This document shows positions 1-64,000 of a stretch of DNA of 64,000 nucleotides, piece after piece. Positions within the stretch are counted from its first letter, which is position 1, and every line of letters begins with the position of its first letter. The position numbers were made by a program, and so were the translations under genes. Source of the DNA: Xestospongia muta (lineage: Eukaryota; Porifera; Demospongiae; Haplosclerida; Petrosiidae); contig OY848919.1 of the NCBI GenBank assembly GCA_963693285.1, positions 10,907,461-10,971,460 on the forward strand, read 5' to 3'. Under the pieces are notes generated by a model. That model saw only the letters and a list, made by a program, of their open reading frames with translations, was not told where the DNA came from and searched no databases.

Positions 1-42
1 GTTTGTTATTATTGAATTAGTTACCTATATCTCCCTATATAG

Positions 43-511
43 GATTGAGTGATTGTACACTGTATACTATAAAGTAAGGAAATATATTCTACAAACTCTT
101 TTTGATAACTATGTTTTAAACATAGAGGCAGCACACACTTTAGTCAAACTGATGTTCCTTTTATTGCCATTCTTGGGACACTAAAGAATTTGACAAATCC
201 ATCCTTGGATAAGTATGTGGCACACAGAGTCAATATGGAAATTTGTCATGCTTTTCTAAAAAGATTTCTTGTACAAGGTTAGATATCGCAACAAATAGTA
301 ATACTTTCATAATAACTATGAATTATGTAAGTTATGTGCAAATATCAATTCTATAGATCCTAGTTATTGTGGAAAAGTCCCTATCTTAGATGGAGGAGAA
401 GGTTCCTCTGAACACATTCTATATGGGACTAATATTGACTGGAAGGAAGATGAGATGCCCAGTGAACCAACGGGACCTACAGATGGCCATATTCTAAAAA
501 GCCAGTTGTAG
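43..511 (+). CDS. PAF acetylhydrolase-like protein, 3' end only (cluster copy 1)
   Basis: These are the last three exons of a lipase of the PAF-acetylhydrolase family (plasma/type II PAF-AH, a serine hydrolase removing short acyl chains from phospholipids). Predicted exons are 43-73, 126-277 and 357-511, ending in TAG. Lengths and phases match the last exons of the two complete copies downstream: 31 bp, then 152 bp, then a terminal exon entered in phase 1. The middle exon carries the region of the catalytic histidine (AHFSQTD is replaced here by THFSQTD). The final exon has the family stretch LDGGEG. The start and the nucleophile serine lie left of the window. Being head-to-tail with two paralogues indicates tandem duplication. 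Confidence 0.85.
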
Positions 512-831
512 CCCTAACAATTGATTGCTTCATTTAATGCCATTGTCATTTAATCTACAACAACAATGAAATATAGATTATATATATAATGGAATGGATA
601 TGCCTTTTAGACACAGACCAGTGACAAACATTCAAAAGACTATAGTTATACATGAAAGCCAATGACATTCAGCTTTAAATAACTTTACATTATGTGACTT
701 TTTATATTATCTGTTTTATTAACATAACGTAATTATTATACCTTATCAATGTACTATTTTTTATTGTTCATTACATTGGGTGTGGTTTTAAATTTTAAGG
801 CGTGGTTTCAATTACGAGACGTAGCAGTATA
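512..831. other. Intergenic, cluster copy 1 to copy 2
   Basis: AT-rich spacer between two head-to-tail paralogues. It presumably holds the polyadenylation region of copy 1 and the promoter of copy 2. No feature is recognisable. Confidence 0.6.
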
Positions 832-3201
832 ATGGCGACAACAATCGGGCGACGTTCTTATAAATCAATTACAGCTCTTATGAGTGTGATGTCAGTAAAG
901 TGGAAAAAAAGTGGACTTGTTAAGGTAGAAGGAATACCAGCTCCATCTGGTAGTTACGAAGTAGGATGTACTCATTTAATGCATCAAGATCTTCACATAC
1001 GTCTCTACTATCCTACTGAGAGAGATCTAGCTACCACATTTGAATACGCCAAGTACTTTCCTCATCCTAGATATATCAAAGCATTATTGGATATAATTGG
1101 TATTCCATTATCAAGTCTAGCATCTGGAATAGTGAGAATACTTTGTAGTAAGTTTAGCCAAAAAGATGTATTGATAAGTTTAGTATCAAATATAATGCCA
1201 GAATTGTACATTATAATTTATAAGACAGGCAATAAATACTTTTCCCATGAAAAATAAATTTCGTTGTCAATTTATTGATTAGTCATAAGATTATATAACA
1301 TCAAAATCTAGGGTGGTGTAGTCACCTCTTATGTACAATATGTGCAGAAGGAAATGTAACATAAATTTCAGTCAGTGTGAATTATTACAGAAATTTGGAC
1401 ACGGTCTTTCTATTACTGTAGTTCCCAGGATTCCAGCACTATTGAATGCACCTCTAATACAGAGTAACTCAATGCAAAATTTGCAGAATAATAGTGACAA
1501 AGTTGATGCTCAAGACCCCCCAAAAGGGTTCCCAGTTGTTGTATTTAGTCATGGACTGTGTGGTCACTTTCACCATTATAGTGGTATTTGTAGTGATCTT
1601 GCTTCTCATGGTTATGTTGTTGCTGCTGTTGAGCATAGAGATGGTTCAGCGTCTCTTGCCCTGAAACGAGTACCAGGTCCCAGAGTCAAAGAGAGACAAT
1701 ACAAGCAATATGTTAATAAATGGATACCATACAATAAAAGTATGCTACTTAATGACAAACAAATCAAGCATACTGATTTTTCATTAAGAAATAAGCAGGT
1801 AATTTTTTGCATAGGTTTTAATGACAAATTATACTATTTTAGGTCAAGCACCGTGCTAAAGAGATGGGACAAGCCTTAGATATACTTCACCTCCTTAATG
1901 AAGGTGGTGATGTACATGACATGTTAGGAGGACAGTTTGACTTTACTCAGTTCAAAGGTCGTTTGAACCTGAACTTGGCTGCTGTCTGTGGTCACTCATT
2001 TGGTGGTAGTACTGTTGTACAAACGCTGAGTGAAGATCGACGATTCAAGTAAACTTTAAAGACATTAGTGGCTATGCAATGTCCTATCAATAAAGTCATG
2101 AATACAAAATGATGTTATACTTACATATTGATAGCAAATTTGTCGTATCATTTTCAGATATTAAATTTGTAGGAAGTTCCATAAATTACAAGGCATCTAT
2201 AACTTAGCTTAGAATTTTCCTAGATAATGGTCTATCAGATTTGTATATATAATTTTAATGTCTATCTATAATTATTGTAGATGTGGTATTGCAATGGATA
2301 CCTGGATGTTTCCACTAGCTGAAGATATCTATACATGTGGTATACATCAACCACTGACTTTTATTAATTCATTTGACTTTCAATGGGCGAACAACATTGC
2401 ATGTATGATGAAACTGGTGAAACCAGTTTCTGAATCAGGTTAGTATACTTATTAAAACAGAAACTCCAATTATGAAGCATGTGATTACATGTGAACAGAG
2501 CATGCCAACAGCAAAGTAAAAAAAGTGAAGATATTCACTTTTCATTCAGCAGGATTTTAAATTTTATCAATTAAAAGTACTACCATAGTCATTAAATAGC
2601 ATTTAATGAATTTCTCCATATATGCTCACTATGTAACTTTATTTCTTTCCATACAGAAACAAGTGCTTGTACATTGTATACATTAAAGTAAGTTAAATAC
2701 CCTGTAAGCTCATTTGTATAACTGTGTTGAAAATATTTAGAGGAACAACACATATAAGTCAAACTGATGGTCTTTTCACTATTCCTTCAACTGTTCCTTT
2801 TACTGTTGCTATTCCTCGGATCTTAAAGAAATTAAAAAAGTCTTCTTTGAATAAGTATGCAGCTCATGAAATAAATATGAAAATCTGTCATGCCTTTCTG
2901 AATAGATTTCTGATTCAAGGTTAGATATCAAGTAATTTTTTTGCTTAGTGCATGAATGCACATTTAATTAGTTTGTTAAATTTTTGGACATTTTTAATTT
3001 TTCATTTTTATTCTATGCATAGATGAATATAGTGAAGACATCCTTATCTTAGATGGAGGAGAAGGTGCCTCTGAATACATTCTTTATGGGACTAATGTTG
3101 ACTGGGAGAAAGAGAAAAACACAAGAAGAGAAATAGTGTCTAATGACCTAATAACATCTTCAGAAACTCTCGAATCAAGAACCATCACTTTGATCAAATG
3201 A
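832..3201 (+). CDS. PAF acetylhydrolase-like protein (cluster copy 2)
   Basis: Complete seven-exon gene: 832-1147, 1422-1798, 1843-2048, 2281-2438, 2657-2687, 2741-2919 and 3023-3201. These sum to 1446 bp, or 481 aa. The protein is an alpha/beta hydrolase of the PAF-AH family. The nucleophile motif GHSFGG places Ser at about residue 283, with the acid in GIAMDTW (about D306) and the histidine in GTTHISQTD (about H367). The 23-residue Ser-Asp spacing equals that of human PLA2G7. The ATG at 832 is chosen; an in-frame GTG upstream at 802 is unlikely. The N-terminus is basic and Ser/Thr-rich with no clear signal peptide, so a cytosolic (PAFAH2-like) or organellar location is more likely than secretion. 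Compared with copy 3 it has extra residues in exon 2 and a longer C-terminal tail. Confidence 0.9.
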
Positions 3202-3295
3202 TTATAAACATATAGATCCTTTCTCTGATAAACTTGTCATAATTGTTTAAACATTTAATATTAATATAATTTAATATTTAATATATTTTGCTAAA

Positions 3296-5014
3296 ATGGC
3301 TGAAGGGCTTAACAATGAGCTTGAAGGTATACCAGCTCCCTCTGGTAGTTATGAAGTAGGATGTACTCATTTAATGCATCAAGATCTTCAAATACGTCTT
3401 TATTATCCTACTGATAGAGATTTAGCTACAACACTTCAACGTGCTACCTATTACCCACATTCTAATTATTTGAAGGCGTGGTTGGAAATTTTTTCTGTCT
3501 CACTGTCTAGTTTAGAGCCTGGACAACTATCACTGCTTCAATGTAAGTTAAATTGGTTACCATAAAATGCAACAGAGAGTATAAAATGAATAAATATAAC
3601 ACTCCTCCTTAACCAAAACTAGGGTGTGTATGTGTGTGTATAATTATCATAATAACTATACCCATTTCAATTTTTTATCTGACAATGAATGTTTTCTTTG
3701 TATCATATAGCTCAAAGGATTCCTGCACTATTTAATGCTCCACTTATAGAAAATATCACTCAAGACTATCCAAAAGGATTACCTGTTGTCATGTACAGTC
3801 ATGGACTAGCTTGCCACTTTTTACACAGCAGCGGTTTTTGTAGTGATCTTGCTTCTCATGGTTATGTTGTTGCTGCTGTTGAACATAGAGATAGTTCAGC
3901 TACCCTTGCCTTGAGACGAGTACCAGGTCCCGGAGTTCAAGAGGAGCAATATGACCAATATGTTGATGAATGGATACCTTTCAATATGATTATATCCATT
4001 ACTCATCCAGATAGAAGGACATTTAATTATCCATTCAGAAACAAACAAGTAAATAGTTTATATACAACACATTTTGTAGCCTTGCCAAGTAATGACTGAC
4101 ATCTGGTATATGATCATATTGCTATCATCATTTTCACATTTACATGTAGATCAAGCAGCGTGCTAAAGAGGTGGGACAAGCCTTAGATATACTACACCTT
4201 CTTAATGAAGGTGGTGATGTACATGACATGTTAGGAGGACAGTTTGACTTCACTCAGTTCAAAGGTCGTTTAAACATGGAGTTAGCTGCTGTCTGTGGTC
4301 ACTCATTTGGTGGAGGTACTGTTGTACAAACACTGAGTGAAGATCCAAGATTTAGGTACAAAATTGTTTATAGTTATAGGATTATGAAAATCATATAACT
4401 TTGTTTTATACAATTAGATGTGGAATTGCATTAGACGCCTGGACATTTCCATTATCTGACGATGTTTACACTAGTGGTATACAACAACCATTAACTCTTA
4501 TCAATTCTGCTAACTACCAAACTGCTAAGGATATCGAAAATATGATGAAACTGTTAAAACCACCTTCTGATACAGGTCATGTCACTTTGTACATAGACAC
4601 ATGACAATACATTAAACATACACTTTCACTTTTATAGGTCTTGCTACTCATACACTCTATACTATCAAGTAAGTCGTATATTGTTGTATGTACAAGTGTA
4701 TTTTGAACTTATATAGAGGGACATCGCATTCAAGTCAAACTGATATTCCTTTCGCTCTCACTCCTGAACTACCAACGCGATTTATTGAATCATCTTTGGA
4801 TAAATATGTAGCTCACAAAGTTAATATGGACATCTGCCATGCTTTTCTAAAGAGATTTCTGTTACAAGGTTTTATAAAAGCATAAAAGTATAAGCGTTAG
4901 TTCTTTTCAATTTTTATAGATCCTATGTTAAGTGGACATGTGCCTATCTTAGATGGAGGAGAAGGAGCTTCTGAATATGTTATTTGTGGGACAAATGTTG
5001 AAAGGGAAAAATAA
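3296..5014 (+). CDS. PAF acetylhydrolase-like protein (cluster copy 3)
   Basis: Complete seven-exon gene: 3296-3542, 3711-4048, 4150-4355, 4418-4575, 4638-4668, 4717-4868 and 4920-5014. These total 1227 bp, or 408 aa. Intron positions and phases are identical to copy 2. Predicted triad: Ser247 in GHSFGG, Asp270 in GIALDAW, His331 in GTSHSSQTD. The protein starts MAEGLNNELEG, with no signal peptide. Family knowledge: these enzymes hydrolyse PAF and oxidised short-chain phospholipids. It lies 94 bp downstream of the copy 2 stop, so the cluster is compact. Substrate preference cannot be read from sequence. Confidence 0.92.
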
Positions 5015-5586
5015 AAGAAGACAAATCTAGCTAAATAAGAGTATATTTAAAAGCTTAAGATGATTATCACTATATGTATATGTGTATCTATGTATATATA
5101 TATAAATACATATACATAAATGATTTATAAATATTATTGAAGTTAAATCTAATTATTTACACACGTCAATGGATTACCAAATATTTCCTGTCTAATAATT
5201 GTTGTGGTATTACAGTGTCACAGTTTTACACTAAGTCTTAATAAAATATGCTTATTATATGTTGACTCTATTCCAAGAGTTTACATCACATATGGGAAGG
5301 TGTCTCTCAACAGCATATATAGCCAATGTGACCACTATGTACCCAAAGCATGAGTGTCATTCCAATTAAAGTAAATGAGTAACTGCTATCAAAACATTCC
5401 ATTGCTTATTATCATAATTTTACTCATATCAGAGTTGACAGGTACTCCACCTTGGACATGAATAGTATTACCTAATGTGACAAGGTAAAGACTATATACC
5501 ATAGTTACAATTAGCTAGAGCCAAGTAAAGACCACCAGCCAATTTTTATTACAGAGACCTCTTATTGAGCTACAACTAATAGTCAA
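5015..5586. other. Intergenic spacer
   Basis: AT-rich, with short TA runs near 5090-5125. It should contain the 3' end of the acetylhydrolase cluster and the promoter of the ankyrin gene at 5587. No gene or repeat is recognised. Confidence 0.6.
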
Positions 5587-7503
5587 ATGAGTGCCTGTGA
5601 TTTCTCAAGGCAATTGGAAGGACTTGAAGTCCTAGTTACCTCTCCTCAGATTCCTATCTTACGAGAACTAATGCGTGCAATTTGTGACTGCAATAATAAT
5701 TATGTTCATTTCCTTCTTGATAAGTATAAAGATATTTTTGACATTAATGAAGGAATGGATATAGAAAGAAAACTTCCAGATGGCATAATTTCACCAGGAT
5801 TCCTCCGTTTAATTGGAGCTTGTATAAAACAACCAATTATCTTGACATTAGAGTCAGTACCACCATTAGTAGCAGCTTGTACTCAAGATAATGTGGAGAT
5901 TGTTCAGTATCTAGTGTCTAAAGGAGCTGATCTTAACAAGCAGGCACCATATTGGGGTGGTCCTCTTCATGTAGCAGCACAGTATGGGTGTATATCTGTG
6001 ATGAATTATCTTCTAGATAGTGGCATGGATGTTAATACGACTAATTACAGAGGATGTACTCCATTAATGATGATGTGCAAAATGGATATGCATCCTTGTG
6101 TCATGTACTCACCACAAAAGCCACAGTGTGAAGACTATTCTATTGTTAACAAAGTATGTGGCTTTCTTATATCAAGAGGATCCAATATCTATCAAAAAAC
6201 TGTCGAAGGTTACACTGCAATGCATGAAGCAGCTCGTTGTGGACGGATTGATATAATTAAGATATTATTAGAATATGGTTCTTCTCCTCTTTACTCTACA
6301 AATAACTCAACCAGTGTAGATTATGTACCTTGTCCTTTATATCTTGCAGCAGTCGAGGGTCATGAAGAGACTGTCGAATATTTTTGTAATTTAACAAGCT
6401 GTCCTATGCTTTGTAAAGGTAATGCATATCTCTTACTAGCTACTAGTACTTTTGGTAATAAAAAGAAAATGTATTGGGAGATTGGTCTAGATTTCCTAGA
6501 AAAAGCTTCTTCTAAGCCATTTTATCTTGCTCCAATACCAGAGTATAATTTCACAAAAGAAATTGTTACAAAAGAAGAGCTACGTTCAGTTTGGACAGAT
6601 TCATTTGACCAAATTGGTGGTAGATATCAGCATGTTTTAATTCGAGAACGTTGTTTAGGTTCACATCACATTTCTATGCCATCCTGCATTCTAACATGTG
6701 CTCTCCATAATCACAATATCCCTAAAGCAAATTTAGAAGAGCTTTGTCGGAAAGCATTGAATAGCTGTGCTTTGAATAATAACAGAGGTATCAGTAAAAA
6801 GAACTTTGATCACCTACTTATGATTATTGATATGGCAGCTACAACATTTAGACATTTTAAATCCATGTTAATCATAATAGAGATCGCTTTGTTTGTGTAC
6901 GCTAATCTATGCCAGCCATCCTTAAATGAGTATGCGACTAAGAAAATCTTAAATTATTTCGAAACTTGGATGAACACTCTTAAAAAAGAAACATCTGCAG
7001 TATCCATAGTAACACTACCAGAAGAAGTTCACATATTAGGTCATAGACTAGTGTCTTTAACTATAGCCAAACTAACATCAGGAATGACCATCTTTCACTG
7101 TCTTAAGGCTGATCATATTTTACTTCGTTTCCGTCATTTTTTTGTCGAAGCTCTATTGCACTGGGGAGCACATCAAGTCATTAATACATCTCATCTCAAT
7201 GACAAATGCAAACGACCTCTACACATCCTAGTTGAGCATAAAGAGATACAAGTTGAAGTTATAACATTACTATTATCATATGGAGCACACATTGATGCTG
7301 TAGATGCATGTGGTAATACTCCTTTAGATTACTGTCCAAGGGATAGTCCTGTTCAATCTCTCCTATTGTCTAATGGACCTCTCCCACTCTCTTGTTTTGC
7401 TGCTAGGACTATTATATCTGAGCATATATCATACAAGTCTATCTTGCTCCCACAACAAATTGTTAAACTTATTGAACTTCATGACCCTAAATGTTTTGTT
7501 TAA
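5587..7503 (+). CDS. FEM1-like ankyrin-repeat protein, candidate CUL2 substrate receptor
   Basis: Intronless 638-aa reading frame. Ankyrin repeats occupy about residues 90-270, including GGPLHVAAQYG and TAMHEAARCG. A helical TPR-like middle holds the FEM1 signature of a YLLLA stretch, a PIPEY segment and then RERCLG. A second short ankyrin block lies near residues 540-595. The C-terminus (599-634) looks like a VHL box: LSCFAARTII fits a BC-box, and ILLPQQIVKLIELH fits a Cul2 box. FEM1 proteins use this layout to recruit C-degron substrates to the CUL2-elongin ligase. A close paralogue lies at 34873-36876 and a diverged relative at 18773-20019. The ATG is the first in the frame. FEM1 assignment is by architecture and motifs; its degron specificity is unknown. 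Confidence 0.8.
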   Translation: MSACDFSRQLEGLEVLVTSPQIPILRELMRAICDCNNNYVHFLLDKYKDIFDINEGMDIERKLPDGIISPGFLRLIGACIKQPIILTLESVPPLVAACTQDNVEIVQYLVSKGADLNKQAPYWGGPLHVAAQYGCISVMNYLLDSGMDVNTTNYRGCTPLMMMCKMDMHPCVMYSPQKPQCEDYSIVNKVCGFLISRGSNIYQKTVEGYTAMHEAARCGRIDIIKILLEYGSSPLYSTNNSTSVDYVPCPLYLAAVEGHEETVEYFCNLTSCPMLCKGNAYLLLATSTFGNKKKMYWEIGLDFLEKASSKPFYLAPIPEYNFTKEIVTKEELRSVWTDSFDQIGGRYQHVLIRERCLGSHHISMPSCILTCALHNHNIPKANLEELCRKALNSCALNNNRGISKKNFDHLLMIIDMAATTFRHFKSMLIIIEIALFVYANLCQPSLNEYATKKILNYFETWMNTLKKETSAVSIVTLPEEVHILGHRLVSLTIAKLTSGMTIFHCLKADHILLRFRHFFVEALLHWGAHQVINTSHLNDKCKRPLHILVEHKEIQVEVITLLLSYGAHIDAVDACGNTPLDYCPRDSPVQSLLLSNGPLPLSCFAARTIISEHISYKSILLPQQIVKLIELHDPKCFV

Positions 7504-7871
7504 TGATTTTACCAGCATAGTAAAACATTTGTGTATCAATTGTTACATGTATCTTTGGTAGAGTACATCCGTGTCAATTGAATATGCAAATATAACCTTT
7601 AATAAAAGATTGGCATGATTTTAAATATATTTATAATTAAGAAAGTATTTAAACAGTTTAGAAAAATAATAGTTTCAGTGAAGGAAAAGCATTCTATCTA
7701 CCTTTTCAGTTACAAACATTACTGTGAATGGAATGGGAATGACTGAACATATCATCAGTACATGATATCATACAAAGATTGCCTTATCAAAATTGATAGA
7801 TGAAACCTTAGCAATGAGAGTTATCTCAATTATGGACACATTGAATTTATAACTAAAATACTTAGTCTCAT
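7504..7871. other. Convergent 3' intergenic region
   Basis: Lies between the ends of the FEM1-like gene (+) and WRAP53 (-). It includes AATAAA at 7601-7606 in plus orientation, about 100 bp past the FEM1-like stop, a plausible polyadenylation signal. Nothing else is recognised. Confidence 0.5.
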
Positions 7872-9342
7872 TCATTCACTTAGTAAATCATTATACTGTC
7901 CAGTTGTTTGTCCCATTAATGACCATATTTTAAGAGAATTGTCATATGATATTGAAACAGTACTAGTGTCTTCTTCATCTTCACTATCTAGTGACTGAGG
8001 GAAAGTCCATTGACCACTACTAGTAGCAAGTAATGGTAAAATGGGATGAAGACTATGGAAAGACAAAAAGGCATTCACTTTGTATACCACATTATGTGTC
8101 TGCTTGTAAATACGTATCTAATTTATTGGTTTGTGTACAATGGAACCTCCCTATCAACCATGACATGACAAAATTTCAGTAAGAACTCTTTTAAATACCT
8201 CAAGAAGGATAGTAGTCTGAAAGCTATTGTTTTAAACAATAAAATATTGATTGTATTAAGGTGTGATCTATCAGTCTCTGATGACCATAGCCACAAGAAA
8301 AATTGTTACAAGAAGTAGATATGCATCTACATAACCTCCCTAGAGTAACTGGTAAAAATTATTTCACTTACCACATATAACAAGAAGCATTATGAACATA
8401 CCAAAACTCAATATTAAACTCAAAGATCAATACTAATATATGTTTTGTACTCTTTATTCAAAACACATCCAGGTCTTACTTAATAAATGCATTTCTCATT
8501 TCCAATTATGCAAATTAACTGATATATGTGCTGCCATTACAACAGATATGTGCACGGACAGCATGTTCAAAAGCACAAGTTACATTATAACTTGTAAATG
8601 TTATTAAAATTATAAAAATGGCCGCAATACAAATACAAGTGTGTAGAAACTTACTGTTGTATAGAAGTAAGATCATATTACGCTATCATATGGTAAGAGG
8701 TTCCACTGTTATATATATAATATGTATAACCTTTATGACTGGTGAGGTTAAGTGATAACCACAGTACTTACGGCACATATAGTACATGTACATGTCACAT
8801 TATAGTAATAGCAGTAATAGTGTAATAGGAAATGTTCACAGTACAAGTGCCTTATGTATCACGATGATATTGAAGTACTACTTAACAAGATTATATCATA
8901 TGTGCATCAGCGTTTAACGAATATGTGCGCAACAATAGCAAGTAACCATTACTCCATACTATGTGTGTGTATTGCATACCTGCAGCCATTAACGGCATCA
9001 TCATGAGCTTGTATTTGACAACTAGATGACAAAGTCTCCGTCTCTGCCTCAACTGACTGAGATGACGACAAATCCCAAAAATCAACTCTTCCATTTGTAC
9101 TACCTGACACTAAATATTGTCCATTCCTAGAAAAAAGGTATTATTTCTAAATAGATTTGATGTATTTGATTTTATTACTATTATAACTTACATTACCTCA
9201 CTCAATCTATCTATCCTCCATCCATCAGTCTATTCATATAATGTTATAGCTATCCACTTCCTTCTAGTCATACATTCACTAAGTTGGTATATGCCCCTCC
9301 ATTTTCTGTTCACCCAACCATCTCTACTTGAGTACACATGTA

Positions 9343-9388
<46 letters not shown>

Positions 9389-10320
9389 CATATATATATA
9401 TAGTGTAATATAAAGGATTACAATGTATGGACTGACTTGCTTATGTCAAAATATATTCTTTGATTTGTGGTAACTGTCCTCTGAAACTGGTAAAGAAAGG
9501 AGTCAGGATATCTAATGTCCCAAACTGTTAGATCAGAGCTCTGAGAAATAACAGAAAAAAAATCTATAGTCAATAAAATAAAAATATTTACAATACAATA
9601 TTACATGTGTCAATCAGCTCATTAATCCATCTGTGTTTTAACAAAGTAACTTATCTAATTATAATCTTTCCACTATCTATCCTTCCACCTAGTCATACAT
9701 TTTATTCACCAATATAGTTCATTATCATTCATAATACCTTTCTCTCTCCAGTATAGATATAGTTACCACAACATGAGAACATAAGATGAGTCACACCACT
9801 CCTTAAACTTTGTAAAACAAATATAGTTCCTTTGACCAAATCTGAATATAATCCCACTAGTAGTAAAAACAGGTAGATATTTGTCAATAAAAAGATGTAC
9901 ATTGTACATTTAAACATCAACATAGAGGCAGTATTTGATAAGATGTCTAGACTACAGTGTATATTATATGTATGTGTTGTCCTTCTTACCAGAACCAGCA
10001 TAAGAGCCTAAAGCATATGTATCCTGAGTAGTTGGGCTCACAGCTATGCATGAAATAATACCACTTTGACCTCCATTTTTACGATCTAAAACATCAAAAA
10101 TACATTTATTATTAAACATTTAAGTAACTATAAATAATCATACAAGTATTATATTAATTGAATGAATAAACAAATTATTTTATTTACCATAAGTTGTTTT
10201 AGTTTCATATTGTCGTCCAGGTCTACCAGTGTCATATATTCTAATACAGTTCTGAAATCCAGTATATAACTTAGTACCGTCACTATTGAAACATAAGGAA
10301 TGTGGAGTGACCATCTCTTC

Positions 10321-10353
<33 letters not shown>

Positions 10354-11222
10354 GTAAAGTATGGACTCATAACACAAAAATCGAATACATAGATACATTT
10401 ATAAACAATTACTAAGACAATAAAACATTAACACAAATTTTCATACTAATGTTTTATTACTTACCAAATGGTTATATGCTAAATATGAACACCTCAAGTG
10501 ACCATCATAAGCATCCCATAAATGAACAGGTGAACAACGACTACAACTAATAAAACTAGTACAAGATGAGAAACAGAGTATAATAAATTTACAAGATATT
10601 TATTATCTTACCAACATGTACTCAAGTCATAGGATGACATAACAGGAAACCAACAGAAATCATATATAATTTCTCCTTCACTAGAAACAACTGCAGGAAC
10701 CTAACAAAGAATACACAAACAAGCATAAACCAAAAATAAATAATTATTAAATTTAAAACTGATATTATTACGTCTCTAGGCAATGACTAGAAACATAGGT
10801 CATAGTTTCAAAGGCAGAAGACAAGGTATTTTATAATTCATAATGCTTAAGTGTTTGAGGGTAACTAGGCACCAAAAACATAAGTGTTTAGAGTTTTTCT
10901 GATTGGTTGAATTTGAACCATAGGAAACATGTTACTAACCTCTAAATTTTAGAGGTTAGTAATATGTTCTCTATAGTCTTTGCTATCCAATGGAATAGTA
11001 AAGATTTTTTTCTTACCAGTTCAGGTAGAGCTTCATCAGGTACTCCAGTATAGAGTTCAGGAGGTAAATTAAATAAACGAAGAGAACAGTCATTATTACA
11101 TGTTAAGAGACAGGTACCATCTGGTGACCTAAAGGAGAGTGGATGGAGTGAAAGGATTAAAGAGACAAAAAAGGGTAAAACAATAAGAAAGAGGGAAATT
11201 TTAAGGTTAGAGGAGAGAGAGG

Positions 11223-11261
<39 letters not shown>

Positions 11262-12238
11262 AAAGTAAAAAAAGATGAAGGGATAGAGGGTAGTAGGGAG
11301 AAAGGAAAGAGGAAACGAAGAAGTGTAAATAGTTCCAATACACAGTATTGGATATCACTGACATCATTGTCAATAAATTTCTCAATTACTAACCATTTAC
11401 ATCCTCTAAAATAATTGTCTCTGTTCTTCATAAATTCGGTTCTTGTTTCAACAACCATTTTCGGCAGTGTCTCCAACTGATAGTCAAACCAAACCACTTG
11501 AGTATTGTCACTATAAGAGGACGTCTCTTCTGTTTCAGTAAGTAATTGCTCTGATTGATAACAATCCATTGGAAGATGGTCACTTGATGTACATGTATCA
11601 GTACTAGGTAGTACTATCTGATCTGCAGGAGTATCTACTGGATCATGATCATCTAAAACTGATACTTCCATTGACATATCTTCTTCAATCTCTAGCAATT
11701 CCTTAGGCTCTTGCAATGATGTTCCAGACACTGTTAATGGCAGTTCCTTCGTGTCATAGTGTGAGTCAGAATCTTCAATAATTGACAACTCTTTAGGTTG
11801 TTGTAAAGAAGGCAAAGTTGGTAGTTCTTTGTGTTCTGTCACAGAGTTTTGTGAGGTAGTACCTGTTATATCCAGATCTATTTGTTCATTCCTAGGACCT
11901 TGTTGTAGCTCCCAGTCTAACGGTGTTTGACTGTCTAGTTCAAGTAAACTCTGTAATGTTTCTAAATCCTCAGTTACCTTTTTAAAGTTTTCAATGGAGA
12001 CTGCTTTATTGTTGCTATTCTCTGATGAGATATTGGTTGGTTCTCCCTCATGAACATCAACATTTTGAACAAATTCACTAACTTTTCTGGTGGCACCATG
12101 TTTGGTAGTGTCGTCTTGTTTTGACAGTTCTCTCTTTGATATGTCGGTTGTTTTATCGTCTGCTATAAATATAGCGTTATGTTCTGTCTTTTGAGTTTGT
12201 TCAAAAGTGCCACTGAGTAGAGTAGGACTATCTTCCAT
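7872..12238 (-). CDS. WRAP53: Telomerase Cajal body protein 1 (WRAP53/TCAB1/WDR79) orthologue
   Basis: Ten exons on the minus strand: 12238-11394, 11128-11017, 10700-10612, 10546-10465, 10320-10188, 10085-9990, 9856-9738, 9540-9437, 9126-8980 and 8052-7872. All phases agree, giving 1908 bp and 635 aa. The first ~270 residues are acidic, Ser/Thr-rich and poorly conserved; WD40 repeats follow. Diagnostic stretches are FRGCKW, LFNLPPELY, YNHLEEMVTPHSLCF, GRPGRQYE, GGQSGIISCIA, TTNQRIYF and SLHPILPLLATSSGQ, all collinear with vertebrate WRAP53. The family binds the CAB box of scaRNAs and telomerase RNA and directs them to Cajal bodies. Introns carry (CT)n and (CA)n microsatellites. The exon 8 donor (GTCAGT) is non-canonical but keeps frame. 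Confidence 0.95.
9345..9403. repeat. (CA)n followed by (TA)n microsatellite
   Basis: A run of CA dinucleotides passes into TA dinucleotides. It lies in WRAP53 intron 8, between exons 8 and 9. Confidence 0.95.
10321..10350. repeat. (GA)n microsatellite at the WRAP53 exon 5 acceptor
   Basis: On the gene's strand this reads as a (CT)n tract ending in CAG directly against exon 5 (start 10320), so the microsatellite itself forms the polypyrimidine tract. Confidence 0.95.
11228..11258. repeat. (GA)n microsatellite in WRAP53 intron 1
   Basis: A GA run in a strongly purine-rich stretch (about 11140-11310). On the coding strand it gives a long pyrimidine-rich region upstream of exon 2. Confidence 0.9.
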
Positions 12239-12260
12239 TCTTGAATAACAATTTAACCGC

Positions 12261-12320
12261 CACGTGTGGTAGGCGGAGATAGTTTATTACAAAATGTAAG
12301 CTCCACCCATATGTCACGTG
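12261..12320. promoter_or_regulatory. Two CACGTG E-boxes upstream of WRAP53
   Basis: CACGTG occurs at 12261-12266 and again at 12315-12320, the second within TCACGTGA. They lie 23-82 bp upstream of the WRAP53 ATG in an otherwise AT-rich region. Palindromic E-boxes bind bHLH-zip factors (MYC/MAX, USF, TFEB type). Spacing near the start supports a core promoter role; function is inferred. Confidence 0.5.
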
Positions 12321-12321
12321 A

Positions 12322-12851
12322 GTAGTGAACTGTATTGTACAAAGAAAATATATGCATTTCAATCTGCTATGTTGAGGGAATTGTACTGGAGTATATGACT
12401 TATAAAAATAGTAATACTGGATACTATGGCCACAATCTAATGAAAACAGATGTTTATTTCAATGGCAGTAAACATGCATTTCCAATGTTACTATTTTCAT
12501 TGTCTATCCCAATACAATTCTTTAAAAAGGTAAGGTTATATGTTAAGTTGTTTTAACCTATTAATGAAGATTAATTGGTTTATATGCATCCATACAAAAT
12601 ACTAATAAAAAGCATTATTAGTTCAAACCATTAAGTACATAAACAATAGTACATAGTAACAAAACAAATTTGTGTTTGGTTTGCTATTTTGGTAAAAATA
12701 ACTTTACTACATACAACTTGGATAAACACAAATTTTTTTTAATTCAACAAATCTATTTTTAGTGATGTATTTTTGTGTGGTGCTTCACAGAGATATACAA
12801 TGATGTAAATATAGGCATATACACTCATTTGTAACTCAGTATGTTCATACA
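12322..12851. other. Intergenic, no gene seen
   Basis: AT-rich spacer between the WRAP53 promoter and the 3' end of the Calx-beta-like gene. Small ORFs here have no recognisable composition or domains. Confidence 0.5.
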
Positions 12852-13906
12852 TTAAAGGAGCATTCCTATGGTAGCAGCCATAAATGCAATAATACACAAT
12901 AGTATTGATGCAGTAGCAGACCCAGCAGAATTAGTATCTGTTATATAGATTAAGAAAAATGAAGTGTACTGTGTTAGAATATTAACATACATACCATTAT
13001 CATCAACAATGTTCATGTCTAAGGTGAACGAATGTCCTGTATATAGAATTATATATGTGACTTGAATTGCTACACAAATTAAGCATACTCACCTTCTTCC
13101 ACTGTATCACCAATGGACATAGTTATGTTGTATGCATTGTCTTCAATAATAGGACGTGTAATGACGATACTGAATTTTTCTCCAGTTTCCATTTCATCAT
13201 CATCATGGATTGTAATTTCAACACATTGTGTGCTTTCAACTTCTTCAGTAAAAAACATAAGTGTTGGAAGAGCATTTGGATTGTAATCCACATTCTCTGC
13301 AAGTGTGAAATAATAAAACATTAGGGTACAACCGATAAGTATATAGAAATACCATTTGCTGTCCTTTCGACTGTAGTAACTGAAAAAACAAAAGTGCGAT
13401 TCATATAGTCTCCTGACCCTGTGCCACACAATCTAAATTTTCCTACATCCTCATTTATTGTCATATTTCTTGAGGCTTGAAGTGCTCTCTTCCGACCAGC
13501 GACGTCTACGTTTGCATTTATATTTAAATCTGCAAATATACTTAACATTAATTTTAAACCCATGTGTATATAACATACGCCAAGGTGGTCCATCAATACA
13601 GCGGCTGCAATGGCAAATTTTATTACTAAAAATTAAAACACAAATGACTATGAATAGCATAGGTACCAAATTGTTTTGTATCGTAGGGTATTTTAATATA
13701 AACTTACTCATCACAACTGCCTGTCCCACAGTTCTGTAATTGGCAAGAACCAACACAAGCTGCACTTGAGAGAGGTCCCAATGCTAAAATAAATTTATAG
13801 CATATGGTTGAATATATAAATATGTATATCAATACTTACAGCAGCTTATAGCATAGCAGCAGCTACATAATGCAAGAAGAAAGAGCACTTTTATTCCAAT
13901 AAGCAT
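12852..13906 (-). CDS. Small Calx-beta-like surface protein, predicted GPI-anchored
   Basis: Seven exons: 13906-13840, 13783-13708, 13604-13579, 13529-13353, 13296-13093, 13036-12995 and 12937-12852, totalling 678 bp or 225 aa. The N-terminus MLIGIKVLFLLALCSCCYA is a signal peptide. A short Cys-rich segment follows (CVGSCQLQNCGTGSCDD), then one Calx-beta-like domain of about 115 residues ending in a strand like CVEITIHDDD. That strand, ending in acidic residues before a conserved acidic/Gly turn, resembles the Ca-binding edge of Calx-beta domains. The C-terminus has a small-residue stretch (NSAGSA) and then a hydrophobic tail with no cytoplasmic residues, the pattern of a GPI-anchor signal; a type I membrane anchor is the alternative. 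Several Asn-X-Thr sites support an extracellular location. Function is unknown. Gene structure is strongly supported by phase. Confidence 0.82.
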
Positions 13907-14302
13907 TTCAGACTAGCTTATAAGTTGATTATTTTGTCATAAACTATAATACCTTGACTACAGAAGACAAGTAACATGCAATACTAGTAATCTATATCAG
14001 GCCCATATAACTGGTCAGGTCACTAAGAGTCAGACCACCTTTTGGGGAGTGTTAACCTTGACCTCAATACTAGTGATAGTAATAGTATGTATTATTAGTA
14101 TGTAATATTAGTGCATGTACATTATTACAATAATACATTGAACTATTTGTAACTGTACAAACATGCTATACTTACTTTGTAATCAGGGTTGCTAATCAAA
14201 ACTATAATTAAACCACAAAATAAAAACTAAAATTAGAATAAAATCAAAATCCCATTTCAACTAGAGAGAGATTCTGTTGTGATAGTCAGCAAAAGCAAAG
14301 TC

Positions 14303-14334
<32 letters not shown>

Positions 14335-15650
14335 GTATAATATTATATAGCTAATTTATAATATAGAACTGAAGACATTAAGAGTACAACTTAAAGTATG
14401 AAATGTGAAAGAGAGAGAGAGAGAGACAGACAGAGATGGAGAGAGAATGAGAGATAGACAGAGACAGAGATTAATATTTTAGCTAGTTATATACTGAACA
14501 ACCAAGTCAGTATATATGTTGTATACTTTTGCAGTCAATAATCTACAAAACTCTTGTAACAATAAAACACTAAACAAATTCTTATTATCATTTTAAAGCT
14601 AGCAGCCTAAGTACATGACATAACTTAAAATGGTTCGTTAAACTTCAATCCATTTTAGATTTCATATTCTGAAAAGCCTGACCTCGGATGATTTGTAAAT
14701 AACAATTAACAACAGCTCCAATAACCAGCAAAAATGTATAATAACTATGACATCTTCTCAGTTGTGGTGGGTGATTACTCACATAGCTGAATCAATAGAT
14801 AAGGGATTGTGGTGCAAACTAAGAAGGAGATATCATTGTTACATGTTAGATACTTAGGTGCAGCATTAATGTTGGTCAAGTGGTCTAAGGTTACTTTTTT
14901 GCACTAAACATATAAGCAGCACTGAGTAGATTTTTGAGCCTCTTCAGAGGAGCCTGCTACTAAACAGAGAAGGGCTACTTGTCTCAATCAGCTGTGTCAC
15001 AGGTAGGTGGAGCTACTTTTAATAATAAGCCCCACCCACCTCCCAATACATGTATACTGCATAAATTATTCTGTAGACATTTTGTAGTATGAACCTAAGT
15101 ATTACATTTAGTTCAGTACCAGTTAATATAGTGTATATAGTTCAGGTCATCTTAATTGAGTTCATGAAGCTTTCGTGATGTTTGCATATAATGTTTTGAT
15201 CTCAGTATAAAGCTATGAACCTTGTTAACATATAGTAGTCTGTTAGCATTCATAGTAAAGATTCAGTTGGCTCATATCACGTATTATATCCGAAGATAGT
15301 TAAATAGTATTCAAGCACTAATATCAACAGAAGCCTATACACGGATATTGACACTTTACAATATGACATCAAATCTCATGACTTATTGATAACACTAACC
15401 ATAATATAAGTGTATATAATACTGTATACAGAATACATATATTAGCAATAACGTAGTGCTATATAATTATAATGCAATAAAGATGTCAAAGAATGTAGAG
15501 TGATAAAGTTAGTGTCACTTTTATGGACTAATTATACCAGTCACATGCAGTGATTCCTTAGTGATCAGTATGTACTAATAGTTATAATATAAGTTGTGCT
15601 GTTTCTCAAGAGAGTAAGAACAAAGTAAATTAGAGATCAGTGGCTTCAAT
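13907..15650. other. Gene-poor intergenic region with microsatellites
   Basis: Lies between divergently transcribed genes, the Calx-beta-like gene (-) and the tetraspanin (+). It includes a (TA)n run near 14304-14334 and GA/GACA repeats at 14409-14470. No coding or RNA gene is supported; it presumably holds both promoters. Confidence 0.6.
14304..14334. repeat. (TA)n microsatellite
   Basis: About fifteen consecutive TA dinucleotides, followed 75 bp later by a GA/GACA-rich purine tract (14409-14470). Confidence 0.9.
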
Positions 15651-17818
15651 ATGACTGGAGAGATAGGCTACTGTGGTCAAGTTATACGTGTTGTGTTTAT
15701 CATACTCAATGGAGCTTTAATGGTAAGTATATAAATGTTGAAAATGATATTTTATAATTGAGACTTTATAGACTATAGAAAAATTGTTACATGAAAGTGC
15801 CCTCAACAAAATGTAGTCAAAAAAATTAAAAAGTGCTTGTCTAAATAGACATTATAGATCTAGATCTATATATATCTATATATATACTAGATCTATATAT
15901 AGATCTAGTGTCTGCTATATACTTGATTTAGAAATATAGCTTTATTAGTTTACTAATAGCATTATAATAAGAATTATAATAAAATATTACTGAAAGTATA
16001 TCTAAAAGATCATGATCACTCTCTTCTAACCGTGGGGTATGATATAGAGCTACAAACTTTGTTAAAGACTTGGTTATATACATATTTCTCTTGCTTATTT
16101 TAAATATAGTTGATTGGTGTAACTATGTTATCAACTGGTGTGTATTCTTTGATCAATGATCCAATTCCCAATGGAGAAAATGCAGAACTACTAGCTGGTG
16201 GTGTCATTGCCCTAGGGGTATTGACTACTGCCATTGCTGCACTGGGAATATTCACTGCAATTGGATTGTGGTGGCCTATATTAACTATTGTGAGTGTACA
16301 ATTTGAATACAATATTAATATACATTAATTAAGTGATGTTTATCTTTATGGTCAGGTCATACATGTACTTGCATATGTATATAATATAAAAATCATGGAT
16401 TAATTTATTATAAAACACTAAAATTCTATTATATTTGAATGAAGTTCTACAATACTCTAACCTGATTGCATTAGTAGAGGTTTGGTATCCCTGGCCTTTA
16501 ATATACTGGGTATGGCATAGCAACATATAAAATCATAAATTTGGCTTCTCGAAGTGTCTATTGTCATAAATACAGGAAATATTCAGTCAATGACATGAAG
16601 AATAATATAATCATTTGTATTGTCGTAATAGTCTTACGATCATAGGGCAAGTCCTACAATATGATGTGTAATGTAAATATTGACTAATGTGATTATTATT
16701 GTTTAATACAGTATGGTACTGTGATGATCATAATTGTGATATTGGAAATTATGTCAGGTTCACTTGTGCTAGGACTTAAAGATAATTTGGTGAGTATTAT
16801 CAAACCAATCCCATAAGTTCCCTGTATCAATTCAACATTATTTTTTAATTCATCAATGTATCTACGTCATTTGTTATTCATTTCTCATATCTATATTTCA
16901 TCAGTCCAATAATAGAACAGTCTGTGTGTCTATCCATCTTTTTAGATGTCCATTATCTGTTTATTGCTCCATCCATTCACTGATTATTCTTCAGTCCATT
17001 TTGTCCATCCATCCATCTATTAATCTATGTAAATATTTTCTATTATTTATATATCTATCCATAATCTATATATATTAGGTGGACAGATATGTCAACAAGT
17101 TTGAAACTAATATTGAAGGGTATCGTCAAGATTCAGCCAATGATTATGATCCAGAAGTTAACAAATTTGTAGACGATGTTCAAACTAGAGTGAGATGATA
17201 ATTTTAATAAAGATGAATATTTACATACAATAATTATGAACAAACAAAATAACGGACCACAAGAAGGACACCACAATATAAACTGACAACAGTCATGAAT
17301 ATACTACTATCCATACCTGTTATTCTTTAGTTTTTGTGTTGTGGTACTGATGGGTCAAGCAGTTGGGTTAATACAACCTACTATAAAGCTACTCAAACTG
17401 TTCCAAGTAGTTGTAGTTGCACAATTGATTGTGATTCAATGGGCTATTACCAAAAGGTAGATATTGTGCATGACACCATATATAGCGACAACAATGTCAG
17501 TTTAATATATTTTCAAAATATCATGACAATGAAATATTCTATGTATGAAATATTCTATGTGACTTTTTACAATTGTGCTTATTTACTTACTAAATATTAC
17601 ATTCTAGCCATGTGATGAGGCTCTCCCTTCTTCTCTTAATAATTTTGCTGTCATATTTGGATCACTGGTATTGAGTATAGGTGTTTTAAAGGTAACATTA
17701 TCAAAGCTGAATCACATGAAATAATACATTACTCTTATCATTTTAGGCTATTGTTGTTACATTATCATGTTCTCTCTGTTGTTTTGTTTTTGTCCATCGT
17801 AATGATGATTACTACTGA
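15651..17818 (+). CDS. Tetraspanin family membrane protein
   Basis: Seven exons: 15651-15722, 16110-16289, 16712-16789, 17079-17189, 17331-17495, 17608-17691 and 17747-17818, totalling 762 bp or 253 aa. Four hydrophobic segments are spread over exons 1-2, 2, 2-3 and 6-7. The large extracellular loop (exons 4-6) begins after a charged helix and contains the tetraspanin signature CCG at about residues 150-152, followed by PSSCSC and a later Cys (PCDEALP). TM4 is followed by SCSLCC, likely palmitoylated, and a short tail ending HRNDDYY. All introns are phase 0. The end of exon 5 is uncertain: a donor at 17457 would shorten the loop by 13 residues, also in frame. Family role: organising membrane microdomains and adhesion or signalling partners. 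Confidence 0.9.
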
Positions 17819-18772
17819 CATTTATCTACATACTCATTGGTTGTAATGAAATGACATACAGATTTAACATGTACATTTTTAAATTATATAATCTAGATTT
17901 TTTGGAATTACACAATATTAATGCATATATCATAACAACATATTATTCATAATAATAGTTAACACATGAGAAAGTAATTGACGTGGATTAACGTAGTCTC
18001 ACAATGACATGGTTATTCCCTCCCCACTGCAGAAACATGTTAGAGGGTATGTATTTACTGTAATTTATCAAATTAACAACATATAGACCTAAAACCTTTT
18101 GTGATTACTTCTCAAAGGATCTATAATACATACATATATATGTGTGTGTATGTGTGTGTGACCTGATTTGCAAATTTATATGTTATGGCAATAAATGTTT
18201 TCAATCCAAAATGTGCACAAAATGGTATTATGGCTAAACTTCTCACATTTGGTAGAAAATTTTTAAAATCAAAACTTGCCAATAATGCTTAGAATGATTA
18301 TTAATTTGATATCTGGTAGGTTTTGATCATGTTTGTGACAAAATTAGAAAAATGCTACAAGGCAATTAGTTTTAGCCTTAAAATAATGCTGGATAGATCT
18401 AATCTTCATATAGCAATGTTCCTATGGTATTTGTTGCTATGATTATATGTTGATGCTATGGTAAGGAATTTATGTTATTTATGGTGACTGTTACCATGGC
18501 AATTTTTATAGCATATGTGTGTGTGTGTCAGGCATGTTGTCCAAGATGTGCCTAAAATGTTTCAAAATTAGGTAGCAAGATAGTTAATAAAAGACATTTT
18601 TCCATAAATGGAAGCAGGAAGTAAGGATTATACATCAACAATCTAGCTTTATGTCTATGACAAATAAGTGAGAAAAGCTCTGACAGCTTTACTAGCAGAT
18701 TAACAGTACCTTTTCTGTCTCTGGCATGATTGTTAGGGTGGAGCCCAACTTCAATGAAACTTACAATATAGT
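17819..18772. other. Convergent intergenic region
   Basis: Lies between the 3' ends of the tetraspanin (+) and the ankyrin gene (-). It contains a short (TG)n run near 18137-18161 and low-complexity sequence. No gene is seen. Confidence 0.6.
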
Positions 18773-20019
18773 TTAAGAATGATAAATGTCCTTTTCAATC
18801 ATTACCTCCGTTAAGTGGATCAACTGAGGTAAATTGACAGGTTCAGTTTCATTGAGTTCTGTTTGCAATAGTAAGATAATGTCAAATGAATCTTCATAAT
18901 TTTGTAAATGTTGTCGACGAAAACATAGCAACTCTTGTGAGATGTTTTCCTCCAGTTCTAAGTTGCATGTTGCTCTGTTGCTTGACAACTTGAGTTTATT
19001 AACTGTGTGAAACTGTACCACCAAACCAACTACTTCTGCTCTCACATTGTCAGGACAACAGTGATGATTAAAAAGACGTGGTAAATTGAAAAATGGCTTG
19101 TTTGATTTTGACTAATAGGCAGATGAAAACTCTAATGCTGAGGAATCATTAAACTTTGATACTTCAACAGGCCATGGAATTGTAGATGGATTTTCAAACA
19201 AAGTATCTGCCAGAGAAGAAAATGGTGTGATGACAGATCAACCAATCTACCTGCTCCTATAGCATGATGAATAAAAATAAAACCAAAATCATCAGTAAGA
19301 TGGCAATTAGCACCTTCTTTTATGAGAAGATCAAGTAAAAAAGGTGCTTTCGCTGCTGCATACATAAGTGGAGTCATACCACAGCAATGAGTTCTGTGAT
19401 TCATGTTGGCACCTTTTGAAGCCAGTAATGATATTATACTAGCCTTAGTACTATGTAACTGCTCCCAGCTAGCTAGATCTCCAGATTCTAAGACTAGTTC
19501 ACAGCATGTCATCAATGGAGTAAGTTGGCAACAGTCAGTCGTATCGACTAAGGCACCAAATTCTAACAACACATTGACTACATCTATATGACCACTTGCT
19601 GCAGCATAACGTAACAATTTTCTAACTTCTTTACTTTGAGAGGATGCTTGATACACAGCAAAGTGTAGGAACATGTTGTGTGATGCATACGATGATGAAT
19701 CATTTATAGGGAAAGTCTCTACACAGCTTTTGTGATTGTTTGTACTGAAGTATTCATTATCAATTGGCACAAGGCTGTTAATATTCCACATATTTGGGTA
19801 CATTTCTAGAAAGTAACATAGAATGTCAGCCCTATTGCATTGACATGTCTTAGCTAAAATGATATCTAGACCAGAAGAGAAACTATCTGGAGTAACAGTA
19901 AGTTGTTTAATTGCGATGCATTTCTCAAATAACAGACGCCATTTCTCCTTTGATGAAGAGTCTTCTAACATATTCATTAAAGGATTGTAATCGTTGCTAC
20001 TCAGTATACAGACAGCCAT
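18773..20019 (-). CDS. Divergent FEM1-related ankyrin-repeat protein
   Basis: Modelled with two short introns: exons 20019-19251, 19206-19163 and 19111-18773, totalling 1152 bp or 383 aa. The first intron (45 bp) has an excellent pyrimidine tract and CAG acceptor. The second (51 bp) has a weak GTATCA donor and a TTAG acceptor. Without these introns the frame is broken by a shift and a TAG, so a pseudogene is the alternative. Ankyrin repeats include LLRYAAASGHIDVVNVLLEF and GMTPLMYAAA. A TPLM-x2-C block is followed by a long insert before the next repeat, as in the FEM1-like genes at 5587 and 34873. It lacks the VHL box of those genes. The 5' flank is duplicated in inverse orientation near 25 kb. 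An upstream ORF (20263-20075) ending at a GTGAGA donor could be a 5' exon. Confidence 0.5.
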
Positions 20020-20024
20020 TAGCC

Positions 20025-20315
20025 GGAGAAAGTCATCCAAAATTTTAACCCCTTCTTTTTGTTATTGAATTCTCTCACGTCAGCAGATGTTCTATCTTTA
20101 ATAGAGGACTTCCTCTAACTATCTCTGATCTACATCCGCCAAATTCTGTTGATGTTTCAGGAGGTTCCAGTTTGATGATGGAACAGCGACCAGGGCAATT
20201 GGAATCATTAACTGCTTTGTTTACTGGTTCGAGTACACAAGAGTTGCCACATGAAGAGACCACTCTTCAAAATCAAATGACTGCTGTAGAAGTAAAAGAA
20301 CATAGTAAGATATGA
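20025..20315 (-). repeat. Inverted duplication, left copy
   Basis: This stretch is the reverse complement, at high identity, of about 24975-25250. Both contain a 62-codon ORF starting MVSSCGNS and ending EIVRGSPLLKIEHLLT, followed by the same TGA within GTGAGAGAATTC and the segment CTTCTTTT...TTAACCCC. Similarity reaches the start of the ankyrin gene at 20019, so the unit covers that gene's immediate 5' flank. Confidence 0.85.
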
Positions 20316-20376
20316 CTAGTTCAAAGTTTGCCTTAGTAAGTTCTGCTATTACTATGTGTTACTTACTCTATGTTGT

Positions 20377-21240
20377 TATAGACTGTTCATATGTTTATTA
20401 GAACTACTGCAATAATTGGACATGGACTACTGGCAGGTAAGTATTATCTATTCATACATCTATCTAATGTACCACATAGCTATATATAATATCTATCCAT
20501 CCACTATCCATCTGTATCCATCAGTTTGTCTATCAACTATAACTTTTATCATCTGTCGGTATTCATCACCTTGGTTTTATCAATGAGTGTCCTTATAGTG
20601 GGTTTAGTAGTACTTGGTATGAGTACAAGATTAGAACATAGAACAAGCATCCTGAAATTATGGAAGCCGAGGACAGACATTCCAATTCCTATTTCTTATT
20701 TTAATCAAATGGAATGTATGTCCTCGGCTTCCGTAAATAATACTCATAGAAGATACAACCAAAATCAGGAACTCAACCCAACTAGAAACATCTCACTGAC
20801 GCTTGATTCTAAGAGACAGCTCATGGTGCTTGTGCTCTGTGTTTTATTAATAACAAGAAAAGCCTAGAAATGGCACATATACAAAGAATGGAATAAGGAA
20901 TAAGAAATTGAAAGTTATCAAGGTCGTTAATTGGAATTTTTAAAATACGCAAAGATGCGCGGAAGAAACAGGAAATAGGAATTGGAATGTCCATCCTCAG
21001 CTTTCATATGACTAAATAAAGTTTCCTTGAATCTTAATTCCATGGCATCCTTTCTTCTTTTCTATAGGGCTGACGTATTGACTGGAACAAACAGTTCTTC
21101 AATTATACCTCTCCTCATAGTCAACAGTCTCCATTATGTTGCTAATAGTCAGTAAAGCCCACAAATGTTTGGTTAGCTCTTAGTATAACAAGAATCTTAG
21201 CTGGTCCTTGGCTGGATGGACCCTTAGTCTAGATAGAAAG
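20377..21240 (+). other. Possible exon fragments of a small membrane protein (unresolved)
   Basis: Plus-strand segments look exon-like: about 20382-20436 (ends IIGHGLLAG before GTAAGT), about 20562-20650 (hydrophobic, LVLSMSVLIVGLVVLGM) and about 21068-21153 (ends IPLLIVNSLHYVAN before TAG-containing sequence). The spacing of two hydrophobic helices is faintly reminiscent of ninjurin-type proteins, but no diagnostic motif is present. A MITE (20661-21006) interrupts the locus. It could be a decayed gene. I do not assign a function. Confidence 0.25.
20661..21006. mobile_element. MITE, Tc1/mariner-type (TA target duplication)
   Basis: A 346-bp element flanked by TA on both sides (20659-20660 and 21007-21008). 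Terminal inverted repeats are about 37 bp with a few mismatches: the left end starts TGGAAGCCGAGGACAG and the right end, reverse-complemented, starts TGAAAGCTGAGGATGG; both then read ACATTCCAATTCCTATTTC. A further inverted copy of the terminus lies inside at about 20710-20733, suggesting a nested or shorter palindromic derivative. No transposase is present. Confidence 0.8.
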
Positions 21241-21920
21241 TAAGTACATATATATGTAAGAAGTGGTATGGTCTAGTTCATGTATGGACTGGAGGGTAAA
21301 GGATATATATCTAAGAAAGATAAAGTTTAAAGTGTCTATAATGAAGACATGCGTTTAAGATGTGAGCCTCTCTGTAGTCTGTAGTGGACACTTTGGGATA
21401 TTAGCATGGACTGGATTAGGACACTGAGGAGAGTTCAATATAGAGAATGTTCTTAGTTTAGAATATATTATTATGAGAATAAAATATGATTACGTCATTA
21501 ATTAGATATTGTTTTGAATAAATAAGAAAAGATTACTGGTATTAAAATTAGGCCACCAAATAAACTACTGTTGAAAAATGTTGTAAGATTCTCTTTTTTC
21601 AGAATATCTATGGAATCTTTATCAAACAGTTCTACAGACCAAGACAAACCAGTTATACCTCCTAGTTTACCATGAAATATCTGCACTTTTAAAACGAATC
21701 ACATTTTCCACACAATCTATTTTTTACATACTATTGCGTTATCTAAAACAAATTTGGATTAGGATGAGGATATTCCATGTTTTATAAAATTATACTTAAA
21801 AATGTTCATCAAGCATCTGGATACAAAGCTAAGGCAATGAATTATAATTGTTCAATTGATTTTAGGTGTACATTTTAATTGTAGTTTGTTGATATCCTAC
21901 TACCCACTATCATGTTTGTT
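21241..21920. other. Intergenic, nothing recognised
   Basis: AT-rich sequence with short ORFs of no convincing composition. Confidence 0.5.
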
Positions 21921-22507
21921 ATTCTTTTTAAAAAAAAGAATAATTTCGTTTGCTAATAGTTACGTAATAGACACAGACAAGTATCAAACAAGTTGGACTC
22001 AAACCCATACTAATAGACTCATTCTGATACTGTATACCAGAGTCCTTTACATCACTTGGTGAGCCATGGAACTCAGTTGTATGCTCAATATTTAAAAGAA
22101 ATGTAATAAAATTTGTGTGTAGACACTGAACCCTAAACTTCTAAAATAGTTTTAAAAAAATTAAATGATAAATAAAGATTAATTGTTCTTTTAAAAAAAG
22201 AATAATTTGTTTGCTAATAGTTGTGTAGTAAACACAGACTCTGAAGCAAGTTGGACTCAACCCCATATTAATAGACTCATTCTAATACTGCATATCAGAG
22301 CCTTTATATCACTTGGTGAGCCATGGAACTCAGTTGTATGCTCAATTTTGTATTTAAGATTACATGATAATGATGGCACAAATTTAATGCTATAAATTTT
22401 TAATCTGATCTACAATTAAAAAAAGTGTAATAAAATTTGTGTGTAGACACTGAACCCTAAACTTCTTAAATAGTTTTAAAAAATTAAATAACAAATAAAG
22501 ATTAATT
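21921..22507. repeat. Tandem duplication of a ~265-320 bp unit
   Basis: Copy A (21921-22185) and copy B (22186-22507) share runs such as GAATAATTT, TTTGCTAATAGTT, GTTGGACTCAA, CACTTGGTGAGCCATGG and GTGTGTAGACACTGAACCC. Copy B carries about 57 extra bases after ATGCTCAAT. Many point differences show the duplication is not recent. Confidence 0.85.
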
Positions 22508-22742
22508 TTGACTATTAAAAGAAAAAAATATCTGAGAAAAACTTGATTAAAAACTCTGAAACAGAAATTAAACCACATTGATTGGGCGGGAAAAATATCA
22601 TCAGCACGTGTACACAACAAGTAAAAGAACGCGTGACCATGATTATGGCGGGAAAATCTCAATTATTAGCACACGACTAACAAGCAAAAGTTTTAATAGA
22701 TTTTTAATTAATTTTTTGTAAAAAATGATTCTATTTTAATGT

Positions 22743-22880
22743 AAGGAGATACAAACTAATAAATAAAATGATATTATATAATAATATAATAAAAAGGAGA
22801 CTCAAACTAATAAATAAAATGATATTATATAATAATATAATAAAAAGGAGACAGACACAAACTAATAAATAAAATGATAA
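22743..22880. repeat. Tandem repeat, ~52 bp unit, 2.6 copies
   Basis: The unit begins GGAGA.ACAAACTAATAAAT and continues into ATGATATTATATAATAATAT. The second copy matches the first almost exactly; the third is truncated after ATGATA. Confidence 0.9.
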
Positions 22881-23512
22881 TAGTTGTAAAAGATAGAATT
22901 CAGTGATTAGTATACAGTAGGAATAATATGTAAACTGATTGTAGTATTAGAGTTTCAAAAGAAATTGAATTTTCAACTAATTCATTTTTAATAAAAAAAT
23001 TAAAGGTATAAAAAAATTGTTAAATAAATATCTTCAAAGTTAAGATTGACAAATTTAGTGAAAAATGTTATATTTTAAGAAAATTAATACATATAATAAA
23101 AACTATAAAACAAAAAAAATGACAAAAAAATGACAACTAAAAATATAAGAGTCCTCAAGAAGTCAAAAATAAAAACAGTCTCTGTAGTTGAAGAGTCCCT
23201 AAGAAGTCCAGTGAAGGTCTCCAATCCAACAATTATAGGAAAGAGATGATGGAGAGTTCCCAAGAGTCCAGTCAGTCCACAAGTTGAGAACATAGAGGGA
23301 GAAAAAGAGAAGAATAACAACTGGATGACTAAACAATGGATGAGAAGTGAATGGATGGAGAGACAGCTCACCTTTTTCACCAGTGCTGCTCCTGCAGGGA
23401 AAGAAAGAGAGAGTAGTTATGAACTGATGGTGACAATGAATGGATAGAGAGTGAAGAGAGACAGAGGAAGTGAAAAAGGACCACCAACACACACGCACCC
23501 TAGAAGATCAGA

Positions 23513-23588
23513 GCTTCCCCCCGCCACCTGGCGGCCTCGGATATTAAAAAAAAAAATTTTTTTGAGGCCGCCAGGCGGCAGGGGGAAG
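23513..23588. repeat. GC-rich perfect-type hairpin in AT-rich DNA
   Basis: Arms of about 25 bp: the left arm CTTCCCCCCGCCACCTGG continues GCGGCCTC, and the right arm starts GAGGCCGCCAGGCGGC. Three mismatches separate the arms. The loop is A/T-only (AATATT-type plus A and T runs). The GC content stands out sharply from its surroundings. Confidence 0.9.
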
Positions 23589-23730
23589 ATAATTAATAGG
23601 GTTTGTATGGGCTGGATAGCCCAAAAAAAATAAAAATAAAAATAAAAAGAAAAGGAAAGAAGGCTTGAAAGAAGAAGAGAGAAGAGACCAGGCAGGAGAG
23701 CGACTCATCTTTTACATCCAGAGAACCTAG

Positions 23731-23838
23731 AACAGTCAAAACACCAGAGAACAATCTAAAACACCAGAGAACATCAGAGAACAGTCAAAACACCATAGAA
23801 CATCAGAGAACAGTCTAAAACACCAGAGAACATCAGAC
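23731..23838. repeat. Short-unit tandem repeat (AGAACA/CACCAGAG)
   Basis: Repeated words CACCAGAGAACATCAGAG and AACAGTCAAAACACC alternate in at least four imperfect copies with unit lengths near 22-34 bp. Confidence 0.85.
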
Positions 23839-24002
23839 AACTCGTGGTAACTTCCAATTGAGTCCTGTAGAAACGAAGAGAAAAGTCAATTATAACTGAT
23901 TGATATAAACAAAAATAAAAAGATAAAAAATAAATAAAAAAAAACAGATAAATAATAAAATAAAATAAAATAAAAAGAACAGAAAATAAAATAAAAAGGA
24001 TG

Positions 24003-24135
24003 ATCCAGCGAAGAGGAGGGATCCAACGAAGTGACGAACAAAGAGACGAGTCGTTAAGAGGGTCGAAGTGGAGAACGAAGAGACGAGTCGTGAAGAGGGG
24101 CGAAGTGGAGAACGAAGAGATGAGTCGTAGCGACG
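24003..24135. repeat. Tandem repeat, ~38 bp unit, about three copies
   Basis: The unit contains GAACGAAGAGACGAGTCGT followed by GAAGAGGG and CGAAGTGGA. The last two copies are nearly identical; the first is diverged. Confidence 0.85.
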
Positions 24136-24640
24136 AAGACCCACGGGAGTCTGTGAACTAAAAAGGCTTGCAAATGGAGTCTTTTTAATATTTTCAAGAC
24201 ATCTCTGTCATGCTTCATTACGACAAACACCAGGCAGAAACTCGTGACAATTTGGCGGGAAATAACAGCAGGTTCCAACCACGCGTGACCAACATTAATT
24301 GATTTTTAATTGATTTTTAATTGATCTGATCAACAATTAATTAAAAGTCTTCTAGATACATAAAAACATTACAGTACACTATCTATTCTAGCTCCAAAAT
24401 TGTTAACAACAAGTATAACAGCTTTATCTTTATAATGTAATGTCACAAATAATGTTGACTGAAACAAATGATTATAGTTAAACCAGAATTATATAACTTC
24501 AGTGACGGTTTTTGATCAGCATTAATACCAGTCACCAGCTGACGATACTATGTAGTCTTTTTAACCAATTGTATTGACCAGGTTTGTTGGTTAGCTTGTA
24601 ATTCTATGACCCAGTCCACTGATCAACTAGAAAAAAAAGA

Positions 24641-24826
24641 GTGTTAATTGACATCTTTCTCTCAATGACATCCAAGTTACATGAAATATCTGTATACATG
24701 AATGTTACTGTTACAGAGACTCTAGGTTCAGTTTTGCCGCCATACCAGGTATGTCTTGATCCTATTTCCTCTTTTGTAACTGGGTTCTCAGTGCTATGTC
24801 CAAATGGACACAAAAAGAATGGTATT
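24641..24826 (+). other. Candidate orphan exon, unknown protein
   Basis: An open stretch reading ...VYMNVTVTETLGSVLPP... then CLDPISSFVTGFSVLCPNGHKKNG, ending before a GTATTA donor-like site. Two Cys residues and an N-glycosylation site hint at an extracellular fragment. No flanking exons could be joined, and it sits inside a repeat island next to the inverted duplication. May be a pseudogene piece. Confidence 0.2.
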
Positions 24827-24974
24827 AGCTAAATATCATTTATTTATCATTTTTATCTTTACAATCATGTGTCTCCTCCACATTTACCTTCTTTTATTTT
24901 TAGCAATATATTAAGGAAGCGTGTTCATGCAGGCTGAAACAGGTTATGGATTGGTTACTGTATTGGGTCTCCAG

Positions 24975-25250
24975 ACATACTATCTCACTATGTTCTTACT
25001 TCTACAACAGTCATCTGATTTTGAAGAGTGGTCTCTTCATGTGGCAACTCTTATGTACCCAAACCAGTAAACAAAGCAGTTAATGATTCCAATTGCCCTG
25101 GTCGCTACTCCATCATCAAACTGGAACCTCCTAAAACATCAACAGAATTTGGCGGATGTAGATCAGAGATAGTTAGAGGAAGCCCTCTATTAAAGATAGA
25201 ACATCTGCTGACGTGAGAGAATTCAATAAAAAAAGAAGGGGTTAAAATTT
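24975..25250 (+). repeat. Inverted duplication, right copy
   Basis: Plus-strand counterpart of 20025-20315, about 4.7 kb away in opposite orientation. It keeps the MVSSCGNS ORF intact (25028-25216) with seven amino-acid-level differences or fewer. Similarity decays just after GGTTAAAATTTTGGAT at 25240-25255, where the left copy enters the ankyrin gene. Confidence 0.85.
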
Positions 25251-25435
25251 TGGATAACGACTAATGCTGTCGAGTATCCATAACAAAGCCATTTTATATT
25301 GGGTGTGTCATCATAAAGAGTTAATAATTATTATAAATTAACTGTTAAGATGACAAATATACCATGAAAGAAAAAAAGAATTAATAAGAAAGAAGAGAAC
25401 AACACTATAATTGTATTGATGAAATAAAAGTGCTG

Positions 25436-27656
<2,221 letters not shown>

Positions 27657-27892
27657 TTTGATATCAACGTGCAATTTTAACCCTTTAATCACGGCACACC
27701 TCCGTTGCTTGGATACCAGGCAAGACTTAAAAGTGCTACAAAGCACTAGCGGGCTGCCTCAAGCCAGTAAGACTCTTGTTCCCTTAGGCTGCCCTACAGG
27801 TGACCAATATACCAGGAGGAATTTGACGAGGTAATGTAGCTTTCATATAGTCATAAGTGTTAATTCGCGACAATCTAGGTTGACATCATACT
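27657..27892. promoter_or_regulatory. Divergent promoter of ZCCHC10 (-) and CEP104 (+)
   Basis: Only 236 bp separate the two start codons, and the stretch is more GC-rich than its surroundings. At 27704-27716 GTTGCTTGGATAC resembles an RFX X-box (imperfect, 9 of 12 informative positions), the usual element of ciliary genes, which would suit CEP104. No TATA box is obvious. Confidence 0.5.
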
Positions 27893-30400
27893 ATGTCTTC
27901 TGTCTCAAAGCTTCACTTTAAAGTTGTTGGATGTACAGGCTGGGAAGATGACTATCACCCAAAGAATATGGAGGTAAATATACGAGATGGTTCATATAAG
28001 CAAATAATAAGAAGGACAGTAGTGACACCAATGCTTGAAAGGACAATATCCTTAGAATAACTACTTTTTGAATAGATACTGAAGCTAAGACCACTTGTGA
28101 TTGTTTAAGAATATTACGTATGAATTGATATAAAATATTCTCGTTTTAGGATCAGAGTCCTTTTGTTAAAGGTTGGAGATCAGAAAGGTAGTTTGTATAT
28201 TTAGTTACATCATGAACATGTAGCCTGCTTCTTTACAGATATTGTCTGTTTCCTCAACAAGTGATTCTCTTTCTAAAGACTACAGCTAGAATTAGAAAAA
28301 TACAACTACTTTGCCATGAATATATGATAGGTGAGTGTACATAAATGTAGACCTATTTTATTTGTCCTATAACTCTTTTATCTATCTGTCAATTAAACAG
28401 TTAATATATTCATCTATTTATCCATCAATTATCTATCCATTAATCCTTTTTTTATCCAGCCATTGACTAATGGTTGTTAACTACATATTCTATTGTTTCT
28501 TAAAATTAGCTTCAAAAGTAGAATTATTTGTCGGTGATAGTCCACCTTCCACATCTAGCCAAGCCAACAAGTTGGATAACATCCATTTCACAAGACTAGG
28601 GTTAGTTACCTTACATATTATAGCACAAGCCTAACTTTGTTTCAACACTTAAGATATGTATCCATGTCAGATAACGAGAGGAACAGTTATAAAGTTAGTA
28701 ACTGTATCTATTATCCTACATGTACTCATGTTGATAGCCACCAATTGTTGCTGTATAAGTATGATACAATTCCATTTTGTTATATAGTCTCGTGAGTTGA
28801 AGTCAGTCAATGTGGATGCAGTTGGACAATATGTTAAATTAATTCTTCATACCAATCATATTAATAGACTTAATTTATACAGTCAAGTAAGTAAAGTAGT
28901 AATATAATACAATGATATATATGTTTGTGTATAAGAAAAGGGAGTAGTGACGTAGTTTACTGCTTAATGCAATTGAGCTCATGTTCTACATATTCTCACT
29001 CTTTATTAATAGGTATCATTAATGACCATTAATTTACTTGGACATAGTAATTGGAGGGACACTGCAATACAGCCTGCCAAATCTGAGGTACATGTATAGA
29101 CAACTAATATGGTATAGACATCCTTATTCATAACTCACTTGTTTTAGTACGAGTCATCTTATTAACTTTTTTATCCTCATTTTACAGACAAGTCCACAAC
29201 AAGCAAGCAATACTGGCAAGTAAGAAAAGAACTTAGTTCATATCTTAGCTTTTTAATGATTTTATGAGGTCTTGTATACTTTCATAGGCAACCACCTGTT
29301 CAAGTTCCAGCTATTGACGATTTAAGCTTTAATATCAGTCAGGTTTGTCCTTTGCATATTTAGAGTAGGAAAAGATTGAATGCTTATTATATTTATTAAC
29401 TAGGATCCAGACTCAGCTAGACTGATAAAACAGCTAGAAATGATAAAACAGCAAGCTATTGAAAGTACATAATGAATAGATGATTGACTGATATTGACTG
29501 ATGGATGGAGCTTGGAGGAATAAATAGAGTACAGATATATGGAAGGAAAGTATGTTTTGATAGATACAGCTCCTTTATTTTGTATTAGGTGATCATTTTG
29601 AATTGGCTAAACACATCAAATTTGCAATTGAAGAAATGTTCAAAGTACCAAAATATTAATCACTGATAACTTGGAATTATGTATTACTTGTTTTAGGTGG
29701 GACAAGTACTTTGCCAATTTGAAAAGCAAAAGAGATGTGCCATAGATAGAGAAGATTATGATAATGCTAAGAAATGGAAGGTATACAGCACAATTATTTA
29801 CTGACAATCTAATGCATGGAAAGTTAACAATCGTTATTAATGAAGTATCTGGTAGGTTTGGCATTGTTTCCAACAAATTTAGAGCAGTTGCAGCAATAAA
29901 ATGTTTCCTTTTAAAATGTAAAGAAAATAGCCATTATGATTAAAGTCTTCATTTTTTTGATAAAATTGTTTTTTTTAATGAAACTTGTTGATAGCGGGAA
30001 GCTAGTTTTGAGCCACCCTGTTTCTTACCATTAGAAGATAGTAGCAGGTTGTCTCAATACTAGTGGTATTTGTACTGATCCACTACACACATCATTTTAA
30101 ATTGCACATATATGTATAATTAAAGTATTTTTAATAATGTACACTTCTAGACTGAGAAAGATAAGTTGATACACCAAACATATCACAAGTTCAGTATTGA
30201 TCAACTGCTACAAGGACGGTTACCTCATGTACAACAGCCACAACCTGTAATGATGGAAGAGACAAACACCCAACAACATATAAGTCAAGATCAAGAGACT
30301 AGAGAACATGTTACTGAACATGTTAAGCAACGTAAACCAGGTAGAGTGTCAGAAGAATTAGTATACTTGTAGTAGTGTCTGTGTTTAAATGTGTGTGTGT

Positions 30401-30431
<31 letters not shown>

Positions 30432-33400
30432 AGAGTATTATGGTGAATGCAATCTGACAAGAATTATATTTTTAAAAATCAATCATATATCTCATTATTT
30501 GTTCTTACTAGATTCTTCCATTTTACCACCTGTATCAACACCAAACATTATGTCAGCTTCAGTAACTCAAGAAAGGTTATCAAAACAAAGAGAATATATC
30601 AGCCATCGTGATGACATCGAACTACCAAGAATTAGGTAAGCAAGATAAGCAATGTATTAATAAACCATGTATTATTTACATTAATCACTTTATCATCAGT
30701 GGAAGAGAACCAATGAATGAATATCCTGACCCTGAATCACAAGGTAAGCTTAATTAATTAATTTACATATAAATATACTTGTAATTTTAGTTAGACTTTT
30801 ATTAATACTATTATCTGTTCTGTAGTATCTCCTACAAAGCCTGAACCACTTAATGATGTCCAGTTAAATGAGGCAACAGTTGCTGTACAAGTTTGGGGAG
30901 AAGAAACAGTAAGTACATGTATAAAGAAATACTTAACATATAATACTATGTTTAATGACAACAAACCGACCTCCTTGTAGGTCGCATTAGTGTTTTCTAA
31001 GCAGTATCAACTAAGAGAACAAGGTCTTAACAAGGTGTTAGCTAGTATGCAAGAGGTTTCTGGTCATAGTAAGACGGAGATGATAAAAGCTATATGTCAA
31101 GTTTTAAAGAAAGGTCTCAATGATAAAGTTATGTCTGTAAGTTGAGCATAATGTTTTTATAAATATATGTATAAGGTGGAAACAGAGGCATTTTAATATA
31201 TTTAATAAGTGATTTCGGGCATATCCGAGAAGATATAGTGAAATAGCATTGATAAGCAACAATCTCAATTACAATCTATTTCTAATAGGGCAGAACAAGC
31301 TATATTTTAGAATCACATGAGACATATGTAGGTGTTATTTGAGATGTAAATGTTATAACACTATTACAGTTAAAGCCATGTGAAGTAAATAGAATTTACC
31401 TACATAATTTAAATTTAAATCATTATTATTTTATATATCAACTTGGTCTTGGAAATTTTTAAACAATAAAGGAATCTCCTTGTGTACTTTTAGTTTGTTC
31501 AATTCAAATGTAATTATTACTACATTTCTCTAGTCATTTAATTTATCTTTGTCAATAATGCAAGAACTACTGGGGCCATATTCAGAACAACATCGGTAGG
31601 TATAAATGGTTTGTGAATTAAAACAATAGAAATACTTTGGAAAGAAAGTTATTATACATATTATTGTTATGACTTTTTCTTTAGTTTAAATGAAGTTGAT
31701 CTTTCATCAATCTTAGACAAAACACTGCCATTATTAATGAGCAGATTAGCAGACACTGTGAGCACACTCACAATGTATTATATGATATTTGTATTACCTT
31801 GTAGAATGTGAGGATATCAACAGCAGCTATTACTACAATACTACAACTAGCGACATCAGATAAACTGAAGGTGTGCTAAAATTAACATATAATTACTTAT
31901 CTGGCATAGGAGGTGCATGCTACAATATGAAATTAATACATTTAGGCTCTAATGGTTAGTGTTTAGTGTCCTGGATATATAGTATCAATTTCTCATTCAA
32001 GTATGCATTATCTGAGCCATACAATAGACACTACATTCTTGTTATATATTCAGTGACTCTGTACCAAAGTATTTAATTTTATTTAAACCTCTTTCTCTCC
32101 CTCTCTCTCTCTTCAGCCGTTACTAGGTCCTCAATTAATAAGACCCCTTGTTCAAGAGAAACCAAAAGGACTTGGTCAAAGAGATAGTAAAGGAGTCATT
32201 CACTCCAATGATTCTCCAGCTAGAGCTGTAACTTGGCGATATGCAAAGGGTCGAGTGGAATTGTTGCAGGGTTTCATTCAGATTGTAGATTTAGCAACTG
32301 GACAGTTAACAGTGAATGAAGTAATGGAGGTATGCAAGAACAAATATTAAATCTGGCTTGACAATATAGAAAAAGAATATGTAAAAATTAAATGTTTGAT
32401 TTGTATTGTAGTTTGTTAATAGCTGTCTTCAACACATACATAATAAAGTGAGAGATGCTGCCGCTCAATTAACTGTTCACCTCTACAGACAGGTTTGCTT
32501 GGCTTAAGTAGAACAATAAATATTGCATTTCTATCTACTGTACTTTTGTCATTGTAGTACAATGGAGAGATTAGGGATTTGCTACCAGTCAAAGCAAGTG
32601 ATCATATCGCTATGAAAAACATATTCTGGAGAAGCTTGTTTGACCAGTTTGATCAGATTGATGGAGTACAATCTGATCAAGACGTAATTGAGGTAAAAAT
32701 ACACACAGAATAATAGCATGTTCTCAGCTATAACTGACACTTGTGAAGACGTTGGAATGAGGATTATCCATTAAAGATATACAAACAAAGTTAAGATAGT
32801 GTGTGGAATGTCCTTTATAAGAACATTAGTAAAATAGACTAAGTATCTGATTATTATTGTATGTACATATTTTTTTGCATTTATTTTACATAAATATTAT
32901 TATACTATGTCTTACCTTTCAACCAGCAAGCAAAAGATAGAAAACAGAAAAAGGTTAGTTAATTAGATCATAATTCTGACCATCTGTCTGTTCCATTGTT
33001 ATCTTTGTATGTTTAGTTACAAAATCTAAAAGGCCAAATAGATGTTCTAAAGGGTCTTGCAAGTCAAGGAAGAAAGGTTAGTTTCAGCATTAATAAATAG
33101 GCAGTGTTTAGAGTGCTACACCATACTTTAATGTGAAATGAATGCATTTAGGTTCCAATTTTACAGTCTAGTGTATAGTATTAAATTCCCATTGAAGTAC
33201 AGTGTTCTATTACCGGCACTCTAAACACTTCCTAATAAATAAGACCTGCATATAACATATGAAATAACTCATTTATACTATAGCAAATGACTATGAAAGA
33301 GATTGAGGAGGCTCTTGGTGAGACTAGCTCTCCTGCTCCACTCTCCCCAAGTGGACAACATGATACTGTTGTACAAATTGATACTTCAGCTATTGATAGG

Positions 33401-34376
33401 TAAGGTATATTGATATGCATAATCAATGAACAAAAGAAAATGAAAGTGTGATTAATAAACACAAAAATGATATTATAACTACATCAATATAACTATGGTG
33501 TAGAACTTAGGATGACACATCTTTATTTGTAGGACATGTCCATTTTGTAATGACAGTAGACCTGAACTGGAGACTCGTATGGAACAACATTATGCTATGG
33601 ATTGTCCAATGTTAATACAGTGTAAACACTGCTCTCAGGTAAAATAGCACAATATTACAGTACTCTCTTTTACTTATAAGGACAATACTTTTATTGATAT
33701 TGCCATTACGTAAATATCTGTTTAGAACTCAATGATCTCCTTTATTTTTAGGTTGTTGAAATAAAGAATTTATTTGCTCATTACTTATCTACTGACTGTC
33801 ATTATCAGTCAGAAATGGACAAGTGTCCTACCTGTCATGAAGTACTAACTAAAGCACAATTAGAGTCTCACATCAAAGCATCCAGATGTACAGGTAATAA
33901 TTATACTATTCTATATGTTGAATTATACATACTTAAATCCCATCTAATTTTTCTACAGCACCTCAAGAGCATTTTGTTAAATGCCCTCTCTGTCATGCTA
34001 ATGTAGAAGATAATGATGAGGTCAGTAATGCTTTCTTTCTCTCTGTGTCACTTTTGCTGTGGGTGTGCATATGTGTCAATGTTAGTTTTACTATAGGCAT
34101 GGCATAATCATCTTATGGGAGTAAATGCAGGATGTGCAAAGAACCCTCGAAGAAAGAGACCAAGACGCAGAGGTATGACTACAAATATATTGATAAATTC
34201 ATAAAACGTCCTTTACACAAAATGTGTGCGCTATGCTAATTGCTTTGCTTTTGCAAACTTGCAACTACGTTCAAATGTCTAAATTCAAATTGTGATTAAA
34301 GAGATCTTTTTGTGTAGGACAAATACCAACAAATAATCCATTAACATCACCTGCTATGGCTGTAGTACCAAGATAA
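27893..34376 (+). CDS. CEP104: Centrosomal/ciliary tip protein CEP104 orthologue
   Basis: 31 exons, all phase-consistent, summing to 2679 bp or 892 aa (human CEP104 is 925). Exon starts: 27893, 28150, 28239, 28510, 28654, 28788, 29013, 29188, 29288, 29404, 29589, 29697, 30151, 30512, 30700, 30826, 30981, 31534, 31685, 31805, 32117, 32412, 32558, 32927, 33017, 33284, 33533, 33752, 33959, 34097 and 34318. The N-terminal jelly-roll domain includes WRSERYCLFPQQVILFLK and NVDAVGQYVKLILH. A coiled coil follows (ID.EDYDNAKKWK), then a TOG-like helical array at about residues 388-677, then zinc fingers at about 746-873 (CPFCND, CKHCSQ, CPTCHEV, CPLCHANVE, HLMGVNAGC). In other animals it binds tubulin and the CP110/CEP97 complex and acts at the ciliary tip; sponges have ciliated cells. 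Confidence 0.95.
30391..30431. repeat. (GT)n microsatellite in a CEP104 intron
   Basis: A GT/TG run interrupted by one CT, in the intron between exons 13 and 14. Confidence 0.95.
31905..32040. mobile_element. Degenerate MITE related to those at 33100 and 37142
   Basis: Shares the internal words ATATGAAATTAATACATTTAGG and CCTGG.TATA.AGTAT.AATTTC with the two intact elements. The termini are eroded and no target duplication could be defined. It lies in the CEP104 intron before exon 21. Confidence 0.4.
33100..33232. mobile_element. MITE with 9-bp target duplication in a CEP104 intron
   Basis: A 133-bp element with direct repeats TAATAAATA at 33091-33099 and 33233-33241. Termini are GGCAGTGTTTAGAGTGC and, reverse-complemented from the right, GGAAGTGTTTAGAGTGC. 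The interior matches the element at 37142. A nine-base duplication suits Mutator-like elements. Confidence 0.8.
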
Positions 34377-34872
34377 AATATGTACTTCTTTACTAGCAAA
34401 CTTATTAAACAAAATATGACAAATATCTACAATATTTTCAATTCAAATAATTGTATTTGTTGTTATACTTCACTACAATGAGACAAATATACTAAATAAA
34501 AGTCAAATGGCAACTGTTTTATTCACTTGTCACAATATAATAGTTGTTATAGATGACAGCAATTCTAATCGTGGCAAAATTTATTATTCTTAACATCCCA
34601 TCCCTATTATATTAAACTGCACCTAATGTATTAACAAAACCTCTGAAGTTTCCTTGTAATTTGCTTGTATCAAAAATGTAATTGCTTAAAATAATAATGA
34701 GTAGGAAATAGACTGAGTTGAGTTATTGTGTAGTGTTCTAAATGCCCAATAATAGGAGACATTGATCCTTTAAAGGAGCATTGTAAGCTATTATAACATG
34801 TACAAACTGCAGCTGGACATGCTCATATGTGAAGTTTTTAATAGAATTTAAACATAATTAGAAAAATAAAAA
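34377..34872. other. Convergent 3' intergenic region
   Basis: Lies between the stops of CEP104 (+) and the FEM1-like gene (-). AATAAA at 34495-34500 is a plausible CEP104 polyadenylation signal. No gene is seen. Confidence 0.5.
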
Positions 34873-36876
34873 TTATAAGACATCTACTTGACTGTCAATG
34901 CTCTTTGGATCATGAAGCTCAATAAGTTTAACAATATGTTTTGGTAAATCTATAGAAACATATGGTATACCCTCAGACACAATTGTCCTAGCAGCATGAC
35001 AAGAGAGTGGTAGAGGTCCAGTAGACAAGAGAAGTGAGCAAATAGGACTATCACTAGAGCAATAGTCTATAGGAGTTTTACCATGTGCATCTACAGCATC
35101 AACGTGTGCTCCATATGAAAGTAAAACTGATATTACTTCAACTGAACATTGTTCACCTTTAATTGCAGCATGGAGAAGCGTTTCACAATCACTGGGAGTG
35201 TTAATCACAGATTGAGCACCTACATCGAAAAAAGTACTTAAAAAGTATACATTGGCTTTGCTGTCACACTTTCTCTTTAAAATTTGATGCAGAAAAGATA
35301 CAAGTTCTCCCCTTTTCTCAAGCAATAAACAAAGAAATTGTTTTAAAAATTTATTATAGTCATGAATTGATGCTACAGAAAAAGCCAGGTTATCAATGAG
35401 ATGCCGAGAGATCCAACAATAAAAAATCTCTACTATTATTAACTTCTCTGTAAGTACATCATCCCTTTTTGCAATTCTCTCATAAGCCATTAAACCAATG
35501 TTTATTATATCAACATAACCTGAAGATGGAAACGAAGATTGTACAGTAGTGATCACATTAAAGAGAGTAAAAAGAATTCTCCTACTCTTCGAGTGAATAT
35601 CAATATTTTGGTGTGAGCAAGATTTGATAACATCGAGAGCCTTCATAGCTTTGTAGCATAGCCTGATCACTTTCATTTCTTCACCAAATGATAATAAATG
35701 TTCTGCCAATTCTAGGATATGATAAAGTAAAGAATCGTACTGGACACCCAAACAACGTTCCATTACAATAAGTTTTTGGTACTTATAGCCAATTTTAGCA
35801 TAGTCATCAGTATCCCACGCTGAATTCAATTCTTCCATACTCGATATTTCCAACCTATTTTCATACTCAGATATTGGTTCTAAATACAAAGGCTTTACAC
35901 AGTGCTCCTTATAGCACGATAAACCCTTCTCCCAAAATACCCTATTGTCTTTATCATTCAAGTTGGCCAGCAGAAGATACGCGTCACCTTTAGCAAGTGG
36001 AGGGCAACTAGTTTGTTCAGTTAATAACTGTACCACATCCAAGTGTCTGTTCACTGCAGCAAGATATAGAGGACAGGGTACATAATCCTCACTAGTAGAG
36101 TTGTATGGGGCAGCCGAGAGAGGAGACATACCATAAGCTAACAACACATTTATGATATCAACCCGTCCATATCGAGCTGCTTCGTGCATCACAGTGTAAC
36201 CTTCTTTTGTTGTTTGATGAATATTGGCACCTTTTGACGTAAGAAATGTTACAATTTCATAGACAATATCAAAGTCTTTGTCGTCTCCTTGAGCTACCTT
36301 TGGTAATTTGATGCCTGGTATATCTAGTCCACACATCATCATTAATGGAGTACATCCTCTGTAATTAGTTGTATTAACATCCACACCACTATCTAGAAGA
36401 TACTTCATCACAGATATACACCCATACTGTGCTGCTACATGAAGAGGACCACCCCAATATGGTGCCTGCTTGTTAAGATCAGCTCCTTTAGACACTAGAT
36501 ACTGAACCATCTCTACATTATCCTGAGTACAAGCTGCTACTAATGGTGGTACGAATTTGTGATGAAAACTTTTAGTAGATGTAATTGAACACTTGTTGAA
36601 TGGTTCAACCATAAATGTAGCCTTTTCGTTTACATCAATAAGGTTACCATAAGTGTCTAAGAGGTATTTCATTACATTAACATCACCATTAATTGCTGCA
36701 TCAACAACAGGAGACCAAGCAAAGACAGAAGGATCAGGAAAAAAAATTCGAGGACTTAGTGGCTTGTGATCACGAGAAAGTTTATCAAAAAAATCTCGGA
36801 CTTCATCTAGAGACTGCTTTCGGCATAGCTGTAGCAATTTATAATATTGAGAAGTTTTCAATTGAACTTCCTCCAT
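34873..36876 (-). CDS. FEM1-like ankyrin-repeat protein, second intact copy
   Basis: Intronless 667-aa frame, paralogous along its length to the gene at 5587. The blocks PPLVAACTQDNVE and GGPLHVAAQYGCISVM are nearly identical in both. Ankyrin repeats cover about residues 45-290. The FEM1-type middle has a YLLLAN segment, a PISEYENR segment and MERCLGVQ, and a second ankyrin pair lies near 565-615. The C-terminal VHL box is intact (622-655): LSCHAARTIV as BC-box and IDLPKHIVKLIELH as Cul2 box. Predicted role: substrate receptor for a CUL2-elongin BC ubiquitin ligase. The N-terminal 90 residues differ most from the paralogue, and that is where substrate choice could diverge. Divergent from ZNFX1, with starts 528 bp apart. 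Confidence 0.82.
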   Translation of the reverse strand: MEEVQLKTSQYYKLLQLCRKQSLDEVRDFFDKLSRDHKPLSPRIFFPDPSVFAWSPVVDAAINGDVNVMKYLLDTYGNLIDVNEKATFMVEPFNKCSITSTKSFHHKFVPPLVAACTQDNVEMVQYLVSKGADLNKQAPYWGGPLHVAAQYGCISVMKYLLDSGVDVNTTNYRGCTPLMMMCGLDIPGIKLPKVAQGDDKDFDIVYEIVTFLTSKGANIHQTTKEGYTVMHEAARYGRVDIINVLLAYGMSPLSAAPYNSTSEDYVPCPLYLAAVNRHLDVVQLLTEQTSCPPLAKGDAYLLLANLNDKDNRVFWEKGLSCYKEHCVKPLYLEPISEYENRLEISSMEELNSAWDTDDYAKIGYKYQKLIVMERCLGVQYDSLLYHILELAEHLLSFGEEMKVIRLCYKAMKALDVIKSCSHQNIDIHSKSRRILFTLFNVITTVQSSFPSSGYVDIINIGLMAYERIAKRDDVLTEKLIIVEIFYCWISRHLIDNLAFSVASIHDYNKFLKQFLCLLLEKRGELVSFLHQILKRKCDSKANVYFLSTFFDVGAQSVINTPSDCETLLHAAIKGEQCSVEVISVLLSYGAHVDAVDAHGKTPIDYCSSDSPICSLLLSTGPLPLSCHAARTIVSEGIPYVSIDLPKHIVKLIELHDPKSIDSQVDVL

Positions 36877-37404
36877 TTTCTACATTCAACACCCACGCAA
36901 CTTGAAATAATTATGATTAAAATTAATAATAATAACCATTCACTAAGGAACTATAAAATAACTTTGTATACCCTTCCCCTTATATGACTCAGCATATTAT
37001 TCAGATTACGCAAGCTAGTACAGTAACAATCCTTCAAAGTTCAAAGTGGGGCACAAGATCTTTGTGTAAGTTTTGTTTAAAAGACTAGATGTACAGTACA
37101 TTCTAATACAGTATTAATTGTATATAATTATGAACTTATTAGGCAGTGTCTACAGGTCTGGTAGAAAAAGCCATACTTTAATATGAAATTAATACTATAC
37201 CCTGGACCCTACAACCTAAACACTAGACCCTAAATGTATTAATTTCACATTAAAGTATGGCTTTTTTCTACCGGACCTGTAGACACTTCGAACTTATTAA
37301 GCTATTCTTATGGCATACGTCTTATATAGCAAACTGATCCTTCCTCTTTTTCAGTGTCATATAGATATTTTACTGTACTGAAGGCCAGTTCAGAGGATAT
37401 GTGA
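36877..37404. promoter_or_regulatory. Divergent intergenic region, FEM1-like (-) / ZNFX1 (+), with MITE
   Basis: 528 bp between two start codons, presumably containing both promoters. A MITE occupies 37142-37289. A TTTTTCAG|T splice-acceptor-like site at about 37345-37355 precedes the ZNFX1 start, so a 5' UTR intron is possible. Confidence 0.45.
37142..37290. mobile_element. MITE with long inverted repeats and 9-bp target duplication
   Basis: A 149-bp palindromic element. Direct repeats AACTTATTA flank it (37133-37141 and 37291-37299). Inverted repeats span about 50 bp: GGCAGTGTCTACAGGTC at the left, and at the right, reverse-complemented, CGAAGTGTCTACAGGTC; both then run through GGTAGAAAAA and GCCATACTTTAAT. 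It could fold into a near-complete hairpin. It sits about 115 bp upstream of the ZNFX1 start. Confidence 0.88.
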
Positions 37405-40400
37405 ATGGCAAGCAGAAGGGATAACTCACGAAGGGTATCTGACAACATCGGATCAGAACATGATACTTATGACTTATATCACGCTGGTTATCAAAGACAT
37501 AGAGGAGGTTATTTTGGAAGGGATGGTAGAAGACCTACTAGAAAACGTAGGAGTGAATCTCTTGATTGGAGAAGAAAAGAAGACCAAGAAAAACACACAT
37601 TAGTGTTTTCTGGAGAGCAGAGTAACACAATGGAGCCTGTTAATTGGAGAAGGAATGACGATGAACAAGATTATGCAACAGGAACTACTAGAGAACAAAT
37701 TAGTTCAAATAGTGAGTCTCCCTACAGGAGAAGGAGTAGCAATAAACAAGAACATACATTGCCTGAACAAACAGCACAGCATCAACTTGATAGTCAAGTG
37801 AGACACCAGAGAACCAGAGAAAAATATGGTCGCCATAGTCTAAGCACTCTTGAAAAAGATCCACATTTTTCAAATACCCAAGATAAAGTTGCTAGTGGGA
37901 ACAGTCGTCTTAGATCTAGAATGAATATCAAAGGACAAGACAGGAGAGGCAGACCCGGTCATAGAAGTAGTGATGAATCAGGACAGGGTCACAAAACAAT
38001 TCAAGGTGATAGTGTAGATACTGAAGAAAGAAATCAACGCAAACCTACTCATTTTCACAGACTTGAAATACGTGACTTTGTTAATCTATCTAAAGCAATA
38101 CCAGCAGATGTAGTTATGAAGCTTTATGCTGATTTAAAGGGCTTTCAGCAATCATTAAATAGTTGTAGCAAAGTGGTTAATCCTACCACAAAGCTTCACT
38201 ATACACTAGCTGTAATCCGTGTTCTTTTAAAAGTAAGTATAGCACACCAAACTGAACGTGATTCCCCAGCTTATTCGATATTTGCTGAATTTTTAAGTGA
38301 AAGATGCGCCGAATTTCATATGCTTCTGAAAGAGTATATAACTGTTCTTTCTCTTGATGATAAAGACCCAAGTGGCAACTTCAAAAAGATTCACTCTTTA
38401 TTTTCTCATTTAATGACATGTCTTCCTTCTTCTTCGTGGTGTACCCTGCCAATTGATGACTTAGTTGAGGCATTGCAGTATCATAATTTCGATGGTAAAC
38501 TTTGTTCTGACATCTTATTGCTTAAAACCCAACGTGATGACATAAGAAGTCAGTATACCAAGACTAAGGAAGACACTGACTCTACAGATGACTGTGATTA
38601 TTCTGAGTATCGACATTTACCTATTTTACCAGCTATGGATGAAATTTGCATCAGCACTCCTCCACAATTAAGATCCAATATAATCCATGGAGCCTATACG
38701 GGATGGGAACACTATTATGACACTCATTTTCGCCTTTTGCGTGAAGATTTCATAGCACCTCTACGAAGAGGAGTATCAGAATTTCGTCAAGTGCAAAGAA
38801 CTAAGCATTTTTTGGATGTCAATGTGTATACAGGTGTACAATTACTAGAGCCTGAATTTACTTATGATGGTTTGTGCTACAGAGTATCATTTGACACAAG
38901 TCGTTTTAGACAGCGTCGAAGTTGGGCTCATTCAAAAAGACTGATTTTTGGTTCATTACTTTGTTTTACTCCACAATATGACCAATTCAACGAGGAATCA
39001 TATTTTGCGTCTGTCATCCAAAGAGATCCTGAAAAACTCAAAAAAGGGATTTTTCACGTCCAATTTGAGGATGGGCTTCAGCTATTTCATCACCTTAACA
39101 AAACTGTGTTTGTTGCTATTGAGTCTAAAGCATACTTTGAGGCAAGTCGCCACATTCTACGAAGTTTGCAAACAGCAGAAGTTGACACAATGCCTTTCAA
39201 AAAATATTTAATAGAAAACAACCCTACACCAGTTCAGCAACCACAATATTTACAGGGAATAAGTCCAGTTTATGACCTCCGCTGGTTATACCCATCTGAC
39301 AACATATGTTCACAAAGAAAACCTATTTATATAGATGATCTTCTTGCAGAGATGAGTAAATTCGAAATTGACATCACAGACGACTATCAATGGCCCAATA
39401 CAGATGAAGTGGAGTTAGATGAGTCACAAGTTACTGCAATTAAAATGGCTCTAACTCAAGAAATTGCTGTCATTCAAGGACCTCCTGGTACTGGTAAAAC
39501 GTACATTGGATACAAAATTGTCCAGACCCTCCTTCAAAATCGAAAATTATGGGATCCTAACTTAGCTTCCCCCATTCTTGTGATGTGCTACACAAATCAT
39601 GCTCTTGATCAATTTCTGGAGGGGATTATACATCATCGTATTATGGAAGATTCTCACCGAATTCCAAAAATTGTACGAGTGGGAAGCAGAAGTCAAAGTG
39701 AAGAAATACAACAGTACAGCCTTCACAATGTAAGAAAAGAATTAGTTCCTAGTCACAGGTTGTTTCATCTCTACGAATGCAAAGAAGACATTGATGAAGC
39801 AGCTAAGTCCATACCATGGAAGAGCCTCCAGATCATGATGCAAGATCCTGTTAATGAGAATATTGTAAGCCCCAATGGACTGCTTCTGTTACGGCCCTTC
39901 ATTAATCCTTCACATTTTTACCAGCTGCTTGAGTTAGTTGATGATAAAAAATTGAAATTGTACTCTCTAGCTATATGGTTGGGTCTATGGGAGAAAGAAG
40001 ACAGCCAGTCTACTACTACTGATGATGCAGAAAGAACATATAACAATTTAAAACCTGAAGATAATGCAGAACAGCTTCAGGAATTAGAAGCCACTGAAGT
40101 TAATGACCAAGAGTTTGTAGATGTCATTGGTGAAGCAGAACATGAAGAGGCTGCTAGAAAACTTGATGATGGTAGTCACCACCGGATAGAAACAGCTGGA
40201 ATACTTCACCAAGAAATGTATACTGATCCTTTGGCTGAATATATAATGGCAGCTCAGCAAGACAAAAAGTCGGAAGAACAATGTGATCAGTTGCCAGATG
40301 ATATCAATACACCGAAATATAAGATGAAAAACCAGCTGGAAGTCAAAAAGTTATTAAATCAAATTCGACATTGTGAACCTCTCGAGCCAGAGCTTGAAGT

Positions 40401-43400
40401 AACCATTGATGACATTAATGAATTAGAAATACAGGATCGCTGGAAGCTTTTTAAACTATGGATCTACAAATATCAGATGTTCCTGAACAACAAGAGTCAT
40501 GTGCAACTTGGACATTACATTAATGCATGCCATGAGTACAAGAGAATACAACAGGAACTTGATCGCATTGCACTTGAGAAAGTAGAAGTCATTGGAATGA
40601 CAACCACTGGTGCAGCTAAGTACCAACACATCCTCCATCTTGTCAAACCAAAAATCGTCATTGTAGAGGAAGCTGCTGAAGTGTTAGAATCTCATATTGT
40701 GTCTGCACTTAATGCTGGGACTCAACATCTAATTCTTATTGGAGATCACAAGCAGTTACGACCAAAACCAAATGAATATGATTTGGCCAAAAAGCATCAT
40801 TTAGATATATCGCTGTTTGAAAGACTTATTCGTAATGGTCTTCCTCATGCTACTCTTCTCATACAACATCGTATGAGACCTCAAATAGCTAATCTTGTTT
40901 GTCCATTCGTTTACAGTAAGCTAGTGAATCATGAATCTGTTCTGAATTATGACAATATCAGAGGATTTGAAAAGAACATGTTCTTCTTTCAACATGATCA
41001 TCCTGAAGAAGAAGATGAACATTTAATGAGTCATTCAAATGAGTATGAAGCTATATTTGTGGTTGCACTTTGCAGACATCTTTTGAAACAAAACTACGAA
41101 CCATCACAAATTACTATTCTTACTGCTTACACAGGGCAATTGCTTAAAGTTAGAGCTCTGATGCCAAAGGATGCTTTTGACGGAGTTCATGTGGTGAATG
41201 TAGATAATTTTCAAGGAGAAGAAAATGACATAATTATACTCTCATTGGTAAGAAGCAATGCCTTTGACAATGTCGGATTTCTTAGAGATGAGAATCGTGT
41301 CTGTGTTGCGTTATCTCGTGCCAAAATGGGTTTTTATTGCTTTGGAAATTTTGAAATGTTAAGAAGAGTTGTTCCATTATGGCAAGTGATACTTTCACAT
41401 ATCGAAAAAGAAAGCTGCCTTGGAAGATCTTTCAAGCTTTACTGTCATAATCACGTAGAAAAGAAACTTGAAGTTAAAGAACCAGCTGACTTTTCAAAGT
41501 TTTGTCCAGAGGGTGGTTGTACTGAACAATGTCAGTATCGTCTTGATTGTGGCCATCAATGTAGGCGTTCCTGTCATTTAGTTGATCCTGATCACAAGGA
41601 GTATTATTGTAAGCAGCCTTGTTCAAAATATTGTCTAAACACTGAGCATCCTTGTGCAGGTTTTTGCTTTGAACCATGTCCACCATGTCAAGCTTTAGTA
41701 GTAAGGGTTATTCCATCATGTGGGCATGAGCAAATTATGTACTGTCATGAAAACCCACATGAAGTCCTTTGCATAAGTCCATGTCCAGAGTATTGTTTAA
41801 ATGGTCTTCACAATTGTCCATTAAAATGTTGGGAACCATGCAACCAATGCACAATTCTAGTAAAACGAAAGATGCCTAATTGTGTCCATGAGCAAGAAAT
41901 GGAATGCTATAAGAAGCCAGAGCATGAGAAGTGTTTGCATCCATGTGCCAAGACTTGTCCTGGTGGCCATGCTTGTCCTAGGTTGTGTTGGGAGGACTGT
42001 GGTCAATGTGAAGTCATTATGGAGAAACAAATGCCATTTTGCAAACACATTCAGAGGATGCCATGTTATATGAATCCCATAGACTTCAAGTGTCAACGAA
42101 TGTGTAGTAAAGTATATGACTGTCGACATCCCTGTCCAAAGAAATGCCATGAGACTTGTGATGTCTTTTGCTTGAAGCAAGTCGAAAAGCTTATACCAAA
42201 TTGTGGGCATTTGCAGACAATGCCTTGTCATATTGATCCGGAGAGATGGAAATGTGGCAGACCTTGTCAACGATGGCTGGATTGTGGTCACAATTGCAAA
42301 CAACTCTGTGGTGAACAATGTTTGTCATCTCTTTGTCAAGAGCCTGTTTATGTGACTTTAAGTTGCCAACATAAGGTCACAGTTGAGTGCAACAATTTTG
42401 CTAAAATGTCCACTCTTGTACTTGAACCATGTCGTCAACGATGTCTTAAGTTATTACCATGTGGCCATAATTGTAAGAATATTTGCAATGAGCCCTGTAC
42501 CAGTAAGTGTGAAGCCAAAGTCCAATATATTTGCCCTAAAGGGCATAAACAACCACTCTATTGTTATGAAACACAAGATCCTGAGGAAAATTGTGCAGTT
42601 AAATGTACTATAAGTGTATCTAAGAATTGCCAATGTGGTCATAAACACAAAATGAGATGTTGTGATTCTTTTGACCAATGTAGCTGTCCCGAAAAGTGCC
42701 CAGTCATACTCAAATGTGGTCACAAATGCTCGGGCAAATGTGGAGATTGTTTTCGAACTCGAATTCATCCACTTTGTATCTATGATGTCCAAATAAATAG
42801 AGTATGTGGCCATTTTGGCAGCGCACAATGCATGGGCATATATGACCAGTGTAAAAAACCTTGTCAGTTAGCCATTTGTCCTCATGTTAAGGAAACATGT
42901 ACTCATAAATGTGGAGAAATGTGCCCTGCAAAATGTTTTGAACCTTGCATTTCCGCCTGTCCACATGGTAAATGTACTAAGAGATGTAATGAAGTGTGCA
43001 ATTGGTCTCCGTGTGGAAAACCCTGTACAAAGGTGCTTAAATGTCGACATTATTGTCCTGGTCTCTGTGGTGAGAAGTGCCTATCTATCTGCATGAATTG
43101 TAGCCCTAAGAAGTTTCGAGACAGTGTGAAAGGGCTTGGGAAAAAGGCAAAATTAGAAGGTCATCGTTACATAGAGCTGCAATGTGGTCACATATTTACA
43201 ATTGAATACTTAGACAAATTTATCAAATCTGAGTCAGCTGCTGATCACAGAATTACTCCTCTCTATTGTCCAGCATGCTCTAAACCAATGATTTCTTCAT
43301 ATTATTGGAAAACTATTCAAGAACGATTGCATGATATTACTGAAATCCAGCGTTTTACCAGTAGAGCTACTGGATACTACAACATTTCTTCTCATATGAA

Positions 43401-44022
43401 ACTTACTGTCATGAGTATTATACAAGGTATTCCACAAAGAAAATTACCACTTCGAAGTATACAATTTGAGAAGACTGAGGAAACAATGTGTGGTATGAAG
43501 CTTATACAACAAGCTGATGTTTTATCTGTCCAAGAGCAAAGGTCTCAGTATGAATTACTTAAACCATTTCAAGCTCGTGATTTACTGAAAACAATAGTGT
43601 CTATTCTTGTAAGCAAGAAATTTAAATTATCATCACAACTTTTTACTGATATTCAAAGTGAACTGTATCGCATAAATCTTATAATGCTCTTAGAAAAAGT
43701 TTCGTATATCACTACTGATCAACTAAAAGGAAGGCTTGGACCTGTCAAAAGTGCTCTTCATCAAATGCAAGAAGATCCTCGTCTTCGTCTCACTGAATCA
43801 AAGTATGATGAATACCTAACTATCCTTCAATATACGTTTGAACAAGAAACTGGAACAGCTCTTGAAAATATTGTATCATTAGATATCAATCTACCAGAAA
43901 TGACTAAAGGAGAATGGTATAAATGTAGACGTGCTGGCCACTTTTACTTTGTCCCTTCCAAATATCGCAATAAAAAGGAAACTTTACTGTTACAATGTTC
44001 TGAATGTTTAAAGACAAAATAA
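37405..44022 (+). CDS. ZNFX1: NFX1-type zinc finger helicase ZNFX1 orthologue
   Basis: Single-exon frame of 2205 aa. Residues 1-220 are Arg/Ser/Gln-rich and disordered, followed by a helical region (about 225-400). An SF1 UPF1-like helicase core follows: Walker A GPPGTGKT at 692-699, VEEAAEV at 1087-1093, GDHKQLRPK next, VDNFQGEENDIIILSLVRSN from 1266, then VALSRAK. A long insert between Walker A and motif II is acidic. Residues 1367-1900 form a Cys/His-rich array of NFX1-type fingers (repeated C..GH.C...C.E.C). The C-terminus has C2174, H2179, C2198 and C2201, resembling an RZ-type finger. In vertebrates ZNFX1 senses viral dsRNA; in nematodes it supports small-RNA inheritance. Lack of introns contrasts with neighbouring spliced genes. 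The ATG at 37405 has no closer in-frame alternative upstream. Confidence 0.95.
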   Translation: MASRRDNSRRVSDNIGSEHDTYDLYHAGYQRHRGGYFGRDGRRPTRKRRSESLDWRRKEDQEKHTLVFSGEQSNTMEPVNWRRNDDEQDYATGTTREQISSNSESPYRRRSSNKQEHTLPEQTAQHQLDSQVRHQRTREKYGRHSLSTLEKDPHFSNTQDKVASGNSRLRSRMNIKGQDRRGRPGHRSSDESGQGHKTIQGDSVDTEERNQRKPTHFHRLEIRDFVNLSKAIPADVVMKLYADLKGFQQSLNSCSKVVNPTTKLHYTLAVIRVLLKVSIAHQTERDSPAYSIFAEFLSERCAEFHMLLKEYITVLSLDDKDPSGNFKKIHSLFSHLMTCLPSSSWCTLPIDDLVEALQYHNFDGKLCSDILLLKTQRDDIRSQYTKTKEDTDSTDDCDYSEYRHLPILPAMDEICISTPPQLRSNIIHGAYTGWEHYYDTHFRLLREDFIAPLRRGVSEFRQVQRTKHFLDVNVYTGVQLLEPEFTYDGLCYRVSFDTSRFRQRRSWAHSKRLIFGSLLCFTPQYDQFNEESYFASVIQRDPEKLKKGIFHVQFEDGLQLFHHLNKTVFVAIESKAYFEASRHILRSLQTAEVDTMPFKKYLIENNPTPVQQPQYLQGISPVYDLRWLYPSDNICSQRKPIYIDDLLAEMSKFEIDITDDYQWPNTDEVELDESQVTAIKMALTQEIAVIQGPPGTGKTYIGYKIVQTLLQNRKLWDPNLASPILVMCYTNHALDQFLEGIIHHRIMEDSHRIPKIVRVGSRSQSEEIQQYSLHNVRKELVPSHRLFHLYECKEDIDEAAKSIPWKSLQIMMQDPVNENIVSPNGLLLLRPFINPSHFYQLLELVDDKKLKLYSLAIWLGLWEKEDSQSTTTDDAERTYNNLKPEDNAEQLQELEATEVNDQEFVDVIGEAEHEEAARKLDDGSHHRIETAGILHQEMYTDPLAEYIMAAQQDKKSEEQCDQLPDDINTPKYKMKNQLEVKKLLNQIRHCEPLEPELEVTIDDINELEIQDRWKLFKLWIYKYQMFLNNKSHVQLGHYINACHEYKRIQQELDRIALEKVEVIGMTTTGAAKYQHILHLVKPKIVIVEEAAEVLESHIVSALNAGTQHLILIGDHKQLRPKPNEYDLAKKHHLDISLFERLIRNGLPHATLLIQHRMRPQIANLVCPFVYSKLVNHESVLNYDNIRGFEKNMFFFQHDHPEEEDEHLMSHSNEYEAIFVVALCRHLLKQNYEPSQITILTAYTGQLLKVRALMPKDAFDGVHVVNVDNFQGEENDIIILSLVRSNAFDNVGFLRDENRVCVALSRAKMGFYCFGNFEMLRRVVPLWQVILSHIEKESCLGRSFKLYCHNHVEKKLEVKEPADFSKFCPEGGCTEQCQYRLDCGHQCRRSCHLVDPDHKEYYCKQPCSKYCLNTEHPCAGFCFEPCPPCQALVVRVIPSCGHEQIMYCHENPHEVLCISPCPEYCLNGLHNCPLKCWEPCNQCTILVKRKMPNCVHEQEMECYKKPEHEKCLHPCAKTCPGGHACPRLCWEDCGQCEVIMEKQMPFCKHIQRMPCYMNPIDFKCQRMCSKVYDCRHPCPKKCHETCDVFCLKQVEKLIPNCGHLQTMPCHIDPERWKCGRPCQRWLDCGHNCKQLCGEQCLSSLCQEPVYVTLSCQHKVTVECNNFAKMSTLVLEPCRQRCLKLLPCGHNCKNICNEPCTSKCEAKVQYICPKGHKQPLYCYETQDPEENCAVKCTISVSKNCQCGHKHKMRCCDSFDQCSCPEKCPVILKCGHKCSGKCGDCFRTRIHPLCIYDVQINRVCGHFGSAQCMGIYDQCKKPCQLAICPHVKETCTHKCGEMCPAKCFEPCISACPHGKCTKRCNEVCNWSPCGKPCTKVLKCRHYCPGLCGEKCLSICMNCSPKKFRDSVKGLGKKAKLEGHRYIELQCGHIFTIEYLDKFIKSESAADHRITPLYCPACSKPMISSYYWKTIQERLHDITEIQRFTSRATGYYNISSHMKLTVMSIIQGIPQRKLPLRSIQFEKTEETMCGMKLIQQADVLSVQEQRSQYELLKPFQARDLLKTIVSILVSKKFKLSSQLFTDIQSELYRINLIMLLEKVSYITTDQLKGRLGPVKSALHQMQEDPRLRLTESKYDEYLTILQYTFEQETGTALENIVSLDINLPEMTKGEWYKCRRAGHFYFVPSKYRNKKETLLLQCSECLKTK

Positions 44023-44203
44023 ATGTCTAATAATATATTTTTGTAGTTTAACATCGAACCTATTAGTTTGTCTCATTGTAGTGATTTGTTACATAGTTCT
44101 TAAAAAAATAAATTGATAATTTCATTTTTACTAAAAATAAGTACAAAACTGTCTAGTAAAATGTATAAAATAAAAATTATCATCACCATGTAGGCTAGCT
44201 ACT

Positions 44204-47195
44204 TCATGGATCTACTTTTAATTCTGATATCAGTTCATAATATCCATCAGATTGAAATTCCATAACTGCAAACTGACAATTGTCAAAATTCCACAAACGA
44301 TGAAAATATTCAACCTGAAAAGTAATAAGAAATTACTAAATAAAAATAGATATATGTGTACTTACTGGCCAATGATAAAATCTCGTAAGGAAGAGTCGAC
44401 AAAATAGTCCATGTGAAACAATTATTGCATTTTGACCACACCTCCCTTTTTCCATGTCACGATACAAGGACTCCAAAAATATTGAGACACGATCAAAAAC
44501 ATCAGCACCACTAGTATAATAATAAGATATTTAATTAAAAAAGAATGTAGCTTCCTTGACCTTACTCTTAGTTATGTATGCAAACTTAATAATTTTAACA
44601 ACTACAACAATAATCGCTAAAATATTAGGTCTCTTGTACTGACAATTTTGGGTATAGCTCATAAATTCCTTCTTCATAAATGTGGTAAATTTAAAATTGG
44701 TGTATATAGTAGATTACATTAACAGTAATCTTAAGATATGAAATTATATTGAAGCTAATATTAAATTAATTTTTTGGTAATTATGCCTTTGAGGGTACCA
44801 GTTATTATTATAATAAAACTGATGCTCTCGTTACATTATAGCTAACATATGTGGATTATTATGGAATGTAGAATTCATGTCATTACTCACTCTACAATTT
44901 GTTGGTACATTATACTACTACAAAGCAACAAATTACACAGTGTGTAATTTTCAAGAATAATTGATTTCCAAAGTGTTACACTGATGTGACCTATAAATTA
45001 ATCTCTTAAATTAAGTGACACATTAATTTTACAGTGTAATCATTAGGAAAGCTCAACAAAGAATTCTATCAACACAAAATGATTTAACTATAAATGATGC
45101 ATCTACACATACAACATGCATATACTAGGAGACAATAATTGTAAATTATAATACCTTTCTCCTGTTGGAAACCGATAAAAGAAAGCACCAATGTGTCTTC
45201 TCTCACCCATAACACGAGGCATATCTTCAGGTACTTGAAAGTTACCCCATTCTTGCTCTCTAATACGTGGATCTTCCCTCTCGTAAATAACCTATAGCAT
45301 GCAAAGAAAGTATTATAGCAAGTACATATGTATAGGTAAGTAATATTACATTACAGCTAGTATATACTTATAGTATTATTACAATATAGCAAGTACATAT
45401 GGTAAGTATTATTACATTATAGCAAGTACATATGGTAAGTATTATTATAATATAGCAAGTACATATGGTAAGTATTATTATAATATAGCAAGTACATATG
45501 GTAAGTATTATTACAATATAGCAAGTACATATGGTAAGTATTATTACAATAATGTGGTTACCTGATCATCTTTAAATGATTGTCGGATATGTTTGAATGT
45601 CTGACGTGAACGGATAAATGGAGAGACATAGAATCCACAAGTTTCTTCACCAATTATTTCTTTAAGTTTAAGTCCAGCTTGCTATTATAAAAATTAAGAA
45701 AAAAAAACAAGCACTCAAACTGTTTTTCTCCATGTGTCCATTCATTAACTGTCTGTCCATCAATTTGTATTCTCATTATGTCTATTCATCCATCCATCCA
45801 TCCATCAATCTATCCAGCTATGAATCTATTAGTCCATCCTTCTACTCTAATATCATCTATGTCTATCATCATCTAATACTCTAATATGCATCTATGTTTT
45901 TACCAAGCCATCCATCTCCATTCAATATATACATATAAATTTTCTTGTACCTGGGCTTGTTGTATTCCATGTGTAGTCAATTCTAGTTTAGCATCAGGTA
46001 CATGAGAATACAATGATGAGTCAGTATTTCCTTGAGACTATAAAAGAAACAATTACTATCATAATATTATTAGGAAATAAACCTGTAATAATGATATGAC
46101 CCACTAATTTAATGTTAATATCCTAGCAACTAGTAGTCTTTTCGCAACTGCTATTTCTAGCCAACTAGAATTGCTGACAATATTAATAATTACAGCTATA
46201 AGGAAAGAAACTACTCTATAAGGATTCTATTTACTAACACATAGTACAACACTGCACAACAATCTAATAAGATATATGCACATATGATGATACATTATAT
46301 GCTTCACTAGTAGCTATCCAATTAGATATCAAATGATGTACACTTGTTTGAGCTGGTAAGAAAACTTAATTAAGTCATACTCACCTCACCATGACGAATG
46401 AGAATAATTCTTTTAGGATAACATTCTAAACAACGTTTTACACGAGCCTGTTCTAGTCTATAAATAAAAAGAAAGAAAAAAGAACATTAAAGACTAAATT
46501 AAAAAATCATTAATCTAGCAGATCATAATAATCACAGTTTAATTATTACTAAAACAACAAGCTACACGTACAATGTATATGTTACATTACTCATTATTAT
46601 AGTATTGTACTAGTGGGATAGTCCCTGTATATCTAGTACTAGGAAATGTTTGTACAAGAAAACAACTTTTTAGATATTGGATATTTCCTTTAAAATGCAT
46701 GCCATACATATATTTGTCTTATGACTGTGCATGACTATCCATCCATCTCCACCCATTTATTAACCCAATTATACAACATTGTCACACTTACTCTTCAAGT
46801 AGATATCTGACATTAACAAACTTTGCACTGGGTAATAGACCAGCTTTATGTCTTAACACATCAATACCATTTACTAAAATCAATCGATGACCAATACAAC
46901 GTATACACATCTCTTTTAAATGATCTTCAGTCACTTGTAACAATACAGATCCAGTATTGATACATTGCTCTTTAAAGACTCTTTCATATTGAGGTAGTCC
47001 CTGTTCATATAACCAATCATTAATCTGTGTACTGTTCCATGAAGTAACTGGTATAGAGTCTTTGTTAGTTAGTAATGGATTAAGTGATGAGTTAGGAGAA
47101 TGTTTTCTATATTGTAGAGACAATGGACTCAGTATACCACCTCCAATTGATGTTATATCAGAACTGATGTCTACTATTGTACTACTTGTAGCCAT
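44204..47195 (-). CDS. SAM domain-histidine phosphatase (phosphoglycerate mutase-like) fusion
   Basis: Seven exons: 47195-46792, 46457-46385, 46037-45951, 45681-45562, 45291-45155, 44510-44366 and 44314-44204, totalling 1077 bp or 358 aa. Residues about 50-117 form a SAM domain (SWNSTQINDWLYEQGLPQYE...). Residues 150-340 form a histidine phosphatase: RHGE at 156-159 supplies the phospho-accepting His157, SPFIRSRQTF is the second Arg site, EREDPRIREQEWG is the acid region, and SHG at 306-308 supplies His307. It resembles the fungal and plant broad-specificity phosphoglycerate mutase-like group more than glycolytic enzymes. The substrate is unknown. The SAM domain suggests oligomerisation or scaffold binding, inferred only. 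Confidence 0.9.
45385..45551. repeat. 33-bp tandem repeat, five copies, in an intron
   Basis: The unit reads AGCAAGTACATATGGTAAGT then ATTATTA.A.TAT. Copies start near 45388, 45421, 45454, 45487 and 45520 and differ by one or two bases. It lies in the SAM-phosphatase intron between exons 4 and 5. Confidence 0.92.
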
Positions 47196-48156
47196 TATTG
47201 ATATACTGTGGAAGGAGATGTATAGAATAATACATTATATGATCACTATATTTAATGAATGAAGTATCACAATGACTATTTGTATGGTAAAAAGTCAATA
47301 CTTTGTTGTATGTGTACATGTACATAGTAATTATTAGGTTTAGGGTTTAGAGTGTACTGTTCATGGATACTATGATTGACATGGTATAGTCAGGTCTATA
47401 CAAGTATACATCAGATTACATTATGATATACAACAAAGTATTCTCTACCATATAAATATCATTATAGTAATAATATTATAGATGAAAATTAATAATAAAG
47501 AGTGTTAAAACTTATATTATGAACTATATCAAAACTGAGATGATGATGGTCTAAGAACTAATTATTAGGAGATGATACAGTAAAGGATAAATATACAAAC
47601 AGTCTACACTTACCTCTTTTGCAGATTTTTTATATCATCTGTTGCTAATCTGCTGTCCAGGAACTGAAGTTTTTGCTTTCGTCATTTGAGTGGTAACTAT
47701 TGTGAAGGTGTGGTTAGACCTCCCATCATTTGCAGTTTGCCTTGTGTCTGTCTCGCCCCTTTTAGACTGTCTGCTATCTTATATCTCTACTTTTACAAGT
47801 AGTAATTTTAAGGTACGTCAGTACTTAATCACAATTATTTGATTAGAATTATTAATTTTAAAACTATAATTGATAAACTAATAACAATAGTCTTGTTTGT
47901 AATTTCGCTCAGTCTTCCTAATGTATCACGTGTATAATACCACGTTCGTTCTACCAAATTAAGCCCTTCTTTTTTGCGCAAGAGCTATATAAAGTCATTG
48001 TTTATAAAAGCTAGGATTAGATTTCATTGTCAACTGTCATGCACACATATCTGTCATATTTACCAATGGATGTATCAATACTAACATAAACAGAGCACTA
48101 CTATTACATGCAGAGTTTGGCTCATGATGTATTAAAAGTGTCATTTTGAATACTAA
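47196..48156. other. 5' intergenic region of the SAM-phosphatase gene
   Basis: AT-rich with no recognised gene. It probably includes the promoter and any 5' UTR exon of the minus-strand gene at 47195. Confidence 0.5.
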
Positions 48157-48735
48157 AGGTGGGTTCACAAAACTATGCTTGTATATGCTTTGTGTTACAT
48201 CTCATAGTGTCAATGCTGTTCATATATAAACAAGATGATGCATGTGAACTAAAACTCCGCCCTTATCATTATAAACTCTTAATGTAGTAATGAGACTGAA
48301 GTGTTGTTGCTTACTTTGCTTTACAGACAACAAAGAAGGGGACAGAAATAAAAAAGAACAATGTGGGTGTGCCTTATTTTTACTTATAGTTACAACAAGG
48401 AGAGTTGTACAGTTTCAGTTACCTTGCTAGCCACTTCCTTCCGTGCATTTTCTCTTGCTCTCCCATCTTTATAGCTTTTAGTAGATACTTACCACAAACA
48501 AGGGAAATGATGAACAGCCTCGATAAGTTTCTCCTCTGCTATAAAACACATTGATGTGTCAAAACATGTGGTTATTGAAATCTGATTGGCTGAATGCATT
48601 GCTTGCAACTTCAAGATAGAAATCGATTCTATCTTGCATTGCAACACATCACGTTTATGTGTCATGTAAGAACTGTGTTCATAGAATGATGTACGTACAC
48701 AACGCAAGTCTTTACCTCATTATGTGAACCAGCCT
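48157..48735. mobile_element. PIF/Harbinger-type non-autonomous element with MADF remnant
   Basis: A 579-bp element flanked by TAA (48154-48156 and 48736-48738), the three-base target duplication of Harbinger elements. Termini are AGGTGGGTTCACA and, from the right, AGGCTGGTTCACA. On the minus strand an ORF (48707-48489) ends IAEEKLIEAVHHFPCLW; after a stop or donor-like GGTAAGT the sequence continues VSTKSYKDGRARENARKEVA. Together these match the MADF (Myb/SANT-like) domain encoded by the accessory protein of Harbinger transposons. No DDE nuclease is present. Confidence 0.8.
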
Positions 48736-49204
48736 TAAAGGTAACCTTTATTGTTTTTATAATAATTCTGTATACCTAACCTCTCTTTGATCTTGTTCAC
48801 ATTTGCAGTACATTAGATGTCTTGTACAAACCAGCTCTTTTCATTGTTTAAATTTTGCCTGTTCTTTGCTTTCTTGTATTGGTAACATTCAGGACAATTT
48901 TCTCAACACATGCTCTTGTATGTCTGTGATTATAGGTTCTAGTAAAGTAATTAGAGTATTCCCAAGTTTGACCAAACTGATATATATATGTGGTCAGGAG
49001 GTGTGGCCAGGGGGTGTGGCAGTGGACATTGCTTAATCATTATACAGCTAACAATTACAAATATATACCATTATACTTCTTGTGGTGGATTTGGTTGTTA
49101 CTGTAATATGCATGTTTAATAATTGCTAAATTGTACACCAAAATTAGTACAAACTAAGACTTCACACGGAATGTGACAAACAGATAGGCAATAGGCAGAT
49201 TGTC
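48736..49204. other. Intergenic, nothing recognised
   Basis: Sequence between the Harbinger relic and the hAT relic, without recognisable genes. Confidence 0.5.
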
Positions 49205-49447
49205 TTATGTAAACTCCCCAAAAATGTTTAACCTGTGTTCATTCCCCCTGATGAATTCCTTTAAACATGACGGAATGACCAGATCATCAGTTCTGTCTTT
49301 GTGTGCATGAAGGATCAACAGATTGTTGAGACATAACTGTGACATTGTTGCACGAAGGTAAGTCTTCACCCTCCGTAGTACTGAAGCACTGCGTTCACTT
49401 ACTGCATTAGTGGCTGGAATCACTGTTTGCACCGTTGTTGGGCCCAA
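49205..49447 (-). pseudogene. hAT transposase C-terminal (dimerisation) fragment
   Basis: A minus-strand ORF with PATNAVSERSASVLRRVKTY, then LRATMSQLCLNNLLILHAHK and later EHRLNIFGEFT before a stop. This is the hAT-family C-terminal dimerisation motif (N-A-x-S-E-R-S-x-S-x-L-R-R-x-K-T-Y-L-R). The N-terminal zinc finger and catalytic core are absent; upstream sequence is unrelated. It is therefore a truncated transposon relic, not a functional gene. Confidence 0.85.
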
Positions 49448-49779
49448 AGTCAGGCAGCTGCCGTTCAGCCATTATAGCACAGCCATGCAAGGTGCGAAAT
49501 TGCCGCTATTACGCATGCGCAAATCAGCGACTAGCTAAAACCGGTCCGGCCATGACAGTTAAAGGAAATGGTTTGATTTTGTTCAATTGTTGCATAGAAC
49601 AATGGGATAAAACACAGCAAATGAACACACACATACATGTATATACATACAGATGTGGTCCAAAATGATAGCAATAACTGTCCTGGGTTATCATTAATGT
49701 ATTATCTTATGGCCAAGTATGAAGACTGTTGAGTTGGGAAAGCTTTGATTCCACTCAAAGATGTTTTCTCAGAATACAT

Positions 49780-50510
49780 ATAAGCTGTTAAACCTTGACC
49801 ACCCACTGTCATTTCCCAGTAGCAGATAATCCATTCCAAAAATGCCAGTTTCAGATCAAGGTAGTCAGCAGGCAACTTTCTAGCAGCTTTAGTAGCTTTA
49901 TATTTTACATATCCATGTCAACAGAGGAAAGACTGGGCCCACATTTTCCCTAGATCCAAAGACCCTCCATGCTCAGGTAACAAACTGGGCTTGGAATGTG
50001 CTATGATTCCCTTGGCTCCTGTTATGACAATAGAAGCATTCACAATACCCCCAGCCAGATGGATACTCCTTATATATGATTCTATTTCAGTGTCAAACTC
50101 ACCAACTATCAGTGGACGTCCTCGGCTAGCATGTGGTAAGCTTATAATCTTGGCTGGATCTGGGTCTGTCTTCAGTTTTTCAAGATATACCTTCTTTGTG
50201 TTCTGTACTGAACTTTATGATATGGGATGACCAAGTTCTCTAGAGAATTTGTCAACAGCAGCTTTGTTTCCAATGGTACTGGCATATTTGGCTATTTGTG
50301 CATGTGTCTGGTCATCATAGTGAAGTAGTGTCCCCTCTTTCTTCTTTTAATATCTTGCTGAGTTATTTCCTTCTCCGTTTGTCTGTTAGCAGTCTTGATC
50401 AATTTATCTTCAATGGGCAGTAGAGGAGAAGCCCTTTGCTTACTTGCAGAGTTCAACCACTTGAGAAGAGACATACTAGTAATATAGCCAGCTTTGAACA
50501 TCAAATCATC
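49780..50510 (-). pseudogene. Decayed pogo/Tigger-like transposase N-terminal region
   Basis: Read on the minus strand with frameshifts and stops. A first part starts near 50504 and ends KRRKRGHY. In another frame DDQTHAQIAKYASTIGNKAA and FSRELGHP follow, then RGRPLIVGEFDTEIESYI, LAGGIVNASIVITGAKGI, LPEHGGSLDLGKMWAQS, and after a TGA, HGYVKYKATKAARKLPADY. This order resembles the helix-turn-helix and linker region found in pogo-type DDE transposases of cnidarians and sponges. The DDE domain itself is not evident. Confidence 0.6.
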
Positions 50511-52366
50511 GATAGAGCAATCAGTTTTCCTCGTGGTAACTGCATGAGAGTGTGCACATGATCTTTGTCCTGAATGTTAATTAAGTTAGTGACTTAAATT
50601 TAGCAACCTATACCCAAACACTATTTTTGCTAAATTAAAACCAATGCTAATATTTCTCAATTTACAGTACCTGTAAGATGCGATTCAAGGCAATTTTAGG
50701 ACTGCCTATCTGATGATTGGCAAGAAGTATCACTCAACTTATAGGTATTGTGGAGATGGCCTTCTAGAATGCCTTTTTTCTATTTACTGCCCAACATTCT
50801 ACGAGAAGTGATTTCGCCATTGAGTTTAAACTATTTTTAGCCTTAATTCAGTCCCAAGTACTATATGGAATAAAAACTACAACAAAATAGACATCAAATT
50901 TATGATTATTGTACAACCTAATTCACAATTTTACTAAAAAATTCACGATAATTGCACTTTGTGATTTACGATTTTACCATTAAATCAAGATTATTGTAAC
51001 TTTCAATTAACTATTTTACTGAGAATTCATAATTCCTTGCAATATTCTTGATTCTCAATTTAATTGACATTTTCATAACAATAGTGAATTCACAGTAAAA
51101 TCAGGAATTGAGAATTTCAATAATCATAAATTCATTTGGTTTATTTTATTCATCACTGTGAATTGTCACATACAAATAATAGATTGAAATAATGAAAAGA
51201 ATAACATGAGTTTTATGTTATGATTAAAACATTGTAGGAGTGAGTGTAAGTTGGTTTCTGACTTGATGATATCAATAGAATTACATGTGACAGCTCTTTT
51301 TGCATTTTATTTTATTTGCATATAATGCTCTTAAAAACATATTATAAGATATAGACTTTTCGAGTTATAGTACCAGCTGACTGTTTAAAGATGCTATTGG
51401 ATTTCTTTAGCAACATTTATAATCAGGCCATAGCATATATATTAAGAGTAACTGACAACCTTTTAAATCATTCAAAGTATTCAATTTTAGAAAATAGACA
51501 GTTTAACATAAATCAACTACATTAACATTATTATAGTATCCTACTCTCTCTAGACTGTGAGTTCTGTTAAGTTTTGAGTTTGACAATTCATTTTAATGTT
51601 ATATCTCAAGCTATTGATATTCTTGAGTTTGATGGTTCACTTAACTTTATAACTCAGACTAGGAATAAGCTAAATTACTGAAATTTAGTGGGCCTGTTTC
51701 TAGAATCATTAATAAGCAAAAAGCTTTTTTGTATTAAACAACTAGAGCATTTATTTACTTGTCCAATAAACTCATATTAGCTGTTAATACAATCAATAGG
51801 ACTTTACGGATCTTCTATATTCATCTATACTCACTAGCAATCACAGTAGATTTTTATGACTGCTTACTCACTTACATACAAGCTTGTGTTATTTTGAAGC
51901 AACTTTTAGTTAAGAGAAGAGCTTACATTGTTATATATAGTAACAAAACAAAGTATAGTTTTTAGTGATAAGAGAATTATTCCTTTTCATATTTTATTTT
52001 TCAAAATACACAATATGATTGTAGTGTCAATGTTCACAATTAAAACAAGTCACTCATATTTCACCACCAAAATTTACATAAAAATTACATCAAGACAACT
52101 AACTATATAATTGCTGTATCAAAATATTACAGAACATAAATGTTATTTTGATTAGTTTTAATTTTTTGAAATTTTTGATTAGGTATAAATTTCCAAATTA
52201 AATATCATGTTGATATTTTCTACCGTACAATAGAACACTCACTTTTTGTTGAACTTTATTAAAGACAACAATGACATAATTTCTTTCAATTGTTACACAA
52301 AATGGTCACATATGACAACAAATCAGTACATCTTTAAAAGTAAAGTCACAACATACTATATCTACT
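50511..52366. other. AT-rich intergenic region
   Basis: No gene is recognised. Around 50920-51130 short words such as AATTCA, ATTTTACT and GAATT recur in both orientations, suggesting decayed repetitive DNA. The remainder up to the ankyrin locus is featureless apart from A/T runs. Confidence 0.5.
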
Positions 52367-52464
52367 ATATAGTACAAACACTTGAATTACCTAAAATCTA
52401 GTCACTTATAACTTAGATTAATAAGGAGTATCATTACTGTGCTTGTTGTGTTTTTACAGCAACA
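52367..52464. repeat. 5' flank shared with the giant ankyrin gene (copy 1)
   Basis: Similar to 54974-55091: both have CAACA.ACTATAT.., TAG..TCTAGTCA, CACTTA.A..TTA and TATCATTACT..., then TTGTTGTG/TTGTTATG with TTTTTACAG just before the ATG. TTTTTACAG ending at 52459 looks like a 3' splice site, so a 5' UTR intron may exist. The similarity shows that the duplication included the promoter. Confidence 0.6.
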
Positions 52465-53975
52465 ATGTCAACAATGGAGTCATATTTAGTAACTGAACTT
52501 TGTACCGCTTGTACTAGAGGTGATCTGGATAATGTCATAAGACTTATTAAACTAGGAGCTTCTCCTTGGCTACGTGATGATCAAGGGAACACTTTATTTC
52601 ACTTGTGCTGTAATTTTGTTCAATGTGGGTTAGAGTTATTAGAGTACCTTATTAGTGTCTCTGGTATTGTGAATTGTGACTCCTTAGTTAATAATGAAGG
52701 CTCAACTCTGCTTCATTTAGCATGTTTTTCTTCTGGTAATGTAGAGTTAGTGAGGTATCTAGTCGAAGAAGTAGGTTGTGACATTAATGCTAAGGAAAAC
52801 AATGACCACACTTCCCTCCACATTGCTTGTGAGAAGAATCAATTAGAAATTGTCAAGTTTCTGACTTCTAAACCTAAATGTAATCGAGAATCTGTAAGCA
52901 AACTTGGTAATAAACCACTCCATTTAGCCTGTGGTTTATCTGGCAATGTAGAGTTAGTAAGGTTTCTAGTCGAAGAAGCAGGTTGTGACATTAATACTAA
53001 GGAAACAATGACTCCACTTCCCTCCACATTGCTTGTCAGAAGGATGAATTAGAAATTGTCAAGTTTCTGACTTCTAAACCTGAATGTAATCATGAAGCTG
53101 GCAACAAAGATGGTGACAGACCATTTCATATAGCTTGTTTATCTACTGGCAATGTAGAGTTAGTGAGATATCTAGTCGATGAAGCAGGTTGTGACATTAA
53201 TGCTAAGAGAAATAATGACTCCACTCCCCTCCACTTGGCTTGCAGCAAAAATCAATTAGTAAAGTTCCTGACTTCTAAACCTGAATGTAATCATGAAGCT
53301 GGCAACAAAGATGGTGACAGACCACTTCATATAGCTTGTTTATCTACTGGCAATGTAGAGTTAGTGAGATATCTAGTCGATGAAGCAGGTTGTGGCATTA
53401 ATGCTAAGGGGAATAATGACTCCACTCCCCTCCACTTGGCTTGCAGCAAAAATCAATTAGAAATTGTGAAGTTTCTGACTTCTAAACCTGAAAGTAATTA
53501 CGAAGCTGTCGACAAAAATGGTGACAGACCACTTCATATAGCTTGTTTACCTACTGACAATGTAGACTTAGTTAGATATCTAGTTGAAGAAGCAGGTTGT
53601 GACATTAATTCTAAAACAGTCAATCGCAAATTTCCTCTACAGATTGCCCTTGATATGAAGAACTTTAATCTTGTCAAATATTTAACTGCTCGTCCTGAAT
53701 GTCATACTGTAGATCTTATCTGTAATGATAATAGATTACAAAGATTAGTTGATCATCACAACAAGTTCCAACTAGCAATAAAAAGTACTGGAGTAACTTA
53801 TTTACGAGTTGTTAAATGTATCTTAACAGGACCACCAGGTACTGGTAAGAGTACCTTGAAAAAGAGGCTACTCAATGAGACTCTTGTGGAACCATCTCAT
53901 GGTACTGGTGTGGTTGATTTCAATCATTTGTTTGCCAGATCTTTGAAGTCTACTAATAACAAACGTATTGAATGA
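52465..53975 (+). pseudogene. Truncated ankyrin/P-loop paralogue of the giant gene
   Basis: The start MSTMESYLVTE matches the gene at 55092. Ankyrin units with the same 69-residue period follow. A single-base loss in the AAGGAAA.CAATGA context near 53003 shifts the frame and ends the first ORF at 53052; the second frame continues the repeats (53050-53975). A later unit also lacks two codons (NQLVKFL for NQLEIVKFL). After the repeats come CILTGPPGTGKSTLKKRLL, an intact Walker A, and GTGVVDFNHLFARS before a stop, so the rest of the GTPase, COR-like and C-terminal regions are missing. Only about four to five units are present, versus 23 in the neighbour. It might still yield a short ankyrin protein from the first ORF; the frameshift could also be an assembly error. 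Confidence 0.8.
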
Positions 53976-54973
53976 ATGCTGATATATGCACTATAACTAC
54001 TGAGATTTAATTTTCATTGTTTAAATATGTGTAATTGTTTCTAAGTAATCATTGAAATTGGTATACCAACGCATTACCGTAGTATGAGGAAAGATATAAT
54101 GAAACATCAACTCCACATTAAATACTATGGACATATGTATAAACAAATCAGATCCAGTGTACATATCTCACCCTAGATATATGTTTGTGCTTAGACCCTT
54201 TATATACGAAATTAATTATTGTGGGCATATCTATTAAATACTAAATTAAATATTGACTAAGGATACTTCATAGAAAGTTACGTCTCTGTTGTGTTAGAGC
54301 GTTCTTGTTGTTATACTTGTCCTACATGCAAGATCATTTAGGCGTTTATAATAGACTGAATACATGAAGAACCATTTCTAGTTGTCAACATTTACAAGCG
54401 AGTTTGTTAGAATATAGGGTTTATGCACTCGTGTGTATTATTTCATAACTTCTGACCACTATTGTAGTTACAAAATACTTTTATAGTAGTTAAACAAGTG
54501 TTTACAGGTTGCTAGAATGTACAAAGATGAGAAAATAACCATTGCTTTGGACGTTTTATAGAAAAGAAAGAAATCCATTGATTTGAAAGGCAGGCACGCT
54601 TGGGTTCACTATTAATTAGCAAGAAATAACTACTGGCTGTATATTTTATATTATACTATACACTATAGTTGTTTTAATAGAAAATTTGAGTTAGTTAGCT
54701 ATAAGATTTCTACTAAAAAAGAGCAAACTTGTTGGATGTAAAAATACGTCTACTGTATTAACGTGCACATTATAAATGATGCTTTTTACATCTATCTTGT
54801 ATAAAGGATTAGTAAACATGTATGGAACTTAATTGCCTTTCCGAATGCTAAATTTTCTCAATTGGCTATTAAAATATTTCCATTACAATAATAAGCAAAC
54901 AAGTAAATAAAACATTAAAGATATTCTCCAACTATCTAAATAATGACAATAACACATTGCAATTGTTCTTGTC
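53976..54973. other. Intergenic between the two ankyrin paralogues
   Basis: About 1 kb of AT-rich sequence with no recognisable coding remnants of the missing GTPase or COR-like parts. The truncated copy therefore did not simply acquire a stop; its 3' part is absent here. Confidence 0.6.
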
Positions 54974-55091
54974 ACAACACACTATATCAACTGTACAGTA
55001 CCAGCAACGTGGTTGGCTAGAATCTAGTCAAATTATCACTTAGTTTATTGATGGATATCATTACTAGACTTGTTATGTTTTTACAGTAACC
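54974..55091. repeat. 5' flank shared with the truncated paralogue (copy 2)
   Basis: Counterpart of 52367-52464. It ends TTTTTACAGTAACC immediately before the ATG at 55092; the acceptor-like site ends at 55086. Confidence 0.6.
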
Positions 55092-58000
55092 ATGTCAACA
55101 ATGGAGTCATATTTAGTAACTGAATTTTGTACTGCTTGTACTAGAGGTGATCTGGATAATGTCAAGAGACTTATTGAACTAGGAGCTTCTCCTTGGATAC
55201 GTGATGATCAAGAGAACACTTTATTTCACTTGTGCTGTAGTTCTGTTCAATGTGGGTTAGAGGTTTTAGAGTACCTTATTAGTGTCTCTGGTATTGTTAA
55301 TTGTGGCTCCTTAGTTAATAATGAGGGCTCAACTCTGCTTCATTTAGCATGTATCAGTGGTAAACTTGAGTTTGTTCGATTGTTATTTGTTCAGCATCAA
55401 GATGGTTTCGAGTCATGTCATGACATACATGGACACACCCCTCTTTATTATGCTTGTATAAATCAACATCTAGACATTGTTTCATTTGTTTGTAGTCAAG
55501 ACACTGTACTATCTCCAGATGATATCTATCAGTGTGTGAAAGTTTCAAGTTGGGAAATAATGAGACTGTTACTTAAGAAAATATCTTTTAGAAATTTCAT
55601 GGACAGAGTAATTGAAGAGAATCACGTGGCCTTAGCTAATCTTGTAATCAAAGATAAAGTTGTACAGTTGCTTGATGTTACACCATTGTTTCCTTTACAT
55701 TACTCTGTTTCATTAGGTGATGTAAAGATTGTTAAATATCTCATTAATACCATTAAATATAATATAGAGAGCATAGACAATGATAGCAACAGACCACTTC
55801 ATATAGCATGTTCATCTTCTGGCAATGTAGAGTTAGTGAGGTATCTAGTGGAAGAAGCAGGTTGTGACATTAATGCTAAGGAAGAAAAGGACTCTATTTC
55901 CCTCCACATAGCTTGTGAGAAGAATCAATTGGAAATTGTCAAGTTTCTTACTTCTAAACCTGAATGTAATCGAGAATCTCCAGACAAATTCGATAATAGA
56001 CCACTTCACGTAGCATGTAGTTTGTCTGGCAATGTAGAGTTAGTGAAGTATTTAGTTGAAGAAGCAGGTTGTGACATTAATGCTAAGGGAAATAATGACT
56101 GCACTTCTCTCCACATAGCTTGTTTGAAGAATCAATTAGAAATTGTCAAGTTTCTTACTTCTAAACCTGAATGTAATAGAGAATCTCCAGACAAGTTCGA
56201 TTATAGACCACTTCACGTAGCATGTGATTTGTCTGGCAATGTAGAGTTAGTGAAGTATTTAGTTGAAGAAGCAGGTTGTGACATTAATGCTAAGGGACAA
56301 AATGAGTACACTTCCCTCCACATAGCTTGTGAGAAGAATCAATTAGAAATTGTCAAGTTTCTTACTTCTAAACCTGAATGTAATCGAGAATCTCCAAACA
56401 AATTCGATAATAGACCACTTCACGTAGCATGTGATTTGTCTGGCAATGTAGAGTTAGTGAGGTATTTAGTTGAAGAAGCAGGTTGTGACATTAATGCTAT
56501 GGGAAATAATGACTACACTTCTCTCCACATAGCTTGTTTGAAGAATCAATTAGAAATTGTCAAGTTTCTTACTTCTAAACCTGAATGTAATCGAGAATCT
56601 CCAAACAAGTTCGATAATAGACCACTTCACGTAGCATGTAGTTTGTCTGGCAATGTAGAGTTAGTGAGGTATCTAGTTGAAGAAGCAGGTTGTACCATTA
56701 ATGCTAAGGAACAAAATGAGTACACTTCCCTCCACATAGCTTGTGAGAAGAATCAATTAGAAATTGTCAAGTTTCTTACTTCTAAACCTGAATGTAATAG
56801 AGAATCTCCAAACAAGTTTGATAATAGACCACTTCACGTAGCATGTGATTTGTCTGGCAATGTAGAGTTAGTGAAGTATTTAGTTGAAGAAGCAGGTTGT
56901 GACATTAATGCTAAGGGAAATAATGACTGCACTTCTCTCCACATAGCTTGTTTGAAGAATCAATTAGAAATTGTCAAGTTTCTTACTTCTAAACCTGAAT
57001 GTAATCGAGAATCTCCAGACAAGTTTGATAATAGACCACTTGACGTAGCATGTGGTTTTTCTGGCAATGTAGAGTTAGTGAGGTATTTAGTTGAAGAAGC
57101 AGGTTGTACCATTAATGCTAAGGGACAAAATGAGTACACTTCCCTCCACATAGCTTGTGGGAAGAATCAATTAGAAATTGTCAAGTTTCTTACTTCTAAA
57201 CCTGAATGTAATCGAGAATCTCCAAACAAGTTCGATAATAGACCACTTCACATAGCATGTGATTTGTCTGGCAATGTAGAGTTAGTGAGGTATTTAGTTG
57301 AAGAAGCAGGTTGTACCATTAATGCTAAGGGACAAAATGAGTACACTTCCCTCCACATAGCTTGTGGGAAGAATCAATTAGAAATTGTCAAGTTTCTTAC
57401 TTCTAAACCTGAATGTAATCGAGAATCTCCAAACAAGTTCGATAATAGACCACTTCACATAGCATGTGATTTGTCTGGCAATGTAGAGTTAGTGAAGTAT
57501 TTAGTTGAAGAAGCAGGTTGTGACATTAATGCTAAGGGACAAAATGAGTACACTTCCCTCCACATAGCTTGTGGGAAGAATCAATTAGAAATTGTCAAGT
57601 TTCTTACTTCTAAACCTGAATGTAATAGAGAATCTCCAAACAAGTTCGTTAATAGACCACTTCACGTAGCATGTGATTTGTCTGGCAATGTAGAGTTAGT
57701 GAGGTATTTAGTTGAAGAAGCAGGTTGTGACATTAATGCTAAGGGAAATAATGACTGCACTTCTCTCCACATAGCTTGTGGGAAGAATCAATTAGAAATT
57801 GTCAAGTTTCTTACTTCTAAACCTGAATGTAATCGAGAATCTCCAAACAAGTTCGATTATAGACCACTTCACGTAACATGTGATTTGTCTGGCAATGTAG
57901 AGTTAGTGAAATATTTAGTTGAAGAAGCAGGTTGTGACATTAATGCTAAGGGACAAAATGAGTACACTTCCCTCCACATAGCTTGTTTGAAGAATCAATT

Positions 58001-61000
58001 GGAAATTGTCAAGTTTCTTACTTCTAAACCTGAATGTAATCGAGAATCTCCAGACAAGTTTGATAATAGACCACTTGACGTAGCATGTGGTTTTTCTGGC
58101 AATGTAGAGTTAGTGAGGTATTTAGTTGAAGAAGCAGGTTGTAACATTAATGCTAAGGGACAATATGAGTACACTTCCCTCCACATAGCTTGTGAGAAGA
58201 ATCAATTAGAAATTGTCAAGTTTCTTACTTCTAAACCTGAATGTAATCGAGAATCTCCAGACAAGTTCGATGATAGACCACTTCACATAGCCTGTAGTTT
58301 GTCTGGCAATGTAGAGTTAGTGAAGTATTTAGTTGAAGACGCAGGTTGTGACATTAATGCTAAGGGAAATAATGACTACACTTCCCTCCATATAGCTTGT
58401 GAGAAGAATCAATTAGAAATTGTCAAGTTTCTTACTTCTAAACCTGAATGTAATCGAGAATCTCCAAACAAGTTCGATGATAGACCACTTCACGTAGCAT
58501 GTGATTTGTCTGGCAATGTAGAGCTAGTGAAGTATTTAGTAGAAGAAGCAGGTTGTGACATTAATGCTAAGGAACAAAATGAGTACACTTCCCTCCACAT
58601 AGCTTGTGAGAAGAATCAATTAGAAATTGTCAAGTTTCTTACTTCTAAACCTGAATGTAATCGAGAATCTCCAAACAAGTTCGTTAATAGACCACTTCAC
58701 GTAGCATGTGGTTTGTCTGGCAATGTAGAGTTAGTGAGGTATTTAGTTGAAGAAGCAGGTTGTGACATTAATGCTAAGGGACAAAATGAGTACACTTCCC
58801 TCCACATAGCTTGTGAGAAGAATCAATTAGAAATTGTCAAGTTTCTTACTTCTAAACCTGAATGTAATCGAGAATCTCCAAACAAGTTCGTTAATAGACC
58901 ACTTCACGTAGCATGTGGTTTGTCTGGCAATGTAGAGTTAGTGAGGTATTTAGTTGAAGAAGCAGGTTGTGACATTAATGCTAAGGGACAAAATGAGTAC
59001 ACTTCCCTCCACATAGCTTGTGGGAAGAATCAATTAGAAATTGTCAAGTTTCTTACTTCTAAACCTGAATGTAATCGAGAATCTCCAGACAAGTTCGATA
59101 ATAGACCACTTCACGTAGCATGTGATTTGTCTGGCAATGTAGAGTTAGTGAGGTATTTAGTTGAAGAAGCAGGTTGTGACATTAATGCTAAGGGAAATAA
59201 TGACTGCACTTCTCTCCACATAGCTGGTTTGAAGAATCAATTGGAAATTGTCAAGTTTCTTACTTCTAAACCTGAATGTAATCAAGAATGTCCAGACAAG
59301 TTCGATTATAGACCACTTCGCGTAGCATGTGGTTTGTCTGGCAATGTAGAGTTTGTGAGGTATTTAGTTGAAGAAGCAGGTTGTGACATTAATGCTAAGG
59401 GACAAATTGAGTACACTTCCCTCCACATAGCTTGTGGGAAGAATCAATTGGAAATTGTCAAGTTTCTTACTTCTAAACCTGAATGTAATCGAGAATCTCC
59501 AGACAAGTTCGATAATAGACCACTTCACGTAGCATGTGGTTTTTCTGGCAATGTAGAGTTAGTGAGGTATTTAGTTGAAGAAGCAGGTTGTAACATTAAT
59601 GCTAAGGGACAATATGAGTACACTTCCCTCCACATAGCTTGTGAGGAGAATCAATTAGAAATTGTCAAGTTTCTTACTTCTAAACCTGAATGTAATCGAG
59701 AATCTCCAAACAAGTTTGATAATAGACCACTTCACGTAGCATGTGATTTGTCTGGCAATATAGAGTTAGTGAAGTATTTAGTTGAAGAAGCAGGTTGTGA
59801 CATTAATGCTAAGGGACAAAATGAGTACACTTCCCTCCACATAGCTTGTTTGAAGAATCAATTAGAAATTGTCAAGTTTCTTACTTCTAAACCTGAATGT
59901 AATCGAGAATCTCCAGACAAGTTCGATAATAGACCATTTCACGTAGCATGTAGTTTGTCTGGCAATGTAGAGTTAGTGAAGTATTTAGTTGAAGAAGCAG
60001 GTTGTGACATTAATGCTAAGGGACAAAATGAGTACACTTCCCTCCACATAGCTTGTGGGAAGAATCAATTAGAAATTGTCAAGTTTCTTACTTCTAAACC
60101 TGAATGTAATCGAGAATCTCCAGACAAGTTCGATAATAGACCATTTCACGTAGCATGTAGTTTGTCTGGCAATGTAGAGTTAGTGAAGTATTTAGTTGAA
60201 GAAGCAGGTTGTGACATTAATGCTAAGGGACAAAATGAGTCCACTTCCCTCCACATAGCTTGTGAGAAGAATCAATTGGAAATTGTCAAGTTTCTTACTT
60301 CTAAACCTGAATGTAATCGAGAATCTCCAAACAAGTTCGATAATAGACCACTTCACGTAGCATGTAGTTTGTCTGGCAATGTAGAGTTAGTGAAGTATTT
60401 AGTTGAAGAAGCAGGTTGTGACATTAATGCTAAGGGAAATAATGACTGCACTTCTCTCCACTTGGCTTGTGAGAAGAATCAATTAGAAATTGTCAAGTTT
60501 CTTACTTCTAAACCCGAATGTAATCGAGAATCTCCAGACAAGTTCGAATGTAGACCACTTCACATAGCATGTAGTTTGTCTGGTGATGTAGACTTAGTGA
60601 GGTATTTAGTCGAAGAAGCAGGTTGTGACATTAATGCTAAGGATCACTCAGATCGTTTTCCTTTACAAATTGCTTGTAATTTAAAGAACAAACCTCTGGT
60701 TAAATATTTTATTAGTCGTCCAGAATGTCAAACACTTGTGTCATTGATTGATACAAATTACGATGATGAATTACAAAGTTTGCTAGAGCACCACAAAAAA
60801 TTTCAACAAGCATTGAAAAGCAATGGAGGGATACGTCTATGTGCTGTAAAATGTATATTAACTGGACCACCAGGTGCTGGTAAAAGTACATTGAAGAAGA
60901 GGTTACTCAATGAGACTCTTTTAGAACCTTGTAACAGTACTGGTGTGGTAGATTCAGCCATACAAGTTAAATCATTTCGTAAACTGCAACAAGAAAATGC

Positions 61001-63069
61001 CATAGTCTCTGGACTAGAAGATAGTCTTTGCAAATGGAAAAAACATGAATTAGATGAAGAAGCTGTTTATCTTTTTGAAAAAGTATTAAGTAGTACTTTA
61101 TCAAAGCCTGTCTCTAGTGATATTAACATTTGCAACTCTTCAACTGTTAATTCTGAAAACATTGAAACACAAGATGACATTGTGACTTATATACACAATA
61201 ACAATGAAAGTAGTGACAGTAACTACATGACTTTAGACCTCGTTAATGAAAGGCCAGTTATACCTTCAAATGTAAAAGCTGTTCAAACTTTATCTGAAAC
61301 TGTACAAAGTACTTATGTTATTAACAGAGCAAAGTTGGAGGACACAGATACATCAGAACAGATCAATGAAAGTAGCCATGCTTTGTTGCACATCATTGAT
61401 ACTGGAGGACAACCTGAATTTCATGAGATCTTACCAGCACTTATTACTGGTCCAGCTATCAATTTACTTACCTTTAAACTTACAGATGACATAAGAAGTT
61501 GTTTCAAAATCACTTATAGATCAAGCAATGGTGATTTAGAACCTTATGAATCATCATTTATTCTTGAGGAAGCTATTTTTCGTTCGTTAGCCAGTATAGC
61601 TTGTTTAAGACAAAACACAATTGGATGGACATTTAATGAATTACCAGTTAAAGATGACTCAGAACCTGCTGCATTTCTCATTGCTACTCACAGAGATTGT
61701 GTTGATGAAAGTAAAGTGGCTGAAGTTAATGAACAACTTAAATTGAAGATTCGAAACAGTGTTGAACTATTTCATCAGAATCTGGTCCAATTTTCGAATA
61801 AAGAGCAGGTTATTTTTGCTCTTGATACAATTAGAGACCAAGAGAATATTGAACATTTACGAACAGCTTTACATAATGTCATGTTGACAAACTTTAATGA
61901 GTTACATATTCCAGTATCATGGTGTAGTTTTAATGTATTGTTACGAAAGAGTGAGAAGTCTATTTTCAGATTAGATGCTTGTTATAAGCTTGCTCAGAAG
62001 TGTGGTATATCTGGTAGAGATGAGTTCATGTCAGCATTGTGGTTTTTACATCACAGAGTGGGTAGCATCATGTATTACCCTGAGGTTATGGAATTAAAAG
62101 ACATAGTCATCACTGATCTTCAACTTGTTTTTGATCATGTCACCCGATTAATCACATCCAGCTTTACTTTCAGAGGAATACAAAGACCTGGTAGTGAAGA
62201 AAGGTTTCGTACTATAGGCCAATTCTCAGAGTCAACTCTAAGAAGGCTTTTTTTAAGAAATGATGATCTTCTGACTCCACTAAAACTTGTATCTCTACTA
62301 AAGCATCTTCATATTATAGCTGGTCCTATGAAAGGTCTTGAAAATGAGAAATATTACTTTTTGCCTTGTGCTCTTAAGCCTACTACCCTTGAACAAGAAC
62401 ATGAAGACCCCTCCTTGTTTCCTGCTCCATTGTTAATCTACTTTGAATGTGGTTACTGTCCTGTAGGTATGTTCTGTTGTTTAGTAGTTCATTTAATAAG
62501 CACAACACAGCAGTCAGAACTGAAATGGACATTAGATAAACCACCTCACTATCGCAACAGGATAACCTTCTTAGTTGGTAAATGTTATGACAAAATCACT
62601 CTTATTAGTCGAGCTACTTACTTTGAAATATTGATCAATCGTATACCCAAAATGAGTGAAATCTTACCTTTATCAAAACTCTGTTTAGCTGTGTATAAAA
62701 CTCTTAACAACAGTATACAAATGGTAACTGAATCTCTACATTATACAAACAAGATACTCCACTTTTTTGGTTTTGCCTGTACTATTTGTCAATGTTGTCG
62801 CTCTCATCCTGCAATATGTGAATATGATAATCCAGTAGCTGCTAAATGTGTCTATGGAAGAGATGTTTTACCTTTAATGGAGAAACATGCTATTTGGTTT
62901 GATAAGGTAGAGTTTATCTATTAAAGTATAATGTTTTAATTCATTGTTAGCAGGTTCCCATTATACCAGCTAAAGTACAATTTAGTTCAAATTCGTCTGA
63001 GTCTGTATCAGGTATGCATTAGACAATTTATATGTTAATAAGACTTCAGAACATACACAGTTATAGATG

Positions 63070-63108
<39 letters not shown>

Positions 63109-64000
63109 CTGCTACCAACATGAAGATATTTAAGATTGCATCAACATGAAATAGATTGCAATTTGACTCATGCTTACAGAAAATTGATCATAGTTTTTAA
63201 TAATTAATGAAGCTCTTTAATGTCTTCCTTAGAGTCTGGAATTGATCAGATTACTTCAATGGACTCTGTTGTGGCTAAAAGAGCTCTAGCTCAATGTACT
63301 GATGTTATTATTGAGTCAAGTATTGACTCATTCACTCTTGCAAGAAGACTTTATTCAAAGGAAGTCATTTCAGAGAGTATCTATAAGAAAGTAATAGATA
63401 TGGAAACTAGAGATACAAGTGAAGGCCGCCTTGAAAGGATTCTTGGACACTTAAGAGATCGTGTCAGACGTGATGCTAATATTTTGATATCTTTTCTCAA
63501 TATTTTAAAAGATTTGACTCATCAAGATTTAGCTGCTTTAATTGTCAAAAAATATAAAGGTATGTTGTATAGAATGTTATATTATATTTATTAGTGAATT
63601 TACTTTAGAATTACAAAGTGCTGCAGAGAAAGAGCATCTTACAGGAGACAGCACTCTACAAGATGTACTTGTTAAGAAAGTTAGGAAAAATAATAGAAGT
63701 ATTAATTTTTACTATTTGTTAGGATGATACCTCCTACCAACATAAATCAGAAGGACTTGGTAAGGGGTCACCAAAAACAAGACTACACAAATTGAAAAGG
63801 AGATCAAATGTAAGTATGTCTGTGTCATCACTCAAGAAACACTCAAAATCACCTGATGAACAAAAGAAAATGAAGAATGAAGAGAGTAAGTTAGAAGTTA
63901 CTTATCATATCTTATTTTATACTCGGTTATCACAGAAAAAAAGAAGACAGTAAAGAAACCGAAATTAATAGTTGTATATTCAGAACAATCACAGTCATCA
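55092..64000 (+). CDS. Giant ankyrin-Roc/COR-like GTPase with predicted death-fold domain (partial, runs off window)
   Basis: Predicted exons: 55092-62906, 62954-63011, 63233-63559, 63609-63679, 63723-63885 and 63936 onward, with no stop before the window end. Residues 1-232 are irregular ankyrin repeats; 233-1819 are 23 units of 69 residues (two ankyrins each); a final pair runs to about 1880. Next is a P-loop GTPase: GPPGAGKST at 1925-1933, an insert rich in Ser/Asn/Thr, IIDTGGQPEFHEILPALI (G3-like D2103) and ATHRD (G4-like, 2199-2202). A COR-like region follows (WFLHHRVGSIMYYP, then LKDIVITDLQLVFDHV). Exon 3 (about 109 aa) is helical with a DHLA-type LTHQDLAALIVKKYK end, resembling a CARD/death-fold domain. 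The tail is Lys/Ser-rich. An intracellular sensor or scaffold is a reasonable inference; the ligand is unknown. Confidence 0.88.
55788..60548 (+). repeat. 207-bp tandem array, 23 in-frame copies (ankyrin pairs)
   Basis: Each unit encodes NRPLHVACDLSGNVELV... then YTSLHIACEKNQLEIVKFL and SKPECNRESP.KFD. The distance between the first and last KPECN codons is exactly 22 x 207 bp, so there is not one indel across 4.76 kb. Variation is confined to a few positions: the residue pairs NND[CY] or Q[NY]EY, R/K before YLVEE, D/T/N after GC, C-E/G/L-KNQ, and [ND]/[DVY] in the linker. A diverged half-unit follows at 60549. Confidence 0.97.
63073..63106. repeat. (AT)n microsatellite in the intron before the death-fold exon
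   Basis: About 17 consecutive AT dinucleotides within the 221-bp intron 63012-63232. Confidence 0.95.

What the first reader, a model, noticed from the sequence alone, without database searches (positions are those of the whole stretch)
55788..60548. Twenty-three near-identical 207-bp ankyrin units with zero indels inside one exon
The array keeps exact register over 4.76 kb, and units differ only by reshuffled variants at the same few codons (linker KFDN/KFDY/KFVN/KFDD, NNDC/QNEY, E/G/L-KNQ). Such mosaic reuse of alleles points to ongoing gene conversion or unequal crossing-over, and variable residues lie on the ankyrin beta-turn and inner helix where ligands bind. A self-homogenising sensor array that can change length and combination would be an unusual invertebrate recognition system. 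Copy number, register and variants are seen directly; the recognition role is inferred.
Basis: partly seen in the sequence, partly recalled or inferred. Interest (0 to 1): 0.9.

Follow-up and report, generated by a model that had tools for sequence, protein, structure and literature searches.

The report
Homogenised ankyrin array in sponge ROCO
A gene in what is probably a sponge genome carries 23 nearly identical copies of a protein-binding module joined to a signalling GTPase and, in the next exons, what looks like a cell-death signalling domain; it resembles the fast-changing recognition proteins of fungi, but what it binds has not been shown.

Summary
Observation confirmed: 23 gapless 207-bp units (two ankyrin repeats each) fill 55791-60551 of one frame, 55092-62924. 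After the array comes a Roc-COR GTPase: all 29 PDB fold matches at E<=1e-3 are ROCO/LRRK proteins. In-frame splice signals lead to a helical exon, 63233-63559; a 50%-identical relative elsewhere in the genome passes the Pfam CARD cut-off, though the exon itself does not. At least 150 copies exist.

Homogenisation is supported: pS 0.059 within the array against 0.23-0.48 to units of five paralogues; block duplications in a paralogue; heads and tails reassorted. 71% of amino-acid differences fall on 16 of 69 codons at the canonical binding face, but such positions vary in ankyrins generally, and selection above neutrality was not shown. An identical gene copy 23 kb away is a recent duplication or an assembly error. 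Fungal NLR repeats evolve alike: a new animal variant of a known kind; a recognition role is likely but unproven.

The parts
55092..62924 (+). open reading frame, 2610 aa, carrying the ankyrin head, array and Roc-COR; the predicted gene leaves this frame at the splice donor after 62906
   Evidence: upstream in-frame stop at 55065; donor
55092..55790 (+). N-terminal ankyrin-like head (MSTMESYL...), shared by the cluster paralogues
55791..60551 (+). 23 gapless 207-bp units, each two ankyrin repeats
   Evidence: Pfam Ank_2 35 stretches in the protein
60552..60758 (+). degenerate 24th unit at the end of the array
60765..62906 (+). Roc-COR GTPase: GPPGAGKST, DTGGQ and THRD motifs (their GTPase names are recalled)
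   Evidence: Pfam Roc 23.1 bits (cut-off 27) and COR-A 28.3 bits (cut-off 35.3), both below cut-off; AlphaFold model pLDDT 75.6; fold search, 29 of 29 matches at E<=1e-3 are ROCO/LRRK proteins
62907..62953 (+). predicted intron, donor AAG|GTAGAG
   Evidence: GT at the same place in 7 of 7 cluster ORFs printed (6 AAG|GTAGA, 1 GAG|GTAAA)
62954..63011 (+). predicted 58-bp exon, in frame
63233..63559 (+). predicted exon encoding a CARD-like helical domain
   Evidence: AG before and GT after in 9 of 9 other copies printed
52417..53975 (+). broken upstream paralogue (head, about 4 units, start of Roc) in two overlapping open frames

Best explanation
The gene encodes an intracellular recognition protein: an ankyrin head and a long, nearly identical ankyrin array (sensor), a Roc-COR GTPase (switch) and a CARD-like domain in downstream exons (output to death-fold signalling). 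It belongs to a tandem cluster. [quoted passage not shown] Shown: array, Roc-COR fold, paralogue cluster, concerted evolution, concentration of amino-acid differences on the canonical binding face. Inferred: splicing to the CARD-like exon, ligand binding by the array, GTPase switching, immune or self/non-self role.
For: Array. Roc-COR. CARD-like exon: ten full-length places in the 254-kb cluster, the window's own included, and one more split in two pieces; splice signals conserved and in frame; the annotated Amphimedon relative P0048 also runs on some 400 residues past the conserved K-V; at least 150 genome copies; a copy 50% identical to the window exon over 102 aa (E 7e-34) scores 27.1 bits against Pfam CARD (cut-off 23.9); the first Foldseek hit is a chain of the CED-4/CED-3 holoenzyme and 7 of the next 9 are described as CARDs. 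Concerted evolution: pS 0.059 within the array, 0.230-0.477 to units of five paralogues; against the paralogue with the closest tail (231) the units differ by 0.282 and the tail by 0.155. 22 of 23 target units have their nearest unit in the same gene, the identical second copy being left out of that comparison. Unit turnover: six other arrays have from 4 to 34 units (degenerate last units left out), one with four pairs of exactly identical units in shifted blocks. Reassortment: paralogue 231 has a head 90-91% identical to 114, 205 and 155 but a tail 61-63% identical to theirs, while its tail is 87% identical to the target's. Variable face: 71% of nonsynonymous differences in 16 of 69 codons (permutation p 5e-5), or 54% in the 12 strict DARPin positions (p 0.00015); 42-60% and 39-52% in 6 of 6 other arrays. 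Published context: ankyrin, CARD and DEATH genes respond to microbial patterns in two sponges (PMC6208332 passages).
Against: No expression, splicing, binding or GTPase data. The window exon itself matches no Pfam family at E<=1; among its 26 relatives HSR (6 members, best E 0.015) and a viral glycoprotein model (5, best E 0.0091) match as weakly as CARD (8, best E 0.019). Its model is weak (pLDDT 68.9, pTM 0.47), 0 of 62 Foldseek matches reach E 0.001, and ribosomal proteins outscore CARDs in VIA-align. In the 16 face codons 27 of 31 counted changes are nonsynonymous against a neutral expectation of 0.843 (p 0.45); against the array-wide synonymous rate the excess is 1.7-fold, p 0.057; in the four larger paralogue arrays pN/pS there is 0.54-0.60, in the two small ones 0.77 and 1.18. 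The extended set of 16 codons was chosen after I had seen the units. For this array the local-incompatibility test was not significant (p 0.42) and neighbouring units are no more alike than random pairs (p 0.24). High internal identity also occurs in other ankyrin families of this genome.
Confidence: 0.55

Rival explanations
1. An ordinary ankyrin-ROCO scaffold. The array is homogenised by neutral unequal crossing-over, and the variable codons are simply the positions that ankyrins leave unconstrained.
For: N:S in face codons fits neutrality; positions 1, 3, 11, 12 and 33 (that paper's numbering) are among the most diverse in an alignment of 7,404 ankyrin repeats (PMC8415598 passages); the other codons of the unit are under purifying selection, 16 of 29 changes nonsynonymous, p 0.006; high-identity ankyrin arrays also occur in other families of this genome (8 of 8 loci checked, a biased sample in which two loci overlap).
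Against: A tandem cluster with head/tail reassortment and a CARD-like tail is, to my knowledge, more typical of receptor families than of a housekeeping scaffold.
Confidence: 0.3
2. A long elastic ankyrin solenoid with a mechanical or membrane-scaffold role, as in NOMPC or ankyrin-R.
For: Best PDB sequence matches of three units include Ankyrin-1/2 and NOMPC.
Against: No channel or spectrin-binding family among the 11 Pfam families of the ORF; the C-terminal part is Roc-COR. Those PDB matches reflect the shared repeat.
Confidence: 0.05
3. The unit number and the second gene copy are assembly artefacts.
For: A 13.7-kb stretch is identical, without one difference, between the two copies 23,371 bases apart; the repeat domains of het-d and het-e were recovered from long reads but not from Illumina assemblies (PMC12222747 abstract).
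Against: No two units of the array are identical, so it is not a simple stutter; the duplicated block has a differing upstream flank; paralogues have arrays of their own.
Confidence: 0.1

Closest known systems
Fungal NLR repeats with high internal conservation (ANK, TPR, WD; Podospora and others, PMC4986451)
   Same: Repeats over 85% identical over 100 aa, variation on the concave face (inner helix and beta-hairpin), differing repeat numbers between genes.
   Different: Fungal receptors use NACHT or NB-ARC; here a Roc-COR GTPase in a probable animal. Repeat-number polymorphism between individuals and positive selection were shown there and not here. That paper gives 0.8% for such repeats in metazoans (passages).
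het-d/het-e WD40 allorecognition genes of Podospora (PMC1805685)
   Same: Concerted evolution within and between family members, units tend to cluster by gene of origin, variable codons at the interaction surface (abstract and section 7).
   Different: WD40 beta-propellers and NACHT; recognition of HET-C variants is known there (PMC12222747 abstract), no ligand is known here.
Brown-algal LRR-ROCO genes (PMC11378527)
   Same: ROC-COR protein with a repeat sensor that is shuffled and proposed as an immune receptor (passages).
   Different: There each LRR is a separate exon with alternative splicing; here ankyrin units lie in one open frame and change by recombination in DNA.
Amphimedon queenslandica LOC109588965 (P0048)
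   Same: Ankyrin, Roc, COR and a C-terminal extension; 49% identity over 95% of the C-terminal query.
   Different: Only 1 full match to the unit profile and autocorrelation 0.10, so no homogenised array.

Membership tests
ROCO (Roc-COR) proteins | Roc GTPase followed by COR | tested here: met
   29 of 29 fold matches at E<=1e-3 are ROCO/LRRK. By Pfam the window protein itself is below both curated cut-offs; relatives P0048, P0060, P0061 and P0062 pass COR-A, none of the four passes Roc.
CARD domain | Pfam CARD match over cut-off and death fold | tested here: inconclusive
   Window exon: no family at E<=1; 8 of 27 aligned members match CARD weakly, best E 0.019; relative L048 passes, 27.1 against 23.9 bits; model weak.
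NLR / STAND receptors | NACHT or NB-ARC domain | tested here: not met
   No NACHT or NB-ARC among the 11 Pfam families of the ORF at E<=0.001; the nucleotide-binding part folds as Roc-COR.
Repeat sensors with high internal conservation (fungal type) | at least 85% identity between repeats over 100 aa | tested here: met
   0.99 at lag 69
Repeat sensors with high internal conservation (fungal type) | variable sites on the concave binding face | tested here: met
   16 of 69 codons hold 71% of nonsynonymous differences; mapped by repeat numbering, not on a model; the DARPin numbering used to choose codons is recalled, the concave-face definition was seen
Repeat sensors with high internal conservation (fungal type) | positive diversifying selection | tested here: inconclusive
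   Frequency-weighted pN/pS 1.81 in face codons, but the event count fits neutrality, p 0.45
Repeat sensors with high internal conservation (fungal type) | repeat-number polymorphism between individuals | not testable with these tools
   only one assembly of the array was available
Brown-algal LRR-ROCO | one LRR per exon | tested here: not met
   ankyrin units, all in one open frame

The most novel reading that the evidence does not exclude
A sponge self/non-self or symbiont-recognition system: a cluster of ankyrin-ROCO genes whose sensor arrays rewrite themselves by recombination, exchange heads and tails, and signal through a CARD-like module shared by at least 150 loci, evolved in parallel with fungal incompatibility receptors but on a different GTPase.
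Probability: 0.3. Interest if true: 0.85.

Novelty: new variant of a known kind. Interest (0 to 1): 0.62.

Why it matters
Sponges discriminate self from non-self with remarkable specificity (PMC5450542, start of abstract in the listing) and many live with dense microbial communities, yet the receptors responsible are, to my knowledge, poorly known. If these arrays are sensors, they would be an animal counterpart of the fungal repeat receptors and give a concrete locus to test: unit order should differ between individuals and predict graft or microbe responses. They also suggest that gene models in such genomes can lose the signalling exon.

Tried and rejected
NLR membership: rejected, no NACHT/NB-ARC. 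A Death-like reading of the last 95 residues of Amphimedon P0048: by eye only; Pfam lists no Death family for P0048 at E<=1, and tblastn of that piece found nothing convincing in the cluster (best E 1.6). PDB sequence search of the exon alone and as a profile: 2 and 7 matches, none of them a CARD and none below E 0.05. NCBIfam scan of the exon family: 13 unrelated weak families. Allele comparison: P0001 and P0014 are 100% identical to genes of this genome, so the protein database holds the same species, but no second version of the target array was listed (one search listed 120 of 481); P0005 matches at most 86%. In one search the head of gene 138 was not found (its start reads MESHL) and its tail rows are unreliable (region cut wrongly), so its tails are left out of the pS argument; its unit rows are kept; one search gives its tail identities. 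A control on other ankyrin loci first failed by its search expression and was replaced. Searches for prior reports; in the titles and abstract starts listed I saw nothing describing this family. The library lacks most subscription journals, and I did not open most listed papers.
Full report
What is there. The window lies at C3:10907461-10971460 of a 158-Mb, 28-contig genome without a name. The only protein with a species name among the 64 found with the C-terminal part is Amphimedon queenslandica LOC109588965, at 49% identity, so I take the host to be a sponge other than Amphimedon queenslandica; this is inference. ORF 55092-62924 encodes 2610 aa. Its array has 23 gapless 207-bp units at 55791-60551, found independently by TRF with 0% indels. 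Every unit is a pair of ankyrin repeats.

The 719 residues after the array fold as Roc-COR: AlphaFold model with mean pLDDT 75.6 and pTM 0.81 from 46 sequences; all 29 PDB matches with E<=1e-3 are LRRK1, LRRK2 or microbial Roco proteins. Pfam alone was weak, both Roc and COR-A below cut-off. The ORF end is probably not the gene end. Many homologues share a K-V at the same place near their end, which in the DNA is a splice donor (AAG|GTAGAG after 62906), and the annotated Amphimedon protein runs on some 400 residues past it. A 58-bp exon (62954-63011) and a 327-bp exon (63233-63559) follow in frame. The latter is found at ten full-length places in the 254 kb, the window's own included, and once split in two pieces; each of the nine other copies printed has AG before and GT after it. 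No transcript data were available, so splicing is predicted.

The family. Within 254 kb seven further open frames with at least four units lie in the same orientation, besides broken copies. The C-terminal part has homologues on C3, C15, C8, C10 and C13 (85 matching stretches, often more than one per gene). Of 64 database proteins found with the C-terminal part, 46 have at least 85% internal identity over 100 aa, against 20 of the 91 listed only in the search with the N-terminal part, which showed 120 of 481. Other ankyrin families of this genome, with 33-aa units, show it as well: 8 of 8 loci, two of which overlap, chosen as best matches to the ankyrin model and so biased. The property is thus not unique to this gene.

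How the array evolves. Mean pS between units is 0.059 within the array, but 0.230-0.477 to units of five other genes; paralogue 231, whose tail is closest (pS 0.155), has units at 0.282. 22 of 23 units have their nearest relative in the same gene (identical second copy left out); on a tree of 118 units from 7 genes, gene labels change 35 times against a mean of 72 in 1000 shuffles, minimum 64. In paralogue 114, units 3, 4, 7 and 21 recur exactly as 8, 9, 11 and 29, and units 17-22 resemble 25-30 with 0-3 differences: block duplication. In the target, 47% of informative site pairs are incompatible with one tree and linkage falls with distance (r -0.275, p 0.002), but the local-incompatibility test is not significant (p 0.42) and neighbours are no more alike than random pairs (p 0.24). 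Paralogue 231 has the head of the 114/205/155 group (90-91% identity) and a tail close to the target (87%, against 61-63% to that group): heads and tails have reassorted.

Where it varies. I chose codons from the DARPin randomised positions (numbering recalled; a paper confirmed only that randomised positions form the paratope, passages). These 12 of 69 codons hold 54% of nonsynonymous pairwise differences (permutation p 0.00015). With neighbouring beta-turn codons, added after I had seen the units, 16 codons hold 71% (p 5e-5); pN is 0.160 there and 0.022 elsewhere. Counted as events, synonymous changes per codon are equal in the two classes (0.25), nonsynonymous ones 1.69 against 0.30 (Fisher p 0.009). 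Against diversifying selection: the 27 nonsynonymous and 4 synonymous events in face codons fit neutrality (p 0.45); compared with the array-wide synonymous rate the excess is 1.7-fold, p 0.057; in the four larger paralogue arrays pN/pS in these codons is 0.54-0.60, in the two small ones 0.77 and 1.18; and positions on this face are among the most variable in ankyrins generally (PMC8415598 passages; matching the two numberings is mine). Relaxed constraint therefore explains the data about as well as diversifying selection.

The second copy. The whole gene recurs 23,371 bases downstream; 8052 bases around the array have no mismatch and the identical stretch runs 13.7 kb, with a differing flank upstream and few differences downstream. 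It may be a very recent duplication, gene conversion or an assembly error. The equal unit number there says nothing about stability.

Comparison. Fungal NLRs with ANK, TPR or WD repeats show the same syndrome: high internal conservation, repeat-number polymorphism, positive selection at concave-face sites; the authors report 0.8% such repeats in metazoans (PMC4986451, passages). het-d/het-e WD40 units evolve in concert within and between loci (PMC1805685, abstract and one section). Brown-algal LRR-ROCO genes are proposed immune receptors with shuffled repeats (PMC11378527 passages). The present case combines a ROCO switch, ankyrin arrays and a CARD-like tail in a probable sponge. Eight paper searches (sponge, ankyrin, ROCO, immune and allorecognition terms; one on tandem ankyrin duplication) showed no report of it in the titles and abstract starts listed; in one sponge NLR paper the words ankyrin and Roc do not occur and COR occurs once, in a legend (PMC12909245, word counts and passages).

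Verdict. A real, interesting array; the mechanism of homogenisation is well supported; the architecture suggests a receptor; recognition function and diversifying selection remain unproven.

Noticed in passing
window 37405-44019 (+): A 2205-aa ZNFX1-like helicase ORF (Pfam ZNFX1 3.3e-27, AAA_11/AAA_12); parts of this stretch recur at 95-97% identity elsewhere in the receptor cluster.
   Followed up: partly
window 52417-53975 (+): A broken upstream paralogue with its own short 207-bp array; a longer, also broken version lies before the second gene copy.
   Followed up: partly
G000, at least 150 places; window 63233-63559: The CARD-like exon family is far larger than the 15 loci that the Pfam CARD model finds, and lies on many contigs; which genes carry the others was not examined.
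   Followed up: partly
L001-L008 (C14 and C3:2.6 Mb): Other ankyrin families with 33-aa units also show near-identical internal repeats, 0.87-1.0 over 100 aa.
   Followed up: no
window 63723-64000 and beyond its end: Further short open stretches after the CARD-like exon are rich in basic runs, KRQR-like beyond the window; possible nuclear-localisation linkers.
   Followed up: no
window 5587-7500 (+) and 34876-36876 (-): Two ankyrin ORFs that share long identical stretches by eye, one with a weak ANK_LRRK2 match.
   Followed up: no
C3:11145147-11145896 (L046): Paralogue 231 is followed by two CARD-like exons in a row.
   Followed up: no
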